A stretch of DNA of 64,000 nucleotides from an uncultured Erythrobacter sp. (GTDB lineage: Bacteria > Pseudomonadota > Alphaproteobacteria > Sphingomonadales > Sphingomonadaceae). Positions 1-64,000 of the stretch are shown here, one piece after another. Each line of letters opens with the position of its first letter. Within the stretch, counting starts at the first letter, position 1. A model generated the notes under the pieces. The model had not been told where the DNA came from. It saw only the letters and a list, made by a program, of their open reading frames with translations, and searched no databases. A program made the position numbers and the translations under genes. The stretch lies in NCBI GenBank assembly GCA_947503275.1, contig CANNCZ010000002.1, positions 1,198,733 through 1,262,732 on the forward strand, in the 5' to 3' direction.

Positions 1-72
1 CAAGAATTGGAAGCGATGGAAGCGGATGATCAACCGATTATGGACATCGTTGAACGTCTAAAACGAGAATAA
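1..72 (+). CDS. C-terminal end of an unidentified protein (partial)
   Basis: The first 23 codons of the window are open and end at a TAA at 70-72. They encode a charged, probably helical tail ending IVERLKRE. The start lies outside the window and too little is present to name a family. The next gene begins 38 bases downstream on the same strand, so the two could be co-transcribed. Confidence 0.45.
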   Translation, partial: QELEAMEADDQPIMDIVERLKRE

Positions 73-110
73 GTATCTAATGTTAAATTAGAAAAACAGG
101 GTGAGGGATC

Positions 111-803
111 GTGGAGTTTCTATATTCGAATGAGTTATCCATCCTTAGGTGGGTGCATATTCTGGCCATGGTCTATTGGCTTGGCGGTGAATGGGGTGTG
201 TTTCAGACCAGCTATCATGTGACCAACCCGGCGCTCTCTCTCGAAGAACGCAAGCGCCACATGGAAACCGCCTACCGGATTGATATTCTGGCGCGCACGG
301 GCATCGTTCTGTTGCTGCCGCTGGGCCTGCATATGGGCAAGATCTACGGCTTTGTCCCGCTGCTCGATGGCGCGGGCGTTTGGCTCATGTGGCTGTTCTT
401 TGCGGTTTGGTTGGCCATGACTTGGACCGCGTTCTTTAAGCGCGAAACCGATATTGGGATTAAAGTAACGCAGCTGGAGGAATGGCTCCGTTACCCGCTG
501 ATTGCTGTGATTTTGATCACCAGCTTCATGGCGCTTGGCGGCACCGGGCCGATTGAATCGGGCGAGAACAACCAATGGTACCCGGCGAAAATGGCGCTCT
601 ATGCCTTTGCGCTTTGCATCGGGCTGTTCTTAAGGCTTGTCATGCGCCGTTGGACCGCGCGCTTCCGGATACTTGCGATGGGACCCGATGCCGAGCAAGA
701 GGCGGCTTTGGCGCGAGAGATCGGCTGGGCGCGGATCGCCGCGTATATTTATTGGATCACCATCGCATCGGTCTGCTTTCTTGGCGCCGTAAAACCCTTC
801 TGA
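111..803 (+). CDS. Multi-pass membrane protein, paralogue of the protein at 27.9 kb
   Basis: A 230-residue integral membrane protein with about five or six hydrophobic segments (roughly residues 13-30, 62-80, 90-110, 128-145, 160-175, 207-225). It begins at GTG 111, preceded by a purine-rich GGTGAGGGATC. An N-terminal pattern WVHILAMVYWLGGEWGVF and a C-terminal FLGAVKPF are shared with the protein at 27893-28570 (WLGADVGVF and FLGNVKPSF), so I regard them as paralogues. The architecture recalls CopD/DUF2269-type membrane proteins, but I see no clear metal or haem site beyond scattered His residues. Function is unknown; an accessory membrane role next to transport or redox genes is a guess. 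Confidence 0.75.
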   Translation: MEFLYSNELSILRWVHILAMVYWLGGEWGVFQTSYHVTNPALSLEERKRHMETAYRIDILARTGIVLLLPLGLHMGKIYGFVPLLDGAGVWLMWLFFAVWLAMTWTAFFKRETDIGIKVTQLEEWLRYPLIAVILITSFMALGGTGPIESGENNQWYPAKMALYAFALCIGLFLRLVMRRWTARFRILAMGPDAEQEAALAREIGWARIAAYIYWITIASVCFLGAVKPF

Positions 804-815
804 TCGGAATTCACT

Positions 816-1121
816 ATGCCTGCCTATATGATCGTCACCGCCGCCATTCATGACCGAGATAAATTCGTGTCCGGATATGGCGCGGCGGCGGCGAAATTAA
901 TCGAGCAATTCGGCGGCGAGTATTTGTTGCGCGGGCCCGGTGCGGAATGTCTTGAAGGTGACTTTGGCGATGGGGCGAGCATGGTCATCTCCAAATGGCC
1001 GGACCGTGATGCGGTAAAGGCATTTTGGAACAGCCCCGAATATGCCGAGGCGAAGAAGCTACGCGAAGGGCTAGCCGATGTTCAGGTCTTGGTGATCGAC
1101 GGGCCTGAGCTTTCCGCGTAA
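816..1121 (+). CDS. DUF1330 family protein
   Basis: A 101-residue cytosolic protein of the DUF1330 (dimeric alpha/beta barrel) family, recognised from the start MPAYMIVTAAIHDRDKF, the central EYLLRGPG, and the motif KWPDRDAVKAFWNSPEYAE. It has no signal peptide, unlike the DUF1330 relative at 14192-14740. It lies 12 bases after the membrane protein and 10 before the YeiH-type gene, so the three are probably one transcript. DUF1330 proteins have no settled activity; the fold is that of small-molecule-binding or monooxygenase-like dimers. Confidence 0.85.
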   Translation: MPAYMIVTAAIHDRDKFVSGYGAAAAKLIEQFGGEYLLRGPGAECLEGDFGDGASMVISKWPDRDAVKAFWNSPEYAEAKKLREGLADVQVLVIDGPELSA

Positions 1122-1131
1122 CTCAGCCGAT

Positions 1132-2217
1132 ATGACCAACCGCAATCCCGACCCTGCGCTTTATGCGGGCGACCTTTTTGGCGAAATTTATCAGGCAGAG
1201 CGGCAAAAAGCCCCTGTGCGCGTCACGATTTCGGCGCTGTTTCCCGGGATTGCAACGACCCTGATCGTCGGGTTTGCGGCGCTGTGGTTGGCGCAGCAAT
1301 ATGGCTTTCCGGCGATCCTTGCGGGGCTATTACTGGGTTTGGCGCTTCATTTCCTATCCGAACATCCCGCGCTCGGCGAGGGCCTCGATTTCGTATCGCG
1401 TCATTTCCTGCGCATCGGGATCGTGCTGCTTGGTTTGCAGGTTTCGTTGGCACAGATTGCGCAAGTGGGCTGGGCCGCATTTGCGGGGCTCATCGCGATT
1501 ATGACGGCGGCTTTTGGTGCAGGTTTGCTGGGCGCCAAGCTTGCAGGCCAAGGGCGCTATGCCGGGACGCTGGCTGGCGGAGCGACTGCGATTTGCGGAG
1601 CGTCGGCGGCGCTCGCGCTCTACGGAGTTATCGGACAACACCGGCTGGATCAGGCACGCTTTACGCTGACTTTGGTGGGCGTCGCTTTGGCGAGTGCGCT
1701 TGCTCTAACCCTCTATCCCGCGATTGCGGCCACGTTGAACCTGTCTGACAATCAGGCGGGCTATCTCATCGGCTCTTCAATTCACGATGTCGCTCAGGCG
1801 ATTGGCGGGGGGTATGCGGTGTCCGATGCAGCAGGGGTGCAAGCGACCGTTATCAAGCTGGCGCGAGTCGCGCTGCTGGCACCAATTGTCGCGCTGGTGG
1901 CTTTGTGGCTGGGGCAGGCGGGCGGCAATGACAAGAAATCAGGGCCAATTTGGCGGCGACTGTCGGTCCCGTGGTTTATTCTCGGGTTTTTGGCCTTGGT
2001 CGCCTTTAGCAGCTCAATCGCGGTTCCGCCCGTGGTGGCAGAGCAAGGATTGGAGCTGTCGAAATTCCTCCTGTTGCTCGCAGTTACTGCGACGGCGATG
2101 CGGTCGCGTCTTGCGGTTTTGATTGAAGCGGGGTGGCGGCCATTTGTGCCCGTTTTCGCCGCGACTATCGCTTCTTTTGCGATGGCGCTGACGATCACAG
2201 TGACTGTGATTGACTGA
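1132..2217 (+). CDS. YeiH/UPF0324 family putative sulfate exporter-like membrane protein
   Basis: A 361-residue, very hydrophobic protein with about ten predicted membrane segments. It carries the family's glycine-rich block GGATAICGASAA at residues 149-160 and the conserved GSSIHDVAQAIGGGYAVS at about 214-231, both typical of UPF0324 (YeiH) proteins. The family is annotated as putative sulfate exporters, with weak experimental support. In many genomes yeiH-type genes sit near LysR regulators; here an Lrp/AsnC gene follows on the other strand with its 3' end 11 bases away. Confidence 0.88.
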   Translation: MTNRNPDPALYAGDLFGEIYQAERQKAPVRVTISALFPGIATTLIVGFAALWLAQQYGFPAILAGLLLGLALHFLSEHPALGEGLDFVSRHFLRIGIVLLGLQVSLAQIAQVGWAAFAGLIAIMTAAFGAGLLGAKLAGQGRYAGTLAGGATAICGASAALALYGVIGQHRLDQARFTLTLVGVALASALALTLYPAIAATLNLSDNQAGYLIGSSIHDVAQAIGGGYAVSDAAGVQATVIKLARVALLAPIVALVALWLGQAGGNDKKSGPIWRRLSVPWFILGFLALVAFSSSIAVPPVVAEQGLELSKFLLLLAVTATAMRSRLAVLIEAGWRPFVPVFAATIASFAMALTITVTVID

Positions 2218-2228
2218 CCGAAATTGTC

Positions 2229-2708
2229 TCAGTGACCGGACCGAGGCAAAGCGGTCGTTGCCTTCAATTCTTCCATGGAAAAGCTGGCGGTGACATCGGC
2301 CAGATCGGGCACGCGCCGGATTAATTCCTGATAGATACGGTCATAGCCGCCAATATCCGAAACGCGCAGTTTGAGCAGATAATCAATGTCGCCGGCCATC
2401 CGGTGACACTCCATAATTTCATCCATCCCGGCAATCGCGCTGTCGAACGCCGCCAGCCATTCGGCGTCGTGGCGGCGCGTGCGGACGGTGACAAAGACGC
2501 ATGTGGCCGCGCCGACTTTGGCCGGATTAAGCAGGGCAACCCGGCCCGCAATCACGCCGCTTTCTTCCATGCGTTTTATCCGCCGCCAACACGGATTAAC
2601 CGACAGGCCCACTGCATCGGCCACCGTCTGGATAGAGGTGGAGCAGTCGCGTTGAAGCAGCTTGAGGATTGCCCAATCTTTGGAGTCAAGTTCTACTAAA
2701 TCGTTCAT
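2229..2708 (-). CDS. Lrp/AsnC family transcriptional regulator
   Basis: A 159-residue regulator. The N-terminal third (residues 8-60) is the AsnC-type winged helix, with the recognition segment NPCWRRIKRMEESGVI; the remainder is the RAM ligand-binding domain (about 67-145). Such proteins usually sense amino acids and form octamers on DNA. The gene is convergent with the YeiH gene. An inverted repeat about 15-50 bases before its start, listed separately, could be its own operator. The ligand cannot be inferred. Confidence 0.92.
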   Translation of the reverse strand: MNDLVELDSKDWAILKLLQRDCSTSIQTVADAVGLSVNPCWRRIKRMEESGVIAGRVALLNPAKVGAATCVFVTVRTRRHDAEWLAAFDSAIAGMDEIMECHRMAGDIDYLLKLRVSDIGGYDRIYQELIRRVPDLADVTASFSMEELKATTALPRSGH

Positions 2709-2721
2709 TCGCGGGAATATA

Positions 2722-2756
2722 TCCCAAAATACCCGAGAATACGAGCATATTTGGGA
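2722..2756. promoter_or_regulatory. Imperfect inverted repeat upstream of the Lrp/AsnC gene
   Basis: TCCCAAAATA at 2722-2731 is mirrored by TATTTGGGA at 2748-2756, with one base missing from the right arm. The element lies between the Lrp gene and the divergent DUF6356 gene, in an AT-rich stretch. Autoregulation of lrp-type genes through such repeats is common, but this assignment is inferred from position only. Confidence 0.35.
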
Positions 2757-2822
2757 AGTTTTGTGTTGAGTTTGGCGCTATATTGAAAGCCGACTTTTAA
2801 CGATGACGGACATACAATCACC

Positions 2823-3071
2823 ATGCCCCATAATGTGTGCCGAAAAGCCTTTACGGACCATCCCGCCTCTGTTGGGGAGACCTATTTTGAGCATCTCACA
2901 CACGCATCAGGCTTTGGTCTGCGGATGATCGCGGGCGGGGTCGCCTGCATACTGCACGGACTGTTCCCGTTTCTGTTTGCAAAGACTGGCAGCCGCCAAA
3001 TCACGACCTTGCATGGCCGCATGGTTACGCATCGCAGCAAACTACCCGAACCGATCGATTTCGTGATCTAG
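2823..3071 (+). CDS. DUF6356 family small membrane protein
   Basis: An 82-residue protein containing the family hallmark HPASVGETYFEHL near residue 13 and a hydrophobic segment from about residue 31 (FGLRMIAGGVACILHGLFPF), followed by LHGRMVTHR. Short proteins of this kind (DUF6356) occur widely in sphingomonads, and I am confident that it is a real gene although its ribosome-binding site is weak. Function is unknown; the pattern suggests one membrane-embedded helix pair. It is divergent from the Lrp gene and convergent with the VOC lipoprotein gene. Confidence 0.78.
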   Translation: MPHNVCRKAFTDHPASVGETYFEHLTHASGFGLRMIAGGVACILHGLFPFLFAKTGSRQITTLHGRMVTHRSKLPEPIDFVI

Positions 3072-3086
3072 GCGAGGATGAGGCGG

Positions 3087-3704
3087 TTAATTCAGGATCT
3101 GGTTTAGCTCAATCAGGATGCCATCAGGGTCGAAGAAATTGCACCCCATCACTCGGATATCCGGCCCGCCATCGCGCCCCGGATAGGTTTGCAAGCGCGC
3201 TTCGGCGGTAAAGGTCACGCCCGGCACAGACTTCGCCGCTTCGCAGCGCCCCTCAACATCATCCGTGTTCAATACAATGACCACATCACCCGGCCCCATC
3301 CGTTTGGGATAATCCTCTGCCGGAATGGCGGGCTCCACCCACTCCATCAGGCCGATCCATCCGACCCACGGATCGTTGGAATTGAGCAGAACCAGCCGAG
3401 CGGTCGCACCCGGCTCACCCGCAGGCAAAGCCACGCCGGATGTCGTGACGGTGGTGTCGTAATTCACTTCCAGCCCGATGACGTCGCGGTACAGCATCAG
3501 CGATTTGTCCAGATCGCGTACGATGATCGTGGCCCGGCGAACATCTGTCGGCAGGCGCTCTTCGGGTGCGTTCACTCCGGCGGCCTGAGGATTGCTCGAA
3601 GCCGTTGGCGCCGTCTCATTGCCGACCGCGACTACACATCCGCTCAAGAATACAGGCGCGGCAACTATCGCCAACATAGCGGCGGTGTTTTTCCAGATTG
3701 TCAC
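3087..3704 (-). CDS. Exported lipoprotein with a VOC (glyoxalase/bleomycin-resistance) domain
   Basis: 205 residues from a GTG start at 3704, which overlaps the TGA of the upstream CoA-transferase by four bases. The N-terminus is a lipoprotein signal ending LSGC near residue 23, so the protein should be anchored to a membrane outside the cytoplasm. A VOC domain follows (about 58-205), with paired beta-alpha-beta modules, RDLDKSLMLYRDVIGLEVNY in the first and DPDGILIELNQ near the C-terminus. It is the last gene of the operon that starts at 9694. VOC proteins include isomerases, lyases and dioxygenases; which one this is cannot be told. Confidence 0.85.
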   Translation of the reverse strand: MTIWKNTAAMLAIVAAPVFLSGCVVAVGNETAPTASSNPQAAGVNAPEERLPTDVRRATIIVRDLDKSLMLYRDVIGLEVNYDTTVTTSGVALPAGEPGATARLVLLNSNDPWVGWIGLMEWVEPAIPAEDYPKRMGPGDVVIVLNTDDVEGRCEAAKSVPGVTFTAEARLQTYPGRDGGPDIRVMGCNFFDPDGILIELNQILN

Positions 3705-4882
3705 TCGGTCTCTCCCACTGCGCCTGCCTGTAGCAACACGTCCATTTTCGTTTCATCGTATCCCAACGCGCTAAGAACTGCGCGCATATCGCGGCCCGGT
3801 TTCGGCAGGTTCTGCGGCCCGCCAATACGCTGACCATTCATCTCCAACGGGATAGTGGGCAGACGAACCTGAGTGCCGTTGTCGAGCGTCACATCCTCCA
3901 GACCGCCTTCGGCTAAATGCGGGTCATCGAACATGTCCTGAGGCCTCCCGATGGGCGCAAACGGCAGTCCGCTTCCGTCGAGTTTTGCGATTACATCAGC
4001 GCAGGTCATCGCCCTGATCAACTCGCGGATGACGGGCATGATCCGATCGCGCGCATCCACCCGCGCGTTGTTTTCCCGCAAGGTTTCATCGGCCCACAAT
4101 TCATCGAGCCCGAACAAAGCGCAGAATTTCTGCCACAGCGCGTCAGTGACGACGCCAATGAAAACGGGATCATCCTTCGTCTCAAACACATCATAAATCG
4201 CCCAAGCGGAAATACGCGCGGGCATCGGCGCGGCGGGCGCGCCGGTCACCGCATATTGTGCCATATGTTGTCCGACCAAATAGATGGTGGTTTCGAATAG
4301 GCTGGCGGAGACTTTCTGGCCGCGCCCTGTTCGGTGGCGCTCCTCTAGCGCGGCGAGCACCCCGATCACGCCGAACATGCCGCCGGTTACGTCTATAACA
4401 CTGGCGCCTGCGCGCAATGGCCTGCCCGGAGGACCGGTCATATAAGCGAGCCCGCCCATCATTTGCGCAACCTCATCCAGTGCGGTGCGCTCTTCGTAAG
4501 GGCCGGGCAGAAAGCCTTTTTCGCTGCAATAAATCAGCCGCTTGTTGTTCGCCGCACAGGCTTCGTAACCAAGTCCCAGACGGTCTAGCGCGCCCGGTCG
4601 AAAGTTCTCAATCAGGACATCTGCGCCCCCGATCAAGTCTTTGGCAACCGCCAACCCTTCTGCGTCTTTCAGGTTGAGGCAGATCGATTGTTTGCCGCGG
4701 TTGTACATCGGGAAGTACCCCGATCCGGAACCTTTTAGGCGCCGGGTCCGGTCCCCGCCAATTGGTTCAACCCGAACAACTTCCGCGCCCAGTCCGGCAA
4801 GGATGTGGCCCACGGTCGGCCCCATGACCATATGTGTAAACTCGACGACTTTGATACCCGCAAGTGGTGTGGGAGAGGTCAT
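3701..4882 (-). CDS. CaiB/BaiF (class III) CoA-transferase
   Basis: 393 residues starting at ATG 4882, chosen because it overlaps the stop of the preceding lyase gene by four bases (ATGA) and because MTSPTPLAGIKVVEF is a standard family start. The expected catalytic Asp is D136 (TALDEVAQ), and ENFRPG at about 92-97 is typical. Class III transferases move CoA between carboxylic acids, often dicarboxylates. Next to a LeuCD-like dehydratase and an HMG-CoA-lyase-family protein, the likely job is activating the hydroxy-acid made by the dehydratase so that the lyase can cleave it. That pathway assignment is inference. Confidence 0.9.
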   Translation of the reverse strand: MTSPTPLAGIKVVEFTHMVMGPTVGHILAGLGAEVVRVEPIGGDRTRRLKGSGSGYFPMYNRGKQSICLNLKDAEGLAVAKDLIGGADVLIENFRPGALDRLGLGYEACAANNKRLIYCSEKGFLPGPYEERTALDEVAQMMGGLAYMTGPPGRPLRAGASVIDVTGGMFGVIGVLAALEERHRTGRGQKVSASLFETTIYLVGQHMAQYAVTGAPAAPMPARISAWAIYDVFETKDDPVFIGVVTDALWQKFCALFGLDELWADETLRENNARVDARDRIMPVIRELIRAMTCADVIAKLDGSGLPFAPIGRPQDMFDDPHLAEGGLEDVTLDNGTQVRLPTIPLEMNGQRIGGPQNLPKPGRDMRAVLSALGYDETKMDVLLQAGAVGETE

Positions 4883-5817
4883 GTTGCGCTCCTCACAGCC
4901 CGCTCGGCCCGCTCGGCATAGTCGAGCATCGGTCCCGCATCGGGCGTAAAGCCATATATCGGCTCCCCCGGAAGCGCCTCTTCCAAAATGCTGCGGACGT
5001 TGAGCAGCGCATCGAGGTCGATCCCCGTGTTCAACCCCATGCAATTGAGCATCAGAACAAGGTCTTCGGTAACCAAATTGCCGCTCGCCCCCGGTGCGAA
5101 GGGACAGCCGCCCAATCCGCCAAGCGAGGCGTCGAAGGTGGTGATCCCTTCCTCCAATCCGGCGACAACATTGGCGAGGCCCAGCCCGCGCGTATTGTGT
5201 AGATGAAGCGTGGTGAGCATGTCGTCGCCCACCGCCGCTTTCACTTTGCGCGTGAGGCGGCGGACCTGCGCGGGGTCCGCATAGCCGGTCGTGTCGGACA
5301 GGCTGAATTCCTGAGCGCCCGCTTCCGCGGCTTGAACGGCTAGGCGCACGACTTGATCTTCGGCAACTGCGCCTTCCATTGTGCAACCGAACGCGGTTGA
5401 GAGGCCAACGGCAAAATGCACGCCGTGCTCGCGGGCAATTTTGGCGGATGCGGTGATTTCGGCGAGCATGGCCTTGTGGTCCTTGCGCACATTCTTGATC
5501 GAATGTGTCTCGCTCATGGAAAACGGGATGCTCATACCGTCCACGCCCGCTTGAGCAGCAAACTCTGCGCCCTTCGCATTGGGCACCAATGTGACCACGT
5601 TTAGCCCCGCTATCCCCTTTGCAAAGGCGACGAGCTCAGCCGTGTCAGCCATTTGCGGGAGCAATTTGGGCGGGACAAAGCTGCCGACTTCGATCTCCTT
5701 AACTCCGGCGGCGGCTTCTGCGGCGATCCAGCGCTTCTTTGCATCCAGCGGCATGATCCGGTCGATGGATTGCAGACCATCTCGCGGGCCAACTTCGGAA
5801 ATGAGGATGTCGCTCAT
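4879..5817 (-). CDS. HMG-CoA lyase family protein
   Basis: 312 residues from ATG 5817, overlapping the leuD-like stop by four bases. It has the DRE-TIM-type start VGPRDGLQ (residues 9-16), the metal-binding LHLHNTRG (204-211) and the signature loop GGLGGCPFAPGASGN (233-247) with the catalytic Cys238. Family members cleave 3-hydroxy-3-methylglutaryl-CoA or, in some bacteria such as Chloroflexus, (R)-citramalyl-CoA to acetyl-CoA and pyruvate. No leucine-degradation genes (isovaleryl-CoA or methylcrotonyl-CoA steps) are nearby, and the partners are a CoA-transferase and LeuCD homologues, so a citramalyl-CoA-like or larger branched substrate is more likely than HMG-CoA. Confidence 0.92.
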   Translation of the reverse strand: MSDILISEVGPRDGLQSIDRIMPLDAKKRWIAAEAAAGVKEIEVGSFVPPKLLPQMADTAELVAFAKGIAGLNVVTLVPNAKGAEFAAQAGVDGMSIPFSMSETHSIKNVRKDHKAMLAEITASAKIAREHGVHFAVGLSTAFGCTMEGAVAEDQVVRLAVQAAEAGAQEFSLSDTTGYADPAQVRRLTRKVKAAVGDDMLTTLHLHNTRGLGLANVVAGLEEGITTFDASLGGLGGCPFAPGASGNLVTEDLVLMLNCMGLNTGIDLDALLNVRSILEEALPGEPIYGFTPDAGPMLDYAERAERAVRSAT

Positions 5818-6434
5818 GCTTGTGCCTCCAGATAGATCCATGGCCGCTCAGTGCGGTCGGATTTGATCCAATCTTTGATCGCGTCACTTTGATCCAGCGT
5901 GAAGTCAATCGCATCCAGCCCCTGCGCAAGCATCTGTTTGGCTTCCCGATCTATCGCAAAGGCATGGCTTTCGCCCCCGGCTGATACAGTTTGTTCGGCA
6001 AGGTCGATCATAAGCCGTTCACCCGCCAGCCGTTCCAACACTGGCCGGGGTAGGGTGATGGGGAGCAGAAAGTTGCGAATGCAATTGTCATGAAAAATGG
6101 GCGCAAAACTCTCCGCCAGCACCGCCCGTACACCGAATTCCGCGAGCGCCCAGACGGCGTGTTCGCGGCTCGATCCGCATCCAAAATTGGCCCCTGCGAC
6201 CAAGATTTGCGCCCGGGCAAATTTCGGCTGATTGAGTGCGAAATCCGGGTCCAGGGTGCGCGCATCGACGTTCGTATACCGCCACGGCGCGAACAGTCCC
6301 TCTGCCAGCCCGGTGCGTCCCGTGGAGCGCATTTCGCGGCTGGGAATGATCGCATCGGTGTCGACATTATCCATCAGCGCGCCCGGATTTAGCGGCGCGG
6401 CGACGCTGGTGAGGGGTTGCGGAAATGCAATCAT
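5814..6434 (-). CDS. LeuD-like small subunit of an aconitase-family dehydratase
   Basis: 206 residues with the swivel-domain motifs of isopropylmalate isomerase small subunits: NVDTDAIIPSR (23-33) and GANFGCGSSREHA (81-93). It overlaps the large-subunit gene and the lyase gene by four bases each. The heterodimer hydrates or isomerises a hydroxydicarboxylate through a 4Fe-4S cluster in the partner. No leuA or leuB is present, so a biosynthetic leucine role is unlikely here; hydration of an unsaturated dicarboxylate such as citraconate or an alkylmaleate is the better guess. Confidence 0.92.
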   Translation of the reverse strand: MIAFPQPLTSVAAPLNPGALMDNVDTDAIIPSREMRSTGRTGLAEGLFAPWRYTNVDARTLDPDFALNQPKFARAQILVAGANFGCGSSREHAVWALAEFGVRAVLAESFAPIFHDNCIRNFLLPITLPRPVLERLAGERLMIDLAEQTVSAGGESHAFAIDREAKQMLAQGLDAIDFTLDQSDAIKDWIKSDRTERPWIYLEAQA

Positions 6435-7795
6435 GCAAATTCTCTTGGGTCGGCAATCATGCCCGAAATAGCGCTGGCCGCAACGGTTTCGGGGGAGGCG
6501 ATGTGGGTGCGGATGCCGGGGCCCTGCCGTCCTTCGAAATTGCGATTGGTGGAGGATATGACCCGCGCTCCTTCGGGAAACCCTTCACCGCCTGCGTAAA
6601 AGCACAAGGAACACCCGCTCATCCGCCATTCAAACCCGGACGCTTCGAAAATCGCGTCCAACCCTTCGGCTTCGGCTTCGCGCTTCACAGCCATCGATCC
6701 GGGGACGGCTAAAGCGGTTTCGATAGAGGGAGCAATGCGGCGACCTTTCAGAATCCCGGCTGCGCGGCGAAGGTCGGACAGGCGCGCATTGGTGCAACTG
6801 CCGATAAAGGCGGCGTTGAGCGGTGTTCCGGCGATGGGGGTGCCGGGGGACAGGCCGATGTAATCATGCGCGCGCTGCGGTCCGCTGGGAACGGCAGCGT
6901 CGATGGGGATAGTGTGTGCTGGGCTTGTGCCCCAGCTGACCATCGGCGCGATTGTGCTGGCGTCGATGGTAATTTCACGGTCGAATTGCGCGTCGTCGTC
7001 GCTGATCAGTCCGTCCCAATAAAGATCGTCAAAGTGGGCCGGTGCGTATGGGCGACCGGCGAGATAATCGAACGCTTTCGCATCAGGCGCGATCAGGCCG
7101 GTCATCGCGCTAAACTCGGTTGCCATATTGCACAGGGTCATGCGCCCTTCCATGTCCAGGGCGCGAACGGCCTCGCCTGCGAATTCTACGACATGTCCCG
7201 CGCCGCCACCTGCTCCGTGACGCGCGATCAGAGTGAGCGCCATGTCTTTCGCGGTCACATGCGGCGATAGCGCCCCGTCAAATTGCACGCGCATGACCTT
7301 TGGCCGGGCGATCCGCAAAGTGCCAGTCACCATCGCATGCTCGGCTTCGCTGCTGCCAATGCCCCATGCCAACGCGCCGAATGCTCCTTGTGTGCAGGTG
7401 TGACTGTCGGGCGCGACCAGCGTCGATCCAGGTAGGACGATGCCCTGTTCTGGAGATATGACATGAACGATCCCCTGATCCCGGTCGTTGACGTCGAACA
7501 GGGTGATCCCGGCGGTTTTGCAGGCTGTGCGCGTCTCTGTGATGAACCCTTCGCCGCCTTGCATCAACGTGCCGTCTTTGCGCCCAATGCGGGTATCGAC
7601 GATGTGGTCCATGACGGCGAAAACCCGCGCAGGATCGAGCACCACTCGCCCCATTTCGGCCATGCGGCTCAGCGCTGCTGCGCCGGTGCGTTCGTGCAGG
7701 AATACGCGGTCGATGGCGATCAGAGCGGTGCCACCGCCGCCAGCATTCACGACGACATGCGAGTCCCAGATCTTGTCAAAAAGCGTACGGGACAT
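6431..7795 (-). CDS. LeuC-like large subunit of an aconitase-family dehydratase
   Basis: 454 residues. The three cluster-ligand cysteines are visible: one in FIGSCTNARLSD (about 330) and two in SGCSLCFYAGGEG (about 395-405), followed by the invariant FEGRQGPGIRTH. The usual CxxCLGMN of isopropylmalate isomerases is CSLCFYAGGE here, a departure next to the active site. Early motifs also drift from LeuC (SHVVVNAGGGGTALIAIDR). Together with the small subunit it should form a 4Fe-4S (de)hydratase. Its place in a hydrolase / CoA-transferase / lyase operon indicates a catabolic substrate; dimethylmaleate and citraconate hydratases are known members of this superfamily. Confidence 0.9.
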   Translation of the reverse strand: MSRTLFDKIWDSHVVVNAGGGGTALIAIDRVFLHERTGAAALSRMAEMGRVVLDPARVFAVMDHIVDTRIGRKDGTLMQGGEGFITETRTACKTAGITLFDVNDRDQGIVHVISPEQGIVLPGSTLVAPDSHTCTQGAFGALAWGIGSSEAEHAMVTGTLRIARPKVMRVQFDGALSPHVTAKDMALTLIARHGAGGGAGHVVEFAGEAVRALDMEGRMTLCNMATEFSAMTGLIAPDAKAFDYLAGRPYAPAHFDDLYWDGLISDDDAQFDREITIDASTIAPMVSWGTSPAHTIPIDAAVPSGPQRAHDYIGLSPGTPIAGTPLNAAFIGSCTNARLSDLRRAAGILKGRRIAPSIETALAVPGSMAVKREAEAEGLDAIFEASGFEWRMSGCSLCFYAGGEGFPEGARVISSTNRNFEGRQGPGIRTHIASPETVAASAISGMIADPREFA

Positions 7796-7805
7796 AGGCT
7801 TTGGG

Positions 7806-8315
7806 TCAGGCCGAAGCCTTCATCTCCTCGTCGATGCTGCGCCAATCTTTGGTCACGAATGTTTCCTGAATCGCGGTGCGCGTTTCCAACATTCCATTCC
7901 TGATCCAATGCCAAGTGCGGCAGCGGCTCTGGCCATCATCGGAAATCTGTATTTGCTCGTAGAGATACAGTGATGGATCTCCCGTCCGTTGCCAATACAG
8001 CATCATCGTGCGGTTGTATTCGTCGAGTGGGACTTCGGCGGCCCAGCCCTGAATGAGGCTATTGTCCCACCAAATGCGGCCATCGCGGTAAGTCGCGGGA
8101 AATTCGCGGATTTCGGTCTTTCCATCGGGCCAAGTGTAATGGTTGGTCTGATTATAGGGAATGTCGTCGCGGCCTGTCATGCGGCACAGCAGGCGGCTGG
8201 CATGTTCATCGATCTTTTCATTTTGAGCGTTGAAATAGGTGTAAGTTCCGTCCCAGACCCCTTCGTGGCGGGCAAGCAGCGGCATTGCTTTGGAAAACTC
8301 GGCGTAGGTCGTCAT
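7806..8315 (-). CDS. Conserved unknown protein, paralogue of the protein at 13.7 kb
   Basis: 169 residues from ATG 8315, which overlaps the upstream hydrolase stop by four bases. The sequence looks like a small lipocalin-type beta-barrel: HEGVWDGTYTYFNAQNEKID near the N-terminus, QTNHYTWPDGKTE in the middle, and SRCRTWHWIRNGMLETRT near the end. The protein at 13734-14195 shares EGxWxGxY, the W-DG spacing and RTWxWxxxG, so the two are paralogues placed on the two divergent operons of the same regulon. No enzymatic motif is apparent; a binding or isomerase-like role is possible. Confidence 0.8.
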   Translation of the reverse strand: MTTYAEFSKAMPLLARHEGVWDGTYTYFNAQNEKIDEHASRLLCRMTGRDDIPYNQTNHYTWPDGKTEIREFPATYRDGRIWWDNSLIQGWAAEVPLDEYNRTMMLYWQRTGDPSLYLYEQIQISDDGQSRCRTWHWIRNGMLETRTAIQETFVTKDWRSIDEEMKASA

Positions 8316-9694
8316 AAAGGGGCTCCGTTGAGTGCCATTAGTATGTGATGCCACCGCCGTGCAGCATCGCCAGCGCGGATGCGGGCGAGCGCTTTCGTAT
8401 GGAGCGCGGCGGGTTCGAGGCGTGCGGGGTCGAGCGGAATAGCGTTCGCCGCGCCTGCTTCGTACCACGGCTCAAAGAAAGCCTCCGCACGGGCAACGGA
8501 CCATGCGCGGCCAAGATATTGTCCAAAGCGGTCGGGCGTCATATCGGGGTAGAGGGTGATAGGATCGCCTTCCGGGGTGGCGGGCCAATTGATCGTTTCA
8601 GCGCCGAGCATCCCGGCGGCGGTTTCAATTGCGCCCTTTATATCGGCAAAATCGGAGGATTGACCGTGGCCGGGTATGTCGATGGCGACTTCTCCGGGCC
8701 CCGGATTTGACATCTCTGCCGCCGGGCCGTGCAACGTCAATGCGCCGCCTCGCGTGCCTTTCCAATGGATCAGGCCGCTCTCTTCGCCGGTCTCGACAGA
8801 TAGCCATCCCGTGTCTGTATCCTCGGCGAGCGGCGGGCACGCTGCGTCGTCCGCGTGTGTTTTCAGGAATGCGAGGCTGGCGGCTTGATGATCGGCAGGG
8901 GTGGACACTTTCTCCGCGCGCCAGCCAGCAGGCATCTCGCCCAGCCGATCAATATGCGCCTGTAATGGATCACCATCATAAGCGGTGATCAAACATGGCG
9001 GAACATCGGCATTGGCGAGCGGAATATCGCGCGGCGCGCGCAGCACCGCACCGTAGCCCGCTTGGTAAGCCGCGCCCGCGTCGAGCATCTCAGAGACAGC
9101 TTGAGAAACGCGCGAAATGTCAGCATGAGCCACTGACAATCGCGCTTCTTCTCGGGTGTCGAACCATGGGAAAACCCAGCTTTGTTCTAGCATCCGGTTC
9201 CATAGCCAAGTGAGATGTTCGCCGAAGTCGCTTGGCTGAAATTCAGGGAGGTAATCTTCTCCAAAGATGCGCATTTCTTCCGCATTCCAGATTGCATAGC
9301 CGCCCACCGCCAAACAGCTGAAACGATGAGGCTGGCGCTTTAAGGCGGTGACGCAAATGATCCCGCCGGAATGAAACCCGTAAGCGGGGCATTGGGCAAT
9401 ACCAAGTGCATCGAGGAATTCGCAAAGCGCGTCGGCAAAGTCGGCGATTTCTGGCTTTTCGCCTGCGAATTCTAGCAATGGGTCCGATTGGCCAAAGCCG
9501 GGCGTATCGGGAGCGATGCAGGTGAAGTGTTCGCCCCATTGCTGCATCAACGCCGTGTATTCGGCGCTGGAACGCGGGCTTTGATGCACCATGAGCAGCG
9601 CAGGCCCATTGCCGCAGCGGCGATAATGGACGCGGCGGGCAGCCTTTTCATTATGGGTCGGAATAGTCAGGAGATGGCGCGTAATTGGTTTCAA
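8312..9694 (-). CDS. Alpha/beta hydrolase with an unusual C-terminal extension
   Basis: 460 residues, longer than the usual 270-300. The hydrolase core spans about 1-280: HQSPRSS oxyanion region (37-43), PGFGQSD (65-71), nucleophile elbow YGFHSGG with Ser109, and a late His269. A further 180 residues follow, including a second PGHGQSSD at 341-348 that resembles the same loop of a hydrolase, as if part of the fold had been duplicated. The only in-frame start is TTG 9694, because TAA closes the frame upstream. The operator at 9696-9713 ends two bases from this codon, so the messenger may be leaderless. It heads the seven-gene operon down to 3087. The substrate is unknown. Confidence 0.82.
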   Translation of the reverse strand: MKPITRHLLTIPTHNEKAARRVHYRRCGNGPALLMVHQSPRSSAEYTALMQQWGEHFTCIAPDTPGFGQSDPLLEFAGEKPEIADFADALCEFLDALGIAQCPAYGFHSGGIICVTALKRQPHRFSCLAVGGYAIWNAEEMRIFGEDYLPEFQPSDFGEHLTWLWNRMLEQSWVFPWFDTREEARLSVAHADISRVSQAVSEMLDAGAAYQAGYGAVLRAPRDIPLANADVPPCLITAYDGDPLQAHIDRLGEMPAGWRAEKVSTPADHQAASLAFLKTHADDAACPPLAEDTDTGWLSVETGEESGLIHWKGTRGGALTLHGPAAEMSNPGPGEVAIDIPGHGQSSDFADIKGAIETAAGMLGAETINWPATPEGDPITLYPDMTPDRFGQYLGRAWSVARAEAFFEPWYEAGAANAIPLDPARLEPAALHTKALARIRAGDAARRWHHILMALNGAPL

Positions 9695-9695
9695 G

Positions 9696-9713
9696 AATTT
9701 GTCCGGACAAATT
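9696..9713. promoter_or_regulatory. Operator O1: perfect 18-base palindrome
   Basis: AATTTGTCCGGACAAATT is a perfect palindrome between the divergent operons starting at 9694 (minus) and 9807 (plus). The same word or close variants recur at six other places in the cluster. A TTGT-N4-ACAA core fits the kind of site bound by HutC-type GntR regulators, one of which is encoded at 38694-39488. Confidence 0.8.
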
Positions 9714-9806
9714 TAGCTCGACAAGCTTCTAAGCGCCATTATTGTGCCGTGTCAAAGGCGGAAACGTTGGAGATACAAATTCAATGCGAAATCTGAAAGG
9801 GACACA

Positions 9807-10490
9807 ATGCCGGAGCTGATCGGGACCCAGATGGTAGAGGATGGGCGGACCGCGCGCCAAATTTTCGAAGATGTGATGGGCAATCCAGCGCGCAAGAAGT
9901 TTGGCTTTGGCGAGAAACTGGCGATTGTTAATGTGGATGTTCAGCAATCCTATACTCGCACGGATTTGTTTAAGACCGCCTATGAGACGGATCCGCACCA
10001 GATCGATTATATCAACCGCATCAGTGAATTGGCGCGGGCCAAGGATATGCCGGTTATTTGGAGCCGGGTGGCGTATAAGGATGATGCGGGCGATGCCGGT
10101 GTATGGGGCACCCGCACCGACACTGAAGATTCGCTGCAGAACATCAAATATGGATCGGCTCGCCACGAATTTGACCCGCGCTGCGACATTAACGCAGACG
10201 ATCTGCAATTCACCAAACGTATGCCGAGTGTCTTTTTCGAAACGCCGCTGGCAAGCTATTTGACCTTCCACCGGGTTGATACGGTCGTCATCACCGGCGG
10301 CAGCACATCAGGATGCGTACGCGCCACAGCAGTCGACGCGCTCAGCTATGGATACCGCGCGATTGTACCCATCGAAACCTGCGCGGATAAGCATGAAAGC
10401 TATCACTTCGCCAACCTGACCGACCTTCAACTGAAATATGCCGATGTCGAGCCGGTTCAGGTGGTGATCGACTGGTTGGAGGCGCGTTAA
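9807..10490 (+). CDS. Isochorismatase-family amidohydrolase
   Basis: 227 residues from ATG 9807, preceded by GAAAGGGACACA. The cysteine-hydrolase triad is complete: Asp44 (VNVDVQQSYT), Lys137 (FTKRMPSVFF) and Cys170 (GGSTSGCVRATA). Relatives with known function include N-carbamoylsarcosine amidase, maleamate amidase, ureidoacrylate amidase and nicotinamidase. The closest feel is to the N-carbamoylsarcosine/maleamate branch, from the SGCVRATAVDA block. It opens the nine-gene plus-strand operon and precedes two deacetylase-fold proteins, so hydrolysis of a half-amide or carbamoyl intermediate is a reasonable inference. Confidence 0.88.
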   Translation: MPELIGTQMVEDGRTARQIFEDVMGNPARKKFGFGEKLAIVNVDVQQSYTRTDLFKTAYETDPHQIDYINRISELARAKDMPVIWSRVAYKDDAGDAGVWGTRTDTEDSLQNIKYGSARHEFDPRCDINADDLQFTKRMPSVFFETPLASYLTFHRVDTVVITGGSTSGCVRATAVDALSYGYRAIVPIETCADKHESYHFANLTDLQLKYADVEPVQVVIDWLEAR

Positions 10491-10493
10491 ATC

Positions 10494-11384
10494 ATGCGTG
10501 AGGGTGCCCCCGATCCTGAACTTTACGAGTATCATCCCTACACAAGCCGACCTAAGATTACGTGGCCAGGGGGTAAGACCTGTGCGGTGTGGGTTGCGCC
10601 CAATCTCGAATATTATGAGATTGATCCCCCAATCCATCCCAAGCGTAGTCCGTGGCCGCATCCCGCTCCAAGCGTCGTGGGATACTCGCACCGCGACCAT
10701 TCCAATCGCGTCAGCCATTGGCGCATGGCAGAGGTTATGTCGCGCCACGGTTTCCCCGGATCGGTCAGCCTGTCTGTCGCCCTATGCCAGCACCATCCCG
10801 AAGTGGTTGCGGACGCCAATGCGCGTGGCTGGGAGTTTTTTAGCCATGGGATATACAACACCCGCTATTCCTACGACATTACGGAAGCTCAAGAGCGCGC
10901 GATCATCGAAGATTCGATCCGCACGGTGGAGGATGCAACGGGTCAACGCATACGCGGCTGGCTCGCCCCTGCATTGACGCATACACCGCGCACGCTCGAT
11001 CTGATCGCGGAATACGGGATGGATTACACCTGTGACCTGTATCACGATGATCAGGTTCAAGATGTGAAGGTCAATCCGAAGGGTGGCGGGGGCCAGCTAG
11101 CCTCGATCCCCTACAGCTTAGAGGTAAACGACCACTACGGTTTCTTCGTCTACAATATGTCGGGCCGCGAATATGCCGACACTCTGGTCCGCCAATACGA
11201 AAGGCTGGCGGCAGAAGGCGAGAATTCGGGCACGGTGATGTGCATCCCTTTGCACGCCTATCTGATCGGCCAGCCGCATCGGATAGGCCCATTTGAAGAG
11301 GCGCTGGAGCACATCGCGAAAGATGGCCGCGCTTGGATCGCGCGGGCGGGCGAGATTGTGGACAGTTGGAGGGCGCAACAATGA
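10494..11384 (+). CDS. Polysaccharide deacetylase-fold protein (allantoinase-like group), copy 1
   Basis: 296 residues, start ATG 10494, three bases after the amidohydrolase stop. The NodB-type fold is seen in SVSLSVALCQHHPEV, the FFSHGIYNTRY motif (about 122-132), and RGWLAPALTHTPRTLDLI. The usual metal-binding TFDDG is replaced by NLEYYEID, so it belongs with the PuuE/allantoinase-like proteins rather than with peptidoglycan or chitin deacetylases. Family members hydrolyse cyclic amides such as allantoin, and some are reported as imidases. It overlaps copy 2 by four bases. Confidence 0.86.
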   Translation: MREGAPDPELYEYHPYTSRPKITWPGGKTCAVWVAPNLEYYEIDPPIHPKRSPWPHPAPSVVGYSHRDHSNRVSHWRMAEVMSRHGFPGSVSLSVALCQHHPEVVADANARGWEFFSHGIYNTRYSYDITEAQERAIIEDSIRTVEDATGQRIRGWLAPALTHTPRTLDLIAEYGMDYTCDLYHDDQVQDVKVNPKGGGGQLASIPYSLEVNDHYGFFVYNMSGREYADTLVRQYERLAAEGENSGTVMCIPLHAYLIGQPHRIGPFEEALEHIAKDGRAWIARAGEIVDSWRAQQ

Positions 11385-12298
11385 GCACTCTTCCTGACAG
11401 CTACACTCAATATCCAAACCGGCGCGAGGGGTATGATCACGGCCTTTATGAATGGTCCAACATTCATAACCGCAAGCCTATCAAATGGCCGGGTGAAAAA
11501 CCCATCGCGGTCTGGCTCTGCGTTAGCCTTGAATGGTTTCCCATTACGCCCAGCGGTCCGTTCAAAGCGCCCGGTCATATGGTCACCCCCTATCCCGATT
11601 ATCGGCATTACACATCGCGCGATTACGGCAATCGGGTGGGCGTTTGGCGGATGCTCGATGCCTTTGCCGATGCGGGCGTAAAGGCTAGCTTTGCCGCGAA
11701 TGCTGCGATTGCCGAACGCTATCCTGAGCTCATAGAAGCGATCCAGTCCGCCGGGCACGAGATCATCGCCCATTCCACCGATATGAACGGAACAATCGAT
11801 GCGACCCTTGGCGAGGAGACCGAGCGGGCATTGGTGGCTGACGCCATGCATCGGATGGAGGCGGCGACCGGCGTTCGGCCGAAAGGTTGGCTCTCAATTG
11901 CGCGACAGCAGAGTTTTCACACGCTCGATATTTTGAAGGACGAAGGGCTGACCTATTGCTGCGATTGGGTGAATGATGAATTACCCTATCGTTTCAACAA
12001 TGGCTTGATTGATCTGCCGCTGAACCATGAGCTTTCCGATCGCACGATCATCACCGTTCAGCAGAAAAGCGCCGATAGCTGGCTAGAAAGCATGCACGAT
12101 GCGGCGGATTGGCTGACGAAAGAAGCGGCTGGTGCGGGTTCCGGCCGGATGCTTCCGATCCATCTCACGCCGTATATTATGGGCCTGCCTTATCGCATTG
12201 GAGCGTTGGAGGCTCTGCTCTCCAACTTCGCCAAACGCGACGAGGTTTGGTTTGCGCGCGGAGACGAGATTGTCGCTGCTTGGGAGGACCAAGAATGA
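11381..12298 (+). CDS. Polysaccharide deacetylase-fold protein (allantoinase-like group), copy 2
   Basis: 305 residues from ATG 11381. It is clearly related to the preceding gene: both contain W-x-N-x-x-x-R-KPI/KIT, WPG-GKT/EKP, NRV-x-x-WRM and the RGW/KGW-L segment. In place of SHG it has IIAHSTDMNGTID, and the first motif reads VSLEWFPITPSG, so the active-site surroundings differ between the copies. They may act as partners in a heteromeric enzyme or on successive cyclic amides. The ALDH gene follows with a four-base overlap. Confidence 0.86.
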   Translation: MSTLPDSYTQYPNRREGYDHGLYEWSNIHNRKPIKWPGEKPIAVWLCVSLEWFPITPSGPFKAPGHMVTPYPDYRHYTSRDYGNRVGVWRMLDAFADAGVKASFAANAAIAERYPELIEAIQSAGHEIIAHSTDMNGTIDATLGEETERALVADAMHRMEAATGVRPKGWLSIARQQSFHTLDILKDEGLTYCCDWVNDELPYRFNNGLIDLPLNHELSDRTIITVQQKSADSWLESMHDAADWLTKEAAGAGSGRMLPIHLTPYIMGLPYRIGALEALLSNFAKRDEVWFARGDEIVAAWEDQE

Positions 12299-13734
12299 AC
12301 GCTACACCGGCAATCACGATGAAGGCCAACAATCCGCGCACCGGCGAAGCAGATTACGAGTTTGCCGTAAGCTCTCCAGGTGACATCGCCGCAGAGGCCG
12401 TGCGCCTACGCGCTGCGCAACCGGCGTGGGAGGCAATGGGACCAGAAGGTCGCGCCGAAGTTCTGCTGCGCCTCGCTGATGCCATCGAAGCCGCTGCCCC
12501 CTCCATTGCCGCGGCGTTGACTGTCGATACCGGACGCGGTGCTGTTTCCTGGATCGAAGTGCAGGGCTGTGTTAGCAATATCCGGGGCTGGGCGGCGCGC
12601 GGACCCGCTTTGTTTGCCGGTCTGGAACGCGGCCCTAAGCCGTCGGCGACGCCGGGGATTGAGATTGTTACAGAATACTCCGCGCACGTTTTGTTCGGTG
12701 CGATTGCCCCTTGGAATTTCCCCGTAATCCTTAGCCATATTGACGCCATTCCTGCTCTGATGGCGGGCAGTGCAGCGCTGGTAAAACCGTCTGAGGTTAC
12801 GCCGCGCTTTGTCGAACCCATGCGCGCCGTCTTGGCGCAAGTCCCCGAATTGCCGCTCTCTTATGTCATGGGTGGGGCAGAGGCCGGGCAGGCCATGATC
12901 GAACACGTCGACTATGTGTGTTTTACCGGGTCGACCAGCACGGGCCGCAAAGTTGCCGAGGCTGCCGCCGGCCAATTGATCCCGGCCAATTTGGAGCTGG
13001 GCGGGAAAGACCCGATGATCATCACCGCCAGCGCCGATCCCGAATGGGCGGCAGGCGTGGCCCTGCGATCCAGCATCGTGGCCACTGGCCAAGCGTGTCA
13101 GTCAATCGAGCGGATTTATGTTGCGCGGGAGATAGCGGAGCTATTTATGACCGCTCTGATCGGCGCAGCGAGCGAGGTTAAGTTGACCTATCCCGATCCG
13201 AATGATGGGCACCTAGGCCCCTTCATCTTCCCATCGCAGGCCGACAAAGTTGCGGATCATATCGCTGATGCAAGGTCCAAAGGTGCGGACGTTATCTGTG
13301 GCGGGGAAATCGAAGAATTGGGCGGCGGCAGATATCTGCGCCCCACGGTCATAACCGGCGTCACACATGACATGGCGATCATGCGCGAAGAGACGTTTGG
13401 GCCGGTGCTTCCCGTGACGATTTTCGACGATCTGGACGTCGCCATCGCACAGGCGAATTATACCGAATACGGCCTTTCTGCCGCCGTGCTTGCCGGATCG
13501 CTTGATGAGGCGGCAGGCATCGCAGGTCGCCTCGATGCGGGCGCGATTTCTCTGCAAGACGGCGCGTTGACCAGCATGGTCGGCGACGCGACGAACCAAT
13601 CACGCAAAGCATCGGGCCTCGGCCCCAGCCGTATGGGTGATAGCGGGATGCTGAGATATTTGCGCGAACAGGCGCATATTCGCCAAACGGGAGCGCCTCT
13701 GCCGATTGATGCCTTTGCTGAGGGCCAAGGCTAG
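12295..13734 (+). CDS. NAD(P)-dependent aldehyde dehydrogenase
   Basis: 479 residues from ATG 12295. Catalytic residues are in place: Asn141 (APWNFPV), Glu234 (NLELGGKDP) and Cys268 (TGQACQSIERI), plus the late EETFGPVLPV. It oxidises an aldehyde to the acid; the substrate class cannot be assigned from these motifs. It sits mid-operon, overlapping its neighbours by four and one bases, so it is presumably part of the same pathway as the amidohydrolase and the deacetylase-fold proteins. Confidence 0.93.
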   Translation: MNATPAITMKANNPRTGEADYEFAVSSPGDIAAEAVRLRAAQPAWEAMGPEGRAEVLLRLADAIEAAAPSIAAALTVDTGRGAVSWIEVQGCVSNIRGWAARGPALFAGLERGPKPSATPGIEIVTEYSAHVLFGAIAPWNFPVILSHIDAIPALMAGSAALVKPSEVTPRFVEPMRAVLAQVPELPLSYVMGGAEAGQAMIEHVDYVCFTGSTSTGRKVAEAAAGQLIPANLELGGKDPMIITASADPEWAAGVALRSSIVATGQACQSIERIYVAREIAELFMTALIGAASEVKLTYPDPNDGHLGPFIFPSQADKVADHIADARSKGADVICGGEIEELGGGRYLRPTVITGVTHDMAIMREETFGPVLPVTIFDDLDVAIAQANYTEYGLSAAVLAGSLDEAAGIAGRLDAGAISLQDGALTSMVGDATNQSRKASGLGPSRMGDSGMLRYLREQAHIRQTGAPLPIDAFAEGQG

Positions 13735-14195
13735 TGGGTAACCGTGCGGATTTACAAGCGGTCATGCCCGCCATGCTCGATCATGATGGGTGGTGGGACG
13801 GTTGGTATCGGCACTTTGATATAGGCGGCAATCTGATCGACGCCCACCGGGTTAAGACCCACTGCGAATTCCCGGACAGCGGCGACTGGCACTATGTTCA
13901 GCACAATTGGCTCAGTTGGGATGACGGGCAAGAGGCTCTCTACGAATTCGGCGGTAAGCTCGATGGCGATATCATCCGTTGGGAAACAGAACGGTTCCGC
14001 GGATATGGCTGGCAAACGGCGGAAGAGACGCTGATGTTAAAGCTCGACCGGCTGGATGAACCGGGCGCTTATTATATCGAAATGATCACAATCGCGCCCG
14101 ATGGCCAAAGCCGCACGCGCACTTGGCAATGGTTCAAGGATGGAAAGCCTTGGAAACGCACATTATGCGATGAACGAAGGATCGAAGCGTCATGA
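13734..14195 (+). CDS. Conserved unknown protein, paralogue of the protein at 7.8 kb
   Basis: 153 residues from GTG 13734, whose first base is the last base of the ALDH stop. It shares with the 7806-8315 product the pattern DGWWDGWYRHFDIGGNLID, WLSWDDGQEALYEF, SRTRTWQWFKDGKPWKRT and a C-terminal E-R. The family seems to be a small lipocalin-like beta protein. I do not recognise a characterised member. Both copies sit in the regulon, so the family is probably tied to the pathway intermediate. Confidence 0.8.
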   Translation: MGNRADLQAVMPAMLDHDGWWDGWYRHFDIGGNLIDAHRVKTHCEFPDSGDWHYVQHNWLSWDDGQEALYEFGGKLDGDIIRWETERFRGYGWQTAEETLMLKLDRLDEPGAYYIEMITIAPDGQSRTRTWQWFKDGKPWKRTLCDERRIEAS

Positions 14196-14740
14196 TTTCA
14201 CCCGCGGTTTTTGCGACTCTCAGTTTGCTATTGCAAGGTGCAAGCGGCGACCTCCCCGCTAGCAACGCACCGCCGCCGCCCGCATCCACATGCGATGCGC
14301 CTGTCTATATGGTGATTGAAGGGCAGACCATCGACCGTGAGCGGATGGGCCAATATGGAGCCGCAATTGCGGCCAGCGAAATCTATCAGGAGCTAGGCGG
14401 ATACTACGTCACAATGCCGCGTCCACTCGAAGTGTTTGAGGGCGATCTTGCACCCGGTTACGTCAACCTCACCGTGCGGTTCCCATGCATCGAAAACGCC
14501 CGCGCGTTTTGGAACAGCCGGATATATCAGGACGAGATTATCCAAATTCGCCAAGATCCGACCAGCGCCGGCGATTACACGGTTAGCATTTATGCCGAGG
14601 CACCCTTGCGCGAAGATATGGTAGGCCGCGTGGGTGACGCTCGGTTCACGCATGATTTTTCGAACCCGGATGTGCCGCAGCTGGATGTTCCGGTTGTTGG
14701 TCCAGAGGCAAATTCTATAAGCGGAGGAGACACACCATGA
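14192..14740 (+). CDS. Exported DUF1330-domain protein
   Basis: 182 residues. Residues 1-24 form a signal-peptide-like hydrophobic leader, followed by a proline-rich linker and a DUF1330-type domain from about 36 to 130 (VYMVIEGQTIDRERMGQYGAA, GGYYVTMPRPLEVFEGD, ENARAFWNSRIYQDEI). A C-terminal tail of about 50 residues is not part of the family. It overlaps the neighbours by four bases on each side. An exported DUF1330 protein is uncommon, and the cytosolic relative is at 816-1121. Confidence 0.8.
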   Translation: MISPAVFATLSLLLQGASGDLPASNAPPPPASTCDAPVYMVIEGQTIDRERMGQYGAAIAASEIYQELGGYYVTMPRPLEVFEGDLAPGYVNLTVRFPCIENARAFWNSRIYQDEIIQIRQDPTSAGDYTVSIYAEAPLREDMVGRVGDARFTHDFSNPDVPQLDVPVVGPEANSISGGDTP

Positions 14741-15921
14741 CGGTTGAACTTCAACACCCGATGAAGGCGCAATCAACGCCTGACGAGGTCGCACGCAGCC
14801 GCTTTACCTCTGGTATGCGCAGCTTGATCCTCAACGATCTGGCCGCTGATATGCGCTCTGCCTATGATCGCAGAGCGGCGCCTGCGTTCAAAAAAGAACA
14901 CGGCCGCGATCCGGAAACCAGCAGAGAAGCGCATCAGGCGTTGCGCGGTGATCCAGCGTTCAACATCTATTCTACAATGCGGGTGCAGGCGCAAAAAATG
15001 GTCTGGGCCAGCGTGGCGGATGGTGTCGAGCGCGAGTCTGGACGGCTGGCGGCGGAAGCTGAAAAAGCCGATGGCGAAGGGTCGTTGATGCTTGATCCGT
15101 CGCTCGAAGTGCCCAAGAATGTTCACGCTATCGACGTCCATTTGATGCCGGGCAGCTATACGCGCGGCGACGATAGTCTTGAGGCGGGCGCGGTGTATGA
15201 TCGGGGTCTCGCGGTGTTTTCGATGGGCCTGATGGGGGCGAACCTCGACGATATCGGTCTTTCGATGAGCCAGTATATCAAGCGTCGCTATCCCGATTTC
15301 GCGCCGAAACGGATCCTAGATACAGGCTGCACCATTGGCCACAATACGCTGCCTTGGAAGCAGGCATATCCGGATGCAGAAGTGGTCGCGATTGATGCCG
15401 CTCCCGGCCCGCTCGCCTATGGATCGGCACGCGCAAAGATGCAGGGGCAGGCGGTCGCGTTTCAGCAGATGTGCGCCGACGATTTGGCGTTTGAAAGCGA
15501 GAGTTTCGATGTCGTCTGGTCGAGCATGTTTCTACATGAGCTGTCCAAAAAGCAGCGGGCAAAGGCGTTTGAAGAGGCGTACCGCGTCCTGAAACCCGGC
15601 GGCTTGGTGGTGCACATGGAATTGCCGCCGAATGAGCAGATGAGCGCATTTGACGGGTTCTATCTCGACTGGGACGGCTATTATAACAATGAGCCCTATT
15701 ACAAAGGGTACCGTGACGAAGTGCCTCGCGAATTGTGTTCGCGTGGGGGATTCGACGATGCGGAGTTCTTCGACTTCGTCGTTCCCTCGATTGGCATTTA
15801 CGGCGATCAGGCCGTCGCAGATGCGGCCCAAGGTGATAGCTCAGAAGGGGTTGGCCAGAAAACCACCGGACGGCTTGCCGAAGGTGTGATGTGGTATGGG
15901 TTTGGGGCTTTCAAGAAATGA
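14737..15921 (+). CDS. Class I SAM-dependent methyltransferase
   Basis: 394 residues. A helical N-terminal region of about 180 residues precedes a Rossmann methyltransferase domain: motif I ILDTGCTIGHNT (about 192-203), motif II DAEVVAIDAAPG, motif III CADDLAFESESFDVVWSSMFLHEL, and VLKPGGLVV. It is probably a small-molecule methyltransferase with its own N-terminal substrate domain. Within the operon it could modify or, with a corrinoid-independent partner, detoxify an intermediate; the acceptor is unknown. Confidence 0.85.
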   Translation: MTVELQHPMKAQSTPDEVARSRFTSGMRSLILNDLAADMRSAYDRRAAPAFKKEHGRDPETSREAHQALRGDPAFNIYSTMRVQAQKMVWASVADGVERESGRLAAEAEKADGEGSLMLDPSLEVPKNVHAIDVHLMPGSYTRGDDSLEAGAVYDRGLAVFSMGLMGANLDDIGLSMSQYIKRRYPDFAPKRILDTGCTIGHNTLPWKQAYPDAEVVAIDAAPGPLAYGSARAKMQGQAVAFQQMCADDLAFESESFDVVWSSMFLHELSKKQRAKAFEEAYRVLKPGGLVVHMELPPNEQMSAFDGFYLDWDGYYNNEPYYKGYRDEVPRELCSRGGFDDAEFFDFVVPSIGIYGDQAVADAAQGDSSEGVGQKTTGRLAEGVMWYGFGAFKK

Positions 15922-16169
15922 GCGAGGAAACTCCAAATCTGGCAGACGCCGCGCCCAACCTTTATGATGAGCAAGGCAATCCGCGCTTTTTCGCTGATCC
16001 CGGCATGGATCGCTTCGTCGCAGTGGTCATGAATCTTGCCCAGGAAGTTTGGGTGCAGGAGGAACGCCTGCTTGCTCTCGAAGAAGCGAAATCAGGTGGT
16101 GCCAGTGATAAAGAGGCGAAGGTGAAAGAATTCATCGACCGCGTCTTTGCTCCGATCCGGGAGGCGTGA
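15918..16169 (+). CDS. Small acidic unknown protein
   Basis: 83 residues from ATG 15918, overlapping the methyltransferase stop by four bases. It is largely acidic and predicted helical (VVMNLAQEVWVQEERLLALEE, then KVKEFIDRVFAPI). No family is recognised. Its fixed place between the methyltransferase and the reductase, with an overlapping start, supports a real gene; it may be a helper subunit. Confidence 0.65.
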   Translation: MSEETPNLADAAPNLYDEQGNPRFFADPGMDRFVAVVMNLAQEVWVQEERLLALEEAKSGGASDKEAKVKEFIDRVFAPIREA

Positions 16170-16171
16170 CG

Positions 16172-17212
16172 ATGAAAGCCTGGGAAATTGGAACGCGTGG
16201 TCCGGAGTACGGCGGAGTGGACAGCCTGCGTCAGGTGGAGCGTGATGATCCCGTCGCTGGCCCCGGCGACATTTTGGTCCGGGTCACCGCTGCTGGCCTC
16301 AATTACCGCGATCTGATGATCCTGCGCGGGCATTATGGCTCAGACCTACCCGAGAGCCGCATTCCTCTCACCGATGGCGTGGGTGTAGTGGAGGCCGTCG
16401 GTGCAGGTGTCAGCGGATTTGCGATTGGCGACCGAGTGGTGGCAGCGAATTTCGTCGATTGGGACCCCGAAACCGGGTTTGGGTTCCATGTCTTTGGACG
16501 CGATATTGGCGTTACGATGGATGGCTGGCTAGCGGAGAAGATTGTCCTGCCCGCGAAAGCTACGATCAAATTGCCGGACAACATTAGCGACGAAACCGCG
16601 GCAACGCTTGCCGTGGCGGCGGGCACTGTTTGGCATGCGATGGTCGATTTTGGCGGAGCCGGTGCGGGCAAGTTGGTGCTCGCCCAAGGGACGGGAGGTG
16701 TGTCCGTTTTTGCACTTTCGCTGGCCAAGGCGATGGGCGCGCAGTTTGCGATCACGTCGTCAAGCGAGGAAAAATTGGTCAAGGCGCGCGCGATGGGCGC
16801 GGATTACACCGTCAATTACCGCGACCGGCCCGATTGGGGGGCGGCTTTGCTAGAATTGACCGGTGGGCGCGGTGCGGATGTGGTGGTCGACACCATCGGC
16901 TTTGGCGAATTTGAGCAGACCATCGCCGCAACCGGTGTGGAAGGGCGCATCGGCACAGTCGGCGCATTGTCCGGATCGCCGCAAGACCCAGCGACTTTTG
17001 GCCAAGGTGCGATTTTGGGCAAGAACATTACGATCAAAGGGATTACCAGTGGCCATCGCGGCATGTTTGAAGAGGCGCTGAAAGTGATGGCGGAAAAAGG
17101 TGTCGAAACGCTCGTGGAAAGCACGTTTGCGTTTGACGATGCGAAATCGGCCTATGCCCATCTCGAAAGCGGGTCGCATATGGGCAAGGTGATGATCCGG
17201 GTCGCTGCTTAA
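16172..17212 (+). CDS. Zinc-less MDR-superfamily NAD(P)-dependent oxidoreductase
   Basis: 346 residues from ATG 16172, seven bases after GGGAGG; the GTG at 16166 is a poorer choice. It has the MDR pattern AAGLNYRDLMILRGHY (about 37-52), GDRVVAANF, the nucleotide-binding AQGTGGVSVFALSLAKAMGA, and TGGRGADVVVDTIGFGE. Cysteine zinc ligands are absent, as in quinone oxidoreductase and crotonyl-CoA-like groups. It is the last gene of the plus-strand operon and its stop overlaps the stop of the convergent FAD monooxygenase gene. Confidence 0.9.
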   Translation: MKAWEIGTRGPEYGGVDSLRQVERDDPVAGPGDILVRVTAAGLNYRDLMILRGHYGSDLPESRIPLTDGVGVVEAVGAGVSGFAIGDRVVAANFVDWDPETGFGFHVFGRDIGVTMDGWLAEKIVLPAKATIKLPDNISDETAATLAVAAGTVWHAMVDFGGAGAGKLVLAQGTGGVSVFALSLAKAMGAQFAITSSSEEKLVKARAMGADYTVNYRDRPDWGAALLELTGGRGADVVVDTIGFGEFEQTIAATGVEGRIGTVGALSGSPQDPATFGQGAILGKNITIKGITSGHRGMFEEALKVMAEKGVETLVESTFAFDDAKSAYAHLESGSHMGKVMIRVAA

Positions 17213-18366
17213 GTAAACTCAGACGTGGGGTCGAATTCCATCATCTCGCGGTTGTTCACTGGCGCGCCAGCGAGCGCGAAATTGTCCGGGTCGATGCTTT
17301 GAGTGATCTCCCCCTGCACCTTTGATGCGTGGTGCACCTCAGCAGTGCGCGGAATGCGGCGCGCTTCATATTCGGCGAAGGCGGCGCTGGGCGTCTCGTG
17401 ACCAGCGATCATCTGCGCCAGCACATAGCCATCTTCCACTGCCATCGCCGCGCCCATCCCTAGGAATGGCAGCATCGCATGTGCAGCATCGCCCAGCATG
17501 GTTACGCGGCCTTCCGACCAGCTTGCCAAAGGCACACGGTCATAGAGACCCCATTTGATGATGTTCCCCGCTTCGCCAATGAGGCCGATGACATCATCAT
17601 GCCAGCCTGCAAATGCGCCGCGCAATTCGTCGAGGGACGCCTTCGTTGACCACCCCTCCGGTACTTCCTCGCCCGTCTCAACCAGAGCCGCGCCGTTCAC
17701 GATCCTGCCCTGCGCCATAGTGTAGCGGTTAAAGGTGCGCTGCGGCCCGATAAGAATTGCACTGCGGCCTAACCCCATAAAGCGGGCCGCGCGGTCCATC
17801 GGTACGAGGAAACGATAGGCGACATGTCCCGTAAAGCGCGGCGCGTCACCCGCCACCATTTGCGCCCGAACCGCCGAGCGCACGCCGTCAGCGCCGATGA
17901 TGACCGGGGCAGTGACACTTTCACCCCCCCTGAAATGCGCTGTTGCATCGCTCGCGGATTGATCAAACCGCGTCAATCGGTTCCCATTGTGTGTACGTCC
18001 GCCCAGACGCTCCAACTCGGCCAGCAACACTTTTTGCAAATCGGCTCGGTAGATGTGGCGGATGATATTGGCTTCACCATCATCGCCTAGCCCGTCGCCT
18101 TGATCCAATCCGCCGAGCAATATTTCGCCGGAGGCGTAGTGAAGGAAAGGAAGGTTGCCCGCTGGGCACGCTTTGGCGGACACTTTGCTTTGTATGCCCA
18201 GAGCGCGAAAGACATGCTGAGCACCAAGACCTAAGGTCAGGCCCGCGCCCGTTTCCTCGATCCGGTCTGCGGCTTCGTAAATGTCGACGGCAATACCGCG
18301 CTGGCGGAGTGCGATGGCACAGGTCAATCCGCCCAAGCCAGCTCCAATGATTGCTGCGTGATTCAT
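17209..18366 (-). CDS. FAD-dependent monooxygenase (salicylate-hydroxylase-like)
   Basis: 385 residues from ATG 18366. It has the dinucleotide-binding GAGLGGLTCAIAL (8-20), the DG motif (VIIGADGVRSAVR, about 153-165) and the second FAD motif GDAAHAMLPFLGMGAAMAVEDG, characteristic of single-component aromatic or related hydroxylases. It would insert one oxygen atom with NAD(P)H. It is the final gene of the minus-strand operon starting with the TonB receptor at 27699. No ring-cleavage dioxygenase of classical type is near, apart from VOC proteins of unknown activity. Confidence 0.9.
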   Translation of the reverse strand: MNHAAIIGAGLGGLTCAIALRQRGIAVDIYEAADRIEETGAGLTLGLGAQHVFRALGIQSKVSAKACPAGNLPFLHYASGEILLGGLDQGDGLGDDGEANIIRHIYRADLQKVLLAELERLGGRTHNGNRLTRFDQSASDATAHFRGGESVTAPVIIGADGVRSAVRAQMVAGDAPRFTGHVAYRFLVPMDRAARFMGLGRSAILIGPQRTFNRYTMAQGRIVNGAALVETGEEVPEGWSTKASLDELRGAFAGWHDDVIGLIGEAGNIIKWGLYDRVPLASWSEGRVTMLGDAAHAMLPFLGMGAAMAVEDGYVLAQMIAGHETPSAAFAEYEARRIPRTAEVHHASKVQGEITQSIDPDNFALAGAPVNNREMMEFDPTSEFT

Positions 18367-18385
18367 TATGCGTGGCGAGCCGTCA

Positions 18386-19108
18386 TCAGCGGTCCAGCTC
18401 AACCAGCTCGTATCGGTTCATCATATATCCGTCGATTGAACCATAGACGAGAATGGAATCATCATCCGCCGTCACCCACATATCAAAATCTGGATGCCGC
18501 GTGCCGCCCATGCCATCGTCGCTATCATCGACATAGCGGTAATGGTGGCATGCAAAGGTGCCGGCCTCGACGGTTTTCTCCTCCTTGCCGACATATTCCA
18601 TCGTCATTTCGAGATTGGCGATTTGCGGCGGTGTTGCACCGCGGTGGTCGGGAGAGGGGAGGAAGAACCGCAAACGTCGGCGGTGCGGGCCTTTGCTCAA
18701 ATCCATCAACCGAGTGGTGAAACCGTCGCCGACAACCGGATGCGTGCCGAATGCGTCGAACTCGCCCGCCTCGCGCGTCTCAGAATTGCGGCCAATTGAT
18801 GGGCCAAAGCTCTCGCAGGTTATCTGGTTCGCCGCCGCATCATAAGCCATCCATCCCGAACCCAGGAATTCATCGCCGAGCGTCAAATGCACCAGCACGT
18901 TTTGCGGCATTCGGTCTGGGCCCCAATGGCAGGTGATGTTCCGCAGCACCGTAGGGTCTGGTTCCTCGATCTCACACTGCGCGCTCATGATGACAGAGCC
19001 GTCGGCATGGTGCGAGAAATTAAACCATTCGCGCCCGCGTTCCTGCCCTTTCAATTCGGGTTTGGCAGAGCTGTAGCGGATTTTTCCGCGAACATTCCGG
19101 TGCATCAT
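18386..19108 (-). CDS. Conserved protein of unknown function
   Basis: 240 residues, starting at ATG 19108 within the stop of the nitrilase homologue (TGATG). No signal peptide. The sequence is beta-rich with VEAGTFACHHYRYVDDSDDG and PDFDMWVTADDDSILVYGS toward the end, a layout like DUF3108-type or lipocalin-like proteins that measure or bind a lipid-like molecule. I cannot assign a family. It lies 19 bases before the monooxygenase, so the two may work on the same compound. Confidence 0.75.
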   Translation of the reverse strand: MMHRNVRGKIRYSSAKPELKGQERGREWFNFSHHADGSVIMSAQCEIEEPDPTVLRNITCHWGPDRMPQNVLVHLTLGDEFLGSGWMAYDAAANQITCESFGPSIGRNSETREAGEFDAFGTHPVVGDGFTTRLMDLSKGPHRRRLRFFLPSPDHRGATPPQIANLEMTMEYVGKEEKTVEAGTFACHHYRYVDDSDDGMGGTRHPDFDMWVTADDDSILVYGSIDGYMMNRYELVELDR

Positions 19109-20289
19109 CAGATTACTCCTGCATTGATCAAGCGCTCGATCACTTCAGCTTGTGCGCGGCGGAAATAATCGCGGTCTGGGATGGCGGGTGCGCCGTCTGT
19201 TACCATTCCGTTTGGCCCGCGAAATGGATCGGCGGCGGCGGCATAGGCCTCCGCAAAAAGAGCGGGGCGTTGGCGCGCGAGATAATTGGTCATCGCCGGT
19301 GTGTGCCGCGCCTCCCGCGCCGCAGAGAGGTCAATGGGGGCAAAGGCGGTGAAGGTTTCGCCGTCGCCTGATTGCGCGATCACGCGGCCCTTCCAATCGA
19401 CGATTTGGCTGTTCCCCTCAGCGCTGGATAGCGGCATCGCGGTGCCCGAAATTCCGGCTGTGTTGGAGGAGACGACATAAGCGAGGTTTTCAAACGCCCG
19501 CGCTTGTTTGGCGATATCTTTGTTGGTTGCAATCGGTGAACCGACCTCGCTGGAGGAATGGCAGAACACCTCCGCCCCGCGCAATGCCAAGGCCCGCGCG
19601 ATTTCGGGATAGAGGATTTCTTCGCTGGCGATGGCCGCAAGATTGCCGATTTCGGTTCGGGCGACGGGGAACACCCCCTCCAAGCCATATTTGTCCAGAT
19701 ACGCCTCCCACACATCATGCGGGCTGGGCGCGAACATGGATAAGAGCCGACGATAACGCAGGACCACATCGCCGGATGGAGCGACGATGAAACACGTCTG
19801 GAAATAGAAGTCGGGAAACGCCTCGTCCGTCTCATAAGCATTACCCGCCAGGAACATGCCGAGCCGCTGTGCGACGGTGCCGAGAGCTTCGTATTCGGGG
19901 CCGTCCGCATCCCAGCCCACGCGCGCTGCAAAATCTGGGATCGAAATGCGACCGGGATAGGAGGTGAAGAGATATTCAGGCAGCACGACCAGCTTCACCG
20001 GCTTGCCAGAATATTGCGCGACAAAGATCGAGCTCGTGCGGATTTGCCCCTCTATCTCGGCGATATGTTCCAGCATTGCTGCGCGCGCTGAGGCGGAGTC
20101 AGGCAGCCGTTCGAGCGACCTAGCAGTCAGCTGGATGGCCATTGCGCTGTATGTCGAAGTCTCGGTCACATTGTCTTCCTGTTTGGAATTCTGCCCAGCG
20201 GCGAGCGGGTTGTGTGTGGTGAGCGCTGCGGCCAATCCCGCCGCTCCGGTCCCCAAAATCGTGTTTCTGCGGTCGAACTCAATCGGCAT
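19108..20289 (-). CDS. Exported nitrilase-superfamily protein with altered catalytic residues
   Basis: 393 residues. The N-terminus DRRNTILGTGAAGLAAAL looks like a Tat leader, so the protein is probably periplasmic. The carbon-nitrogen hydrolase fold is clear: Glu105 in VVLPEYLF is the expected catalytic Glu, but the Lys position reads YRRLL (Arg181) and the nucleophile position, normally ICYD-x-x-FPE, reads IASEEILYPE, giving Ser222 in place of Cys. ALALRGAEVF follows as usual. Either it is a pseudo-enzyme, it uses a different nucleophile, or my alignment is off by a residue. It lies between the FAD oxidase and the unknown 240-residue protein. Confidence 0.8.
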   Translation of the reverse strand: MPIEFDRRNTILGTGAAGLAAALTTHNPLAAGQNSKQEDNVTETSTYSAMAIQLTARSLERLPDSASARAAMLEHIAEIEGQIRTSSIFVAQYSGKPVKLVVLPEYLFTSYPGRISIPDFAARVGWDADGPEYEALGTVAQRLGMFLAGNAYETDEAFPDFYFQTCFIVAPSGDVVLRYRRLLSMFAPSPHDVWEAYLDKYGLEGVFPVARTEIGNLAAIASEEILYPEIARALALRGAEVFCHSSSEVGSPIATNKDIAKQARAFENLAYVVSSNTAGISGTAMPLSSAEGNSQIVDWKGRVIAQSGDGETFTAFAPIDLSAAREARHTPAMTNYLARQRPALFAEAYAAAADPFRGPNGMVTDGAPAIPDRDYFRRAQAEVIERLINAGVI

Positions 20290-21852
20290 TTACAGGCCCA
20301 GTGATCCGGGGTTCATAAGGTTATTCGGATCAACCTGGCGCTTGAGGGCGCGCAGAATGTCCCAGCCGACCAAATCATGGCTTTCCTTAAGTGGATATGT
20401 GCGCGCGATTTGCAGATGGATCGCGCCCATGTCGCGGAAAATCGCAATCACCTGTTCTCGCAGTGTGTCGACCAAGGCATTGGCTGCGGGGTTGTCGGGC
20501 TGCGCGGTTAGTTTCGCCATATGGTCCGTCTCCACCGCGTCCTTGTGCAGCGGGTTATGCTGACCGGGCCAGAAGAGAACGGGCTCTATCAAGCATGAAC
20601 TGCGCCCGGTTGCGGCGATCAAAGCGCCCGTTTCAACGTTCAGCCGCTCCATTTCGGCGGCGTTTTTCGCCCAGAGCGCTTGGAGCCGTTCCCACCCTTC
20701 GATCAGTTTGGAATGCGGCAAGAACCCATGCACCGGCACCCAGCGTTCGCCGTTAGGGCCAAGCATCGAGTTGGGCGGGGGAAATGGGTTAGAGCGCAGG
20801 ATTTTCGGGATCGAATTCTCTACCACAGTGCCGCCATGTTTGACCGCAATGGCGTCAATCTGGGCAATGTCGGCATCGACAGCGCCTTGATGCCTGCCCT
20901 CTGCGACACAGTGCAGGCTGAACGGCACATCATCCAGGAACGACCGGCCCGCCACCGCGACCTTTGCGCCTTCCTTGAGTGCCTTTAATATCCCGCCCGA
21001 TTTGGCCTGATTCTTGACCATATTGCTCAGCTGCTTTGCATCTTTTAGCAAAGTCTCGCGTTTCATACGCTGCGCTTGGAGGAAGGGGTCGAAGGCGAAA
21101 CTTTCCGCTGCAAGTTCAGCGCGGGCAATGTCGCTCATCGCGCCAAGCAGAGCATTGTGCGTATCAAAACTATAGCTGCCGTAAGCGAAGGCGGTGGCTT
21201 CTCGAACCAGTTTGAGCGTGACGCGGGCTTTGACGCCCAATGCCCCGCAATCGGCCGCGAACAAGCCTGTAAGGTCTGGGCCAAATGGACGGAAAAATTC
21301 TGAGCCGGTGGATAGGAGAGTGCCATCGGCAAGCACCACATCGAAGCTGATCGCGCTGTCGACCGCGCTGCCATTGCGCGCACCCCAAAACAGCCCGTTT
21401 TGGCTCATGCCGCCGCCAACACTAGCGCGGATGCCCGACAATGTGCCCCATGCCAGCGCGCGCAGGCCGAGCGGTTTAAGTTCGCGGTAGAGTTTGTCCC
21501 AGCTGCACCCGGCTTCGACTGTTACAGTCATGTCGGTTTCGTTGATATCGATTATGGCATCGAGGGCGAGCGTATCGACCAGAATGAATGCGCCACCATC
21601 ATAGAGATAGCCGCCGGTATAGCTCATCCCGCCCCCGCGCGGGATCACGGCAATCCCTGCTTTGGTCGCCGCGCCAACCCCTGCGGCCAATTCTTGGACG
21701 CTGGATGGGCGAAACACCGCAAGCGGTTCATCGCCGCGCGACAGCACATCATGGCTGTGCAGCGCAAGCGCATCTGCACCTGTTTCCAAGGAAGCTTCGT
21801 TTACAGCAGCGCGAAGTGAAGCGAGGGAGTTGTCAGAGGCAAGTGTTGCCAT
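20290..21852 (-). CDS. FAD-linked oxidase (PCMH-type/GlcD-like)
   Basis: 520 residues from ATG 21852, which overlaps the transporter stop by one base (TGATG). The PCMH FAD-binding domain covers about 30-230 (VIPRGGGMSYTGGYL, GTLSGIRASVGGGMSQNG, GALGVKARVTLKL), and the C-terminal domain ends VDPNNLMNPGSLGL, as in glycolate/D-lactate oxidases and 4-cresol or vanillyl-alcohol oxidases. No cytochrome subunit gene is adjacent. It oxidises either an alpha-hydroxy acid or a phenolic alcohol. It is co-transcribed with an MFS importer. Confidence 0.9.
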   Translation of the reverse strand: MATLASDNSLASLRAAVNEASLETGADALALHSHDVLSRGDEPLAVFRPSSVQELAAGVGAATKAGIAVIPRGGGMSYTGGYLYDGGAFILVDTLALDAIIDINETDMTVTVEAGCSWDKLYRELKPLGLRALAWGTLSGIRASVGGGMSQNGLFWGARNGSAVDSAISFDVVLADGTLLSTGSEFFRPFGPDLTGLFAADCGALGVKARVTLKLVREATAFAYGSYSFDTHNALLGAMSDIARAELAAESFAFDPFLQAQRMKRETLLKDAKQLSNMVKNQAKSGGILKALKEGAKVAVAGRSFLDDVPFSLHCVAEGRHQGAVDADIAQIDAIAVKHGGTVVENSIPKILRSNPFPPPNSMLGPNGERWVPVHGFLPHSKLIEGWERLQALWAKNAAEMERLNVETGALIAATGRSSCLIEPVLFWPGQHNPLHKDAVETDHMAKLTAQPDNPAANALVDTLREQVIAIFRDMGAIHLQIARTYPLKESHDLVGWDILRALKRQVDPNNLMNPGSLGL

Positions 21853-23171
21853 CACGCGGGCTCCATATCAGAGTTTGGCTGGGCGGGGCTGCTGGCTTCG
21901 ACTTCAGGGAAGCTTTGCGGATACCGTCCCAAGAGCAGCAATAGCGCGCCCCCGCCGATGAACATGAAGATAGAGATTTGGAGGATCGAATCGTAGCTAC
22001 CCGTGCGGTCAAAGACCTGCGCGTAAACGACTGGGGAAGCGGCGCTAAACAGGCCGAACGGCATGTAAAGCATGCCGTAAATCTTGCCGTAATTGGCCAT
22101 CCCGAAATATCGCCCAGTGAGATACGCGATCAGATCGCTTTCCGCCCCAGCGGCAAAGCCCAGCAGGAAACCCGCTAGCGCCGCAAACCCAAACGGCATC
22201 GTATCGCCGAGCAGTAACCAAGCAGAAATGGCCGGGAGGCACAGCAGCGGAAAGGCGACAAAACCCTGCCAAAACCGGTCGAGTAATGCGCCGGTGATCA
22301 ACCGACCTGCAAAAATACCAATGCCCAGGATGCCCATCACTGTCGCGGCAGTCTCCACGTCCACCCCGCGCAGGCGCAGCATGGTCGGCATATTGATAAA
22401 TGCCCCGCCAAATGCCCCCGCGATCAACGCGATCGACACCCAGATCAGCCAGAAACGATAGTTCGTCAACGCAGAGCCCAACGTTACGCCAGTTAGATTG
22501 CCGGTATCGCTCTTGATTGCTTTCGGGCGTTCGTCAGGCCGAGGCTCACGGAACAAGAAAAACGCGACGATCAGTGCTGCGATGGGGAATGTTCCGACCA
22601 CCGCAAACATTGTGCGCCAGCCATAGGCGCCGATAATTTCAACCGCGACGCGCGGTACGATCATCGCGGCAAGGCTGGTCCCCATCAGCAGAATACCCAG
22701 AGCAAGGCCGCGGTTTTTGTAGAACCACAGATTGATCGCGCGGCTCCATGTCACCGGGGTCGACCCGATCCCGACAAAGCCAACAACCACCCAAAAGCCA
22801 TAATAGATGTAAAGCGTCTGCGGCTCATTCGCGGTCGGCGTCAGGGAAATTGCCGCAAAAGCTGCGCCGAAAGCGGCGAGCGACCACAGCGCGACAGGGC
22901 GAACACCAAACCGGTCCGCCATCCATCCGAACACTGGCGCAAGTAAACTGGCCAGAACACCGAAGATCGTGATCGGTAAGAGGATTTGCGTCTGGCTCCA
23001 CCCAAATTCGGCCTGCAATGGTTCGGCAGTAAAGCCAATGACATTGAAAGGGATCGGCGAAGCGCCACACATCACTCCCAACACCCCGGCCAGCAGGATA
23101 GCCCAACCTTTGGAAAACTCGCCCGAGCCGCTTTCCTCGTGTGTTTCCGTTTCGGCCCCGTCGGTGTTCAT
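21852..23171 (-). CDS. MFS transporter, OFA/monocarboxylate type
   Basis: 439 residues with twelve hydrophobic segments. The loop 2-3 signature reads GWMADRFGVRP, and the pattern resembles oxalate/formate antiporter and monocarboxylate transporters (MGTSLAAMIVPRV, GILGIGIFAGRLITGALLDRF). It would carry an organic acid or similar small product across the inner membrane. In this operon it stands between exported hydrolases and cytosolic FAD enzymes, which fits import of a periplasmic breakdown product. Confidence 0.9.
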   Translation of the reverse strand: MNTDGAETETHEESGSGEFSKGWAILLAGVLGVMCGASPIPFNVIGFTAEPLQAEFGWSQTQILLPITIFGVLASLLAPVFGWMADRFGVRPVALWSLAAFGAAFAAISLTPTANEPQTLYIYYGFWVVVGFVGIGSTPVTWSRAINLWFYKNRGLALGILLMGTSLAAMIVPRVAVEIIGAYGWRTMFAVVGTFPIAALIVAFFLFREPRPDERPKAIKSDTGNLTGVTLGSALTNYRFWLIWVSIALIAGAFGGAFINMPTMLRLRGVDVETAATVMGILGIGIFAGRLITGALLDRFWQGFVAFPLLCLPAISAWLLLGDTMPFGFAALAGFLLGFAAGAESDLIAYLTGRYFGMANYGKIYGMLYMPFGLFSAASPVVYAQVFDRTGSYDSILQISIFMFIGGGALLLLLGRYPQSFPEVEASSPAQPNSDMEPA

Positions 23172-23208
23172 CCGGTTTCTCCTGTGCCTCTATTGGGCAT
23201 GATAAGTT

Positions 23209-24096
23209 CTAACTCGCATCGCTGCGATCAGCAAAGTGTCCCGCTGCCTCAAGCGCGATTGTCGCTACGCCTTTGGGATCAGTGATCATCGCATCATGCC
23301 CGGTTGCAAGCTCGACATAGCGCCATTCCGGATCGCCGGAAGCTTGGGCAGCGATGTAAGGGAACTGGGTTTGAGCAAGCACGGGATTTACACAATGAAC
23401 GTATGTGCGGGGCAAGCCCGCGGGGCCACCATTTCGCAATTCAATCGGGTCGAGCCATGTCTTAAGCGGGTGCGGCGTCAGACGCTGTGACACCCAATCG
23501 TGCAGCGGATGATCGACCGGAATACCTAGCAAGGTCGCAGGAAATGGCGCCATCCCGATGCCATCGGAAGCAAGGCTTCTGATCGCCGCTTCTGTGCCGC
23601 TGATAGCTTCTGCCGGGCGCGGAGCTCCGTATGAGATCATGCTCTCGCCGTTCTTCGGCAGCGCCGCATCGAGATAGACGATATGGGCAATGCGGCTTTT
23701 GATCGCGTCCGCAATGCCGGTGATCACCATGCCACCGTAAGAATGGCCGACAAGGACGCAATCATTGATCTCGCGCGCATCCATAAAGGACAAGGCATCC
23801 GCAATATGAGTGTCCAGACCAATTGCCGCGTCGAGCTCATCGGCCCTGTCGCCAAGGCCGGGCAGGGTTGGTGTATGAACACGATAGCCTGCTTCTTCGA
23901 GCAAAGGCCGGACCGGATCCCAGCACCAACCGCCGTGCCATGCGCCGTGAAATAGCACGATGTCCCGAACGCGATTACGGGCGCGCGCCATTGGCTGTGC
24001 AACACATCCGGGCAGGACCGCAGCCGCAGTCAAACCTGATGCAGTCGCTAAAATACCGCGCCGGTTCGCTTGGGTGAAAGTCCGGTTAGTTCGCAT
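23209..24096 (-). CDS. Tat-exported alpha/beta hydrolase (MES/HNL-like)
   Basis: 295 residues. A twin-arginine leader (NRRGILATASGLTAAAVLPGC) carries RR at 12-13 and a possible lipid-attachment Cys31. The hydrolase domain has the oxyanion motif HGAWHGGWCW (50-59), nucleophile Ser119 in GHSYGG, and a late GHDAM His. The HGAWHGGW type groups it with methyl esterase / hydroxynitrile-lyase-like enzymes. Start ATG 24096 overlaps the end of the VOC gene by 11 bases. It probably cleaves an ester in the periplasm before transport. Confidence 0.9.
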   Translation of the reverse strand: MRTNRTFTQANRRGILATASGLTAAAVLPGCVAQPMARARNRVRDIVLFHGAWHGGWCWDPVRPLLEEAGYRVHTPTLPGLGDRADELDAAIGLDTHIADALSFMDAREINDCVLVGHSYGGMVITGIADAIKSRIAHIVYLDAALPKNGESMISYGAPRPAEAISGTEAAIRSLASDGIGMAPFPATLLGIPVDHPLHDWVSQRLTPHPLKTWLDPIELRNGGPAGLPRTYVHCVNPVLAQTQFPYIAAQASGDPEWRYVELATGHDAMITDPKGVATIALEAAGHFADRSDAS

Positions 24097-25138
24097 CGTA
24101 GAACTCGGTTATGCTGCCATCCCAATCGCGCACCGCGATAAAGTCGAAAGAGTCTTGCCTCTCGTCAGCCCCTAGTCCCTCAACCGGAACACTGAGCGCT
24201 GAATAGGCGAAAGCCAGCCCGTTGCGCTCCAACATTGCGCGATATTCGTCCCACCGCGAGACCGGATAGCGAACCGAAATTATTCCGAAATTTGGCGGCG
24301 AGGCAATGCGCGAGAAATCGCGGCCCTTAAACCCTTCAAACTGCATGACCTCGATCCGGCCTGTCTCGCCGGGCAGCGCAGGCTGCGCGACCGCCGCGCG
24401 GCGGATCAATTCAGTCGCCAGATTGGCGGGAACTGAGAAATTGTTTGGTCGCGGCTCTGGATCGGCAAAGGGCGCATCGAACAGCACCTTAAAACCCAGC
24501 AGGTCGCGGTAAAATGCGAGGCTAGTCGGTTGGTCCCTCACCATCCGCATGGTGTTGAATGCTTGGCTAAGCTGGCCGACGGGAAAGGCGTCGAACGGTG
24601 GTGCCTCGCGTTCATACAGCGCATAATTGACGCCGTGCGGCCCGGTTATGACGACATTGATGAGGTCGGAACCGCCAAAGCTGAAGCGATAAGGCTGGCT
24701 TTCGGCCCACCATCCGTGCGCAATCGCGGCGTCAAAAGCGGCCTGCGCATCTTCGCTGCGTAGCATAATCGAAAAGATACCGCCGGTGTCCCATGGCCGC
24801 GCAGCCAACCGGATAGGCTGCTGATTTTCTGCGCCGTCAAATCGGACAAAGCGAATGCAGCCAGTGTCTGCTTGGGGTGCGCACAGTTTTCGGAAATGTC
24901 CGCTGACGTTTTCAGGCAGCGCCCAGTAATCCAGTTCGCCCTGGGACATTTCGCCTTCTGCGACGGTTTGCCATCCGCCGTGTCCAGTAAGCCACGCCGA
25001 ACTTTGATCAAGGTCGGCGACGCTGATGACAGCCTCTGTCCACGGCTCCACGCCGTGATCCGAAGCGGATAATGCGAACCCAGGAAAGAAGGCAGCGGCG
25101 GCGGCGCAAACCACCGCCGCCGCTGCAAGTCTAGGCAT
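24086..25138 (-). CDS. Exported two-domain VOC protein
   Basis: 350 residues from ATG 25138, which shares a base with the TAA of the TonB receptor (TAATG). An alanine-rich signal peptide (about 1-25) precedes two VOC modules, EPWTEAVISVADLDQSSAWL and FNTMRMVRDQPTSLAFYRDLLGF. The two-module layout matches the cytosolic protein at 47338-48240. VOC enzymes are metal-dependent isomerases, dioxygenases or lyases; the exported location is unusual. A perfect 13-base inverted repeat lies within its signal-peptide codons. Confidence 0.85.
   Translation of the reverse strand: MPRLAAAAVVCAAAAAFFPGFALSASDHGVEPWTEAVISVADLDQSSAWLTGHGGWQTVAEGEMSQGELDYWALPENVSGHFRKLCAPQADTGCIRFVRFDGAENQQPIRLAARPWDTGGIFSIMLRSEDAQAAFDAAIAHGWWAESQPYRFSFGGSDLINVVITGPHGVNYALYEREAPPFDAFPVGQLSQAFNTMRMVRDQPTSLAFYRDLLGFKVLFDAPFADPEPRPNNFSVPANLATELIRRAAVAQPALPGETGRIEVMQFEGFKGRDFSRIASPPNFGIISVRYPVSRWDEYRAMLERNGLAFAYSALSVPVEGLGADERQDSFDFIAVRDWDGSITEFYDAN
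25092..25126 (-). repeat. Perfect 13-base inverted repeat (strong hairpin)
   Basis: GCAGCGGCGGCGG at 25092-25104 and its exact complement CCGCCGCCGCTGC at 25114-25126 are separated by nine bases. In the minus-strand messenger this forms a GC-rich hairpin within the first codons of the VOC gene, 12 to 46 bases after the receptor stop. There is no T-run, so it is not an ordinary terminator. It may simply reflect an alanine-rich leader, or it may protect the receptor part of the messenger. Confidence 0.6.
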
Positions 25139-27699
25139 TAGAAGTCGAATTTGGCCCGAACCGTCCAAGTGCGCGGAGGGTTAAGATAGCTAAAGTTCGC
25201 AAGCGCCGATTCCACCGCTTCTTCGTCAAAGCAGTTCTTGCACTCTGCGATGAGCGACCAACCGGCCACATTGGTTAGGGTGAGCGAGGCGTTGAGGATC
25301 CAGCGATCTTCGCTGAACGAACCCGATGCAGGGACAATGGGATTGCCCAGCCCTTGCGTGTTGGTCGGGAAGACCGTCCCGCTCGGACCCGTCACAGCTT
25401 GATCAAACAGGGTCAGCTCGCTGGTCCCTACTTCGCTGTCGCTGCGCCAATTCGCATTGATCGATGGGATCAATGAAAAGTCACCAAATTCCGCCTCGTA
25501 GCTGGCGCCTAACGCGACCGTGAACTCCGGTGTCCGAACTGGTTCGGCCAATGATCCATCCGGGGCGACAATGCCCACACCGCATGCCGGGGCGTTGTCT
25601 GCGCCCGTGGTGTTGGGAAGTTGGCCCGCCGCAAGTTGCGTCAGACAGTTCGCCTGCTGCGCTGCGACCGATTGGACACCAAATTCATCAAGCGCCGGGG
25701 CATTGGCGTCGATGTTGTATTCATCGTCCTGATACCCGATTGCCGCGAAGAGATTTAGCCCATCGACCGGAACTGTCGTGATTTCAATTTCGACACCTTT
25801 GTTTTCATAATCGGCGAAATTGCGCGTGATGAAAGCAAGCGATCCGTCGTCCCGAACAAATGCCGATGGGGTTTGGAGGTCCGATACATCGAGGTAGAAC
25901 CCGGTTATGTTGACACGCAACAGGCGATCAAACAGGTCCATCTTGGCACCGGCTTCGTAACTCCACGCGGTCTCTGGACCGAAGGGCAGCAGCTCACTTG
26001 GTGAAGTGCCGCGAGCGTTCCAACCGCCAGATTTGAACCCGCGCGTGGCCGATGCGAAGATGAAGATATCGTCGCTCACGTCATAGTTCACCGCAAAACG
26101 CGGCGTGAAAATGCCAACCGATTGCTCTGTGGGGATCGGGGTGCCGTTGGTGGCAATCATATTGGCGGTATCGATACAGGTCGATGGGCCAAACTGGGCC
26201 GCCGCTTGGCACAGGCCGCCTGCGCGCGCCCGATTGTCGCGGATGGAAAACTCCTTTTCCTCGTCCGTATATCGGATACCGGCGGTCAAGGTCAGCGCGT
26301 CGGTAACGTTCAGGTCGGCTTGAGCATACGCGGCCCATGCTTCCGCTGTGTTGTCGATCACGCGATCGGCCAGCACCAATGGGAAACCGTCAGGCGGCGG
26401 ACCGCCCGGCCCGAGATTGAGTGAGAAGATGTCACCGAAGTCGGTGCGGTTCTCTTCATAGAAATAGAACACGCCGCCGACAACGTCGATAAGCCCGTTG
26501 CCAACCGAGCCGCTGAACTTCACTTCTTGAGTGAATTGTGTGTGCTCCCCCTGATTGGCGATGGTGAAGCCGCCAAAGGTAAAGCCGGTCACAGCCGGAT
26601 TGGGGTTCGATGTGCTGGGCAGGCCGCGGCCATCAGCAAAATCGAGCGCGAAATCCTGTGTAATGTCGACGAAGCCAGTGATCAGGTTCACCGACCAATC
26701 AGGCGACAGTTCGATCTCTAGATTGCTCGAAACGAAATTCATCCGCGCTTCATTGCCCAAGCCGAATTCATTCTTTTCGCCGGTTAAAAGCGGCCCAAAA
26801 ATGGGGCTCGTAAAGGTGCTGTCTTCGGTCAGGCCTGTCGAAACAAACCGCCCGCTACAATTGGTGGGATCGGTTGGGTCGCAATCGAAATTCAGGATGT
26901 TGCCAGAATCTGCGAATGTATGAATGTATGACCCGGTCCAGCGGACGCTGTCCGACAATTCACCGCGCAGCCCGAGGCGGACGCCGTAGCCGTCGTTCTC
27001 ATTGGTGCGCTCGCCAGTCAGATTGTTGATCGCATAGCCATCATCATCTTGCCAATATCCAGACACTTTGACGGCAAATGTCTCGGCCAATGGAATGTCG
27101 AGCGAAGCGCGACCCATCTTGCGTTCGTAAGCACCATAGCCGATTTCGGCATACCCTGCGAATTCATCGCCCGGTTCTGCAAGAAAGACGCTAATCGCGC
27201 CGCCGGTTGTGTTGCGGCCAAACAACGTACCTTGCGGCCCACGCAGAACTTCCACTCGGTCAACGTCAAAGAAAGACAGATTGTTGGCGTTCTGACGCGA
27301 CAGATAAATATCGTCGACATAGGTGCCAATCGGCGGATCGAAGGTGGCGATGGATTCGCTGTTCCCGATACCGCGCAGGTAATAGGAGTTTGCCGTGCCA
27401 AGACCCGTATTGTTCAGGCCGACAAGGTTCGGCACGAATGCTGCCACTTCGAGAGCATTAGCGATCCCGCGTGTTTCCAATTCTTCCTGACTGAACGCCG
27501 TGATCGGGATGGGCACGTCTTGGACGCTTTCCTCGCGGCGCTGTGCCGTGACGATGATCGTGCCGACACCGCGTTGTTCTTCGGCGGTACCCACATCCTC
27601 ATCCTGTTCCTGCGCTGCCGCAGCGGCGGGGAACGCCGCCAAAGCAACAATCGAAGTCATGCCAAGTAGTGCGAACTTCTTCGAATTAGACGGAGCCAT
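25138..27699 (-). CDS. TonB-dependent outer-membrane receptor (FecA/CirA-like, sphingomonad type)
   Basis: 853 residues from ATG 27699, preceded by GAGGAAGGAATTCGGAAT. Signal peptide 1-29 ends AAAAAQ; a TonB-box-like TIIVTAQRREES follows at about 46. The plug has VEVLRGPQGTLFGRNTTGGAI (about 150-170, TonB_dep_Rec plug hallmark) and the barrel ends RTWTVRAKFDF with a terminal Phe. It heads the eight-gene operon down to the FAD monooxygenase, so it is likely the uptake gate for the substrate of that operon. Two operator copies lie 72-131 bases upstream. Confidence 0.95.
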   Translation of the reverse strand: MAPSNSKKFALLGMTSIVALAAFPAAAAAQEQDEDVGTAEEQRGVGTIIVTAQRREESVQDVPIPITAFSQEELETRGIANALEVAAFVPNLVGLNNTGLGTANSYYLRGIGNSESIATFDPPIGTYVDDIYLSRQNANNLSFFDVDRVEVLRGPQGTLFGRNTTGGAISVFLAEPGDEFAGYAEIGYGAYERKMGRASLDIPLAETFAVKVSGYWQDDDGYAINNLTGERTNENDGYGVRLGLRGELSDSVRWTGSYIHTFADSGNILNFDCDPTDPTNCSGRFVSTGLTEDSTFTSPIFGPLLTGEKNEFGLGNEARMNFVSSNLEIELSPDWSVNLITGFVDITQDFALDFADGRGLPSTSNPNPAVTGFTFGGFTIANQGEHTQFTQEVKFSGSVGNGLIDVVGGVFYFYEENRTDFGDIFSLNLGPGGPPPDGFPLVLADRVIDNTAEAWAAYAQADLNVTDALTLTAGIRYTDEEKEFSIRDNRARAGGLCQAAAQFGPSTCIDTANMIATNGTPIPTEQSVGIFTPRFAVNYDVSDDIFIFASATRGFKSGGWNARGTSPSELLPFGPETAWSYEAGAKMDLFDRLLRVNITGFYLDVSDLQTPSAFVRDDGSLAFITRNFADYENKGVEIEITTVPVDGLNLFAAIGYQDDEYNIDANAPALDEFGVQSVAAQQANCLTQLAAGQLPNTTGADNAPACGVGIVAPDGSLAEPVRTPEFTVALGASYEAEFGDFSLIPSINANWRSDSEVGTSELTLFDQAVTGPSGTVFPTNTQGLGNPIVPASGSFSEDRWILNASLTLTNVAGWSLIAECKNCFDEEAVESALANFSYLNPPRTWTVRAKFDF

Positions 27700-27770
27700 A
27701 TTCCGAATTCCTTCCTCGAGTTGAGAGCGAAGCCAGCTTTCCGCTGATCTTTCCTCCTGCCTGCAATTCA

Positions 27771-27788
27771 AATTTGTCCGGACAACCT
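27771..27788. promoter_or_regulatory. Operator O2 (left half perfect)
   Basis: AATTTGTCCGGACAACCT carries 15 bases of the consensus, with the outer part of the right arm changed. It lies 72 bases before the receptor start at 27699. Its centre is 42 bases from that of O3, four helical turns, which would put both sites on the same DNA face. Confidence 0.75.
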
Positions 27789-27812
27789 CTTGCTTGTCAA
27801 GCGCGGAAGTGC

Positions 27813-27830
27813 AATTTGTCCGGACAAGTT
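27813..27830. promoter_or_regulatory. Operator O3
   Basis: AATTTGTCCGGACAAGTT matches the consensus palindrome at 17 of 18 positions. It lies between the divergent receptor (27699, minus) and membrane-protein (27893, plus) genes, 63 bases from the latter. Confidence 0.78.
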
Positions 27831-27892
27831 GAATTTGTGCGTCGCTCGGCGTGGCGTTTGAGCAACAGTTTCCGAGAAGGGGGCCATCCGGA

Positions 27893-28570
27893 ATGCCAGA
27901 ATTTGCTTATCCCATTTTAGTCTATGCGCATCTTTTGCTCTTCGTTCTTTGGCTCGGTGCGGATGTCGGGGTGTTTGTGTTGGGGCAGCATTTTCGCCGC
28001 CGCGAAACCTATACGCTTGAACAACGTATCGCGCTGCTCAAACTGCTGGTGGAGATCGACATGGTCCCGCGCAGCGCGTGGGCGTTGATGGTGCCATTGT
28101 CACTGAGCGTGGTTCAGTTGGGCGGTTGGTGGGATGCGCCTGTTTGGTTGGTCGTTGGCGCTTGGGTCGTTGGGATAGCCTGGCTTTGGCTGGTGTGGGA
28201 TTCGCATATGCATGACATGACCCCTCGCGCCGCACGCAACCGCAAAATCGAAGGGTGGTTGCGCTGGATCATCGGAGGTTTTTATCTGTGGCTGGGCGCG
28301 CAGAGCCTCATCATCAACGCTCCGCTGATACCAGATTGGCTGGCGTGGAAGGCGTTCATGTTCGGGTTGATCTTCGTGGCTGCAATTATGATCGATGTCG
28401 CGTTCAAGCCAGTCGGAGCGCAGTTGGCGGCAGTGATGGAGCAGGGGTCGAGTGACGAGACTGAAATCCCCTTGCGTCAGACAATGGACAAGACCCGCCT
28501 TTGGGTATGGGCGGTCTACATCTTGCTGTTGATCACAGCGTTCCTTGGGAATGTGAAACCGTCGTTTTGA
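27893..28570 (+). CDS. Multi-pass membrane protein, paralogue of the protein at 0.1 kb
   Basis: 225 residues from ATG 27893, preceded by GAAGGGGGCC; an in-frame GTG at 27851 has no ribosome site. Five or six membrane segments, an N-terminal FVLWLGADVGVF and a terminal FLGNVKPSF link it to the product of 111-803. The tryptophan-rich middle region (about 85-115) is distinctive. It stands alone between two TonB receptors and has operators on both sides, so it belongs to the regulon. A role in energising or assembling uptake is possible but not supported by a recognised motif. Confidence 0.78.
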   Translation: MPEFAYPILVYAHLLLFVLWLGADVGVFVLGQHFRRRETYTLEQRIALLKLLVEIDMVPRSAWALMVPLSLSVVQLGGWWDAPVWLVVGAWVVGIAWLWLVWDSHMHDMTPRAARNRKIEGWLRWIIGGFYLWLGAQSLIINAPLIPDWLAWKAFMFGLIFVAAIMIDVAFKPVGAQLAAVMEQGSSDETEIPLRQTMDKTRLWVWAVYILLLITAFLGNVKPSF

Positions 28571-28605
28571 TGGGTCACATCACAGCTGTTTTCAAACACC
28601 GAAAA

Positions 28606-28638
28606 AATTTGTCTGGACAAATTTTGTTGATTTGTCCG
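28606..28638. promoter_or_regulatory. Operator O4 with an adjacent half-site
   Basis: AATTTGTCTGGACAAATT at 28606-28623 matches the palindrome with one central change. A half-site, GATTTGTCCG at 28629-28638, follows 23 bases further on. Both precede the receptor gene at 28703. Confidence 0.75.
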
Positions 28639-28702
28639 ATAGTGTGAATTGGGACGGAGATTGCGCTGCACAGGGATCGCTGCGCTTTTTGGGAGGATAA
28701 TA

Positions 28703-31201
28703 ATGAAGACTATTTTTGGCGGGGCATTGCTGGCCGCGACTATGCTGACACCGGCGTCTCTCGCCGCACAAGACAGCGATACCACCGATGATGCGCCGCA
28801 AACGGCCAACAGTGTTGGTGCAGAGATTATCGTCACCGCGCGTAAGCGTGAGGAATCGCTTCAGAGCGTACCAACCACCGTCGCCGTCACCACGGCCGAA
28901 CGGATTGAAAACCTCAATCTCAATAACCTCGAAGACATTGCTAACACCACGCCGGGGCTGATCTTTGACGAGAGCTTTGGCCGCAACGGCAATCGTCCTG
29001 TTATTCGCGGTCAAGCGAACATCTTAGGCGAATCTGGCGTCGCCTTCTTCATAGATGGCATCTATTACACCGGTTCACTCGCCGATTACGATGTGGACAC
29101 AATTGAACGGGTCGAAGTGGTAAAGGGCCCGCAAAGCGCCCTTTATGGCCGCAACACCTATTCGGGCGCGATCAACATTATCTCGCGTCTTCCTGGTGAT
29201 ACGTGGGAAGGACGGATCGCTGCCGATATCGCCGAACACGACCGCTACGAAGTCACCGCAGCTATTCGAGGCCCAATCAGCGACGGCCTTTCGCTTGGTC
29301 TGAACGGCCGGTTCTATGATTTTGGCGGTGAGTTCACCAACCAATTTGACGGCGATACGGTTGGCCAGCAATCCTCATGGTCGGCATCAGGCGTGCTCAA
29401 TTGGGACAATGGCGGCGCGTTTCGCGCGACCGCACGTGCGTATTACAACCGCACCGATGACGGGCAACCGGCGATCTTTGCGCAAGGCACCGGCGAGAAC
29501 AATTGCCTATTCGACAACGGGGCATTGTACGATGGCGGCGGGCGCTATTTCTGCGGCGTTATTCTGCCCGGCGAAGTCAACACTGACTTCAGCCGTCAAT
29601 TTGCCGATGCCAGCGCCGTGGGCATCGAAGCGGACACTTATAACACCTCGCTTCGGATGGAATATGATTTGAGCGATCAGTTGACCCTTGTGTCGCTGAC
29701 CGGCTTTAATGACCGCACCGAAACCCAGCTGACCGATGGCGATTACAGTCCAAACAGCTTCCAAACGGCGGTTTTTGCGCGCTTCCCTGCAGGGGCTCCG
29801 ACAGGTTTTGGACCAGCTGGGCCGATCTTCCCGTTCGGCTTTGTCGGATCGACCGTTGATTTCAGCTTCGCCAACCGCAACGAAACGCAAGATTTCTCGC
29901 AAGAGCTGAAACTGATTTATGAAAGCGACATGTTCGATTTCATTGTCGGCGGTTACTACTTCGACCAAAGCTCCGACAATTTCTCAATCCGTGATGTTCC
30001 CGCCGATGCCGCTGCCCGTGCTGGCGCGAGTTTTGGCGATGCGCTCGGTGCAGAGATTGGCCGCTGTGCTGCCAATCCCAATTGCGGCAGTGTTGCGCCG
30101 TTCTTCGGGCCATCGACACCGAACGATCGCAGTGAAAACCTGTTAGATATCGAAAACTACGCCGTTTTCGGTGCGGTCAACTGGCACATCACGCCAGAGA
30201 TCAATCTCGGTTTTGAGGGACGCTATGCTGAAGAACGGATCAGCCAGACTGCATTCGATTTTGACGAAGGCGATCCGCGCCCTGCCGGGGTTTCGGCCGA
30301 CGCAACCTTTAGCGAGTTCACGCCGCGCGTGACTTTTGATTGGCAATACACCCCGGATAATTTGTTCTACGCGATTTACGCGCAAGGACAGAAACCAGGT
30401 GGGTTCAACGGTGTGCTGGCGATCGCCGCCGGTGTCCCAACGTTCGAAGCCGAAGACGCGACCTCTTACGAAGTGGGCTTCAAGAACAGCTTTGCCGACG
30501 GCAGCGTGATCTTCAATATCGCGGCGTTCTATAACGAGATCGAAGGCTATCAGTTGACGCAGAACATTTCGGTTCCGCCTAACCAGGTTAGCGCGATCGT
30601 GAATGCGGGCGACGCAGAAATCTTCGGCATCGAGGCAGAGGTTATCGGAGAGCTTTCCCCCGGTCTCGTGATCACTGCTAATTATGCTTATGCGAACAGC
30701 GAGTTCACCAGCGGTGTGGATGCTAACCAAGGTGTCCTAAATGATGTGGCCGATGATGGTCTTGTCAATTGTTCAACCGGCGATCAATTCCCGACCGCCG
30801 GGGTTGCTTGCACTGAATCACTATTTGGATCGATTGTTGGTCAAGCGATACCGCGTGCCCCACGGCACCGCGCGTTTTTTGACGCCAATTATCGGTCTGG
30901 TACCGAGATCGGCAGAGGCACTTGGGACTTCTTTACCGGCGCAAACATCACCTACACTTCATCCAGTTTTGCGCAGGTGCACAATCTTGCCCGGACAGGC
31001 CATGCGGTTGAAGTGGATGCGCGGATCGGAATTGAGAATGATCGGTACCGTGTTCAACTCTACGTCAACAATCTGTTCGACGAAGATGCCGTGCAACAGA
31101 TCATCCGATATGCGGATGCGGATGTAAATTTCCGCCGCAGCTTCATCGCTGGTCTCCGCCCCGGCCGCCGAGTTGGTGTGGTGTTCTCAGCTGGTTTCTG
31201 A
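28703..31201 (+). CDS. TonB-dependent outer-membrane receptor
   Basis: 832 residues from ATG 28703, with a strong GGGAGGATAATA site. Signal peptide ends SLAAQ at about residue 23; TonB-box-like EIIVTARKREES at about 40; plug motif VEVVKGPQSALYGRNTYSGAI; barrel end GRRVGVVFSAGF. Same general class as the receptor at 25138-27699 but clearly divergent from it (PQSALYGRNTYSG rather than PQGTLFGRNTTGG). It is monocistronic and followed by a terminator. Two receptors under the same operator suggest two forms of the substrate or a substrate plus cofactor. Confidence 0.95.
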   Translation: MKTIFGGALLAATMLTPASLAAQDSDTTDDAPQTANSVGAEIIVTARKREESLQSVPTTVAVTTAERIENLNLNNLEDIANTTPGLIFDESFGRNGNRPVIRGQANILGESGVAFFIDGIYYTGSLADYDVDTIERVEVVKGPQSALYGRNTYSGAINIISRLPGDTWEGRIAADIAEHDRYEVTAAIRGPISDGLSLGLNGRFYDFGGEFTNQFDGDTVGQQSSWSASGVLNWDNGGAFRATARAYYNRTDDGQPAIFAQGTGENNCLFDNGALYDGGGRYFCGVILPGEVNTDFSRQFADASAVGIEADTYNTSLRMEYDLSDQLTLVSLTGFNDRTETQLTDGDYSPNSFQTAVFARFPAGAPTGFGPAGPIFPFGFVGSTVDFSFANRNETQDFSQELKLIYESDMFDFIVGGYYFDQSSDNFSIRDVPADAAARAGASFGDALGAEIGRCAANPNCGSVAPFFGPSTPNDRSENLLDIENYAVFGAVNWHITPEINLGFEGRYAEERISQTAFDFDEGDPRPAGVSADATFSEFTPRVTFDWQYTPDNLFYAIYAQGQKPGGFNGVLAIAAGVPTFEAEDATSYEVGFKNSFADGSVIFNIAAFYNEIEGYQLTQNISVPPNQVSAIVNAGDAEIFGIEAEVIGELSPGLVITANYAYANSEFTSGVDANQGVLNDVADDGLVNCSTGDQFPTAGVACTESLFGSIVGQAIPRAPRHRAFFDANYRSGTEIGRGTWDFFTGANITYTSSSFAQVHNLARTGHAVEVDARIGIENDRYRVQLYVNNLFDEDAVQQIIRYADADVNFRRSFIAGLRPGRRVGVVFSAGF

Positions 31202-31235
31202 CCGCAAACGTGGCAATAGCCTACAACACAATGAG

Positions 31236-31268
31236 AAAGGGCGGATGCGCAATGCCTCCGCCCTTTTT
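31236..31268. terminator. Rho-independent terminator between convergent genes
   Basis: AAAGGGCGGA at 31236-31245 pairs exactly with TCCGCCCTTT at 31257-31266, the stem ending in a T-run to 31268. It lies 35 bases after the receptor stop and six before the stop of the convergent amine oxidase; the A-run on the left means it can act in both directions. Confidence 0.88.
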
Positions 31269-31273
31269 GTGAT

Positions 31274-32689
31274 TTAGGACCGGGTTAGAACCGTCTGAGC
31301 AGCGCGTTCGCCGCTCTCAAGCGCGGCTTCCATGCCGCTGCTGACATGGGCCAAATGCTCGCCCGCAAAATGCAGCCGTTTGCCTTGATGCTGCACCGCG
31401 GCGCTCAAAGCGCGCGCCATGCCGGTTCCGATATGGTGATAGATGCCGCGCGCATTGGGGCTGCGTTGCCAGCTATAAATCCGCTCGACGGTCAGTTTGC
31501 CGCGGGCCGATGGTCGCGCGCTCTCGATCCGAGCCGCAATAGCGCGCTTTGCAGCCTCTTCTGGCATTCGGTCGAGCAAATCCGCTCCTGCGCCGGTCGT
31601 CCATAATTTGAGCATGGGTGGGGCCGCGCCAGAACCGTCCGAAAGGACAAAAACGCGCCCAATTAGCGGATCATCGGTCCATAATGTGTCGGGATAGCGG
31701 TCGTCCTGCCAAAACGGTTGTGCTGCGCGGATATAGGCGAAGCTCGCGCGGGTATACGGCAATTGCGCAATCATCCGGGCGAAGGGCGGAGTTAGATCAG
31801 CGCGGATGGGAATGTGGCGGAGCGCAGCAAAGGGAATGGTGCAAATGACCTGCTGCGCGCGCAGCACGTGGTCGGCGAGGCGAAGATCGACGCCGTCCGC
31901 CTCCTCCGCAATCGCCAGCACGCTTTCGCCCAATCGCACTGCACCCGAAAGCCGCCGCGCCATTGCTTCGGGCAGGCGCTGCGACCCGCCGACAACCGTC
32001 GAAACAGGGCCGGGCTGGCTGCGAAAGATGGCAAAGGTGCGGGCCAGATGCAGTTGTGACATGCTCGCCAGATCATTGCCGTTGAAATTGGCTTCGATCA
32101 GGCGTTGTGCCTCTTGGCTTGCACCGGCCGATCGCAACGCCTGCCGCACCGATATGTCGAACTCAGGCGGCGCATCGCGCCAACTTTCGATCGGATCAAG
32201 CGATGGCAGTGCCCTAGCGAACCTGCGCAGCAACGCCGCAGGTTCCGTTGCCCTTTCTGACGGCAGCAAGCGGTTGCCAGGACTTTCCGCCCAATTATCC
32301 GGCGATGCGCTGTGTCCTCGAATGGAATAGAGGTTGCCGGGAGTTTGAAGCCTGCCCGCTCCCGCACCGGGGGTGATCGAGAGTTCGACGCCGAGTTCTG
32401 CAGCAATGGAATGCAGCCGTGTATAGCCCGCACCGATTTGAATGCCGCCCGCATCGGGCGAACCGGGCAAGTCATCGAGTGTGTGTAGCCGACCGCCAAT
32501 ACGGTTTTCAGCCTCCAGCACCACAACCGAAAGCCCGGCGCGTTCGCACAACCGAGCGGCGCTGAGCCCCGCCAGCCCGGCCCCGATAATCGCAACGTCG
32601 GCCTCCGTCCGACCCCACGCCGCCCTCGGGGCCGCCGCCGCCACTAAGGCGGCGGACGTGCCCGCAAGAAAGGCGCGCCGGGTCGTCAC
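31274..32689 (-). CDS. Tat-exported flavin amine oxidase
   Basis: 471 residues. The leader MTTRRAFLAGTSAALVAAAA is a classical Tat signal, so the flavoprotein is folded before export. FAD-binding GAGLAGLSAARL follows at 36-47, then EAENRIGGRL (the conserved GG doublet motif), and the C-terminal FAGEHLAHVSSGMEAALESG of the monoamine oxidase/polyamine oxidase family. It would oxidise an amine or related C-N or C-C bond in the periplasm. It is co-transcribed with the DUF1838 gene 12 bases upstream. Confidence 0.92.
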   Translation of the reverse strand: MTTRRAFLAGTSAALVAAAAPRAAWGRTEADVAIIGAGLAGLSAARLCERAGLSVVVLEAENRIGGRLHTLDDLPGSPDAGGIQIGAGYTRLHSIAAELGVELSITPGAGAGRLQTPGNLYSIRGHSASPDNWAESPGNRLLPSERATEPAALLRRFARALPSLDPIESWRDAPPEFDISVRQALRSAGASQEAQRLIEANFNGNDLASMSQLHLARTFAIFRSQPGPVSTVVGGSQRLPEAMARRLSGAVRLGESVLAIAEEADGVDLRLADHVLRAQQVICTIPFAALRHIPIRADLTPPFARMIAQLPYTRASFAYIRAAQPFWQDDRYPDTLWTDDPLIGRVFVLSDGSGAAPPMLKLWTTGAGADLLDRMPEEAAKRAIAARIESARPSARGKLTVERIYSWQRSPNARGIYHHIGTGMARALSAAVQHQGKRLHFAGEHLAHVSSGMEAALESGERAAQTVLTRS

Positions 32690-32701
32690 CGAAGTCCGGC
32701 C

Positions 32702-33634
32702 TTAATGGCCCTCGCCCGTGTGCTCTTCTTCGCTCGCCTCGGCGCGCGCCTGATCGGTCAACATTCTGAACTTCGTCCAAGTTGTCTCATTGCGGCGGGC
32801 ATCATCCTTTGGCGGCGCTTGTTCATAGATGGGATAATTCTCGCGGATTTCATCTTTCAAAACATCCGGCAGTTCTTCGAAGCCGCCGGGCAATTTGCGG
32901 CCCATGGCGTTAAAGACCATTTGGCCGGGGCGTCCCCCCATTTCCATCCATGGTGCCCAAGGCGAAATCCGGACCCAGCTGATCATCGGATAGGCTGTTG
33001 GCGTGCTGGAATCATACAGATCGCTCTTCAAAGCAGCGAAATCAAAAATCTCCATCGCGTGGTACATATTGCCGACATATTGCTGATACTCTCCCGCCAG
33101 CGGGTTGGGGTAGAACAGCGGGACTTCGAATGGCATGAAGACGTACGGTCCGGCCTCCGTCAGCGATGAAAGCGCGTAAGGCGTTCCGTCGGCACTGCGG
33201 GGAAAATTTGGCCGCCCGTTCACCGGATCATTGTGGATTTGCATAACATCGACCGTCTCGCCGGTGTAAGGGTTCTCCCAGCGATCCAAGACTTCGCCGG
33301 TTTCCGGATCCAGCATCAGCATGACCTCGCGGCTGATCAAACGCCAACCAGTTCCGCGTTCTGGATCAGTGACTTCGACGCAGCGGCGGATATTCATCCC
33401 TTCACCTTGGAACAGCAGCTTGTCCCGCACGCCGGGGCTGCGGCCGTAAATATTGCCGGACCAGTGATAGACGGCGGGCTCATCCTCAGACACACCGCAT
33501 TGCAGACGTTTGGAAATTTCTAGAGCGTCTTCGGGGTTAGTGGGGTCCAACATTTGCGCCGACGAAGGCGCTGCCAAAACGGTGGAACCTGCCAACAGGC
33601 TTGCTGCTAAGAAAAGCGTTTTCATCAATTTCAT
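32702..33634 (-). CDS. Exported DUF1838 family protein
   Basis: 310 residues from ATG 33634, after CTTGGGAGGGAACAG. A signal peptide (to about residue 24, TVLAAPSSAQ) precedes a DUF1838 domain recognised from VYHWSGNIYGRSPG, GEGMNIRRCV, LISREVMLMLDPETGEVL and NPYTGETVDVMQIHNDPVN. DUF1838 proteins have no known activity but recur in sphingomonad catabolic clusters. The start lies 31 bases from operator O5. Confidence 0.85.
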   Translation of the reverse strand: MKLMKTLFLAASLLAGSTVLAAPSSAQMLDPTNPEDALEISKRLQCGVSEDEPAVYHWSGNIYGRSPGVRDKLLFQGEGMNIRRCVEVTDPERGTGWRLISREVMLMLDPETGEVLDRWENPYTGETVDVMQIHNDPVNGRPNFPRSADGTPYALSSLTEAGPYVFMPFEVPLFYPNPLAGEYQQYVGNMYHAMEIFDFAALKSDLYDSSTPTAYPMISWVRISPWAPWMEMGGRPGQMVFNAMGRKLPGGFEELPDVLKDEIRENYPIYEQAPPKDDARRNETTWTKFRMLTDQARAEASEEEHTGEGH

Positions 33635-33664
33635 CTGTTCCCTCCCAAGGGGTATGCATGTAGT

Positions 33665-33682
33665 GATTTGTCCGGACAAATT
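33665..33682. promoter_or_regulatory. Operator O5
   Basis: GATTTGTCCGGACAAATT matches the palindrome at 17 of 18 positions and lies just before the DUF1838 start, between the divergent operons at 33634 (minus) and 33777 (plus). Confidence 0.78.
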
Positions 33683-33703
33683 TGCATTTCTTCCTTGACT
33701 TTA

Positions 33704-33721
33704 TATTTGTCCGGACAAATT
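33704..33721. promoter_or_regulatory. Operator O6, inside a probable promoter
   Basis: TATTTGTCCGGACAAATT matches at 17 of 18 positions, 39 bases centre-to-centre from O5. A TTGACT at 33695-33700 is a good -35 box for the citE-like gene, which would place O6 in the -35 to -10 spacer, a typical repressor position. Confidence 0.75.
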
Positions 33722-33776
33722 GTGAAGCCTCAAAGTTGCCTATTACCGGGTCGCATTTAGAAATGAGTATTTAGCC

Positions 33777-34601
33777 GTGTTTGCCGCAGCCAGCCTTCTG
33801 TTCGTACCGGGCTCGCGTCCCGACCGCTTTGCTAAGGCGAAGGCGGGTGGGGCTGGCTTGACGATCATTGATCTCGAAGATGCGGTTGCGGCCGGCGACA
33901 AGGGGAGCGCGCGCGAAGCAGCCTTGGAGCAGGTGTCGTCGGATGGTGAGGGTTGGGCGGTGCGGATCAATGCGGTGACCACCGCTGCGGGTGTGCGCGA
34001 TCTGGCGGTGCTGACTGAGTGCGTGGATCTTCCTGGCACTCTGCTTGTGCCAATGGTGGAAGCGGAGGCTGAAATTGCGGTTGTAGTGGGCGCGTTGGAG
34101 GGGCGGTGTCCTGCTCTGATCCCGCTGATCGAAACGCCTAAGGGGCTGAGAAATACGCTTGCTATCGCAGCGCATGATGCGGTGACCGCGTTAATGTTTG
34201 GCGGAGGCGATTTTTCGGGAGAGCTGGGTGTGGAGTTGGCGTGGGAGCCTTTGCTGGGCGCGCGCCAACAGTTCATTCTCGCCTGCGCAGAGGCGCGCAA
34301 GCCTGCGATTGATGTGCCTTTTGTTGTACTGGATGATGAGGCTGGGCTTGCGAAGGAATGCGCACAAGGACTCGCGCTTGGCTTTGCCGCAAAGGCTGCG
34401 ATCCACCCGCGGCAAGTGCCCACGATCGATGCCGCTTTCGCACCAAGTGAGGGCGAGGTGGCTGAGGCGCGCGAAGCGCTTGAGGCTTATGAAGCAGGCG
34501 GCGAGCGGGCGATCCGTTTCAAAGGGCGCATGTTAGAAGCGCCCTTCATCAAGAAATACCGCGCGGTTATTGCGCGGGCTGAGGAGCAATCGAATGCGTG
34601 A
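33777..34601 (+). CDS. CitE-like (HpcH/HpaI family) CoA-ester lyase
   Basis: 274 residues from GTG 33777; there is no ATG option. It contains LLFVPGSRPDRFAKA (7-21), TIIDLEDAVAAGDK, the catalytic-region PLIETPKGL (about 121-129) and GGGDFSGELG (about 143-152), all typical of citrate lyase beta, malyl-CoA and citramalyl-CoA lyases. Paired with the downstream MaoC hydratase and CaiB transferases, an activity on (S)-citramalyl-CoA or a related beta-hydroxyacyl-CoA is likely, giving acetyl-CoA or propionyl-CoA plus a 2-oxoacid. This substrate is inferred, not shown. Confidence 0.9.
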   Translation: MFAAASLLFVPGSRPDRFAKAKAGGAGLTIIDLEDAVAAGDKGSAREAALEQVSSDGEGWAVRINAVTTAAGVRDLAVLTECVDLPGTLLVPMVEAEAEIAVVVGALEGRCPALIPLIETPKGLRNTLAIAAHDAVTALMFGGGDFSGELGVELAWEPLLGARQQFILACAEARKPAIDVPFVVLDDEAGLAKECAQGLALGFAAKAAIHPRQVPTIDAAFAPSEGEVAEAREALEAYEAGGERAIRFKGRMLEAPFIKKYRAVIARAEEQSNA

Positions 34602-35103
34602 TGGTGTAATCGAAGTCTCACCGGGCCGGTTTAGAGAGGTTCAGGGGCGCTATTTCGAAGATTTTGTCGAAGGGCATGTTTACGAACATCGCCCCGGACG
34701 CACGATTACCGACGCCGACAATGTGTGGTTCACTTTGCTGACCATGAACACGCATCCTGCGCATTTCGATTATGAGCTGTCAAAAGACACCGAATTCGGC
34801 AAACCGCTTGTCGTCAGCCCGTTTACGATTGCGCTGATGACCGGGATGAGCGTGTCTGACACCAGCGGTAAAGCAATCGCCAATCTTGGCTGGGACGAAG
34901 TGCGCATGACTAAGCCGTTATTCGTCGGCGACACGCTGTATTGCGAAAGCGAAGTGATCGAAAAGCGCGAGAGCAAAAGCCGCCCTGAGCAAGGCATCGT
35001 GACCTGCAAAACCATCGCTAAAAATCAACACGGCGATATCGTGAGCCATTACAAACGTTCCGTTCTCGTCTGGAAACGCGGCTTTGGCGGGCTCGACGAC
35101 TAA
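34594..35103 (+). CDS. MaoC-like dehydratase/hydratase (itaconyl/mesaconyl-CoA hydratase type)
   Basis: 169 residues from ATG 34594, eight bases inside the end of the lyase gene. The hotdog-fold hydratase motif is visible: TITDADNVWFTLLTMNTHPAHFD, with Asp42 and His57 as the expected catalytic pair. The long NTHPAHFD form, rather than short GDxNPxH, is seen in mesaconyl-CoA and itaconyl-CoA hydratases. It should add water to an unsaturated dicarboxylyl-CoA, producing the substrate of the CitE-like lyase. Confidence 0.88.
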   Translation: MRDGVIEVSPGRFREVQGRYFEDFVEGHVYEHRPGRTITDADNVWFTLLTMNTHPAHFDYELSKDTEFGKPLVVSPFTIALMTGMSVSDTSGKAIANLGWDEVRMTKPLFVGDTLYCESEVIEKRESKSRPEQGIVTCKTIAKNQHGDIVSHYKRSVLVWKRGFGGLDD

Positions 35104-35145
35104 AGCACATTTTCATTTTTGAGGTCCCTCTTTAAGGAATCAAGT

Positions 35146-36333
35146 ATGGCAACCGCCGTAAATTTCGACAATCAAATCCGCACCATTGACCCCGATGAAG
35201 AGCGCGCCTTCATGGACGCGATTGATCGCTGGCTTGAGCGGGAAGTTATTCCCGTCATTCAGCATCATGACCATGGCGATATCTGGCCGGAAAAGCTGGT
35301 CCACCAGATGGCCGAAATGGGCTTGTTCGGGGCGACGATTGGTCAGGAGTATGGCGGTCTAGGACTGCCTGCGACCACCTATGCCAAGATCGTGATGCGC
35401 ATTTCCAGTTATTGGATGGCGATCACCGGTATCTTCAATTCGCACCTGATAATGGCCGCAGCGGTTGAGCGGTTCGGCACGCCTCAGCAAAAGGCCAAGT
35501 GGCTGCCGAAACTGGCGAGCGGCGAATTGCGCGGCGGGCTTGCGTTGACGGAGCCGAATGCGGGGACCGACCTTCAGGCCATCCGCACGGTCGCGCGCAA
35601 GGATGAGAACGGCAATTACATCCTTAATGGCACCAAGACTTGGATTTCGAACGCGCTGAACGGTGATTGTTTTGCGATGTTGGTGAAGACCGATCCGGAC
35701 GCTGATCCGCGTTATAAGGGGATGAGTCTGTTTATCGCGGATAAGCGCGAAGGGCTGTCGGCCGGCAAAAAGTTTGAGAAGTTGGGTTATAAGGCGATCG
35801 ATAGCGCCGAATTGATCATGGACAATTACCACGTGCCCGCTGACCAACTGATCGGCGGGATTGAGGGGGAAGGGTTTTTCCAAGCCACCGGCGGCCTTGA
35901 ATTGGGCCGTATCAATGTGGCGGCGCGCGGCGTCGGCCTAGCCGAAGGGAGCCTGCGCCTCGCCACCGAATATGCGCAGCAGCGCGAGACGATGGGCAAG
36001 CCTATTGCGCAGCATCAGGCGATCCAGTTGAAGATCGGCGAAATGGTCACGCGGGCGCGGGCTGCGCGATTGCTGACACTTGATGCTTCCGAAGCGTATG
36101 ACCGCGGCCAGCGCTGCGACAAAGAGGCGGGCATTGCGAAGTTTTTCGCATCAGAGGCCGCCGTCGAAAACAGCCAAGAGGCCATGCGCGTGTTCGGCGG
36201 CTATTCCTATTCCAAGGAATACGACATTGAGCGGTATTACCGCGACAGTATGTTGATGTGTATCGGTGAGGGGACCAACGAAATGCAACGGATTATCATT
36301 GCCAAGCAGCACCTCAAAGAAAACCAGATTTGA
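35146..36333 (+). CDS. Acyl-CoA dehydrogenase
   Basis: 395 residues from ATG 35146. The three-domain fold shows LALTEPNAGTDLQAIRT (FAD-contacting, about 136-152), TKTWISNALNGD, and the C-terminal CIGEGTNEMQRI with the expected catalytic Glu. Relatives include glutaryl-CoA, isobutyryl-CoA and short branched-chain dehydrogenases. It desaturates an acyl-CoA that the MaoC protein then hydrates. Transfers electrons to ETF, not encoded here. Confidence 0.93.
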   Translation: MATAVNFDNQIRTIDPDEERAFMDAIDRWLEREVIPVIQHHDHGDIWPEKLVHQMAEMGLFGATIGQEYGGLGLPATTYAKIVMRISSYWMAITGIFNSHLIMAAAVERFGTPQQKAKWLPKLASGELRGGLALTEPNAGTDLQAIRTVARKDENGNYILNGTKTWISNALNGDCFAMLVKTDPDADPRYKGMSLFIADKREGLSAGKKFEKLGYKAIDSAELIMDNYHVPADQLIGGIEGEGFFQATGGLELGRINVAARGVGLAEGSLRLATEYAQQRETMGKPIAQHQAIQLKIGEMVTRARAARLLTLDASEAYDRGQRCDKEAGIAKFFASEAAVENSQEAMRVFGGYSYSKEYDIERYYRDSMLMCIGEGTNEMQRIIIAKQHLKENQI

Positions 36334-36346
36334 GCGGGGCGGCCCA

Positions 36347-37579
36347 GTGATAAATCCGGTCGCGCATCCGCCCCTCAAAGGTTTTCGGATTATCAGCGCC
36401 GAGCAATACGGCGCCGGGCCGTATGGCACGATGTTTCTGGCGCAGATGGGCGCAGAGGTCATAAAGATCGAACCGCCGGGTAAATCCGCACCCGATGGCA
36501 CACGTCACGGCGCAGGGGACACGGCGCGCGCGGTCGGCCCGCATTTCTTGAGGCCAGGTGAAAGCACGTACTTTCAGAGCTTTAACCTCAATAAGCGCTC
36601 AATCACTCTCGACCTTCATTCTGAACAAGGGCAGGAGATCCTGCGCAAATTGGCGGGGACATGTGATGTTGTCGCCAACAATATGCGAGGCGATTTGCCG
36701 GCGCGATTGGGGCTGGATTACGCATCGCTGAAATCGACAAATCCGGCTATCGTTTGTGCGCATTTGTCCGCCTATGGCCGCGACAATGCCCGCGCAAAGT
36801 GGCCCGGCTATGACTATCTGATGCAGGCCGAGGCGGGATACTGCACCGTTACCGGCGAACCTGGCGGCGATCCACAACGGATGGGCCTGTCGATGGTCGA
36901 TTTCATCACCGGCACGATTTTTTGCATCGGCTTGCTGGGCGCACTGGTTGATGCGCAACGCAGCGGCAAGGGTCGTGATGTCGACACCGATTTGCTATCC
37001 GCGGCCATCCATCAGACAAGCTATCCAGCGCTATGGTATATGAACCATCAAGACGAAACAGCACGCACCCCGCGCAGCGCGCATCCAACCGCCACGCCCA
37101 GCCAGATGTTCAAGGCGCAAGATGGCTGGATGTTTGTTATGTGTCAGTTGCCCAAATTCTGGGACATTTTGATAAACCGGATGGGTCGTGAAGACTTGAA
37201 AACTGATCCACGCTTTGCCTCCAATGCCGACCGGTTGGCAAACCGTGATGATCTGACGAAAATTCTTGATGATGAATTTGCTCAGCAACCGATGGCCTAT
37301 TGGCAGGATTTGCTTGCCGGGCATGTGCCTGTCGCGCCGGTTTACACGCTAAGCGACGCTTTGGATAATCCGTGGCTTAAGGAAATTGGCATGCGCGACA
37401 GTGTCTCGCACCCTGACGACCCGGACCTTCAGGTGCTGGCCAATCCGCTGAAATTTGATGGTCAGCGCTTGCCCAATCGTGCGGCCCCCTTGCTAGGTGA
37501 AGACAATAACGCGATCCTTGGGGATCTTGGTTATGATGATGATGCCATCGCGAACCTGCGCAAATCCGGCGTGATCTGA
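36347..37579 (+). CDS. CaiB/BaiF CoA-transferase, copy A
   Basis: 410 residues from GTG 36347, 13 bases after the dehydrogenase stop and preceded by GAGCGGGGCGG; the upstream in-frame ATG overlaps the dehydrogenase too far. Family signs are LAQMGAEVIKIEPPG (about 31-45), the catalytic Asp156 in GYDYLMQAEAG, and RSGKGRDVDTDLLSAA. It would move CoA onto or off a carboxylic acid, supplying the acyl-CoA for the dehydrogenase and hydratase. The adjacent copy B is diverged, so the two probably use different acids or act as separate entry points. Confidence 0.92.
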   Translation: MINPVAHPPLKGFRIISAEQYGAGPYGTMFLAQMGAEVIKIEPPGKSAPDGTRHGAGDTARAVGPHFLRPGESTYFQSFNLNKRSITLDLHSEQGQEILRKLAGTCDVVANNMRGDLPARLGLDYASLKSTNPAIVCAHLSAYGRDNARAKWPGYDYLMQAEAGYCTVTGEPGGDPQRMGLSMVDFITGTIFCIGLLGALVDAQRSGKGRDVDTDLLSAAIHQTSYPALWYMNHQDETARTPRSAHPTATPSQMFKAQDGWMFVMCQLPKFWDILINRMGREDLKTDPRFASNADRLANRDDLTKILDDEFAQQPMAYWQDLLAGHVPVAPVYTLSDALDNPWLKEIGMRDSVSHPDDPDLQVLANPLKFDGQRLPNRAAPLLGEDNNAILGDLGYDDDAIANLRKSGVI

Positions 37580-37584
37580 CCGCA

Positions 37585-38685
37585 ATGGGTAGACTTTCGG
37601 GTATCAAGGTTGTTGATCTGTCGCAGTTCCTGCCGGGGCCGATGATGACGGTCATGATGGCGGATCAGGGCGCAGAGGTGATCAAGATTGAGCCCGCGCA
37701 GGGTGATCCCGCGCGTGATCAGGCTCCTTTTGATAGGTACGGCGATGCGACCCATTCGGTCTGGTTCGCCAATCTTAATCGCGGCAAATCAAGCACAGTG
37801 CTCGATCTCAAAAGCGAAGCTGGCAAGGCCTCTCTACGAGCATTGATCGCCGATGCCGATGTGTTCGTCGAAGGGTTTCGGCCCGGTGTGATGGCGCGGC
37901 TGGGATTTGACTACGACGCGGTCAAAGCGATCAAGCCAGACATCGTCTATTGCTCGATATCCGCCTTTGGACAGGACGGCACGCTGGCGCATCATCCTGC
38001 GCATGATATGGCGGTTCAGGCGCTTGCGGGCTTTCTAGCCGTCAATGATGGCGCCGATGGCGCTCCGGTTGTACCGGGTGCGCCGAGCGCCGATCTTGCC
38101 GCGGGTTTAACTGCGCTATCGGCGGTGCTGATGGCACTCGTGGGGCGGGACCGCAATGGCGAGGGCGCGTATATTGATTGCGCCATGTTCGATAGTTTGT
38201 TGCCATGGTGCGCCCATATTGCCGGAAGCGCGATAGCGGGCGGGGCAAGCCCCGTATCGTCGGCCCAGCGGTCGTTGGGCGGCGCGGCGTTCTATCAGGT
38301 TTACGAAACGCAGGATGGGTTGCATGTTGCGCTGGGCGGCCGCGAGCTCAAATTCGCGCGCAATCTTCTGATCGCATTGCAGCGCACAGACCTTCTGCCT
38401 CTCGCCGACGTTCCTGCGGGAGAGCAAGGCGAATTGATCGATTTCCTGCGTGCGACTTTTGCTAGCAAAACGCGCGAAGAATGGGTTCAATGGTTCGCTG
38501 ATAAAGACGTGGCGTTCTCGCCTGTGCTCAATTTCCGCGAAGCGCTGGACGAACCGCATATTGCCGAACGCGGCCTATTGGTTGAGGCCGATGGAGGGGG
38601 CAAGCATATCGCCCCAGCTATTCGGTTCGCAGGCGATGAGTGGGCTCCGGGCATCGTACCGGTAAAGAATAGCAAACCCGGATGA
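37585..38685 (+). CDS. CaiB/BaiF CoA-transferase or racemase, copy B
   Basis: 366 residues, five bases after copy A. Pattern MADQGAEVIKIEPAQGDPARD, EGFRPGVMARLGFDY and catalytic Asp141 (HDMAVQALAGF) identify the class III transferase fold; the shorter length and RDRNGEGAYIDCAMFDSLL also fit alpha-methylacyl-CoA racemases. A racemase would make sense where branched CoA esters must have one configuration for dehydrogenation. It is the last gene before the convergent regulator, nine bases away. Confidence 0.9.
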   Translation: MGRLSGIKVVDLSQFLPGPMMTVMMADQGAEVIKIEPAQGDPARDQAPFDRYGDATHSVWFANLNRGKSSTVLDLKSEAGKASLRALIADADVFVEGFRPGVMARLGFDYDAVKAIKPDIVYCSISAFGQDGTLAHHPAHDMAVQALAGFLAVNDGADGAPVVPGAPSADLAAGLTALSAVLMALVGRDRNGEGAYIDCAMFDSLLPWCAHIAGSAIAGGASPVSSAQRSLGGAAFYQVYETQDGLHVALGGRELKFARNLLIALQRTDLLPLADVPAGEQGELIDFLRATFASKTREEWVQWFADKDVAFSPVLNFREALDEPHIAERGLLVEADGGGKHIAPAIRFAGDEWAPGIVPVKNSKPG

Positions 38686-38693
38686 TGCCGCGC

Positions 38694-39488
38694 CTAACCC
38701 TCGACGTCGATATGCATCGCATAGGCGAAGCGGTCACCGGGGTGGTGGCTGACCGAGATTTCAAAAATCTGGCCATCGGGATTGAAGTAACACCGCAGGA
38801 TGCGCAGCACCGGCGACCCTTCCTCGATCTCCAGAGCACTGGCGGTGCGTTCATTTGCGGGGATCGCCTGGATGTCCTGCGTAACTTTGCCGATGCGGAC
38901 CCCCGCCAGTCTTTCAATTTGGCTAAACAAAGTGCCCGCAGCAAGATCCAGCTTAGCGACGGCATCGCCGAGCAATTCATGGAAATAGGCATCGGTGACG
39001 GCGATCGGCAGCGCCTTATCGGATTGGCGGCGAACGCCGCGAAAACAGGTCCATGCGCCGTTGGTGGAATCGCCGATTTGTTCGGCCACCTTATCTGGCA
39101 ACGCACCGCATTTGGTCGGCTCATATGTGACTTCGCTGTTGCGCGCATATTGCAGCAGCTCGCCGACATTGGACAAAGGTTGATGCAGCGCCCCGCCGCG
39201 CGCAGCCGGGGGTTGAACTGTGGTGCCCGACCCGCGCCTGCGTTCGATCAATCCCTCGGATTCGAGCCGGCGCAGCGCCTCCCGCACAGTGAAGCGGCTG
39301 ACGTCGAACCGATCGCACAGCGTCGTCTCGGTCGGAAATTGCTTTCCGTTGGCAAATTCACCAGCAAGGATCGCCTCGCGCATTTCGCCCGCCAATTGAA
39401 CGTAACGCGGAACACGCGGCGGTTTCTTGGCACTACCTTTGGTGTTGGCTTTGGTGCTTTTGGTATTTTTGGTGGCCTTCGTCGCCAA
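38694..39488 (-). CDS. GntR-family regulator, HutC/UTRA subfamily; candidate master regulator
   Basis: 264 residues. After a Lys/Thr-rich tail (1-25) comes a GntR winged helix (about 28-95: GKQFPTETTLCDRFDVSRFT, RREALRRLESEGL-type segment, ERRRGSGTTV) and a UTRA ligand-binding domain (about 110-255) ending with FEISVSHHPGDRFAY, a hallmark of this fold. HutC-type proteins repress catabolic operons and release DNA when a pathway compound binds. Its gene lies within the cluster, and the only repeated palindromes in the cluster, AATTTGTCCGGACAAATT, have the TTGT-N4-ACAA shape of HutC sites. It has no strong copy at its own promoter. Confidence 0.93.
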   Translation of the reverse strand: MATKATKNTKSTKANTKGSAKKPPRVPRYVQLAGEMREAILAGEFANGKQFPTETTLCDRFDVSRFTVREALRRLESEGLIERRRGSGTTVQPPAARGGALHQPLSNVGELLQYARNSEVTYEPTKCGALPDKVAEQIGDSTNGAWTCFRGVRRQSDKALPIAVTDAYFHELLGDAVAKLDLAAGTLFSQIERLAGVRIGKVTQDIQAIPANERTASALEIEEGSPVLRILRCYFNPDGQIFEISVSHHPGDRFAYAMHIDVEG

Positions 39489-39529
39489 TGCCTACTCCAT
39501 AGAAATGCAAACATGCAGGGTCGCGCCAT

Positions 39530-40756
39530 ATGAGCGGTGCATTGCTTACCGACTTTGTCCAGACTTTAGCGCGTCCGATGGGGAAAAGCGAGCGCGCTCG
39601 CGCGCGCCTGCACCTGCTCGATTGGATGGCCTGCATTGCCGGTGCGCGTGGAACAAAAGCGGGAGCGGTAGGCACAGCGATTTCGCCAAACGGATGGGAG
39701 CGCGCCACCTATCTTGGCAATGTGTTGGAAATGGATGATGTCCACCGCACGTCGCTGCTTCATCCGGGCCCCGTGGTCTGGCCTGCTGCGATGAGTTGCG
39801 CTGACGCTGACATGGATAGTCGGCTCGATGCGGCGGTGCGCGGTTATGAGGCGATGATTGCGATAGGTTCGGCCTTCGATGCGCATCATTATGCGCATTG
39901 GCATCCCACCGCTACGATGGGCGTGTTCGGGTCTTGCGCGGCGTATGGGTCATTGTTGGGATTTGATCCCGAGAAGTACGCCAATGCTCTGGGCAATGCC
40001 GGTTCTGTTGCGGGCGGCCTGTGGCATATGCGGCATGACGATGTGCTGACGAAACAATGGCACATTTTTCACGCCGTTCGAACGGGGCGCGATGCGGCAT
40101 GGCATATGCAGCATGGTGCGACAGGCCCGCAGGCAGTGCTGGAAGGGCCACAGGGCATTTTCGAAGCGATGACGCGCGATCCGGGAGAGGTAGCGTCTGG
40201 AAGCGCGGGATGGCTTATCGAAGGCGTAAGTTTTAAGCCCTTTGCCGCTTGCCGTCATGCGCACCCCGCCATTGATGCCGCTTTGGAATTGCGCAAGGCC
40301 GACAAGCTGAAAGCGCCCTTTGTGGTTGAAACATTCCAAGACGCGCTGACATTCTGCGACCGCCCTGACCCGAAGACTGAACTCGAGGCGAAATTCTCGC
40401 TCCAACACGCCGTTGCTGTGGTCGCCGATGGGCGCAATGCAGAACCGGAGGATTTCAGCGAGGCATCCATCGCGGCGCTAGGCGAATTAAGATCACAGGT
40501 TTCAGTGGTCCATGATCCCGAGTTTACTAGCCGTTATCCCGCTCATTTTGGCGCGCGAGTGAACGGATTTGAACTCATCGATACGCTCGGCGATCCAGAA
40601 CGACCAATTGGCGAAGAGCAGATCATCGCAAAAATGCACAGTCTGGCGCAGTGGGGCGATCTGCCTGCGATTGAGGCGGATCGCGCGGTGAAGTTGGCAC
40701 TGGAAAGCGATGACGTGGGCGGCGTCGATGCAATGTTGGAGGAATGGACCCGGTGA
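39530..40756 (+). CDS. MmgE/PrpD family protein, copy 1
   Basis: 408 residues. The family's all-helical domain shows HLLDWMACIAGARGTKAG, the active-site region NVLEMDDVHRTSLLHPG (about 63-79), and a second domain with KPFAACRHAHPAIDAALEL. The MmgE/PrpD family holds 2-methylcitrate dehydratase, cis-aconitate decarboxylase and iminodisuccinate epimerase, all acting on polycarboxylates. It begins 41 bases from the divergent regulator gene and opens a ten-gene operon. The substrate could be a branched tricarboxylate or unsaturated dicarboxylate; I cannot choose. Confidence 0.9.
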   Translation: MSGALLTDFVQTLARPMGKSERARARLHLLDWMACIAGARGTKAGAVGTAISPNGWERATYLGNVLEMDDVHRTSLLHPGPVVWPAAMSCADADMDSRLDAAVRGYEAMIAIGSAFDAHHYAHWHPTATMGVFGSCAAYGSLLGFDPEKYANALGNAGSVAGGLWHMRHDDVLTKQWHIFHAVRTGRDAAWHMQHGATGPQAVLEGPQGIFEAMTRDPGEVASGSAGWLIEGVSFKPFAACRHAHPAIDAALELRKADKLKAPFVVETFQDALTFCDRPDPKTELEAKFSLQHAVAVVADGRNAEPEDFSEASIAALGELRSQVSVVHDPEFTSRYPAHFGARVNGFELIDTLGDPERPIGEEQIIAKMHSLAQWGDLPAIEADRAVKLALESDDVGGVDAMLEEWTR

Positions 40757-42051
40757 ACGCCGCACAAGCCATTATCGATTTCGCCGCGCGCGAGCATGCT
40801 TTACCCCAAAGCGTGCAAGATGATGCTCTGCGCTTGCTTGGTGACACTCTGGCCGGAGGTGCGGCAGGCGCGCAGTCGGCTGAGGCTGCGAAGGTTTTGG
40901 TTTCTATTAGTCACGCGAACGGCGCGCATTGCCGCCTGCTGTCCGGAGGCACAGCTTCCAAAGGTGACGCCGCGTTCTTCAATGGTTTCGCGGTCCATTG
41001 CCTTGAATGGGATGCAGTGCATGAAGGGGCCGTGGTCCATGCGCTTTCGGTGGTGACCGCGGCGTTGCTAGCACAGTCGGATGCAAAAGGTGGGAGCGAT
41101 CCGGAGGCTTTCCTCACTGCGCTTGCAGTGGGTGTTGATATCGCCAGCGGGCTTGGCATTGCGGCGACGGGGCCAATGAGATTTTTTCGCCCCGCAACCG
41201 CCGGAATAATCGGCGCCGCGCTCGCCAGCGCGAGGCTCGCTGGGCTGCCGCGAGACCGTTTCGCCGACGTGATGGGGCTTGCCTATTCCTTCGCCTCCGG
41301 GACGATGCAGGCCCATGTCGAGGCGTCGATTGCGCTGCCGTTGCAAATCGCGAATGCGGCGCGCGCGGCTGTGATGGCGGTCGATTTGGCCGAGGCGGGA
41401 ATGGACGGACCGCATGATGTGCTGGACGGGCCATTTGGGTACGGTGCCTTGATCGAGCCGCTTGATATGGCGCGCTACACCCATGACTTGGGCAAGGTTT
41501 GGCGCATTAGCGAGGTGGCCATTAAGCCCTTCCCCTCGGGCCGTGCGAGCCATGGGGCCTTGGGTGCGCTTGCGCAATTATACGGCGAAGGCTTGCGCCT
41601 GAAAGACGTCGCAAAAGTGGAATTGTTCGCGCCGCCTTTGATCGAACGTCTGGTTGGGCGGCCTTATAGGGCAGATATGACGGCCGCATATGCGCGGTTG
41701 TGCCTACCTGTGCTCGCCCCATTGATGCTGCGTGACGGTGTTATCGACCCGGCCTTGTTCGACGGTGATGCACTGCATTCGCCCGGCCTAAAGCAGCTTG
41801 CGGTCAACGTTTCGGTGACGCTTGATGGAAACCCGGATGGCAATGCGATGGCCCCGCAAAGGCTCGCCGTGACCACCCACAAAGGGGACGTAATCGAGCG
41901 CATCATCAACGCCAATCTGGGCAGCACTCAAAACCCGATGAGCGCGGGCCAAGCGCAAGCCAAGTATGACCTGTGTCGCAGGCTGGCAGGCAAGGCCGCT
42001 GCGCAGCAGATTTTCGATAATCCTCTCTCCTATGCAGTGGACCCGGCATGA
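40753..42051 (+). CDS. MmgE/PrpD family protein, copy 2
   Basis: 432 residues from GTG 40753, which overlaps the previous stop by four bases and lies ten bases after GGAGG; an ATG at 40744 is possible but has the ribosome site touching it. Family features: ALRLLGDTLAGGAAGAQS, FNGFAVHCLEWDAVHEG (active region), and IKPFPSGRASHGALGAL. Copy 2 differs in the active loop (LEWDAVHEGAVVHA rather than LEMDDVHRTSLLHP). Tandem PrpD proteins may form a heteromer or act on cis and trans isomers in turn. Confidence 0.88.
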   Translation: MNAAQAIIDFAAREHALPQSVQDDALRLLGDTLAGGAAGAQSAEAAKVLVSISHANGAHCRLLSGGTASKGDAAFFNGFAVHCLEWDAVHEGAVVHALSVVTAALLAQSDAKGGSDPEAFLTALAVGVDIASGLGIAATGPMRFFRPATAGIIGAALASARLAGLPRDRFADVMGLAYSFASGTMQAHVEASIALPLQIANAARAAVMAVDLAEAGMDGPHDVLDGPFGYGALIEPLDMARYTHDLGKVWRISEVAIKPFPSGRASHGALGALAQLYGEGLRLKDVAKVELFAPPLIERLVGRPYRADMTAAYARLCLPVLAPLMLRDGVIDPALFDGDALHSPGLKQLAVNVSVTLDGNPDGNAMAPQRLAVTTHKGDVIERIINANLGSTQNPMSAGQAQAKYDLCRRLAGKAAAQQIFDNPLSYAVDPA

Positions 42052-43415
42052 CATATCCGACCTATTTCGAAGCGCTCGATCATCAACAGATGCTGAAGGA
42101 TTACCCGATCGGGGACGCGTTCACCGCGCGCTATGCCAGCATGAGCCGAGATGAGCTGTATTCGATCCAGAATGCGCAATTTCAACGGCTGATGATACGC
42201 GGGTGGCAGGTGCCATTCTATCGCCGCCTGTGGGGCGCCCAAGGGATTGAGCCGGGCGATATTGGCGGCCTCGAAGATATTTCTAAGCTGCCGGTTTATG
42301 ATAAAACCGACCTGATGGCTTCAATCGCGGAGTACCCGCCCTATGGCGATTTCCACGGCATGGATAATCCAGCGACCCGCCCGCCAACGATTTTTCATAC
42401 GACCAGCGGCACCACTGGCAAGCCGCAAACATTGATGTTTGGGCCAAAGGGGCGCGAAGTTGGCAATCTGCTCGTTGGCCGGATGTATCGCTGGATGGGT
42501 TTGTCACCCGAAGATGTGGTTCATTCGATCTATGGTCACGGGATGATCAATGGCGGGCATTACATTCGCGAAGCGGTGACGCATTTCACCAACAGTGTGT
42601 TCCTATCGGCGGGCACGGGGATCGAAACTCGCAGCGTCAATCAAGTGCGGTTGATGGCCGATTTCGGCGTGACCGCGATTGTGGGATTCGTCGATTATGT
42701 CCGCAAACTTGCTGGCACCGCTGAAGCCGAAGAATTGTTCGACAAAATCAATATCCGCATGATCATCGGCCATCTCGGCACAGAAGACCGCGCCAGCACG
42801 GAGGCAGCATGGCACGGGGCAAAGGCGTATGATTGGTACGGTGTCGGCGACACCGGAACCATCGCGGGCGAGGGGCCAGAGCGTGACGGAATGTATGTTT
42901 GGGAAGATGCGCAATATCTCGAATTACTGGGCGTCGATACCGGTGCGCCTGTGGCGAAGGGCGAAACGGGCGATATGGTGGTCACCTGTCTCTACAAAGA
43001 CGATATTGCCCCCTGCATCCGTTTCAACACGCATGACATCACTCATGAATTGGACGGCCGCGGAGAGATTGTGTTCAAACGCATCGCGGGCTTCAGGGGG
43101 CGCAGTGACAACATGGTCAAGCTGCGCGGGATCAATGTATTCCCGCACGCCATCGGTGCGATCATTGAGAACCGCAGCGATTTGACCGGCGAATATGTCT
43201 GCCACCTTCGCCGCGACTATGCGCAAAAGGATCATATGACAGTAACCTTGGAAAGCCGTGGCGGGACTGACCGTGCAGCGCTTGCTGAGACATTGAAGCA
43301 AGGGCTCGGTGTTGAGGTTGAGGTCGTTCTTGTCGATTCAGGCGGAACCGCCAAAGCAACCGAGATCGACACGCGTCAAAAGCCGCTGCGTTTGGTTGAT
43401 GAGCGGGGCGTATGA
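42048..43415 (+). CDS. PaaK-like phenylacetate-CoA ligase family protein
   Basis: 455 residues, four-base overlap with the previous gene. The adenylation P-loop TTSGTTGKPQ is at 118-127, YGVGDTGTIAGEG is the A5-like motif (about 262-274), and GRSDNMVKLRGINVFP is the hinge and C-terminal motif. Such enzymes activate aryl or other carboxylic acids with ATP and CoA. It offers an ATP-driven route to a CoA ester alongside the CaiB transferases. The family's substrate range is broad, and an aromatic acid is only the default guess. Confidence 0.9.
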   Translation: MTYPTYFEALDHQQMLKDYPIGDAFTARYASMSRDELYSIQNAQFQRLMIRGWQVPFYRRLWGAQGIEPGDIGGLEDISKLPVYDKTDLMASIAEYPPYGDFHGMDNPATRPPTIFHTTSGTTGKPQTLMFGPKGREVGNLLVGRMYRWMGLSPEDVVHSIYGHGMINGGHYIREAVTHFTNSVFLSAGTGIETRSVNQVRLMADFGVTAIVGFVDYVRKLAGTAEAEELFDKINIRMIIGHLGTEDRASTEAAWHGAKAYDWYGVGDTGTIAGEGPERDGMYVWEDAQYLELLGVDTGAPVAKGETGDMVVTCLYKDDIAPCIRFNTHDITHELDGRGEIVFKRIAGFRGRSDNMVKLRGINVFPHAIGAIIENRSDLTGEYVCHLRRDYAQKDHMTVTLESRGGTDRAALAETLKQGLGVEVEVVLVDSGGTAKATEIDTRQKPLRLVDERGV

Positions 43416-43422
43416 CCGCGCG

Positions 43423-44577
43423 ATGATTGATCCATATAACGCCTTTTCTCACCGCGCCGATGATGTTGGGACATGTCCGGATGGCCCTCTTTCAGGGCTG
43501 AGCATCGGCGTGAAGGCGAACATTGCGGTCAAAGGCATGCCGCACCACGCGGGTCTCGCGGCATGGATAGGCCGGATCGCGGCACAGGATGCTACGACGG
43601 TTGCCGCGTTGCGCGCTGCAGGCGCGATGATTGCTGGTACGCTTCATATGGAAGAAGGGGCGCTTGGTGCGAAGACCGACAATCCGCATTTCGGGCCGGT
43701 CCAAAACCCCCACCGTGCAGGCTATTCTCCAGGCGGCTCATCAGGGGGGAGCGGCGCGGCGGTGGCCGCCGGTCTGGTCGACGCAGCACTGGGCACCGAT
43801 ACAATGGGCTCGGTACGCATCCCGGCATCGCATTGCGGTGTTTACGGGTTCAAACCGGCGACTGACCGGGTGAGCCAAGATGGCTTGGAAGCGGCGGATT
43901 TGTCGCTGGACGCTATCGGGCCTTTGGCGCGCGACCTAGATACGTTGGAGCGAGTGGCGCGCGTCATGTCACGATTTGGCGAAGGTGGCATAGCTGGTGA
44001 TGGGGCCTCAGTTACGAAGCACGGCGTTGCGGTTCACCCCGAGGTTGCATCTGTGTTCGATAGAACCGCCGCCGCGCTGGCCACCTCTTTGGCGCAGGTC
44101 TCGCTGAGCCATGAACAAAGCCGCATTCGCTTTGCCGGCTTCATTGGCGTCTCGCGCGCAATGTCGGCGCATTTGCAAGGTGTGCCCATGTCCGATCATC
44201 TTGCAAAATTGCTGACCTATGGCCCCCGCCGTGCGGATTCCGATTGGGCCGAGGATCAGCGTATCCTGAGCCAGACCGCCGATGAAGTGTGCCGCGCGAT
44301 TGACGTGTATGGCTTTATGATCATGCCGACGGTCCCCAATCCCCCTTTTTCACACAGTGATCCCGAACCCGCCGCGCAAGCGGACTTCACCTGTCTTGCC
44401 AATATCGCCGGGCTGCCCGCGCTCAGCATCCCTGCGGGATGGACGGCGGATGGTTTGCCGATTGGCGTTCAGATCATCGGTCAAAGCGGCGCGGAGGCAG
44501 GGTTGTTCGCTCTTGCCCGCCAACTTGATGACAAATTGAGCGCCTATCGCGCGCCACCAAAATCAGAAGGAGCCTGA
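43423..44577 (+). CDS. Amidase-signature hydrolase
   Basis: 384 residues from ATG 43423; an in-frame ATG at 43399 lies inside the ligase gene. The Ser-cisSer-Lys triad is complete: Lys31 (GVKANIAVKG), Ser106 (GGSSGGSGAA) and nucleophile Ser130 (DTMGSVRIP). It is somewhat short for the family (usually 430-500), lacking part of the C-terminal region. It hydrolyses an amide to acid and ammonia, and is the second cytosolic amide hydrolase in the regulon. Confidence 0.92.
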   Translation: MIDPYNAFSHRADDVGTCPDGPLSGLSIGVKANIAVKGMPHHAGLAAWIGRIAAQDATTVAALRAAGAMIAGTLHMEEGALGAKTDNPHFGPVQNPHRAGYSPGGSSGGSGAAVAAGLVDAALGTDTMGSVRIPASHCGVYGFKPATDRVSQDGLEAADLSLDAIGPLARDLDTLERVARVMSRFGEGGIAGDGASVTKHGVAVHPEVASVFDRTAAALATSLAQVSLSHEQSRIRFAGFIGVSRAMSAHLQGVPMSDHLAKLLTYGPRRADSDWAEDQRILSQTADEVCRAIDVYGFMIMPTVPNPPFSHSDPEPAAQADFTCLANIAGLPALSIPAGWTADGLPIGVQIIGQSGAEAGLFALARQLDDKLSAYRAPPKSEGA

Positions 44578-44580
44578 AAC

Positions 44581-44889
44581 ATGCGCATTATCGTTCCGTT
44601 CAACCTAAAGCCTGGCACTGACATTACCGAATATGAGCAATGGGCAAAGACTAAGGATGTCCCGACGGCCAGCGCGCTCGCGTCTGTGAATAGCTTTACG
44701 GTGCACAAGGCCACCGGCCTGTTCGGCGATCCTGATACTCCGCCACCTTTTGCCTATTTCGAAGTGATCGACATCACCAATCTCGACGATTTCGTTGCCG
44801 ATGTTTCGAATGAGGAGTTTCAGGCAAAGGCCGCGCCGTTTCAGGATTATGCCGACGCGCCGCAATTCATCCTAACCGAAGATTTGTGA
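44581..44889 (+). CDS. REDY/HapK-like small protein
   Basis: 102 residues with the pattern MRIIVPFNLKPGTDITEYEQW, TVHKATGLFGD, PPFAYFEVIDI and EEFQAKAAPF, which I recognise as the REDY-like HapK group of dimeric alpha/beta-barrel proteins, related to EthD. RedY and HapK were named in prodiginine and related biosynthetic clusters, but similar proteins occur in catabolic operons, where they may be cyclases or accessory monooxygenase-like units. Preceded by AGAAGGAGCC, a strong ribosome site. Confidence 0.78.
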   Translation: MRIIVPFNLKPGTDITEYEQWAKTKDVPTASALASVNSFTVHKATGLFGDPDTPPPFAYFEVIDITNLDDFVADVSNEEFQAKAAPFQDYADAPQFILTEDL

Positions 44890-44901
44890 GGAGCACCGAA
44901 C

Positions 44902-45702
44902 GTGCCGAAATTTGAAGGCAAGACCATCGTTGTCACCGGATCGGCCAAGCAGAAAGGTCTGGGTCAGGGCATTCTTCAAGCCTTTGCGGATGAGGGCGCC
45001 AATTGCGTAATCTCTGACCTTGTCATTGATGATGAGGCCGAAGAAGTGGCCGCCGAATTGCGCGGGCGCGGCGCGAAAGTCTCCGCGATTGCTTGTGACG
45101 TTTCGGATGCAGCGCAATGCAGCGCGCTGATTGCGCAGGCATCCGATGCATTTGGCGCGGTCGATATCTTCGTCAACAATGCCGGAATTGGTTTTAAGAT
45201 GAAGCCGCTGCTTGAGGTCAACCCGGTTGATGAGTGGGATCAAGTGATCGCGGTCAATCTGTCAGGCGCGTTCTATTGCACGCAGGCCGCCGCGCGCGCG
45301 ATGGTGGATCGCGGGCAAGGGGGGCGCATTATCAACATCGCCTCACAAGCCGCAAAAACCGGATTTCCGCATTTGCCAGCCTATGTGTCGTCCAAACACG
45401 GTATGGTCGGCCTGACCCGAGCAAGCGCAGTTGAGCTTGGTTCACATGGCATCACTGTCAATGCGATCTGTCCAAACCACGTAACCACGGGCCTGGGCGC
45501 GCAGCAGAATGCCTATTTCTCAAAGCTGCTCGGCTTTGAAACGGTCGAGGCTTACTTGGAAAATATGAGTGCTAAGAACCCAATGGGTCGCCCCGGCCTT
45601 CCTTCCGACACAGCCGCAGCCTGTCTTTGGTTGGCGAGTGATGAGGCATTTTATGTGACCGGAGAAGCGCTCAACGTGTCCGGCGGTGAGGAGATGCATT
45701 GA
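44902..45702 (+). CDS. Short-chain dehydrogenase/reductase
   Basis: 266 residues from GTG 44902, with GAGGAGCACC upstream. It has the cofactor loop VTGSAKQKGLGQG (11-23), VNNAGIG, catalytic Ser148, Tyr161 and Lys165 (AYVSSKHG). A classical SDR that interconverts an alcohol and a ketone. Its stop overlaps the start of the deacetylase-fold gene (TGATG). Confidence 0.93.
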   Translation: MPKFEGKTIVVTGSAKQKGLGQGILQAFADEGANCVISDLVIDDEAEEVAAELRGRGAKVSAIACDVSDAAQCSALIAQASDAFGAVDIFVNNAGIGFKMKPLLEVNPVDEWDQVIAVNLSGAFYCTQAAARAMVDRGQGGRIINIASQAAKTGFPHLPAYVSSKHGMVGLTRASAVELGSHGITVNAICPNHVTTGLGAQQNAYFSKLLGFETVEAYLENMSAKNPMGRPGLPSDTAAACLWLASDEAFYVTGEALNVSGGEEMH

Positions 45703-46574
45703 TGGCCTTGAAAGAAGAACGCATCGACTGGCCCAACGGCGCGAAAATGGCTCTGAGTGTCGTCGTCAATGTCGAAGAAGGCAGCGAGATGACTATTGCC
45801 CGGGGCGATCGCGGGATGGAGCCAGTCGATGAGCTGGGCGTCTTCGTAAAATCTAAAATTCGCAATTACTCGAATGAATCCAACTACCTTTACGGTATCA
45901 AAGCTGGCGCGCCGCGGATCATCAAATTGCTGAAGCGGTATGACATCATGGCCAGCTGGACCGTCGCTGCGCTTAGCTTGGAAAACCATCCAGAGATCGC
46001 TGAGGCGATTGTGGAACTGGGCCATGAGCCGGTCAGCCACGGCTGGCGCTGGGTGCATCAGTTTAAAATGGACGAGGAGCAGGAGCGCGAGTTCATTCGC
46101 AAAGCGGTGTCCAGCATCGAAGAAACGTGCGGGGTTCGGCCTTATGGCTGGCTTTCGCGCTACCTCTTGACCGACAACACCCGCCGCCTTTTGAGCGAAG
46201 AGGGTTTCACCTATCACATGGATGATTATTCCGGCGACGTGCCTTTTTGGGATCGTGACACGGTGCCCAAAAAACCGATGTGCATTGTGCCGTATCAGCT
46301 CGACAATAATGATATGAAGATGTGGACCGATCCGGCGCTCACCCCGCACCAGTGGTTGGACTATGCAAAAGCCAATTTCGATCAAGTCTATGCCGAGGGC
46401 GAGGAGGGCAATCCCAAGATGATGAGTTTGGGGCTGCACCTGCGCATTATCGGGCGGCCAGGCCGCATTTGGGCGTTGGAGGAGTTTTTCAAACATGTCC
46501 GTGCGCATGAAAGCGTGTGGGTCACCACCCGCAAAGCCATCGCGGATCACTTTATGGAAGCGCACCCGGCATGA
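45702..46574 (+). CDS. PuuE-like polysaccharide deacetylase-fold protein (allantoinase-like), copy 3
   Basis: 290 residues from ATG 45702. This copy is the most PuuE-like of the three: VVVNVEEGSEMTIARGD (about 21-37) and SHGWRWVHQF (about 109-118), both close to metal-independent allantoinase. It also has GWLSRYLLTDNTRRLL. Hydrolysis of a cyclic amide is the natural inference. No other purine-degradation gene (uricase, allantoicase) is present, so allantoin itself is unlikely. Confidence 0.88.
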   Translation: MALKEERIDWPNGAKMALSVVVNVEEGSEMTIARGDRGMEPVDELGVFVKSKIRNYSNESNYLYGIKAGAPRIIKLLKRYDIMASWTVAALSLENHPEIAEAIVELGHEPVSHGWRWVHQFKMDEEQEREFIRKAVSSIEETCGVRPYGWLSRYLLTDNTRRLLSEEGFTYHMDDYSGDVPFWDRDTVPKKPMCIVPYQLDNNDMKMWTDPALTPHQWLDYAKANFDQVYAEGEEGNPKMMSLGLHLRIIGRPGRIWALEEFFKHVRAHESVWVTTRKAIADHFMEAHPA

Positions 46575-47341
46575 CCCTGCGCCTCGAAATTGACGGCAAT
46601 GTCGCCCATCTGCTGATCGACCGTGCGGATAAGCGCAATGCATTTAACATGGCGATGTGGGAGATGATGCCGGGCCTGCTGGATCAAGCGGTGAACACCC
46701 CCGGTTTGCGCCTGTTGGTGATCCGCTCAGCTCAGCCGGAGCGCGCTTTTTGCGCGGGCGCCGATATCAAGGAATTGCTCGCCAAAAAGGACGATTCCGA
46801 TTGGCGCGCCGCGAACCAAGTCGCGATTAATCGCGTGCAGAGCGAGTTAACGCGTCTGTCTCTGCCTACGCTTGCGTTTATCGAGGGAGACTGTGTTGGC
46901 GGGGGATGCGGGATCGCGCTTGCTTGCGATTTGCGTATTGCCACGCCGCAAGCTCGGTTTGGCATCACCCCTGCCAAATTGGGGCTGGTTTATCCGCTAC
47001 ATGATGTGAAGCTGCTGACTGACTTGGTTGGGCCGGGGCAGGCCAAGCGCATACTCTTCACGGGCGGATTGATCGACGCCGAAGAGGCCTTGCGGATTGG
47101 GCTGATTGAAACGCTTGGCGCTTCGGCAGATGACATGATCGAGGCGCTCGCCTCGGCTAGCCCGCATTCGATCCGTGAGACGAAAATGTTCGTGCGGCGA
47201 GTTCTTGATGGACAGGTGGACGATGATGCGGAGACGTTACGCATTTTTGCGGAGGCTTTTACGGGTCCGGATTTCCTCGAAGGAACCAGCGCCTTTGTCC
47301 AAAAACGCAAACCCATATTTGGTCAGGAGTCTGGCAAATGA
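46571..47341 (+). CDS. Enoyl-CoA hydratase/isomerase (crotonase) family protein without the usual glutamates
   Basis: 256 residues from ATG 46571. The crotonase fold is clear: RADKRNAFNMAMW, the oxyanion AFCAGADIKEL (about 61-71), and GDCVGGGCGIALACDLRIA. In hydratases the positions after GGGC and in the following PEI-type motif are Glu; here they read GGGCGIA and TPAKLG, so both acid-base glutamates appear replaced. It may be an isomerase, hydrolase or decarboxylase of the family. Four-base overlaps join it to both neighbours. Confidence 0.88.
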   Translation: MTLRLEIDGNVAHLLIDRADKRNAFNMAMWEMMPGLLDQAVNTPGLRLLVIRSAQPERAFCAGADIKELLAKKDDSDWRAANQVAINRVQSELTRLSLPTLAFIEGDCVGGGCGIALACDLRIATPQARFGITPAKLGLVYPLHDVKLLTDLVGPGQAKRILFTGGLIDAEEALRIGLIETLGASADDMIEALASASPHSIRETKMFVRRVLDGQVDDDAETLRIFAEAFTGPDFLEGTSAFVQKRKPIFGQESGK

Positions 47342-48240
47342 CGATACCCCACGGGACTATTCTCGGCGGATTGTCGACCGTTCCCGATCTCGATCGCGCT
47401 CTGGCTGGATACCGCGATGTGCTGGGCCTTAATCTGGTGGAGCAGGGCGAGCTAAGTGATGATCTCGCGCGCAGCTGGGATTGCCCTGCCAATGCGGGGT
47501 CGCGCTATGCTGTGCTGCGTCCAGTCAGCGATGCACCGTGTTGGTTCCGACTGGTTGAACAACCCAGCCATCCCGATTTTGCGCCCACGACCACCTATGG
47601 CTGGGCGGCGTTTGAAACCACGGTTGAGGATGTCTGGCATTGGCCTGATGCTCTGCCTAAGGACCTGTTTGAGATCGTTGGGCCGCCAAAGATACTTGAG
47701 AATATCGAACCCGCTTTTATTCCAATGCAGGCGCTGGGAACGGGTCGCGAGATGATTTATCTCAACCAAGTTCTTGGCGATTTGCCCGATACCGATTTGC
47801 CGCGTGCTGGGTCGCCGGTCGACAAGATTTTCATCGTCGTCTTGGCAACGCCCAGCCGCGAAACAAGCATTGCTTGGTATTGTGACCGTTTGGGCCTGAT
47901 GCGCGGCGCAGATTACACACTGCCCTACAGCATGATCAACGATGCCTTCAATCTTGCACCAGAGACCCAGACAACGATTACTATGGTCAGCCACACCAAA
48001 ATGCCGATTGTAGAAGTCGATGATTATCCAGCAGCCGCGACACCGCGCGCGCGACATCTAGGGATGCTTCCGCCCGGCAATGCCATGGTGACGCTCGCGG
48101 TCGAAGACCTTGATGCGTGCACTGCCGATTGGATCGCTGCGCCTCGGCCCCGCGACGGCGCACTTTACGAAGGCCGACGCACGGCATGCGCAATTGGCGC
48201 TGGCGGCGAACTGGTCGAATGCGTAGAGGTTGGGGCATGA
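47338..48240 (+). CDS. Cytosolic two-domain VOC protein
   Basis: 300 residues. Two VOC modules: TVPDLDRALAGYRDVLGLNLV at the start and SRETSIAWYCDRLGLMRG in the second half, with a late NAMVTLAVEDLD. No signal peptide, in contrast to the exported two-module protein at 24086-25138, which has the same layout. Likely metal-dependent; activity unknown. Overlaps neighbours by four bases. Confidence 0.87.
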   Translation: MTIPHGTILGGLSTVPDLDRALAGYRDVLGLNLVEQGELSDDLARSWDCPANAGSRYAVLRPVSDAPCWFRLVEQPSHPDFAPTTTYGWAAFETTVEDVWHWPDALPKDLFEIVGPPKILENIEPAFIPMQALGTGREMIYLNQVLGDLPDTDLPRAGSPVDKIFIVVLATPSRETSIAWYCDRLGLMRGADYTLPYSMINDAFNLAPETQTTITMVSHTKMPIVEVDDYPAAATPRARHLGMLPPGNAMVTLAVEDLDACTADWIAAPRPRDGALYEGRRTACAIGAGGELVECVEVGA

Positions 48241-48539
48241 CACTTTTTGCATTCTATTGCCGCGACGGGGTAAATGCGGCGGCGCTGCGCGAGCAATTCC
48301 TCGCTCAGCATCTTGCCCATATCGAAGCCCACATCGATGACTTTGCTGTCGCCGGTCCGTTAAAGGACAATGGCGAGACCGTGGGGTCTTTAGTGGTCCT
48401 CAAAGCTGAAGACGAAGCCGAAGCACGCGCTAAATTTGAAGCCGATCCTTATCATGCAGCTGGGGTCTGGCAGTCGGTCCACACCACCCAATTCCTTGGG
48501 GTTGCAGGCGAATGGGTCGGCGGAGCGGCGTGGAAGTAA
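48237..48539 (+). CDS. YciI-like small protein
   Basis: 100 residues from ATG 48237. Pattern TLFAFYCRDG, HLAHIEAHIDDFAVAGPLKDNGE, VVLKAEDEAEARAKFEADPY is the YCII-related fold, where the His after the N-terminal strand is the conserved residue. Members serve as small isomerases or dehalogenase-like accessory units. It is the last gene of the plus-strand operon; I see no clear terminator before the convergent AhpD-like gene. Confidence 0.85.
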   Translation: MTLFAFYCRDGVNAAALREQFLAQHLAHIEAHIDDFAVAGPLKDNGETVGSLVVLKAEDEAEARAKFEADPYHAAGVWQSVHTTQFLGVAGEWVGGAAWK

Positions 48540-48576
48540 CGCAGAGCTCTAAAGGGCCAAGCTGGGTAAACAAAGT

Positions 48577-49176
48577 TCACACAGTTTTGTGCTGCCCCGG
48601 TTCCCACACATCGCGGTCGTAGGTTTTCTCTGCAAATTTCAGAGGCTGGTCCTCTAGCTCGGTTGCGAGAGTATCGTTCCAGCGATTGAGGAAGCCGAAC
48701 AGCGAGATCACGCCCATTATCTCCATAATTTGCTGGCGGGTGAAATGCTCCTCTAACGCGCGGAAGTGATCATCACTCGCCGCATTGGGCTGTGTGCCCG
48801 CAGCCCGCGCAAGGTTGAGCGCCGCACGTTCCCTCTCGGAAAACAGCGGACTTGTCTCATACTCCCACACAGATGCTATTTTCTCCGCATCGCCGCCGAC
48901 CATTTTGGCCGCGCCATGGGCGGTATGCGCCTGACAATACCGACATCCGGCGGCTCCGCTGGTGATGGTCGCTATCAGCCGCTTCAAAACCGGATCAAGC
49001 TCCCCTGGCTTGTAGATAATAGCGACCAATTGCTCCATCGCGCCCAGCAATTCGGGCCAATGCGCCATGGTTAGGACATCGTTGGGGGTGAACCCCATAA
49101 TCTCCTCGGCATAAGCGAGGTTTTTACGCGTGGTTTCGAGCAGGTCTTCGACTGCGACAGGCGCGATGCGGGTCAT
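48577..49176 (-). CDS. AhpD-like/carboxymuconolactone decarboxylase family protein
   Basis: 199 residues from ATG 49176, overlapping the previous stop by four bases. The CMD/AhpD core has the redox motif GCRYCQAHTAHG (about 93-104), with the CxxC and His of AhpD peroxidase-type members. The family includes alkylhydroperoxidase partners and lactone decarboxylases; the CxxC speaks for a thiol-redox role. It ends the short minus-strand operon from 50365. Confidence 0.9.
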   Translation of the reverse strand: MTRIAPVAVEDLLETTRKNLAYAEEIMGFTPNDVLTMAHWPELLGAMEQLVAIIYKPGELDPVLKRLIATITSGAAGCRYCQAHTAHGAAKMVGGDAEKIASVWEYETSPLFSERERAALNLARAAGTQPNAASDDHFRALEEHFTRQQIMEIMGVISLFGFLNRWNDTLATELEDQPLKFAEKTYDRDVWEPGQHKTV

Positions 49177-49730
49177 TCGAAGCCTTCGGGAGTCACATCG
49201 GGCGAAAAATTGTCGATATCTCGCCAGAGTTTCCAGGCGCCGTCTTCCCACTTGTAAACGAGGAAAGACCGGCCCGATACGACGACAGGCGCTTCGCCGG
49301 GAAGGGTCACGTCCATGCGGTATTTCGCCGTGACAAATCCGAAACTGGCGGGTGCACTATTCTGATCGAGAACCGCCTCTTCATTCTCGAAACGAAATTC
49401 GACCTCTGCTCCCGTTTCGGAAAGCCGCCTTAGGAACGTGACAATGTCGTCGGCTCCGGTGATCTTTGGCTGGTCATTCGACATCAAAACCGCATCATCG
49501 GCATAAAGCGCGCGCAATGCGTCCCAATCACCAGCTGCGTAATTTGACCGCCAATCCTGGCCCGCTGCATTTAGCAAGGCTTGCTGATTGGCCGATGTCT
49601 GCTCTTGTTCGGGTGCTACCGAATTGGCCGCCGGGCATGCGATCAGCATGAGCGAGAGCGGAAGGATCGCAAAGGCACGTTTCCGATTAAGCCTGCCATA
49701 ACGGGTTGTTGGCGCGCAAATTGTTGTCAT
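49173..49730 (-). CDS. Exported SnoaL-like (DUF4440-type) protein
   Basis: 185 residues from ATG 49730, joined by four-base overlaps on both sides. A leader with a lipobox-like LMLIAC near residue 32 precedes a SnoaL/NTF2-like domain (about 52-180): DWRSNYAAGDWDALRALYADDAV, then WKLWRDIDNFSPD. The fold binds or isomerises small hydrophobic molecules. Export is indicated by the leader; the lipid anchor is tentative. Confidence 0.8.
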   Translation of the reverse strand: MTTICAPTTRYGRLNRKRAFAILPLSLMLIACPAANSVAPEQEQTSANQQALLNAAGQDWRSNYAAGDWDALRALYADDAVLMSNDQPKITGADDIVTFLRRLSETGAEVEFRFENEEAVLDQNSAPASFGFVTAKYRMDVTLPGEAPVVVSGRSFLVYKWEDGAWKLWRDIDNFSPDVTPEGFE

Positions 49731-50365
49731 TGCCCGCCCTCTTCTTCGACTAGGCTGCAACTACCCTGAACCCAGCGCAAATTGATACCGACGAGCTCCG
49801 CATCGGGTGACGCCCAGCTGTAGCTTTCGGCGCGATCCGGGTCATCTTTGTGAATATAGATGACCAAAGAAGGCCGATTGCGGCTGCCCTGTGCCCACGT
49901 CACATTACGCAAACGCACCGTCACGTCTGGCGCCTCGCCATTGCCGGGCACATAGACCCGCCCCCCTTGATCGAAAGTCGCGAGACCTCGAGTGAAGGTC
50001 CAATCTGCGCTTCCATCAGCATTGCCTGCAAATTTGCGGGCAGAAAGCCAGCAACTGAACCGGCGGGCCTTGCGGATCTCACTGCCGGAGATTTCCCAGC
50101 CAGACCCGCCTGCGCGCGAAGCAAGCCCCGGTATCGGGCCGTCGCTCCATTCGCTTTGAGGCTCGGCGAACGCGTCTATCGACCGCCAATTTCCGTCAGC
50201 GCGGACCTCAAAGGCCATATCGGTGTGACGCGTTCGCCCTTCTTCTTCGGCGAAATAGACGTCTTCGGTATTGGTCCAAATGCCGGGCGGCAAGCGGTCC
50301 TCGCTGATCGCGGGAGCGGCCGCCGTGAGCGCCAGGAGTGCGAGAATGGATGCCAATTTGCTCAT
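49727..50365 (-). CDS. Exported protein of unknown function
   Basis: 212 residues with a clear signal peptide (MSKLASILALLALTAAAPAIS). The mature part is beta-rich (FEVRADGNWRSID, GLATFDQGGRVYVPG, VRLRNVTWAQGSRN) and has cysteines near positions 104 and 204. I do not recognise a family. It begins the three-gene minus-strand operon and faces the exported protein gene at 50433 across operator O7. Confidence 0.75.
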   Translation of the reverse strand: MSKLASILALLALTAAAPAISEDRLPPGIWTNTEDVYFAEEEGRTRHTDMAFEVRADGNWRSIDAFAEPQSEWSDGPIPGLASRAGGSGWEISGSEIRKARRFSCWLSARKFAGNADGSADWTFTRGLATFDQGGRVYVPGNGEAPDVTVRLRNVTWAQGSRNRPSLVIYIHKDDPDRAESYSWASPDAELVGINLRWVQGSCSLVEEEGGQ

Positions 50366-50398
50366 AGCTCTTGCTTAGACCAGCGCCCCATGGTTGAA

Positions 50399-50416
50399 AA
50401 GATGTCCGGACAAATT
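50399..50416. promoter_or_regulatory. Operator O7 (right arm perfect)
   Basis: AAGATGTCCGGACAAATT keeps the right half and centre of the palindrome and loses two bases of the left arm. It lies between the divergent genes at 50365 (minus) and 50433 (plus), the last pair of the cluster, 17 bases from the plus-strand start. Confidence 0.65.
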
Positions 50417-50432
50417 GGAAAGGCTCTTCATT

Positions 50433-51239
50433 ATGCTGCGCTGGCTGCTGCCTGTATTCGCACTCATGATTTCTGCGGCGATGGCGCCTGCGATGGCAGA
50501 TGATCGTCAACTGCCAACTCCACGGGAAGTTGTCGAACATGGTGTGGCGGCGCATGGCGGGGATGTGTGGATGGAGCCGGGCACACTGGTCCTGACCGGG
50601 CAGGCTACATTCTACAGCGCAGACAGTATGGTCCCGCGCATCACATCGGATGATTACCGCATGTGGCGGGTGATGGAACCGAACCGTTCATCCGCTCACG
50701 GCGCAGATGGGATGGTGCGGATCACTGCAAAATCTGCCGAACGGGTAATCTTTGAAGTTGGATATGACGGCGAAACGACATGGAATGAGCGCGGGATCGT
50801 GCCAAAGGCAGAAGCCGATGCATTCTGGGCCAGCAATTTCGGATTTGGCATCATCCGATCAGCATTGAAAGAAGGCTTTACGCTTCAATCCGCGCCGCAG
50901 CGCGAAATTGGCGGACGGGCGATCAACATCGTGCGGGTTATCGATCCGAAAGGGGCAGAGACGGTGTTCGGCTTTGACTCAGAAAGCCACTTTATCCGCT
51001 ACATGGCGTTTCGCTCTCCGCGCGGCTTTCACGAACGGTTTTACGACGATTTCGTCCGGCTCGACAATGGCTGGGTTCAGGCCCGCAGCGTAACGCTGCT
51101 TTATGATGGGATCATCAGCAACACTGTGCTTTGGACGCAGGCAATTGTCGGCGAACCGATTCCGCCAGAGACATTCACCCCTCCGGCAGATACTGTCCGA
51201 GCAAATGCACCATCCGGCGAAACCGAGGTGACAGAGTAG
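50433..51239 (+). CDS. Exported protein, outer-membrane-lipoprotein-sorting-like
   Basis: 268 residues from ATG 50433, preceded by GGAAAGG. Signal peptide MLRWLLPVFALMISAAMAPA ends ADD at about 24. The mature part has VVEHGVAAHGGDVWMEPG, YDGETTWNERG and FDSESHFIRYM, in the manner of LolA-like or DUF-type periplasmic proteins that carry lipophilic cargo. It is the last gene of the regulon before the recombinase scar at 51.4 kb. Confidence 0.75.
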   Translation: MLRWLLPVFALMISAAMAPAMADDRQLPTPREVVEHGVAAHGGDVWMEPGTLVLTGQATFYSADSMVPRITSDDYRMWRVMEPNRSSAHGADGMVRITAKSAERVIFEVGYDGETTWNERGIVPKAEADAFWASNFGFGIIRSALKEGFTLQSAPQREIGGRAINIVRVIDPKGAETVFGFDSESHFIRYMAFRSPRGFHERFYDDFVRLDNGWVQARSVTLLYDGIISNTVLWTQAIVGEPIPPETFTPPADTVRANAPSGETEVTE

Positions 51240-51360
51240 GGCGACACAATGCCCAGACCCAAGAAACCAGGCAGTCCATTCAGGTGTCTAGAGCCGCTGG
51301 CTGCGCGGGTGTTTCCTCGGCTTTGGCCGTCCAGCCAAGAGGCGAAGGGGTCCGTGTTTG

Positions 51361-51480
51361 ATGCAGGCTTCGTGCCCGATCAAAATCTTGCTGGGTCATT
51401 CCAAGATTGAGAGCACGGTTCGCTATCTCGGTCTCGATATCGAAGACGCTTTCACACTTGCAAAGAATACCGAAATCTGA
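51361..51480 (+). pseudogene. C-terminal remnant of a tyrosine recombinase/integrase
   Basis: The frame ending at TGA 51478-51480 reads LLGHSKIESTVRYLGLDIED followed by a short acidic tail. LLGHxxxxxTxxYxG is the box containing the conserved His and the catalytic Tyr of phage-type integrases, and TVRYLG-D-ED near the C-terminus is typical of integrases common in alphaproteobacteria. The upstream arginine boxes and the core-binding domain are missing: sequence before about 51376 does not continue the family. A 52-codon open frame at 51250-51408 in another register shows nothing recognisable. The scrap lies right after the last regulon gene. Confidence 0.7.
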
Positions 51481-51521
51481 CCGGAGCTGGGCGCTCGGCT
51501 TACTCGGGCGGGCGTCCGCTC

Positions 51522-51641
51522 ATGAAGATGTTGATCCGGCATCTCGCGGTAATCGCATTCGGTCTGACTTGGGTGGCCGTTCATCGAACGGTTGAACCCC
51601 GCCTAGTCCAACCGGTTGACGATGCAGAAACACAAGCCTAG
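51522..51641 (+). CDS. Possible 39-residue small protein
   Basis: ATG 51522 to TAG 51641 encodes a peptide with a short hydrophobic start (MLIRHLAVIAFGLTWVAV) and a charged tail. It sits between the recombinase remnant and the Zur-like site, in a 433-base stretch (51240-51672) that otherwise has no gene. No homologue is recognised and the ribosome site (GGGCGGGC) is only moderate. It could be part of the relic. Confidence 0.25.
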   Translation: MKMLIRHLAVIAFGLTWVAVHRTVEPRLVQPVDDAETQA

Positions 51642-51643
51642 TC

Positions 51644-51666
51644 GAAATGTAATAACATTACATTGA
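51644..51666. promoter_or_regulatory. Zur-box-like palindrome before the MerC gene
   Basis: AATGTAAT-AAC-ATTACATT (51646-51664) has perfect eight-base arms. Against the published gammaproteobacterial Zur consensus GAAATGTTATANTATAACATTTC, as I remember it, the 23 bases from 51644 agree at 17 of 22 defined positions. It ends seven bases before the MerC start, a position suited to repression when zinc is sufficient. Confidence 0.7.
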
Positions 51667-51672
51667 GTCTCT

Positions 51673-52029
51673 ATGCTTTCCACTCCCACCATTGACCGCG
51701 CCGCTATTGCGCTCAGCTTTGCTTGTATGGCGCATTGTGTTGCGCTGCCTGTGATTGCCGTTGCAGCGCCTCTCTTATCTGCGACAGCTCAGGCCGAGTG
51801 GGTGCATTGGCTGCTGACAGCCCTTGCGATTGGGGCATCGGCAGTTGTGATGGCAAAAGCTCATTCGGCACGCGAGCCATCATTCCTTGTTCCAGCGCTC
51901 AGCGGCATCGGTTTGATGCTTGCTGCGCTGTTCTCCGAACAATGGGATCTAAACGAGACGATCCTCACGCTTTCAGGCGGCCTGTTGATGGCTGCCGCGC
52001 ATATTTTCCGCCTTATCAGACACACATAA
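51673..52029 (+). CDS. MerC-domain membrane protein
   Basis: 118 residues with four hydrophobic segments and the MerC-type CMAHCVALP motif (Cys18, Cys22) in the first one. MerC is known as a mercury importer, but in sphingomonads MerC-like proteins are found next to zinc-responsive genes. Here it starts an operon with a TonB receptor and an ABC system behind a Zur-like site, so movement of zinc or a thiol-seeking metal across the inner membrane is likely. Confidence 0.85.
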   Translation: MLSTPTIDRAAIALSFACMAHCVALPVIAVAAPLLSATAQAEWVHWLLTALAIGASAVVMAKAHSAREPSFLVPALSGIGLMLAALFSEQWDLNETILTLSGGLLMAAAHIFRLIRHT

Positions 52030-52041
52030 TCCGGGGGTCAT

Positions 52042-54234
52042 ATGGCCAATCCAAGACTAATCGCGTCCACATCCGTTCTGGCAATTATCGCGCTGACTCC
52101 CGCACCTGCTGTCGCTCAAGACTTCGAGAGTTCCGAGACGGCGGAGACCTCAGGCAACGAAATCCTCGTGACCGATCGCCGCGCCTATCGCGGAGACTTT
52201 GAACCGCTTGAAGTGCCTCAAGTCGACCAAGTCATTGATCAAGATCTCCTGCGCGAAGCCAATGCGCTTGATCTCAATCAGGCGCTTGACTTGTCCGCAT
52301 CCGTTGCACGCCAGAACAATTTTGGCGGCCTATGGAATGCCTTTTCGGTTCGCGGCTTTTCGGGCGATATCAACCTGCCATCGGGCTATCTGGTTAATGG
52401 CTTTAACGCAGGACGCGGCTTTGGCGGCCCGCGCGATCTTGCCGGGATCGAAGCAGTCGAAGTTCTCAAAGGCCCGCGTTCCGCGCTTTACGGTCGCGGA
52501 GAGCCCGGTGGTACAGTCAACCTTGTTACCAAGAGGCCGGGTTTTGAAACCTCCGGCTATGTCCAGTTTCAAGGTGGATCGTTCGATTTCTATCGCGGTG
52601 ACGTCGACCTCCAAACCACGTTGGGCGACAATGTAGGCGTGCGTCTTGTTGGCTTTTACGAAGATGCCGGTTCATTCCGCGAAACGGTTGAGACGGAGCG
52701 TTATGGTTTTTACCCCTCAATCACTGCCAATCTTGGCGAAGACACGCGCGCAACCTACGAATTCGAATACACCGCGCAGGATATACCCTTTGATCGCGGC
52801 GTGATCTTCTCTGACACTTTCGGCTTCAGCCCCCGCCGTACCTTCACTGGTGAACCGGGAGATGGTCCGATTGAAACCGAAGTAACCGGCCACCAGTTCG
52901 AAGTTCAGCACGACTTCTCCGACAATTGGAGCTTGCTCACCGGTATCGGCTACCGCGAGACTTCATTGGTGGGCAACGCTTCGGAAAACAACTTTGGCGG
53001 CCGCCAACTCTATCTTCGCGATGGCGACACGATCACGCGTTTCTTCCGCTTCCGCGACTTCGATTCCGAATATTTTGTGGCCCGTGCAGAGCTTGCTGGA
53101 GAATTTGAAACAGGTGCGCTGCGTCACCGTTTGATCTTTGGTACAGATTATGACCGGTTTGAAAACAGCCTTTTCATTCTGCGTTTCCGCCCGCCTTTTG
53201 TCCCGGCAGATGCAGATCTGTCGACACTGGACCCTGCGACCTATTTGTCGCTGAGCGCTAGCAACCCGGTCTACGGCCAATTCCCGATACCCACACCTGG
53301 TCCGAACACAGACCGCACTGAAGTGCTTAAGGGCTTTGGCTTCTACGTTCAGGACCAAATCGAAATCACCGATAGGCTGCAAATCCGCGTTGGCGGACGC
53401 TTCGATGATTTTGAACAAGACCTCACCAATCTGCGCGCAACACCTGCGACCACGACCTCGGCACAATCCGATCGTTTCTCCCCGCAAGTCGGCGCGGTTT
53501 ATCAGATTGATGACGGCGTCAGCCTTTACGCATCATATGGCGAAGGTTTCCGCCAACAGACCGGCTCAGACTTTGAAGGCAACCAGTTTGCGCCCAACAT
53601 CACCGAAAGCGCCGAATTCGGTGCCAAGCTGGATCTTGGTGCGTATTCGGACAGTGTGAATGGAATCATCACGCTGACATTCTTCCAGGTCGACCAAAGC
53701 AACATTCTCAACAATGATGATCGTCCCGAAGCGGTAGCCGCTGGCTTTTTCCTGTTCACCGCAGGCGAGGCGCGCAGCCGAGGTATCGAATTCGATGCGA
53801 ACCTTGATTTTGAAAGCGGCTTCAACCTCTTCGTATCCTATGCCTACACCGATGCAGATTACCTCAACACTACGCTGGATGAGAGTGGCTTTGGCGCGAC
53901 AATCGAAGCGGGCGATCCTCTGATCAACTCACCTGACCACCAACTCAGCATTCTCGCGAGCCAAGAGTTCGACATCGCGCAAATGCCTGCGCAATTTGGT
54001 GGCGGGTTGCTGCATGTCGGTGAGCGCAACGGCTTTGCCGGTTTCGATCTCGACCTGCCTGCCTACACGACGCTGCGCGCCTTTGCGGAACTTGAGGTCG
54101 CCGAAGGCTTTGTCTTGAGAGCGGACGTGGACAACATCTTCAATGAGACTTTCTACACCAACTCATTCGCAGATGTCTGGGTGCAACCGGGTGCTCCACG
54201 CAGTTTCCGTGCAACCGCTCGCTACAGTTTCTAG
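52042..54234 (+). CDS. TonB-dependent siderophore-type receptor, probably for a metal complex
   Basis: 730 residues, 12 bases after the MerC gene. Signal peptide ends AVAQ at about residue 28; TonB-box-like NEILVTDRRAYRG; plug motif VEVLKGPRSALYGRGEPGGTVN, which is typical of siderophore receptors; terminal FRATARYSF with the final Phe. The shorter length and GEPGG loop separate it from the other three receptors of the window. Under the Zur-like site, a zinc-chelate is the preferred ligand; iron-siderophore remains possible. Confidence 0.93.
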   Translation: MANPRLIASTSVLAIIALTPAPAVAQDFESSETAETSGNEILVTDRRAYRGDFEPLEVPQVDQVIDQDLLREANALDLNQALDLSASVARQNNFGGLWNAFSVRGFSGDINLPSGYLVNGFNAGRGFGGPRDLAGIEAVEVLKGPRSALYGRGEPGGTVNLVTKRPGFETSGYVQFQGGSFDFYRGDVDLQTTLGDNVGVRLVGFYEDAGSFRETVETERYGFYPSITANLGEDTRATYEFEYTAQDIPFDRGVIFSDTFGFSPRRTFTGEPGDGPIETEVTGHQFEVQHDFSDNWSLLTGIGYRETSLVGNASENNFGGRQLYLRDGDTITRFFRFRDFDSEYFVARAELAGEFETGALRHRLIFGTDYDRFENSLFILRFRPPFVPADADLSTLDPATYLSLSASNPVYGQFPIPTPGPNTDRTEVLKGFGFYVQDQIEITDRLQIRVGGRFDDFEQDLTNLRATPATTTSAQSDRFSPQVGAVYQIDDGVSLYASYGEGFRQQTGSDFEGNQFAPNITESAEFGAKLDLGAYSDSVNGIITLTFFQVDQSNILNNDDRPEAVAAGFFLFTAGEARSRGIEFDANLDFESGFNLFVSYAYTDADYLNTTLDESGFGATIEAGDPLINSPDHQLSILASQEFDIAQMPAQFGGGLLHVGERNGFAGFDLDLPAYTTLRAFAELEVAEGFVLRADVDNIFNETFYTNSFADVWVQPGAPRSFRATARYSF

Positions 54235-54252
54235 GATCGAAGGGTACACGCA

Positions 54253-54972
54253 ATGACATCCCCTCTGGAGGCTCGTTCGCTTTCTCTGGTTCGTGAGGGA
54301 AACGCCGTGTTGGATGGCGTCTCCTTCGCTGTGCAGCAAGGCGAGATATTCGCCCTGCTGGGCGGAAACGGTGCGGGCAAATCAAGCACACTGCTCACGT
54401 TTCTGGGCTTCCTCGAACCTTCAGGCGGAGAGGTTTTAGTCAACGGCGCCAGCGTCAGCAGCGATGTAGCTGCTGCGCGAAATGCGATTGCTTACTTGCC
54501 GGAGGCCGCGTCGCTTTATGGCCATATGAACGCCTATGAAAACCTCGACTATTTCCTCGATCTGGCCGGTAAGTCGGCGGGGCGGTCTGAGATAGATGCA
54601 GCCCTTGAACGAGTGGCCTTGCCACCAGAGGCACGCACGCGTCGTTTGCACTCTTACTCAAAGGGTATGCGACAAAAGACGGCAATTGCATTGGCTCTAC
54701 TTCGAGAGACGCCAATCCTGTTGCTGGACGAGCCGACTTCTGGCCTCGATCCGGTGGCGATTGATGAATTTCATGATCTGGTCAAAGCGCTCGCGACAGG
54801 TGGGCAGACCATTCTGATGGTGACGCATGATGTTTATGGCGCGTGTCAGGTTGCTGATCGGGTTGGTCTTATTCGCGACGGCAAACTCGTCGGGAGCTTT
54901 GCGGCGGAAGATGGCGAGCGGATCGACACCGAAACCGTTCACGCCGCCTTTGCCGGGCGTGGGGTGGCATGA
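54253..54972 (+). CDS. ABC transporter ATP-binding protein
   Basis: 239 residues. Walker A GGNGAGKSS (37-45), signature YSKGMRQK (about 138-145), Walker B ILLLDEPTSGLDP and the switch His (VTHDVYG). It is of the type that pairs with ABC-2-like permeases and overlaps the first permease gene by four bases. Confidence 0.94.
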   Translation: MTSPLEARSLSLVREGNAVLDGVSFAVQQGEIFALLGGNGAGKSSTLLTFLGFLEPSGGEVLVNGASVSSDVAAARNAIAYLPEAASLYGHMNAYENLDYFLDLAGKSAGRSEIDAALERVALPPEARTRRLHSYSKGMRQKTAIALALLRETPILLLDEPTSGLDPVAIDEFHDLVKALATGGQTILMVTHDVYGACQVADRVGLIRDGKLVGSFAAEDGERIDTETVHAAFAGRGVA

Positions 54973-56405
54973 GCGCTGTCACTCGTATCGCGCGCGAGGA
55001 ATGGCGGTTGTGGCTGAGATCCAAGGTCGTGATCGCTGCTGCGTTGATCATTGCTGTGTTGCTGGCCGCCACCAGCTTTCTAACGATAGACCGGATCGCG
55101 AGTGAGCAATCGCAGCGGTTGGAACAGCAGGTCGCAGCCGAGCAAACCTTCTTCGCTCAGCCTGATCGCCACCCGCACCGCATGGTGCATTATGGCCATT
55201 ATGCCTTTCGCCCTCCGCCCCCGCTCGCCATGTTTGAGCCGGGCGTTGATGCGGTAACTGGGCAGTCAATCTTCCTTGAAGGGCACCGTCAAAACACAGC
55301 CATGTTCGCCGATACAAAGGCGGCGGCGGATCTTGGCGGATTTGCTGCCCTGACCCCGGCGAGCCTCTATCAACTCCTATTGCCGCTGCTTCTGATCGTA
55401 TTGGGTCATGCGATGTTTCTGCGCGAGCGGGAGAGCGGGACATTGGCCGTTATGCTGGCTCAGGGGCAGTCCGGCGTAACGCTAGCCATGGGTAAAGCGG
55501 CTGCGCTGCTCGGTGTGATTGTGATATTTATGCTGCCTCTCATTGGCGTCGCGGCTTTCTCCGTTAGCGCAGGCGAAAGCGTACTTGCGGCCTTCGCTCT
55601 GGCTGGCGGATACTTCCTCTATCTGTGTGTTTGGGGCGCGATTGTGCTTGCGGCCTCTGTCATCCTCAAACAGCGCGCAGTATCGCTGGGCGTGCTGATC
55701 TTTGCATGGCTATTCGCCGCTCTCATAGTCCCGCGTTTTGCGATCAACACCAGCAGCGCCGCTATTGATGCGCCGGGCAAGATTGAAAGCGACCTTGTGA
55801 TGCTCGCGGAACAGCGCAAGCTGGGCGATGGCCACAATGCCGCAGACCCCGCTTTTCAGCAGCTTCAGGCCCAAGTGCTCGAACAATATGAGGTTGAAAC
55901 GATCGAGGAGCTTCCGATCAATTGGCGCGGCGTGGTCGCGTCTTATTCAGAAGCCGAGCTGACCGACCTGCTGAATTCCTACACAGAAGAACGGATGGGC
56001 CTTGAAGCGAGCCAATCGCGCATGTTTGACCTGTTTGGTATCGCATCACCCACCATCGCGATCAGCTCAGCTTCGCGCACTCTCGCAGGCACTGACCTTG
56101 CGACCCATCACCGGTTCTTGCGCGAAGCGGAAACTTTGCGCTTTGATTTCGTGCAAGCGCTCAATCAGGCTCATGCCGAGCAGCTCGACTACACAATTGA
56201 TATCAATCGCAGCAATGATGCAGCCTCCAGCCAACGCGCGCGTATCAATGCGGCAAGCTGGCAGGTTCTGGATGAATTCCGCTTCGAACCTGACAGAGCC
56301 GACGAACGCCTCTCGCGCTCAGGCCTGACGCTTGGCATTCTGCTGGGCTGGCTGTTCTTTGCAGGCGGTGTCGCCGGGTTCGCGGCGCGAAGGGTGAAGA
56401 TCTGA
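54969..56405 (+). CDS. ABC-2-type permease, DUF3526-like, copy 1
   Basis: 478 residues. One N-terminal membrane helix (about 19-40), a large external loop, then a group of helices (about 130-265) beginning LYQLLLPLLLIVLGHAMFLR with RESGTLAVMLAQG, and a final helix near 452-472. This layout is that of DUF3526 permeases, which occur in pairs with one ATPase. The large loop is rich in acidic and His residues. It ends where the second permease begins (TGATG). Confidence 0.85.
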   Translation: MSAVTRIAREEWRLWLRSKVVIAAALIIAVLLAATSFLTIDRIASEQSQRLEQQVAAEQTFFAQPDRHPHRMVHYGHYAFRPPPPLAMFEPGVDAVTGQSIFLEGHRQNTAMFADTKAAADLGGFAALTPASLYQLLLPLLLIVLGHAMFLRERESGTLAVMLAQGQSGVTLAMGKAAALLGVIVIFMLPLIGVAAFSVSAGESVLAAFALAGGYFLYLCVWGAIVLAASVILKQRAVSLGVLIFAWLFAALIVPRFAINTSSAAIDAPGKIESDLVMLAEQRKLGDGHNAADPAFQQLQAQVLEQYEVETIEELPINWRGVVASYSEAELTDLLNSYTEERMGLEASQSRMFDLFGIASPTIAISSASRTLAGTDLATHHRFLREAETLRFDFVQALNQAHAEQLDYTIDINRSNDAASSQRARINAASWQVLDEFRFEPDRADERLSRSGLTLGILLGWLFFAGGVAGFAARRVKI

Positions 56406-57655
56406 TGGCGAAATCTCTCTCCCGCGAAATCCGATTTTTGAGCAAAGATAAGGGTGCCGTCTTTTGGTTGGCACTCGCCTTTACCCTATCGGTAATTGCG
56501 GTCAGCTTTGGGGTGTCCGAAGTCCGCGAGCAGCGCGAAACCATCGCGACCTTGTTGGAAGAGGATGCACTCGACCGGGCAAGCGCGCTCGAAGGGCATG
56601 AGGAATGGGGAAGTGCAGCTTACTACGCTTTCCATTTCACCTATGCGCCGCCCTCTGACTTTGCTTTTGCATCGATGGGCCAGCGCGATACCGCGCCGTG
56701 GAAGCACCGCGTGCGGATGCTCGCATTGGAAGGGCAAATTCACGAAGCGGATACCCGCAATGCGAATTTCGGGCTTGTAGGGCGGTTCGACTTTGCCTTT
56801 CTGGCTGCATCGGTCGCGCCGCTTCTTTTGATCCTGCTGCTTTACGACCTGCGCGCTTCTGAGCGCACTGCACGCAGACATGATCTTTTGGTGGCAACCG
56901 CAGGTGCATCATCGCGGCTTTGGCTGCCCCGTGCGATCGTTCGGGTCGGTGCGCTGGCCACTTTGTTGCTCGCGCCTTTGTGGGTGGCCTCAGCAATCGA
57001 AGGAACAGGCGCAGGAATGAGCTTGCAAGCGAGCGCCATTGTGATCGGTTCGCTGCTTGTCTGGTGGCTGATCGTTGAGCTGGTGAGCCGCATCAACGCC
57101 ACGCCTTCGGTTCTCCTGACCTCGCTCATCGGATTGTGGCTGGCTCTCGCTATCGTGGTGCCTGCGCTTTCGAAATTCGCAATTGAGGCGGCAAATCCGG
57201 TTCCCGATGGGGGCGAGATATTGCTGCTCCAGCGTGAAACGGTGAATGATGCGTGGGACTTGCCCAAAGAAGCGACGATGGAGCCGTTTGTCGCTGAACA
57301 TCCTGAATATGCCGCGCATGCGGTGATTGAGGAAACATGGGCGTGGAATTGGTACTATGCGTTTCAGCAGGTCGGCGATCAGGCCGCCGCGCCCCTCGTC
57401 CAGCAATATCGCGATGCGCGCGTTGAGCGGGATCGTCAGGCTCGGCTGGCCGCATTCATTTCACCAACCAGCTTTGTTGAACGTTCATTCGAAAAGCTGG
57501 CGGGCACGGATGCGCTTTCCATGATTGCCTATGAAGATGCGGTGCGCAATTTCCATGAGGAACTCCGTGCGTTTCATTATCCGTTGATGTTTCCAGAAGC
57601 GCCCTATGATGAGGCACTTCTGGAGGATCTGCCTGCTTATACTCCACCATCATAG
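56405..57655 (+). CDS. ABC-2-type permease, DUF3526-like, copy 2
   Basis: 416 residues. N-terminal helix (about 17-36), extended external loop with HEEWGSAAYYAFHFTYAPPSD, then membrane helices from about residue 130 (FLAASVAPLLLILLLYDLRASER). It is the heterodimeric partner of copy 1. The absence of a substrate-binding protein in the operon suggests export or a mechanical role in the periplasm rather than classical import. Confidence 0.85.
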   Translation: MAKSLSREIRFLSKDKGAVFWLALAFTLSVIAVSFGVSEVREQRETIATLLEEDALDRASALEGHEEWGSAAYYAFHFTYAPPSDFAFASMGQRDTAPWKHRVRMLALEGQIHEADTRNANFGLVGRFDFAFLAASVAPLLLILLLYDLRASERTARRHDLLVATAGASSRLWLPRAIVRVGALATLLLAPLWVASAIEGTGAGMSLQASAIVIGSLLVWWLIVELVSRINATPSVLLTSLIGLWLALAIVVPALSKFAIEAANPVPDGGEILLLQRETVNDAWDLPKEATMEPFVAEHPEYAAHAVIEETWAWNWYYAFQQVGDQAAAPLVQQYRDARVERDRQARLAAFISPTSFVERSFEKLAGTDALSMIAYEDAVRNFHEELRAFHYPLMFPEAPYDEALLEDLPAYTPPS

Positions 57656-57669
57656 GAGTGCTCTCAAAG

Positions 57670-58743
57670 ATGCTTCAGCCATTCATTCGCCTGTTCGCGA
57701 GCGCGTTGTTCCTTGTGATCGCACCTGCAGCCTTGGCTTCGGATGCGGTGCCGTTCGAAATTGGTGGCCAAAGCGTTGAGCCGGGCACACGATCTGATTT
57801 TCGCATCACCGTTCCTGCGCGCGGCGATGAGCCGGAGAGTTTTATTCCCGTCACCGTCCTTCACGGCGATGAGGAAGGCCCTGTTTTGGCAGCCGTTGCC
57901 GGAGTGCACGGATTTGAGTTTTCGTCCATCCTTGCCGTCGACCGACTGCCAGACCGGATTGATCCAGCTGACCTGTCGGGCACCATTATCTTCGTGCGGA
58001 TCGCAAACATTCCGTCATTTGAATATCGTACACCGCACTTCAATCCGGTGGATCGTAAGAACCTCAATCGGAGCTTTCCCGGCAGCTCCGATGGCACATC
58101 TACCGAGCGCATTGCCGATCTGATCTCCCGCGAAGTTGTAGCGCGCGCTGACTTTCTGATGGACCTTCACTCTGGCGACGCTGGAGAGTTTTTGGAGCCG
58201 TTCGTGGGTGTCTATGGCGGGCCGCTTGCGACTGACTTTGCCCTTGCGCTTGAAGTCGCCCGTGGCTTTGGTTTCCCCAATCTCGTGCGCTACAAGATGA
58301 ATACTCAGGAACAGGTCGACACGCGCCGCTCGTTGAACCGCCAAGGGGTAGCGGCTGGTATTCCAACAATCCTTGTCGAACTTGGCGAGAATGGCAGCCG
58401 CTCAGAGGAGCACGCGGAGCGTGTCGCAGCTGGCGTGCAAAACGCGCTTAGCATTCTTGGCATCTGGGATAGGCCTCTCACCAACTCCCCTGATGCGTTA
58501 CGCTATTTTGAGAGCTCAACCGCCGTCCGAGCGGAGCATTCAGGGATTTATTATCCAGCCGATTTAGAGCGCCGATATGTTTTTGAGGGCGACCTGATCG
58601 GCATCATCCGCGACTATGCGGGGCAAGAGGTCCAGCGCCTCTATTCGCCCATCGACGGTTACGCGCTATATGGGAAACGCGGCCCGTCCATGCGCGAGGG
58701 CGATCCTGTTATGACAATAGGGATCCCGGTCGATGGCTTTTAG
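57670..58743 (+). CDS. Exported M14-like succinylglutamate desuccinylase/aspartoacylase family protein
   Basis: 357 residues from ATG 57670, 11 bases after GGAG; the GTG at 57658 has no ribosome site. Signal peptide ends AALAS at about 24. Zinc ligands of the family are present: His80 and Glu83 in AGVHGFE, His167 in MDLHSGD; NRSFPG (133-138) and the substrate Arg region follow. It removes an acyl or amino-acyl group. In a zinc-limitation operon it could trim a metal-binding ligand after uptake; this role is speculative. Confidence 0.88.
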   Translation: MLQPFIRLFASALFLVIAPAALASDAVPFEIGGQSVEPGTRSDFRITVPARGDEPESFIPVTVLHGDEEGPVLAAVAGVHGFEFSSILAVDRLPDRIDPADLSGTIIFVRIANIPSFEYRTPHFNPVDRKNLNRSFPGSSDGTSTERIADLISREVVARADFLMDLHSGDAGEFLEPFVGVYGGPLATDFALALEVARGFGFPNLVRYKMNTQEQVDTRRSLNRQGVAAGIPTILVELGENGSRSEEHAERVAAGVQNALSILGIWDRPLTNSPDALRYFESSTAVRAEHSGIYYPADLERRYVFEGDLIGIIRDYAGQEVQRLYSPIDGYALYGKRGPSMREGDPVMTIGIPVDGF

Positions 58744-58872
58744 GTCCGAATGTGGGGTGTAGGCAGAACGCCCGCTTTCCAAACTCAGGGGTATAGAACC
58801 CGAAAGTCCGCTATCGGCCCAGTTGACTGACATAGATCGTCGGCTCCCATTGCGCCAAGAGCAGACGCTGTC

Positions 58873-59421
58873 TCACACGCGCTCAAGCGGCAAAAACGGG
58901 GGATCAGGTAGCTCCACATCGATCCGGTCACCTGGGCGAACACGACCGCCTTTGAGCACGACGGTCATGATCCCCGACTTGCGCATCAGCTCCCCGTCAA
59001 GACCCCTGTCAAGTACGGCCGACAGGAGGCCTTTCTGGAAGTTATCGATCTGCGCGCAGGGATTTCGGAGACCGGTTACCTCCAAACGTACGTCCCGACC
59101 GACGTTAAGGACAGCATGGCGCGGCAGGCCAAGAAGATCGATGCCTTTCGTAGCGATATTCTCGCCAAGATCAGCTGGCTTCACCACAAATCCTTTTTCG
59201 GCGACTTCATCGAACAGCTCGGAATGGATCAAATGCACTTGGCGAAGATTGGGTTGCGTCGGGTCCGCTTTGACACGTGAGCGATGTTTGACGTTCTTCC
59301 CGTGGTGAGCGTCTCCCTCGACGCCTAGGCCGGCAATGATGTTGATTTCGGGCACTGGGTTTTTTGAGAAGTTGTGTCCTGCATCTTTTGCGACTGCGGC
59401 AACTAATCCCGACACGTTCAA
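58873..59421 (-). CDS. MOSC-domain protein
   Basis: 182 residues. The MOSC (molybdenum cofactor sulfurase C-terminal) domain is recognised from GLGVEGDAHHGK (about 31-42), HLIHSELFDEV, LGENIAT and LRNPCAQIDNFQKGL, with the conserved Cys122. Stand-alone MOSC proteins handle activated sulfur, or reduce N-hydroxylated compounds with molybdenum. It stands alone on the minus strand. The 129 bases after the M14 gene show nothing identifiable. Confidence 0.9.
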   Translation of the reverse strand: MNVSGLVAAVAKDAGHNFSKNPVPEINIIAGLGVEGDAHHGKNVKHRSRVKADPTQPNLRQVHLIHSELFDEVAEKGFVVKPADLGENIATKGIDLLGLPRHAVLNVGRDVRLEVTGLRNPCAQIDNFQKGLLSAVLDRGLDGELMRKSGIMTVVLKGGRVRPGDRIDVELPDPPFLPLERV

Positions 59422-59585
59422 CGCTCCGAACCCATGGCTTAAGCTACCTTAGCCATCCGATCCCCGAAACGCGATACTTCATCTCCGACCGCAGCATCGT
59501 TCAAAAAGATGGCGGTCGCTCGCGTTGACCTTTCGCCTAATAGCATCCGGAAATAGCCCCTAAAGAGTCAATTATGACCTCTTCC

Positions 59586-59621
59586 TTGCGCCTTTATTGA
59601 CTAATTGTACAATACGTGTCA
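59586..59621 (+). promoter_or_regulatory. Promoter of the receptor at 59.65 kb with an overlapping palindrome
   Basis: TTGCGC (59586-59591) and TACAAT (59608-59613) are spaced by 16 bases and form a plausible promoter. The -10 is part of the palindrome ATTGTACAAT (59604-59613), flanked by TGAC and GTCA. A repressor bound there would block the promoter; the nearby TetR gene at 62810-63454 is a candidate. Inference from position. Confidence 0.45.
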
Positions 59622-59649
59622 CTTCCAATGTCATAAGGGGAGAGGAAAC

Positions 59650-61998
59650 ATGAAATACAACCGTACGGCACCGCTCTATTCGGCTTTCGCGCTGATCACT
59701 GCGCTCGCTGCATCGCCAGCGATCGCGCAAGACGAAACGGGTGACAGCGCATCGGAAGGTGATGGCAATGTTATCATTGTGACGGCGCAATTGCGGGAGG
59801 AGGATGTCCAAGATGTCCCGATCTCCATCACAGCGCTAACGTCGGAGAATCTCCTCGCTGCGCGTATCGAAGATTCGCAGGATTTGCAGTTCAACGCTCC
59901 CAACGTGATCCTATCGGCCAATCGCAACCTGACCATCCGCGGCGTTGGCTCACAGAGTTTCGGTGGCAGCGCTGACACGAATATCGGCGTCCTCGTCAAC
60001 GGCGTTTTCCTTCAACAGGGCAGCACTTTTGGCGAATTTTTCGACCTGGAACGGATTGAGGTGTTGCGCGGACCGCAGGGGACTCTGTTTGGTCGCAACA
60101 CAACGGGCGGGGCGATCAATATCGTCAACAAACGCCCGACCGACAATTTCGAGGGTTACGCGCAGTTACAGCTCGAAAACTTTGATGGCGTTCGCGCCGA
60201 GGCAGCGATAAACCTTCCAATTGCAGAAGGCCTCTTGCAGCGTTTTGCCGCTCATGTGCTTAAGCGTGACGGATACACACTCAACCTTGAGAACAATCAG
60301 CCGATTGATGGCCGCGATCAATATAGCCTGCGCTCAAGCACGCGCTTCGAACCGACCAATACGACGACTATCGACCTTGTGCTCAACTATTTCCGGGAAG
60401 ACTCAAATCGCGCCAATGCGGTCAAGAGCCTGTGTACGCCCGATGCGACCTTTGGTTGTTCATCTGAGACCGTCAGCTTCGATTTTCCAGATGCTTTCGG
60501 AATCGACGGACTTCTTGGCGGAGCGGTCAGGCCCGGCACTTACTCCGACAATCCGACGGACCTGCGTCAGGTGCGTATCGACATCGAACCGGAACAGGAT
60601 ATCGAGGATTTCCTAGCGACGTTGCAGATCCAGCAGGAGATCGGTGCCTTAACGCTGACCTCGGTCACCGGTTATCGTGTTGGTGAGAATGAGTCCTTCC
60701 GCGACTTCGATCAGGGAACACGCCCCGGCGCATTTGAACCCGGCACCTACACCACTGCTTTTGGCCCATTGACGATCGCCGACGCTGGAAATGGCGATGG
60801 GGTGCTAACCTACAATCTTCGTGCTGGCGGTCAGGCGGTCACCACAACCGATTATCGCACTTCGCAAGAGGCCTTTGGCAAGCGCGAGCAGTTCAGCCAG
60901 GAGCTTCGGCTTGGTTCTGATTTCGACGGACCGTTCAACTTCTTGGTCGGTGGCTATTACCTATGGGCTGAAAGCTCAGGCGAGGTTACCACCTATCTGC
61001 CAGTCACACGGACTCTAGGCTTCACGACCAGCGGCAACACCAGCGATGCCGATGTCGACAGCTATGCGCTGTTCGGCGAGGTCTATTTCGACATCACGCC
61101 TGAATTGAGTGTGTTGGGCGGGCTTCGCTACACCAAAGATGACAAGTCCATCACCACTGCGAGCGGCTTTGTGGCACTCGGTGCCCCATTCATCGGTGAG
61201 GCAGAGTTTGACGCGGTGACCGGGCGTGCGAGCGTAAGCTGGCAGCCGACAGCCGACAACAACTTCTATTTCACCTATTCGCGCGGTTTCAAATCGGGTG
61301 GTTTCAATCCCGGCAACCTCGGCACGCCCACGTTCAATTCGGAAACTATCGATTCCTACGAATTGGGCACAAAGAACCAGTTCATGGATGGGCGAGTGAC
61401 CGTGAACGCTGCGATCTTCCGCTATGATTATTCCGATCTTATCGTTGGCAACATCGTCGGCACTCTCGCGACCAATGTGAACATTCCGTCTTCGCGAATT
61501 CAGGGCTTCGAGCTGGAGGCCGTGGCAGAGCCGCTTGACGGTTTGCGCCTTGAGGGTTCGCTTGGTCTGCTCGATACCGAAGTGCGCAGCGACTTTCTCT
61601 CCTCGGACCCGTCGCGCGGAGGAGATTTCTTCCAGTTGCAGGGCAACACCCTGCCAAACGCGCCGGAGCGTACGCTCAAACTCGCTGCGGAATATACCTT
61701 CATGGGCGGAAGCAACTGGACCATCCGGCCACGAGTGGATTTCTATAGCCAGACGGGCTTCTTCAGCCGGGAATTCAATGTTCCGGCAGACCGCGTCGAT
61801 GGCTGGGAACAGCTCGATCTCTCCGTGCAGTTCGCGCTGGAAGATCGCAATTGGGATATTACCGCGTTTGTGAAAAACGTGACCAATAACGACGACATAA
61901 CCTTCCTTGAGGTGAACTCGAACCTAGTCGGAAGCTTTCGCAGTGCGTTCCTGATCGATCCGCGCATTTACGGCGTCGCGATGCGTGTAGGCTTTTAA
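59650..61998 (+). CDS. TonB-dependent outer-membrane receptor
   Basis: 782 residues from ATG 59650, with AGGGGAGAGGAAAC upstream. Signal peptide ends AIAQ at about 26; TonB-box-like VIIVTAQLREED; plug IEVLRGPQGTLFGRNTTGGAINI; barrel end PRIYGVAMRVGF. It resembles the receptor at 25138 in the plug but has no copy of the AATTTGTCCGGACAAATT operator. It is followed by an SDR gene 31 bases on, suggesting uptake and oxidation of a steroid-like, terpenoid or aromatic alcohol. Confidence 0.95.
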   Translation: MKYNRTAPLYSAFALITALAASPAIAQDETGDSASEGDGNVIIVTAQLREEDVQDVPISITALTSENLLAARIEDSQDLQFNAPNVILSANRNLTIRGVGSQSFGGSADTNIGVLVNGVFLQQGSTFGEFFDLERIEVLRGPQGTLFGRNTTGGAINIVNKRPTDNFEGYAQLQLENFDGVRAEAAINLPIAEGLLQRFAAHVLKRDGYTLNLENNQPIDGRDQYSLRSSTRFEPTNTTTIDLVLNYFREDSNRANAVKSLCTPDATFGCSSETVSFDFPDAFGIDGLLGGAVRPGTYSDNPTDLRQVRIDIEPEQDIEDFLATLQIQQEIGALTLTSVTGYRVGENESFRDFDQGTRPGAFEPGTYTTAFGPLTIADAGNGDGVLTYNLRAGGQAVTTTDYRTSQEAFGKREQFSQELRLGSDFDGPFNFLVGGYYLWAESSGEVTTYLPVTRTLGFTTSGNTSDADVDSYALFGEVYFDITPELSVLGGLRYTKDDKSITTASGFVALGAPFIGEAEFDAVTGRASVSWQPTADNNFYFTYSRGFKSGGFNPGNLGTPTFNSETIDSYELGTKNQFMDGRVTVNAAIFRYDYSDLIVGNIVGTLATNVNIPSSRIQGFELEAVAEPLDGLRLEGSLGLLDTEVRSDFLSSDPSRGGDFFQLQGNTLPNAPERTLKLAAEYTFMGGSNWTIRPRVDFYSQTGFFSREFNVPADRVDGWEQLDLSVQFALEDRNWDITAFVKNVTNNDDITFLEVNSNLVGSFRSAFLIDPRIYGVAMRVGF

Positions 61999-62029
61999 TG
62001 AATCGCAACAATCAAAGGGGACGCAGGTG

Positions 62030-62794
62030 ATGAGTGGATTGTTCGACTTGCAGGGGCATGTCGCGCTGGTGACAGGCGGAAATACCGGGCTTGGCCTCGG
62101 AATGGCCAGAGGGCTTGCCAAGGCAGGCGCAAATATTGCGATCTGGGGCCGTAACGCGGATCGCAATGCCTCTGCCGTCGAGCAACTCCGGCAGCTGGGC
62201 GTGGAAGCGGAAGGGTTCGTCTGCGACGTGACTGACCCTGAAGCGATCAACGCCGCGATGTCAGCGACAATCAGCCGGTTCGGTAGGTTGGACAGCTGTT
62301 TCGCCAATGCCGGCGGTTCGGGCGTGCGAAAATCGTTTGTCGATCACACGCCAGCCGACTGGGCTTCGACAATCGACCTCAACTTCAACAGTGTGACAGC
62401 GACGATGCAAGCGGCGACGAAGCAGTTCCTCGCGCAAGGTGAAGGCGGCAAACTGATTGTGTCGTCATCCATCGCTGGCCTGATGGGCATTCCCGGCGGC
62501 GGCTACTCGGCGACGAAGGCCGCAGTATCGGGGCTTGTCCGAAGCTTGGCAATTGAGCTGGCGCCTGCGGGCATTCAGGCGAATGCTATCCTTCCCGGAT
62601 TTATTGAGACAGAGATGTCGACGAAGACACCGCAAGCTTTTCAAGATGCTTGCATGCGGCGAACTGCCTCGGGAAAACTCGGCACACTTGAGGATATGGA
62701 AGGTGTCGCCGTCTTTCTAGCGTCTCAGCAAAGCAACCTTGTGACTGGCCATTCGCTGGTCATTGATGGCGGCCAGTCGATCTTCCCGATGTAG
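62030..62794 (+). CDS. Short-chain dehydrogenase/reductase
   Basis: 254 residues from ATG 62030, nine bases after AGGGG. Cofactor loop TGGNTGLGLG (15-24), FANAGG, catalytic Ser146, Tyr159 and Lys163 (GYSATKAA), and a C-terminal GGQSIFPM. A classical SDR of the 3-oxoacyl-reductase-like group. Co-transcribed with the receptor before it, convergent with the TetR gene. Confidence 0.93.
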   Translation: MSGLFDLQGHVALVTGGNTGLGLGMARGLAKAGANIAIWGRNADRNASAVEQLRQLGVEAEGFVCDVTDPEAINAAMSATISRFGRLDSCFANAGGSGVRKSFVDHTPADWASTIDLNFNSVTATMQAATKQFLAQGEGGKLIVSSSIAGLMGIPGGGYSATKAAVSGLVRSLAIELAPAGIQANAILPGFIETEMSTKTPQAFQDACMRRTASGKLGTLEDMEGVAVFLASQQSNLVTGHSLVIDGGQSIFPM

Positions 62795-62809
62795 CGGCGT
62801 GTACGCCCT

Positions 62810-63454
62810 TTACTCGCCTCGCAAGGATTGCCGTTTGCGGATGTAGTCGTCCTTAATGGCCATGATTGCACCGATGATCATTGTCACCGTAATGTCCTCA
62901 ACCTGTTTCCAACTCATCGTGTGGCGGCTTTTGTCACGCAGAAGGTATATCCCGGCTGATGCGGGAAGACCGAAGCTGATGTCGACACAAGCCTGAGCGA
63001 TATCAGGCGGCAGATCGAGGTGCTTTCCAATGATCTCTGTGAGGTAATCGACGGCCGCATCGCGTCCATACTCGGTGGGATCGTGGACTGCGCTGACGCT
63101 TGGTTCGGCCTGCAAACGGTCAATGATCAGACCGCGTTCGTCGATATATTTGATATAGGCGTGTGTGATCCCCCGCACGAGACCTTCGAAAGTCTTGGCG
63201 TCTTGGGCCGCCTCGCTTTGTTCGCGCCGAAGCTTTCTTAGCTCGCGCTCAAGCAGCTCGCTCAAAAGCTCATTGAGATTGGGGAAATAGTTGTAAACCA
63301 GTGACTTGCTGACGCCAGCTGCTTGCGCAATTGAGTCCATAGTGATCGCGGCAACCCCTTCGCGCCCGACCATTTCGGCAGCGTGATCGAGGATTAGCCG
63401 TCGGCGTTCTGCCGGATCGAGCCGGGTGCGCACTTTGCGAGCCGTGGATGCCAT
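62810..63454 (-). CDS. TetR family transcriptional regulator
   Basis: 214 residues from ATG 63454; longer in-frame extensions run into the VOC gene. The DNA-binding domain (about 10-58) reads RRRLILDHAAEMVGREG, ITMDSIAQAAGVSKSLVYNYF. The ligand domain is helical without recognisable specificity. It likely controls the receptor/SDR pair and perhaps the VOC gene upstream; the ATTGTACAAT site at 59604 is a candidate target. Confidence 0.93.
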   Translation of the reverse strand: MASTARKVRTRLDPAERRRLILDHAAEMVGREGVAAITMDSIAQAAGVSKSLVYNYFPNLNELLSELLERELRKLRREQSEAAQDAKTFEGLVRGITHAYIKYIDERGLIIDRLQAEPSVSAVHDPTEYGRDAAVDYLTEIIGKHLDLPPDIAQACVDISFGLPASAGIYLLRDKSRHTMSWKQVEDITVTMIIGAIMAIKDDYIRKRQSLRGE

Positions 63455-63500
63455 TACCGATGGTGTAGCAAACACTGACGGAGAATCCAGAGCCACCGCG

Positions 63501-64000
63501 TTAAAGCGGCGGAAGCGGGTATGAAGCGGGATCGTGCCAACGCATGTCGTAGATTGACCGATCTCTGCCCGCACTGACATTCTGCTGGAAGGCGAGTAGA
63601 TTGCCCTCGGGATCGCGAGCATAGCGCATGCGCCATCCCCTGAGAGTAAAGGCCGGACCGGCGAACTCAATGCCTTGGGGTTCGAGGCGGGCTATGGTGC
63701 CATCGAGATCAGTGACTTCGAAGGACAGACTGTTGTAGCCGATCCGCTCGAGCGTCCAGTCCGTGCGCGAGATCGGCGTGGCCGGTTCTTCGTAGTTCCA
63801 GAATTCCAGCTCAAAATTCCAGGTTGCGAACCAGCTCGCGGTCACAACCGTTCCATCGATGTCGACTACATCGTCGATGGTTTTCATCCGCGTCGCAGGC
63901 AATTCGCGATGTGGCCCGTAACCAAGGATCTTGGTGTAAAAATCGACCATCTGTGCCTTGTCGCCGGGCACATTGGCGATGTGGGTCAGCCAAGCGTCGT
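63501..64000 (-). CDS. VOC family protein (5' end beyond the window)
   Basis: The frame is open to the window edge; the GTG at 63971 is internal, since the codons before it (WLTHIANVPGDKAQMVDFY) continue a normal VOC start. Motifs: FYTKILGYG, WNFELEFWNYEEPA, DPEGNLLAFQQN. A glyoxalase-fold enzyme, possibly a ring-cleavage or isomerase type. It lies 46 bases upstream of the TetR gene on the same strand. Confidence 0.88.
   Translation of the reverse strand, partial: DAWLTHIANVPGDKAQMVDFYTKILGYGPHRELPATRMKTIDDVVDIDGTVVTASWFATWNFELEFWNYEEPATPISRTDWTLERIGYNSLSFEVTDLDGTIARLEPQGIEFAGPAFTLRGWRMRYARDPEGNLLAFQQNVSAGRDRSIYDMRWHDPASYPLPPL

Follow-up and report, generated by a model that had tools for sequence, protein, structure and literature searches.

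A CoA-lyase operon of an uncultured Erythrobacter that resembles the itaconate and methylsuccinate routes and probably serves a larger nitrogen-containing compound

The window analysed here, a 64-kb (64,000-nucleotide) stretch of the genome of an uncultured Erythrobacter sp., carries at positions 33777–38685 a run of CoA-ester enzymes that recalls itaconate and mesaconate degradation, and this raises the question of whether these acids or some other compound are its substrates. Judged from the sequences of its proteins, the operon appears to work like the itaconate/methylsuccinate route with enzymes of a separate branch, and this marine bacterium probably uses it to degrade the carbon skeleton of a larger nitrogen-containing compound.

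Gene layout and extent of the operon

Positions 33777–38685 hold five co-directional open reading frames that encode, in order, a lyase, a MaoC hydratase, an acyl-CoA dehydrogenase, CaiB1 and CaiB2, with intergenic gaps of –8 to +42 bases when the likely starts are used. The CitE-like lyase, NTHPAHFD-type MaoC hydratase, CaiB genes and acyl-CoA dehydrogenase named in a first-pass annotation are all present there, and the matches of the lyase to the RipC model (208 bits) and of the MaoC protein to the RipB/Ich model (224 bits) are far above chance. The operon is not finished at 38685: genes for MmgE1, MmgE2, a ligase and an amidase continue it as far as the PuuE-like hydrolase gene. The features are as follows.

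33777–34601, + strand: CitE/RipC-type CoA-ester C–C lyase (RipC model, closest solved chain, AlphaFold)
34594–35103 (ATG 34594), + strand: MaoC (R)-hydratase, RipB-like, NTHPAHFD (RipB/Ich model, alignment)
35146–36333 (ATG 35146), + strand: acyl-CoA dehydrogenase, putatively of the 2-substituted succinyl-CoA type (clade)
36347–37579 (GTG 36347), + strand: CaiB1, class III CoA-transferase type (SUGCT match, active-site residues)
37585–38685, + strand: CaiB2, alpha-methylacyl-CoA-racemase type (His140/Asp170/Glu254)
38694–39488, – strand: GntR regulator, HutC-like (HutC TIGR02018, 88 bits)
39530–40756, + strand: MmgE/PrpD 1, epimerase-like active site (residues in 72/72 loci)
40744–42051, + strand: MmgE/PrpD 2, altered active site (residues in 69/69 loci)
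42048–43415, + strand: PaaK-like acyl-CoA ligase (PaaK model, 162 bits)
43399–44577, + strand: amidase-signature amidase (GatA/amidase models, GGSSGGSG motif)
44902–45702, + strand: SDR dehydrogenase
45699–46574, + strand: PuuE-like NodB-fold hydrolase, candidate cyclic imide/amide hydrolase (3cl6, TIGR03212)

The set downstream of CaiB2, namely GntR, two MmgE/PrpD proteins, PaaK-like ligase, amidase, SDR and PuuE-like hydrolase, is conserved across Sphingomonadales, and CaiB2, the ligase, the amidase and PuuE stay with the module in most relatives. A + strand frame at 38682–39533 was rejected as a gene and is taken as the antisense of GntR.

A shared operator and the neighbouring C–N hydrolases

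The 14-mer palindrome TTGTCCGGACAA, found through k-mers common to the intergenic regions, has four exact copies in the genome (3.4 Mb), all within this island (the reversed control gave 0 copies); two copies precede the CitE operon, one precedes the LeuCD/HMG-CoA-lyase operon and one lies 1.6 kb to the left of the window. An initial operator guess, TTGTCNNNNNGACAA, had fewer matches than chance and was dropped. The predicted operators of the window and the second lyase branch are:

4879–5841, – strand: HMG-CoA-lyase-type lyase (PRK05692)
5814–7795, – strand: LeuD-like (5814–6434) plus LeuC-like (6431–7795) hydratase
9697–9712, unstranded: predicted operator ATTTGTCCGGACAAAT, before the hydrolase-LeuCD-HMG-lyase-CaiB operon and the PuuE-like gene 10494
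33666–33681, unstranded: predicted operator ATTTGTCCGGACAAAT, copy 1, DUF1838/lyase divergent promoter
33705–33720, unstranded: predicted operator ATTTGTCCGGACAAAT, copy 2, same promoter

The palindrome is found upstream of the lyase gene in 63 of 73 related loci and in all 58 loci having a GntR of at least 45% identity; the named loci, 80 in all, were the best-ranking of 559, and most of them come from close relatives. The regulator itself scores 87.9 bits against the HutC repressor model TIGR02018, below the cut-off of 220, and belongs only to the wider GntR/HutC-like group. The operator links the CitE operon to TonB receptors and to the LeuCD/HMG-lyase operon, and our searches of the literature (operator sequence, DUF1838, Erythrobacter/Sphingo gene sets, succinimide catabolism) found no account of this regulon. 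Comparison of the DUF1838 model (pLDDT 86) with known structures, as a clue to the substrate, gave no real match; its best row, a haemophore (TM 0.25, E 2.3e-3), is not counted as one.

The earlier proposal of one regulon with two lyase systems holds, in that the CitE and HMG-CoA-lyase-type branches share one operator and co-occur in relatives. The HMG-CoA-lyase-type protein passes the PRK05692 subfamily cut-off (274 versus 246 bits), and the LeuC/LeuD-like pair is kept together with the CitE operon in relatives; because the genome has another LeuC (49% identical) at a different place, we reject a biosynthetic role for this pair and take it as catabolic. Given the racemase-type enzyme in the CitE operon, it is less likely that one branch exists solely for the other enantiomer, and more likely that the two treat two fragments.

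The PuuE-like hydrolase scores 232 bits against the PuuE allantoinase 3cl6 and 255 bits against the allantoinase model TIGR03212, below its cut-off of 424.6. A homologue (65–85% identical) is present in 24 of 27 genomes and lies 10–12.4 kb downstream of the MaoC gene in 22 of the 24 tabulated. C–N hydrolases from unrelated families also adjoin the module in other genomes: PuuE and an amidase in genome G379; PuuE, two PuuE-like proteins and an isochorismatase-type protein in G149; hydantoinase A/B, isochorismatase-type protein and amidase in Luminiphilus, the genome whose domains were tested, and in Pseudohaliea; an amidase in Azospirillum; PxpA in Deinococcus; and HyuAB in Methylobacterium. 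As a raw count, a clear cyclic-amide hydrolase or amidase occurs in 6 of the 15 annotated plasmid stretches with a MaoC relative (one unannotated stretch excluded). The association is not obligatory, since the lyase/hydratase core or the hydratase is also found without C–N ring hydrolases in P. caribensis, Polaromonas, Thermus, Aminobacter, Rhodococcus, Rubrobacter and Pseudosulfitobacter. PMC9304392 offers a precedent for a NodB-fold imidase working with an amidase in HxnM/HxnN of fungal nicotinate breakdown; with this pair and PuuE allantoinase the operon shares a NodB-fold ring hydrolase and an amide hydrolase in one pathway; organism and product differ, and the protein here is below the allantoinase cut-off. 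That the PuuE-like proteins miss this cut-off, and that imidase activity is not readable from sequence, counts against the cyclic imide/amide reading.

These neighbours suggest as substrate a substituted succinate that is set free from a cyclic imide or amide. We tentatively favour, at somewhat less than an even chance, the reading that the operon handles the carbon skeleton within a catabolic regulon under GntR control, in which a substituted cyclic imide or amide would give a substituted succinate and then lyase products. A less probable reading, though one to be taken seriously, is that longer or aryl-substituted (benzylsuccinate-like) succinates, or alpha-methyl-branched side chains of a non-nitrogenous terpenoid, polyketide or lignin-type molecule, are degraded and the hydrolases cut other bonds. 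The CaiB proteins do match both benzylsuccinate CoA-transferase subunits (9fn0), racemases of this kind use alpha-branched acyl-CoA (PMC10967716), and the island holds FAD oxidases, VOC proteins, alpha/beta hydrolases and a crotonase; the recurrence of unrelated C–N ring hydrolases beside the module, and the amidase kept in most Sphingomonadales copies, argue the other way.

Comparison with the itaconate and methylsuccinate routes

The order of catalysts in the operon matches the published route of CoA transfer, dehydrogenation, hydration and citramalyl-CoA lysis (PMC12290011). By sequence the solved chain closest to the lyase is Yersinia pestis RipC 3qll (165 bits; P. aeruginosa acyl-CoA lyase 9nzb has 88 bits), and the fold of its AlphaFold model (pLDDT 94) matches RipC and the citramalyl-CoA-bound Mtb CitE. 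Its score with the RipC/Ccl model NF038242, 207.8 bits, is below the curated cut-off of 375, a strict one: a lyase adjoining a passing RipB reaches only 290.5 bits. The best model for the MaoC protein is RipB/Ich (NF038241), where its 224 bits are below the curated cut-off of 340 and the positive control, P. caribensis RipB, has 356 bits. The protein carries NTHPxHFD, which we take to be the defining motif of the itaconate-degradation hydratase, and seven of the eight NTHPAHFD residues are invariant in 9/9 aligned rows. A search of 398 genomes across the phylum with the RipB model, the source of the distant loci, matched 16 at E ≤ 1e-40 (one above cut-off), and no named reference system was among its matches.

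The dehydrogenase reaches no equivalog cut-off. It falls in a clade with cluster-borne dehydrogenases (58–84% identity), apart from the Cupriavidus acyl-CoA dehydrogenase that adjoins MmgE, which we infer from gene order to be Mcd and to which it is only 30% identical; the transferase likewise belongs to a clade separate from that of the putative methylsuccinate enzymes of Cupriavidus. Among the scanned open reading frames of the window TonB receptors and an MFS carrier were seen, and no dicarboxylate transporter. The suggested likeness to itaconate/mesaconate degradation survives as an enzyme set whose members parallel the steps of CoA transfer, desaturation, hydration and cleavage of the citramalyl-CoA type; an operon specific to these acids is unsupported, because of the missed RipB and RipC cut-offs, the 30% dehydrogenase identity, the lack of such a transporter among the scanned frames and the conserved C–N hydrolase neighbours. 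A canonical itaconate operon is rejected on the curated cut-offs and clade.

With Y. pestis ripABC the operon shares a neighbouring lyase-hydratase pair of the RipC and RipB branches, but it is below both curated cut-offs, its CoA transferase is of another family (class III CaiB, in place of the acetyl-CoA hydrolase/transferase type that adjoins RipB in locus L130), and it has an extra dehydrogenase, racemase, MmgE, ligase and amidase. The ich, mcd, msi, ict, ccl cluster of Pseudomonas/Cupriavidus has the same kinds of steps (class III CoA transferase, acyl-CoA dehydrogenase, hydratase, citramalyl-CoA-type lyase and MmgE/PrpD); the Cupriavidus hydratase beside the dehydrogenase/MmgE pair, however, has a FAS1-type domain whereas that of the operon is RipB-like, and in the operon CaiB and MmgE each occur twice.

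The residues checked for methylsuccinate isomerase (MmgE/PrpD) were His85, Asp/Glu88, His99, Tyr145, His150, Lys198 and Lys266 in IDS-epimerase numbering. All active-site counts given here pool the named loci with same-genus and distant-genome loci, at least four genomes being present twice, and use only rows with at least 80% coverage and at least 35–40% identity; on this basis MmgE1 keeps six of the seven (Glu/His/Tyr/His/Lys/Lys) in 72/72 loci, the first His being replaced in all, and MmgE2 misses three in 69/69 loci, with Leu at Lys198 and Phe in the His150 alignment column (Arg adjacent). MmgE2 no longer has all the residues of the known mechanism, and neither it nor the PaaK-like ligase has a role in the scheme below, a point against that scheme. 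The ligase scores 162 bits with the PaaK model (cut-off 646) and is 58% identical to a Tistrella homologue adjoining MmgE and an amidase.

It is unlikely that the operon is just a diverged C5 itaconate/methylsuccinate operon, in which CaiB1 would make itaconyl- or methylsuccinyl-CoA, the MaoC protein and lyase would give acetyl-CoA and pyruvate, and the other neighbours would be unrelated. Five-gene layouts (CaiB, dehydrogenase, MmgE, MaoC, lyase) in Azospirillum and Pseudosulfitobacter agree with it, as do RipC as closest solved lyase and RipB/Ich as best MaoC model; it sits poorly with the missed cut-offs, the deviating MmgE residues, the retention of the racemase-type CaiB2, ligase, amidase and PuuE, and the operator's wider connections.

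The CaiB pair and a possible pathway

The two CaiB proteins are unlike. CaiB1 scores 190 bits with SUGCT 9br6 and 74 bits with alpha-methylacyl-CoA racemase 1x74, and has Tyr-Asp, without Glu, at the racemase positions in 83/83 loci. The active site of alpha-methylacyl-CoA racemase is His126, Asp156 and Glu241 (PMC10967716); the complete triad is present in CaiB2 in 79/79 loci (His140/Asp170/Glu254) and in CaiB1 in 0/83. In the alignment the FAR racemase has His, Asp and Glu at the CaiB2 triad places, SUGCT and 10uh are without His and Glu, and YfdE is without His. CaiB2 resembles Mtb MCR/FAR in triad spacing (30/84; MCR 30/85) and length (366 versus 360 aa), but is nearer overall to SUGCT (185 bits) than to the racemases (FAR 150, 1x74 146). 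The first-pass annotation had called these proteins transferases and the second a transferase or racemase; on active-site residues the pair can be settled as one transferase-type and one racemase-type protein, and "two transferases" is dropped. It is quite improbable that the two form a single heteromeric CoA transferase like BbsEF with no racemase: they are in tandem, and CaiB1 favours 9fn0 chain B (111 versus 82 bits) and CaiB2 chain A (95 versus 70), but the triad is whole in 79/79 CaiB2, and Azospirillum and G379 have CaiB1-like genes without CaiB2.

In the favoured cyclic imide/amide reading, the PuuE-like hydrolase would open the ring of a substituted cyclic imide or amide, either free or as part of a larger molecule, and the amidase would remove nitrogen to leave a 2- or 2,3-substituted succinate, which MmgE1 may isomerise as the free acid. 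CaiB1 would then move CoA from a donor such as succinyl-CoA onto the acid, and CaiB2 would epimerise the carbon beside the thioester, making both diastereomers usable. The dehydrogenase would produce an alkyl-mesaconyl-CoA, the MaoC protein would hydrate this to an alkyl-citramalyl-CoA, and the RipC-type lyase would split the latter into an acyl-CoA and a 2-oxo acid, which would be pyruvate for a methyl substituent. It speaks against the scheme that a racemase acting beside the thioester is useless when the far carbon carries the substituent, as it does in methylsuccinyl-C4-CoA. What the sequences show is the order and families of the genes, the residues of the active sites, the conserved operator and the proximity of C–N hydrolases; each reaction, and the class of substrate, is inferred.

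We regard as a long shot the specific idea that the regulon mineralises dialkyl-maleimides/dialkyl-succinimides left by tetrapyrroles (chlorophyll, bilins), with imidases and amidase giving dialkyl-maleate and dialkyl-succinate, the LeuCD-like hydratase/CaiB/HMG-CoA-lyase branch taking the maleate and the racemase/dehydrogenase/MaoC/CitE branch the succinate, in which case the two lyases would serve two fragments of one molecule.

The racemase signature is a clear way of separating CaiB paralogues, and the operator with its GntR offers a ready handle toward the natural substrate. The operon would represent a third lineage of the citramalyl-CoA-type route, so far undescribed, that seems to be fixed in many sphingomonads under a single operator and joined to an HMG-CoA-lyase-type branch, and it broadens what MaoC/CitE/CaiB clusters labelled "itaconate degradation" may do.

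The five-gene operon and known itaconate clusters

The window lies at 1198733-1262732 on contig C2 of the 3.41 Mb Erythrobacter genome, and the five same-strand genes listed by the first-pass annotation are all found exactly where it placed them. Measured from likely starts, neighbouring genes are spaced -8 to +42 bases apart.

Genes discussed (window positions)
3701-9694, (-): operon of alpha/beta hydrolase, small protein, LeuC-like, LeuD-like, HMG-CoA-lyase-type and CaiB genes; same operator
33777-34601, (+): lyase
34594-35103, (+): hydratase (MaoC)
35146-36333, (+): dehydrogenase
36347-37579, (+): CaiB1
37585-38685, (+): CaiB2
38694-39488, (-): GntR
39530-40756 and 40744-42051: MmgE1 and MmgE2

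The top models are RipC for the lyase (208 bits), RipB/Ich for the hydratase (224 bits), succinate-glutarate CoA-transferase for CaiB1 (215 bits) and oxalate CoA-transferase for CaiB2 (194 bits), each under its curated cut-off; a core chemistry of CoA transfer, dehydrogenation, hydration and retro-Claisen type cleavage is quite likely. CaiB2 carries His140, Asp170 and Glu254, spaced 30 and 84 residues apart, and the catalytic residues of the alpha-methylacyl-CoA racemase MCR are His126, Asp156 and Glu241 (Table 3 in the available text of PMC10967716). In HMMER alignments with CaiB2 the FAR racemase has all three triad residues, and SUGCT (9br6) and 10uh have Tyr in place of His and lack the Glu. 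All 79 CaiB2 homologues have the full triad. None of the 83 CaiB1 homologues does; they carry Tyr-Asp and lack the Glu. By overall score CaiB2 is closer to SUGCT than to racemases, so the claim that it is probably a racemase rests on residues and length.

MmgE1 and MmgE2 are the only two MmgE/PrpD family matches in the genome. Of the reference residues for IDS epimerase and methylsuccinate isomerase (taken from the available text of PMC12290011), MmgE1 retains six of seven in 72/72 loci, the first His being lost (Asn in 68, Gly in 3, Ser in 1), and MmgE2 retains four, with Tyr145, His150 and Lys198 lost in 69/69 loci.

For itaconate and methylsuccinate the same text describes a cluster of five genes, and two variants of it that employ nonhomologous or distantly homologous enzymes. 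On a C. metallidurans plasmid the dehydrogenase adjoins an MmgE protein and a FAS1-type hydratase, a layout found by sequence look-alike on a C. campinensis plasmid; on Paraburkholderia plasmids it adjoins a FAS1-type hydratase and CaiB, with the lyase nearby. Judged from gene order alone, these layouts look like the cluster described there. Identity between the window dehydrogenase and the Cupriavidus one beside MmgE is 30%, and the window protein groups with cluster proteins from Azospirillum, Pseudosulfitobacter, Variovorax and Aminobacter in a distinct clade that has full support. Among solved chains the window lyase is closest to Y. pestis RipC (165 bits), whereas P. aeruginosa lyase 9nzb is far less close (88 bits). 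The operon therefore represents a third combination, in which a hydratase and lyase of the RipB/RipC kind are joined by a dehydrogenase and transferase from a different lineage.

Extent of the conserved unit

The conserved unit extends beyond the five genes. A lyase at least 64% identical is present in only 9 of 61 genomes searched, this one and eight of the same genus. Between ~18 and 48 kb of the window, order and direction are kept, with few losses or swaps, in all seven same-genus genomes with long contigs, and in most of these conservation of order starts already at 10.5 kb; in the eighth the locus is on a 6 kb contig. Among the best 80 of 559 hydratase relatives' loci, the order lyase, MaoC, dehydrogenase, CaiB1, CaiB2, GntR (opposite strand), MmgE1, MmgE2, PaaK-like ligase, amidase turns up repeatedly in Sphingomonadales, and also in Peristeroidobacter. 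Exceptionally, only lyase-MaoC-dehydrogenase stay together (L104, L113, L116, L120, L123), the locus differs (L067, L119), GntR is missing at its usual place (several loci: L080, L089, L110, L121), or no lyase match was found at the locus (L124, L127, L128); other loci are cut by contig ends. The last three carry DUF1838, MaoC and dehydrogenase genes without a matching lyase adjoining, L124 and L127 additionally with two CaiB genes and a second dehydrogenase. The window's own DUF1838 protein (32702-33679) looks exported, is divergent from the lyase operon and is kept alongside in many relatives; its predicted fold is beta-rich, with no clear PDB match. Of 27 genomes tested, 24 have a homologue (65-85%) of the PuuE-like protein at 45699-46574, and in 22 of them this homologue lies 10-12.4 kb downstream of MaoC. 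An ABC transporter with two DUF3526 membrane proteins (54253-57655) is flanked by TonB receptors.

A shared operator and a second lyase branch

The palindrome ATTTGTCCGGACAAAT, with at most 3 mismatches, has seven sites in the window against 0.16 expected, and 0 of 100 shuffles reach seven. Every exact copy of the 14-mer in the genome, four in all, belongs to this island: three are at window 9698, 33667 and 33706, and the fourth is 1.6 kb beyond the left end of the window. The reversed 14-mer, as control, has no occurrence genome-wide. The copy left of the window, at contig position 1197182, precedes a second methyltransferase-like ORF. Further copies at 27772, 27814, 28607 and 50400 are near two TonB receptors, a conserved membrane protein and o50394. 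The 80 loci hold 218 sites, against 0-4 in mononucleotide shuffles. Of the 73 loci with a lyase match, 63 have the operator 12-mer (at most 1 mismatch) in the 300 bases upstream of that gene; the ten that do not are L067, L080, L087 (contig end), L089, L097, L104, L113, L116, L120 and L123. The operator is present in 58/58 loci with a GntR at least 45% identical and absent from 7 of 11 long loci without one (Fisher p 6e-7 over 63 loci of at least 15 kb, a statistic that ignores relatedness). The palindrome is read here as a dedicated operator.

The site at 9697 directly precedes the operon of hydrolase, small protein, LeuC, LeuD, HMG-CoA lyase and CaiB; the operator is therefore common to the CitE and HMG-CoA-lyase operons, which bears out the earlier proposal of two lyase systems in one regulon. 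The 3701-9694 operon would fit an alkyl-maleate hydratase and lyase branch. The LeuC-like gene (62-78%) is present in 23 of 27 genomes, and in 17 of 24 tabulated genomes it shares a contig with PuuE and lies at most 60 kb from MaoC. The small proteins at 7806-8468 and 13734-14195 are look-alikes, the former with a sub-threshold DUF3598_N match (E 0.0023).

Neighbouring hydrolases and a possible nitrogen-ring substrate

Three PuuE-like NodB-fold proteins occur in the island (10494-11384, 11333-12298 and 45699-46574), all under the allantoinase cut-off. One related locus (G379) reads amidase, ligase, MmgE1, GntR, CaiB1, dehydrogenase, MaoC, lyase, MmgE2, PuuE, SDR, and another (G149) two PuuE-like genes, isochorismatase-type, PuuE, lyase, MaoC, dehydrogenase, CaiB1, CaiB2. 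Luminiphilus and Pseudohaliea have hydantoinase A and B, isochorismatase-type, alpha/beta hydrolase, lyase, MaoC and dehydrogenase genes (domains confirmed for Luminiphilus), with GntR, amidase and CaiB1 divergent. A Tistrella locus has GntR, CoA transferase, MmgE, ligase and amidase, and a Deinococcus locus has 5-oxoprolinase PxpA as a neighbour; as counter-examples, some relatives' loci have no C-N ring hydrolase neighbours. Fungal nicotinate breakdown offers an established case of a NodB-fold imidase with an amide hydrolase acting after it (available text of PMC9304392). That the regulon degrades dialkyl-maleimides and dialkyl-succinimides such as tetrapyrroles (chlorophyll, bilins) leave behind is very unlikely; its one support is the oxidation of chlorophyll and heme to maleimides and hematinic acid described in the available text of PMC7318184. 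From the hydrolase neighbours we tentatively propose that the operon's carbon skeleton may derive from a nitrogen ring.
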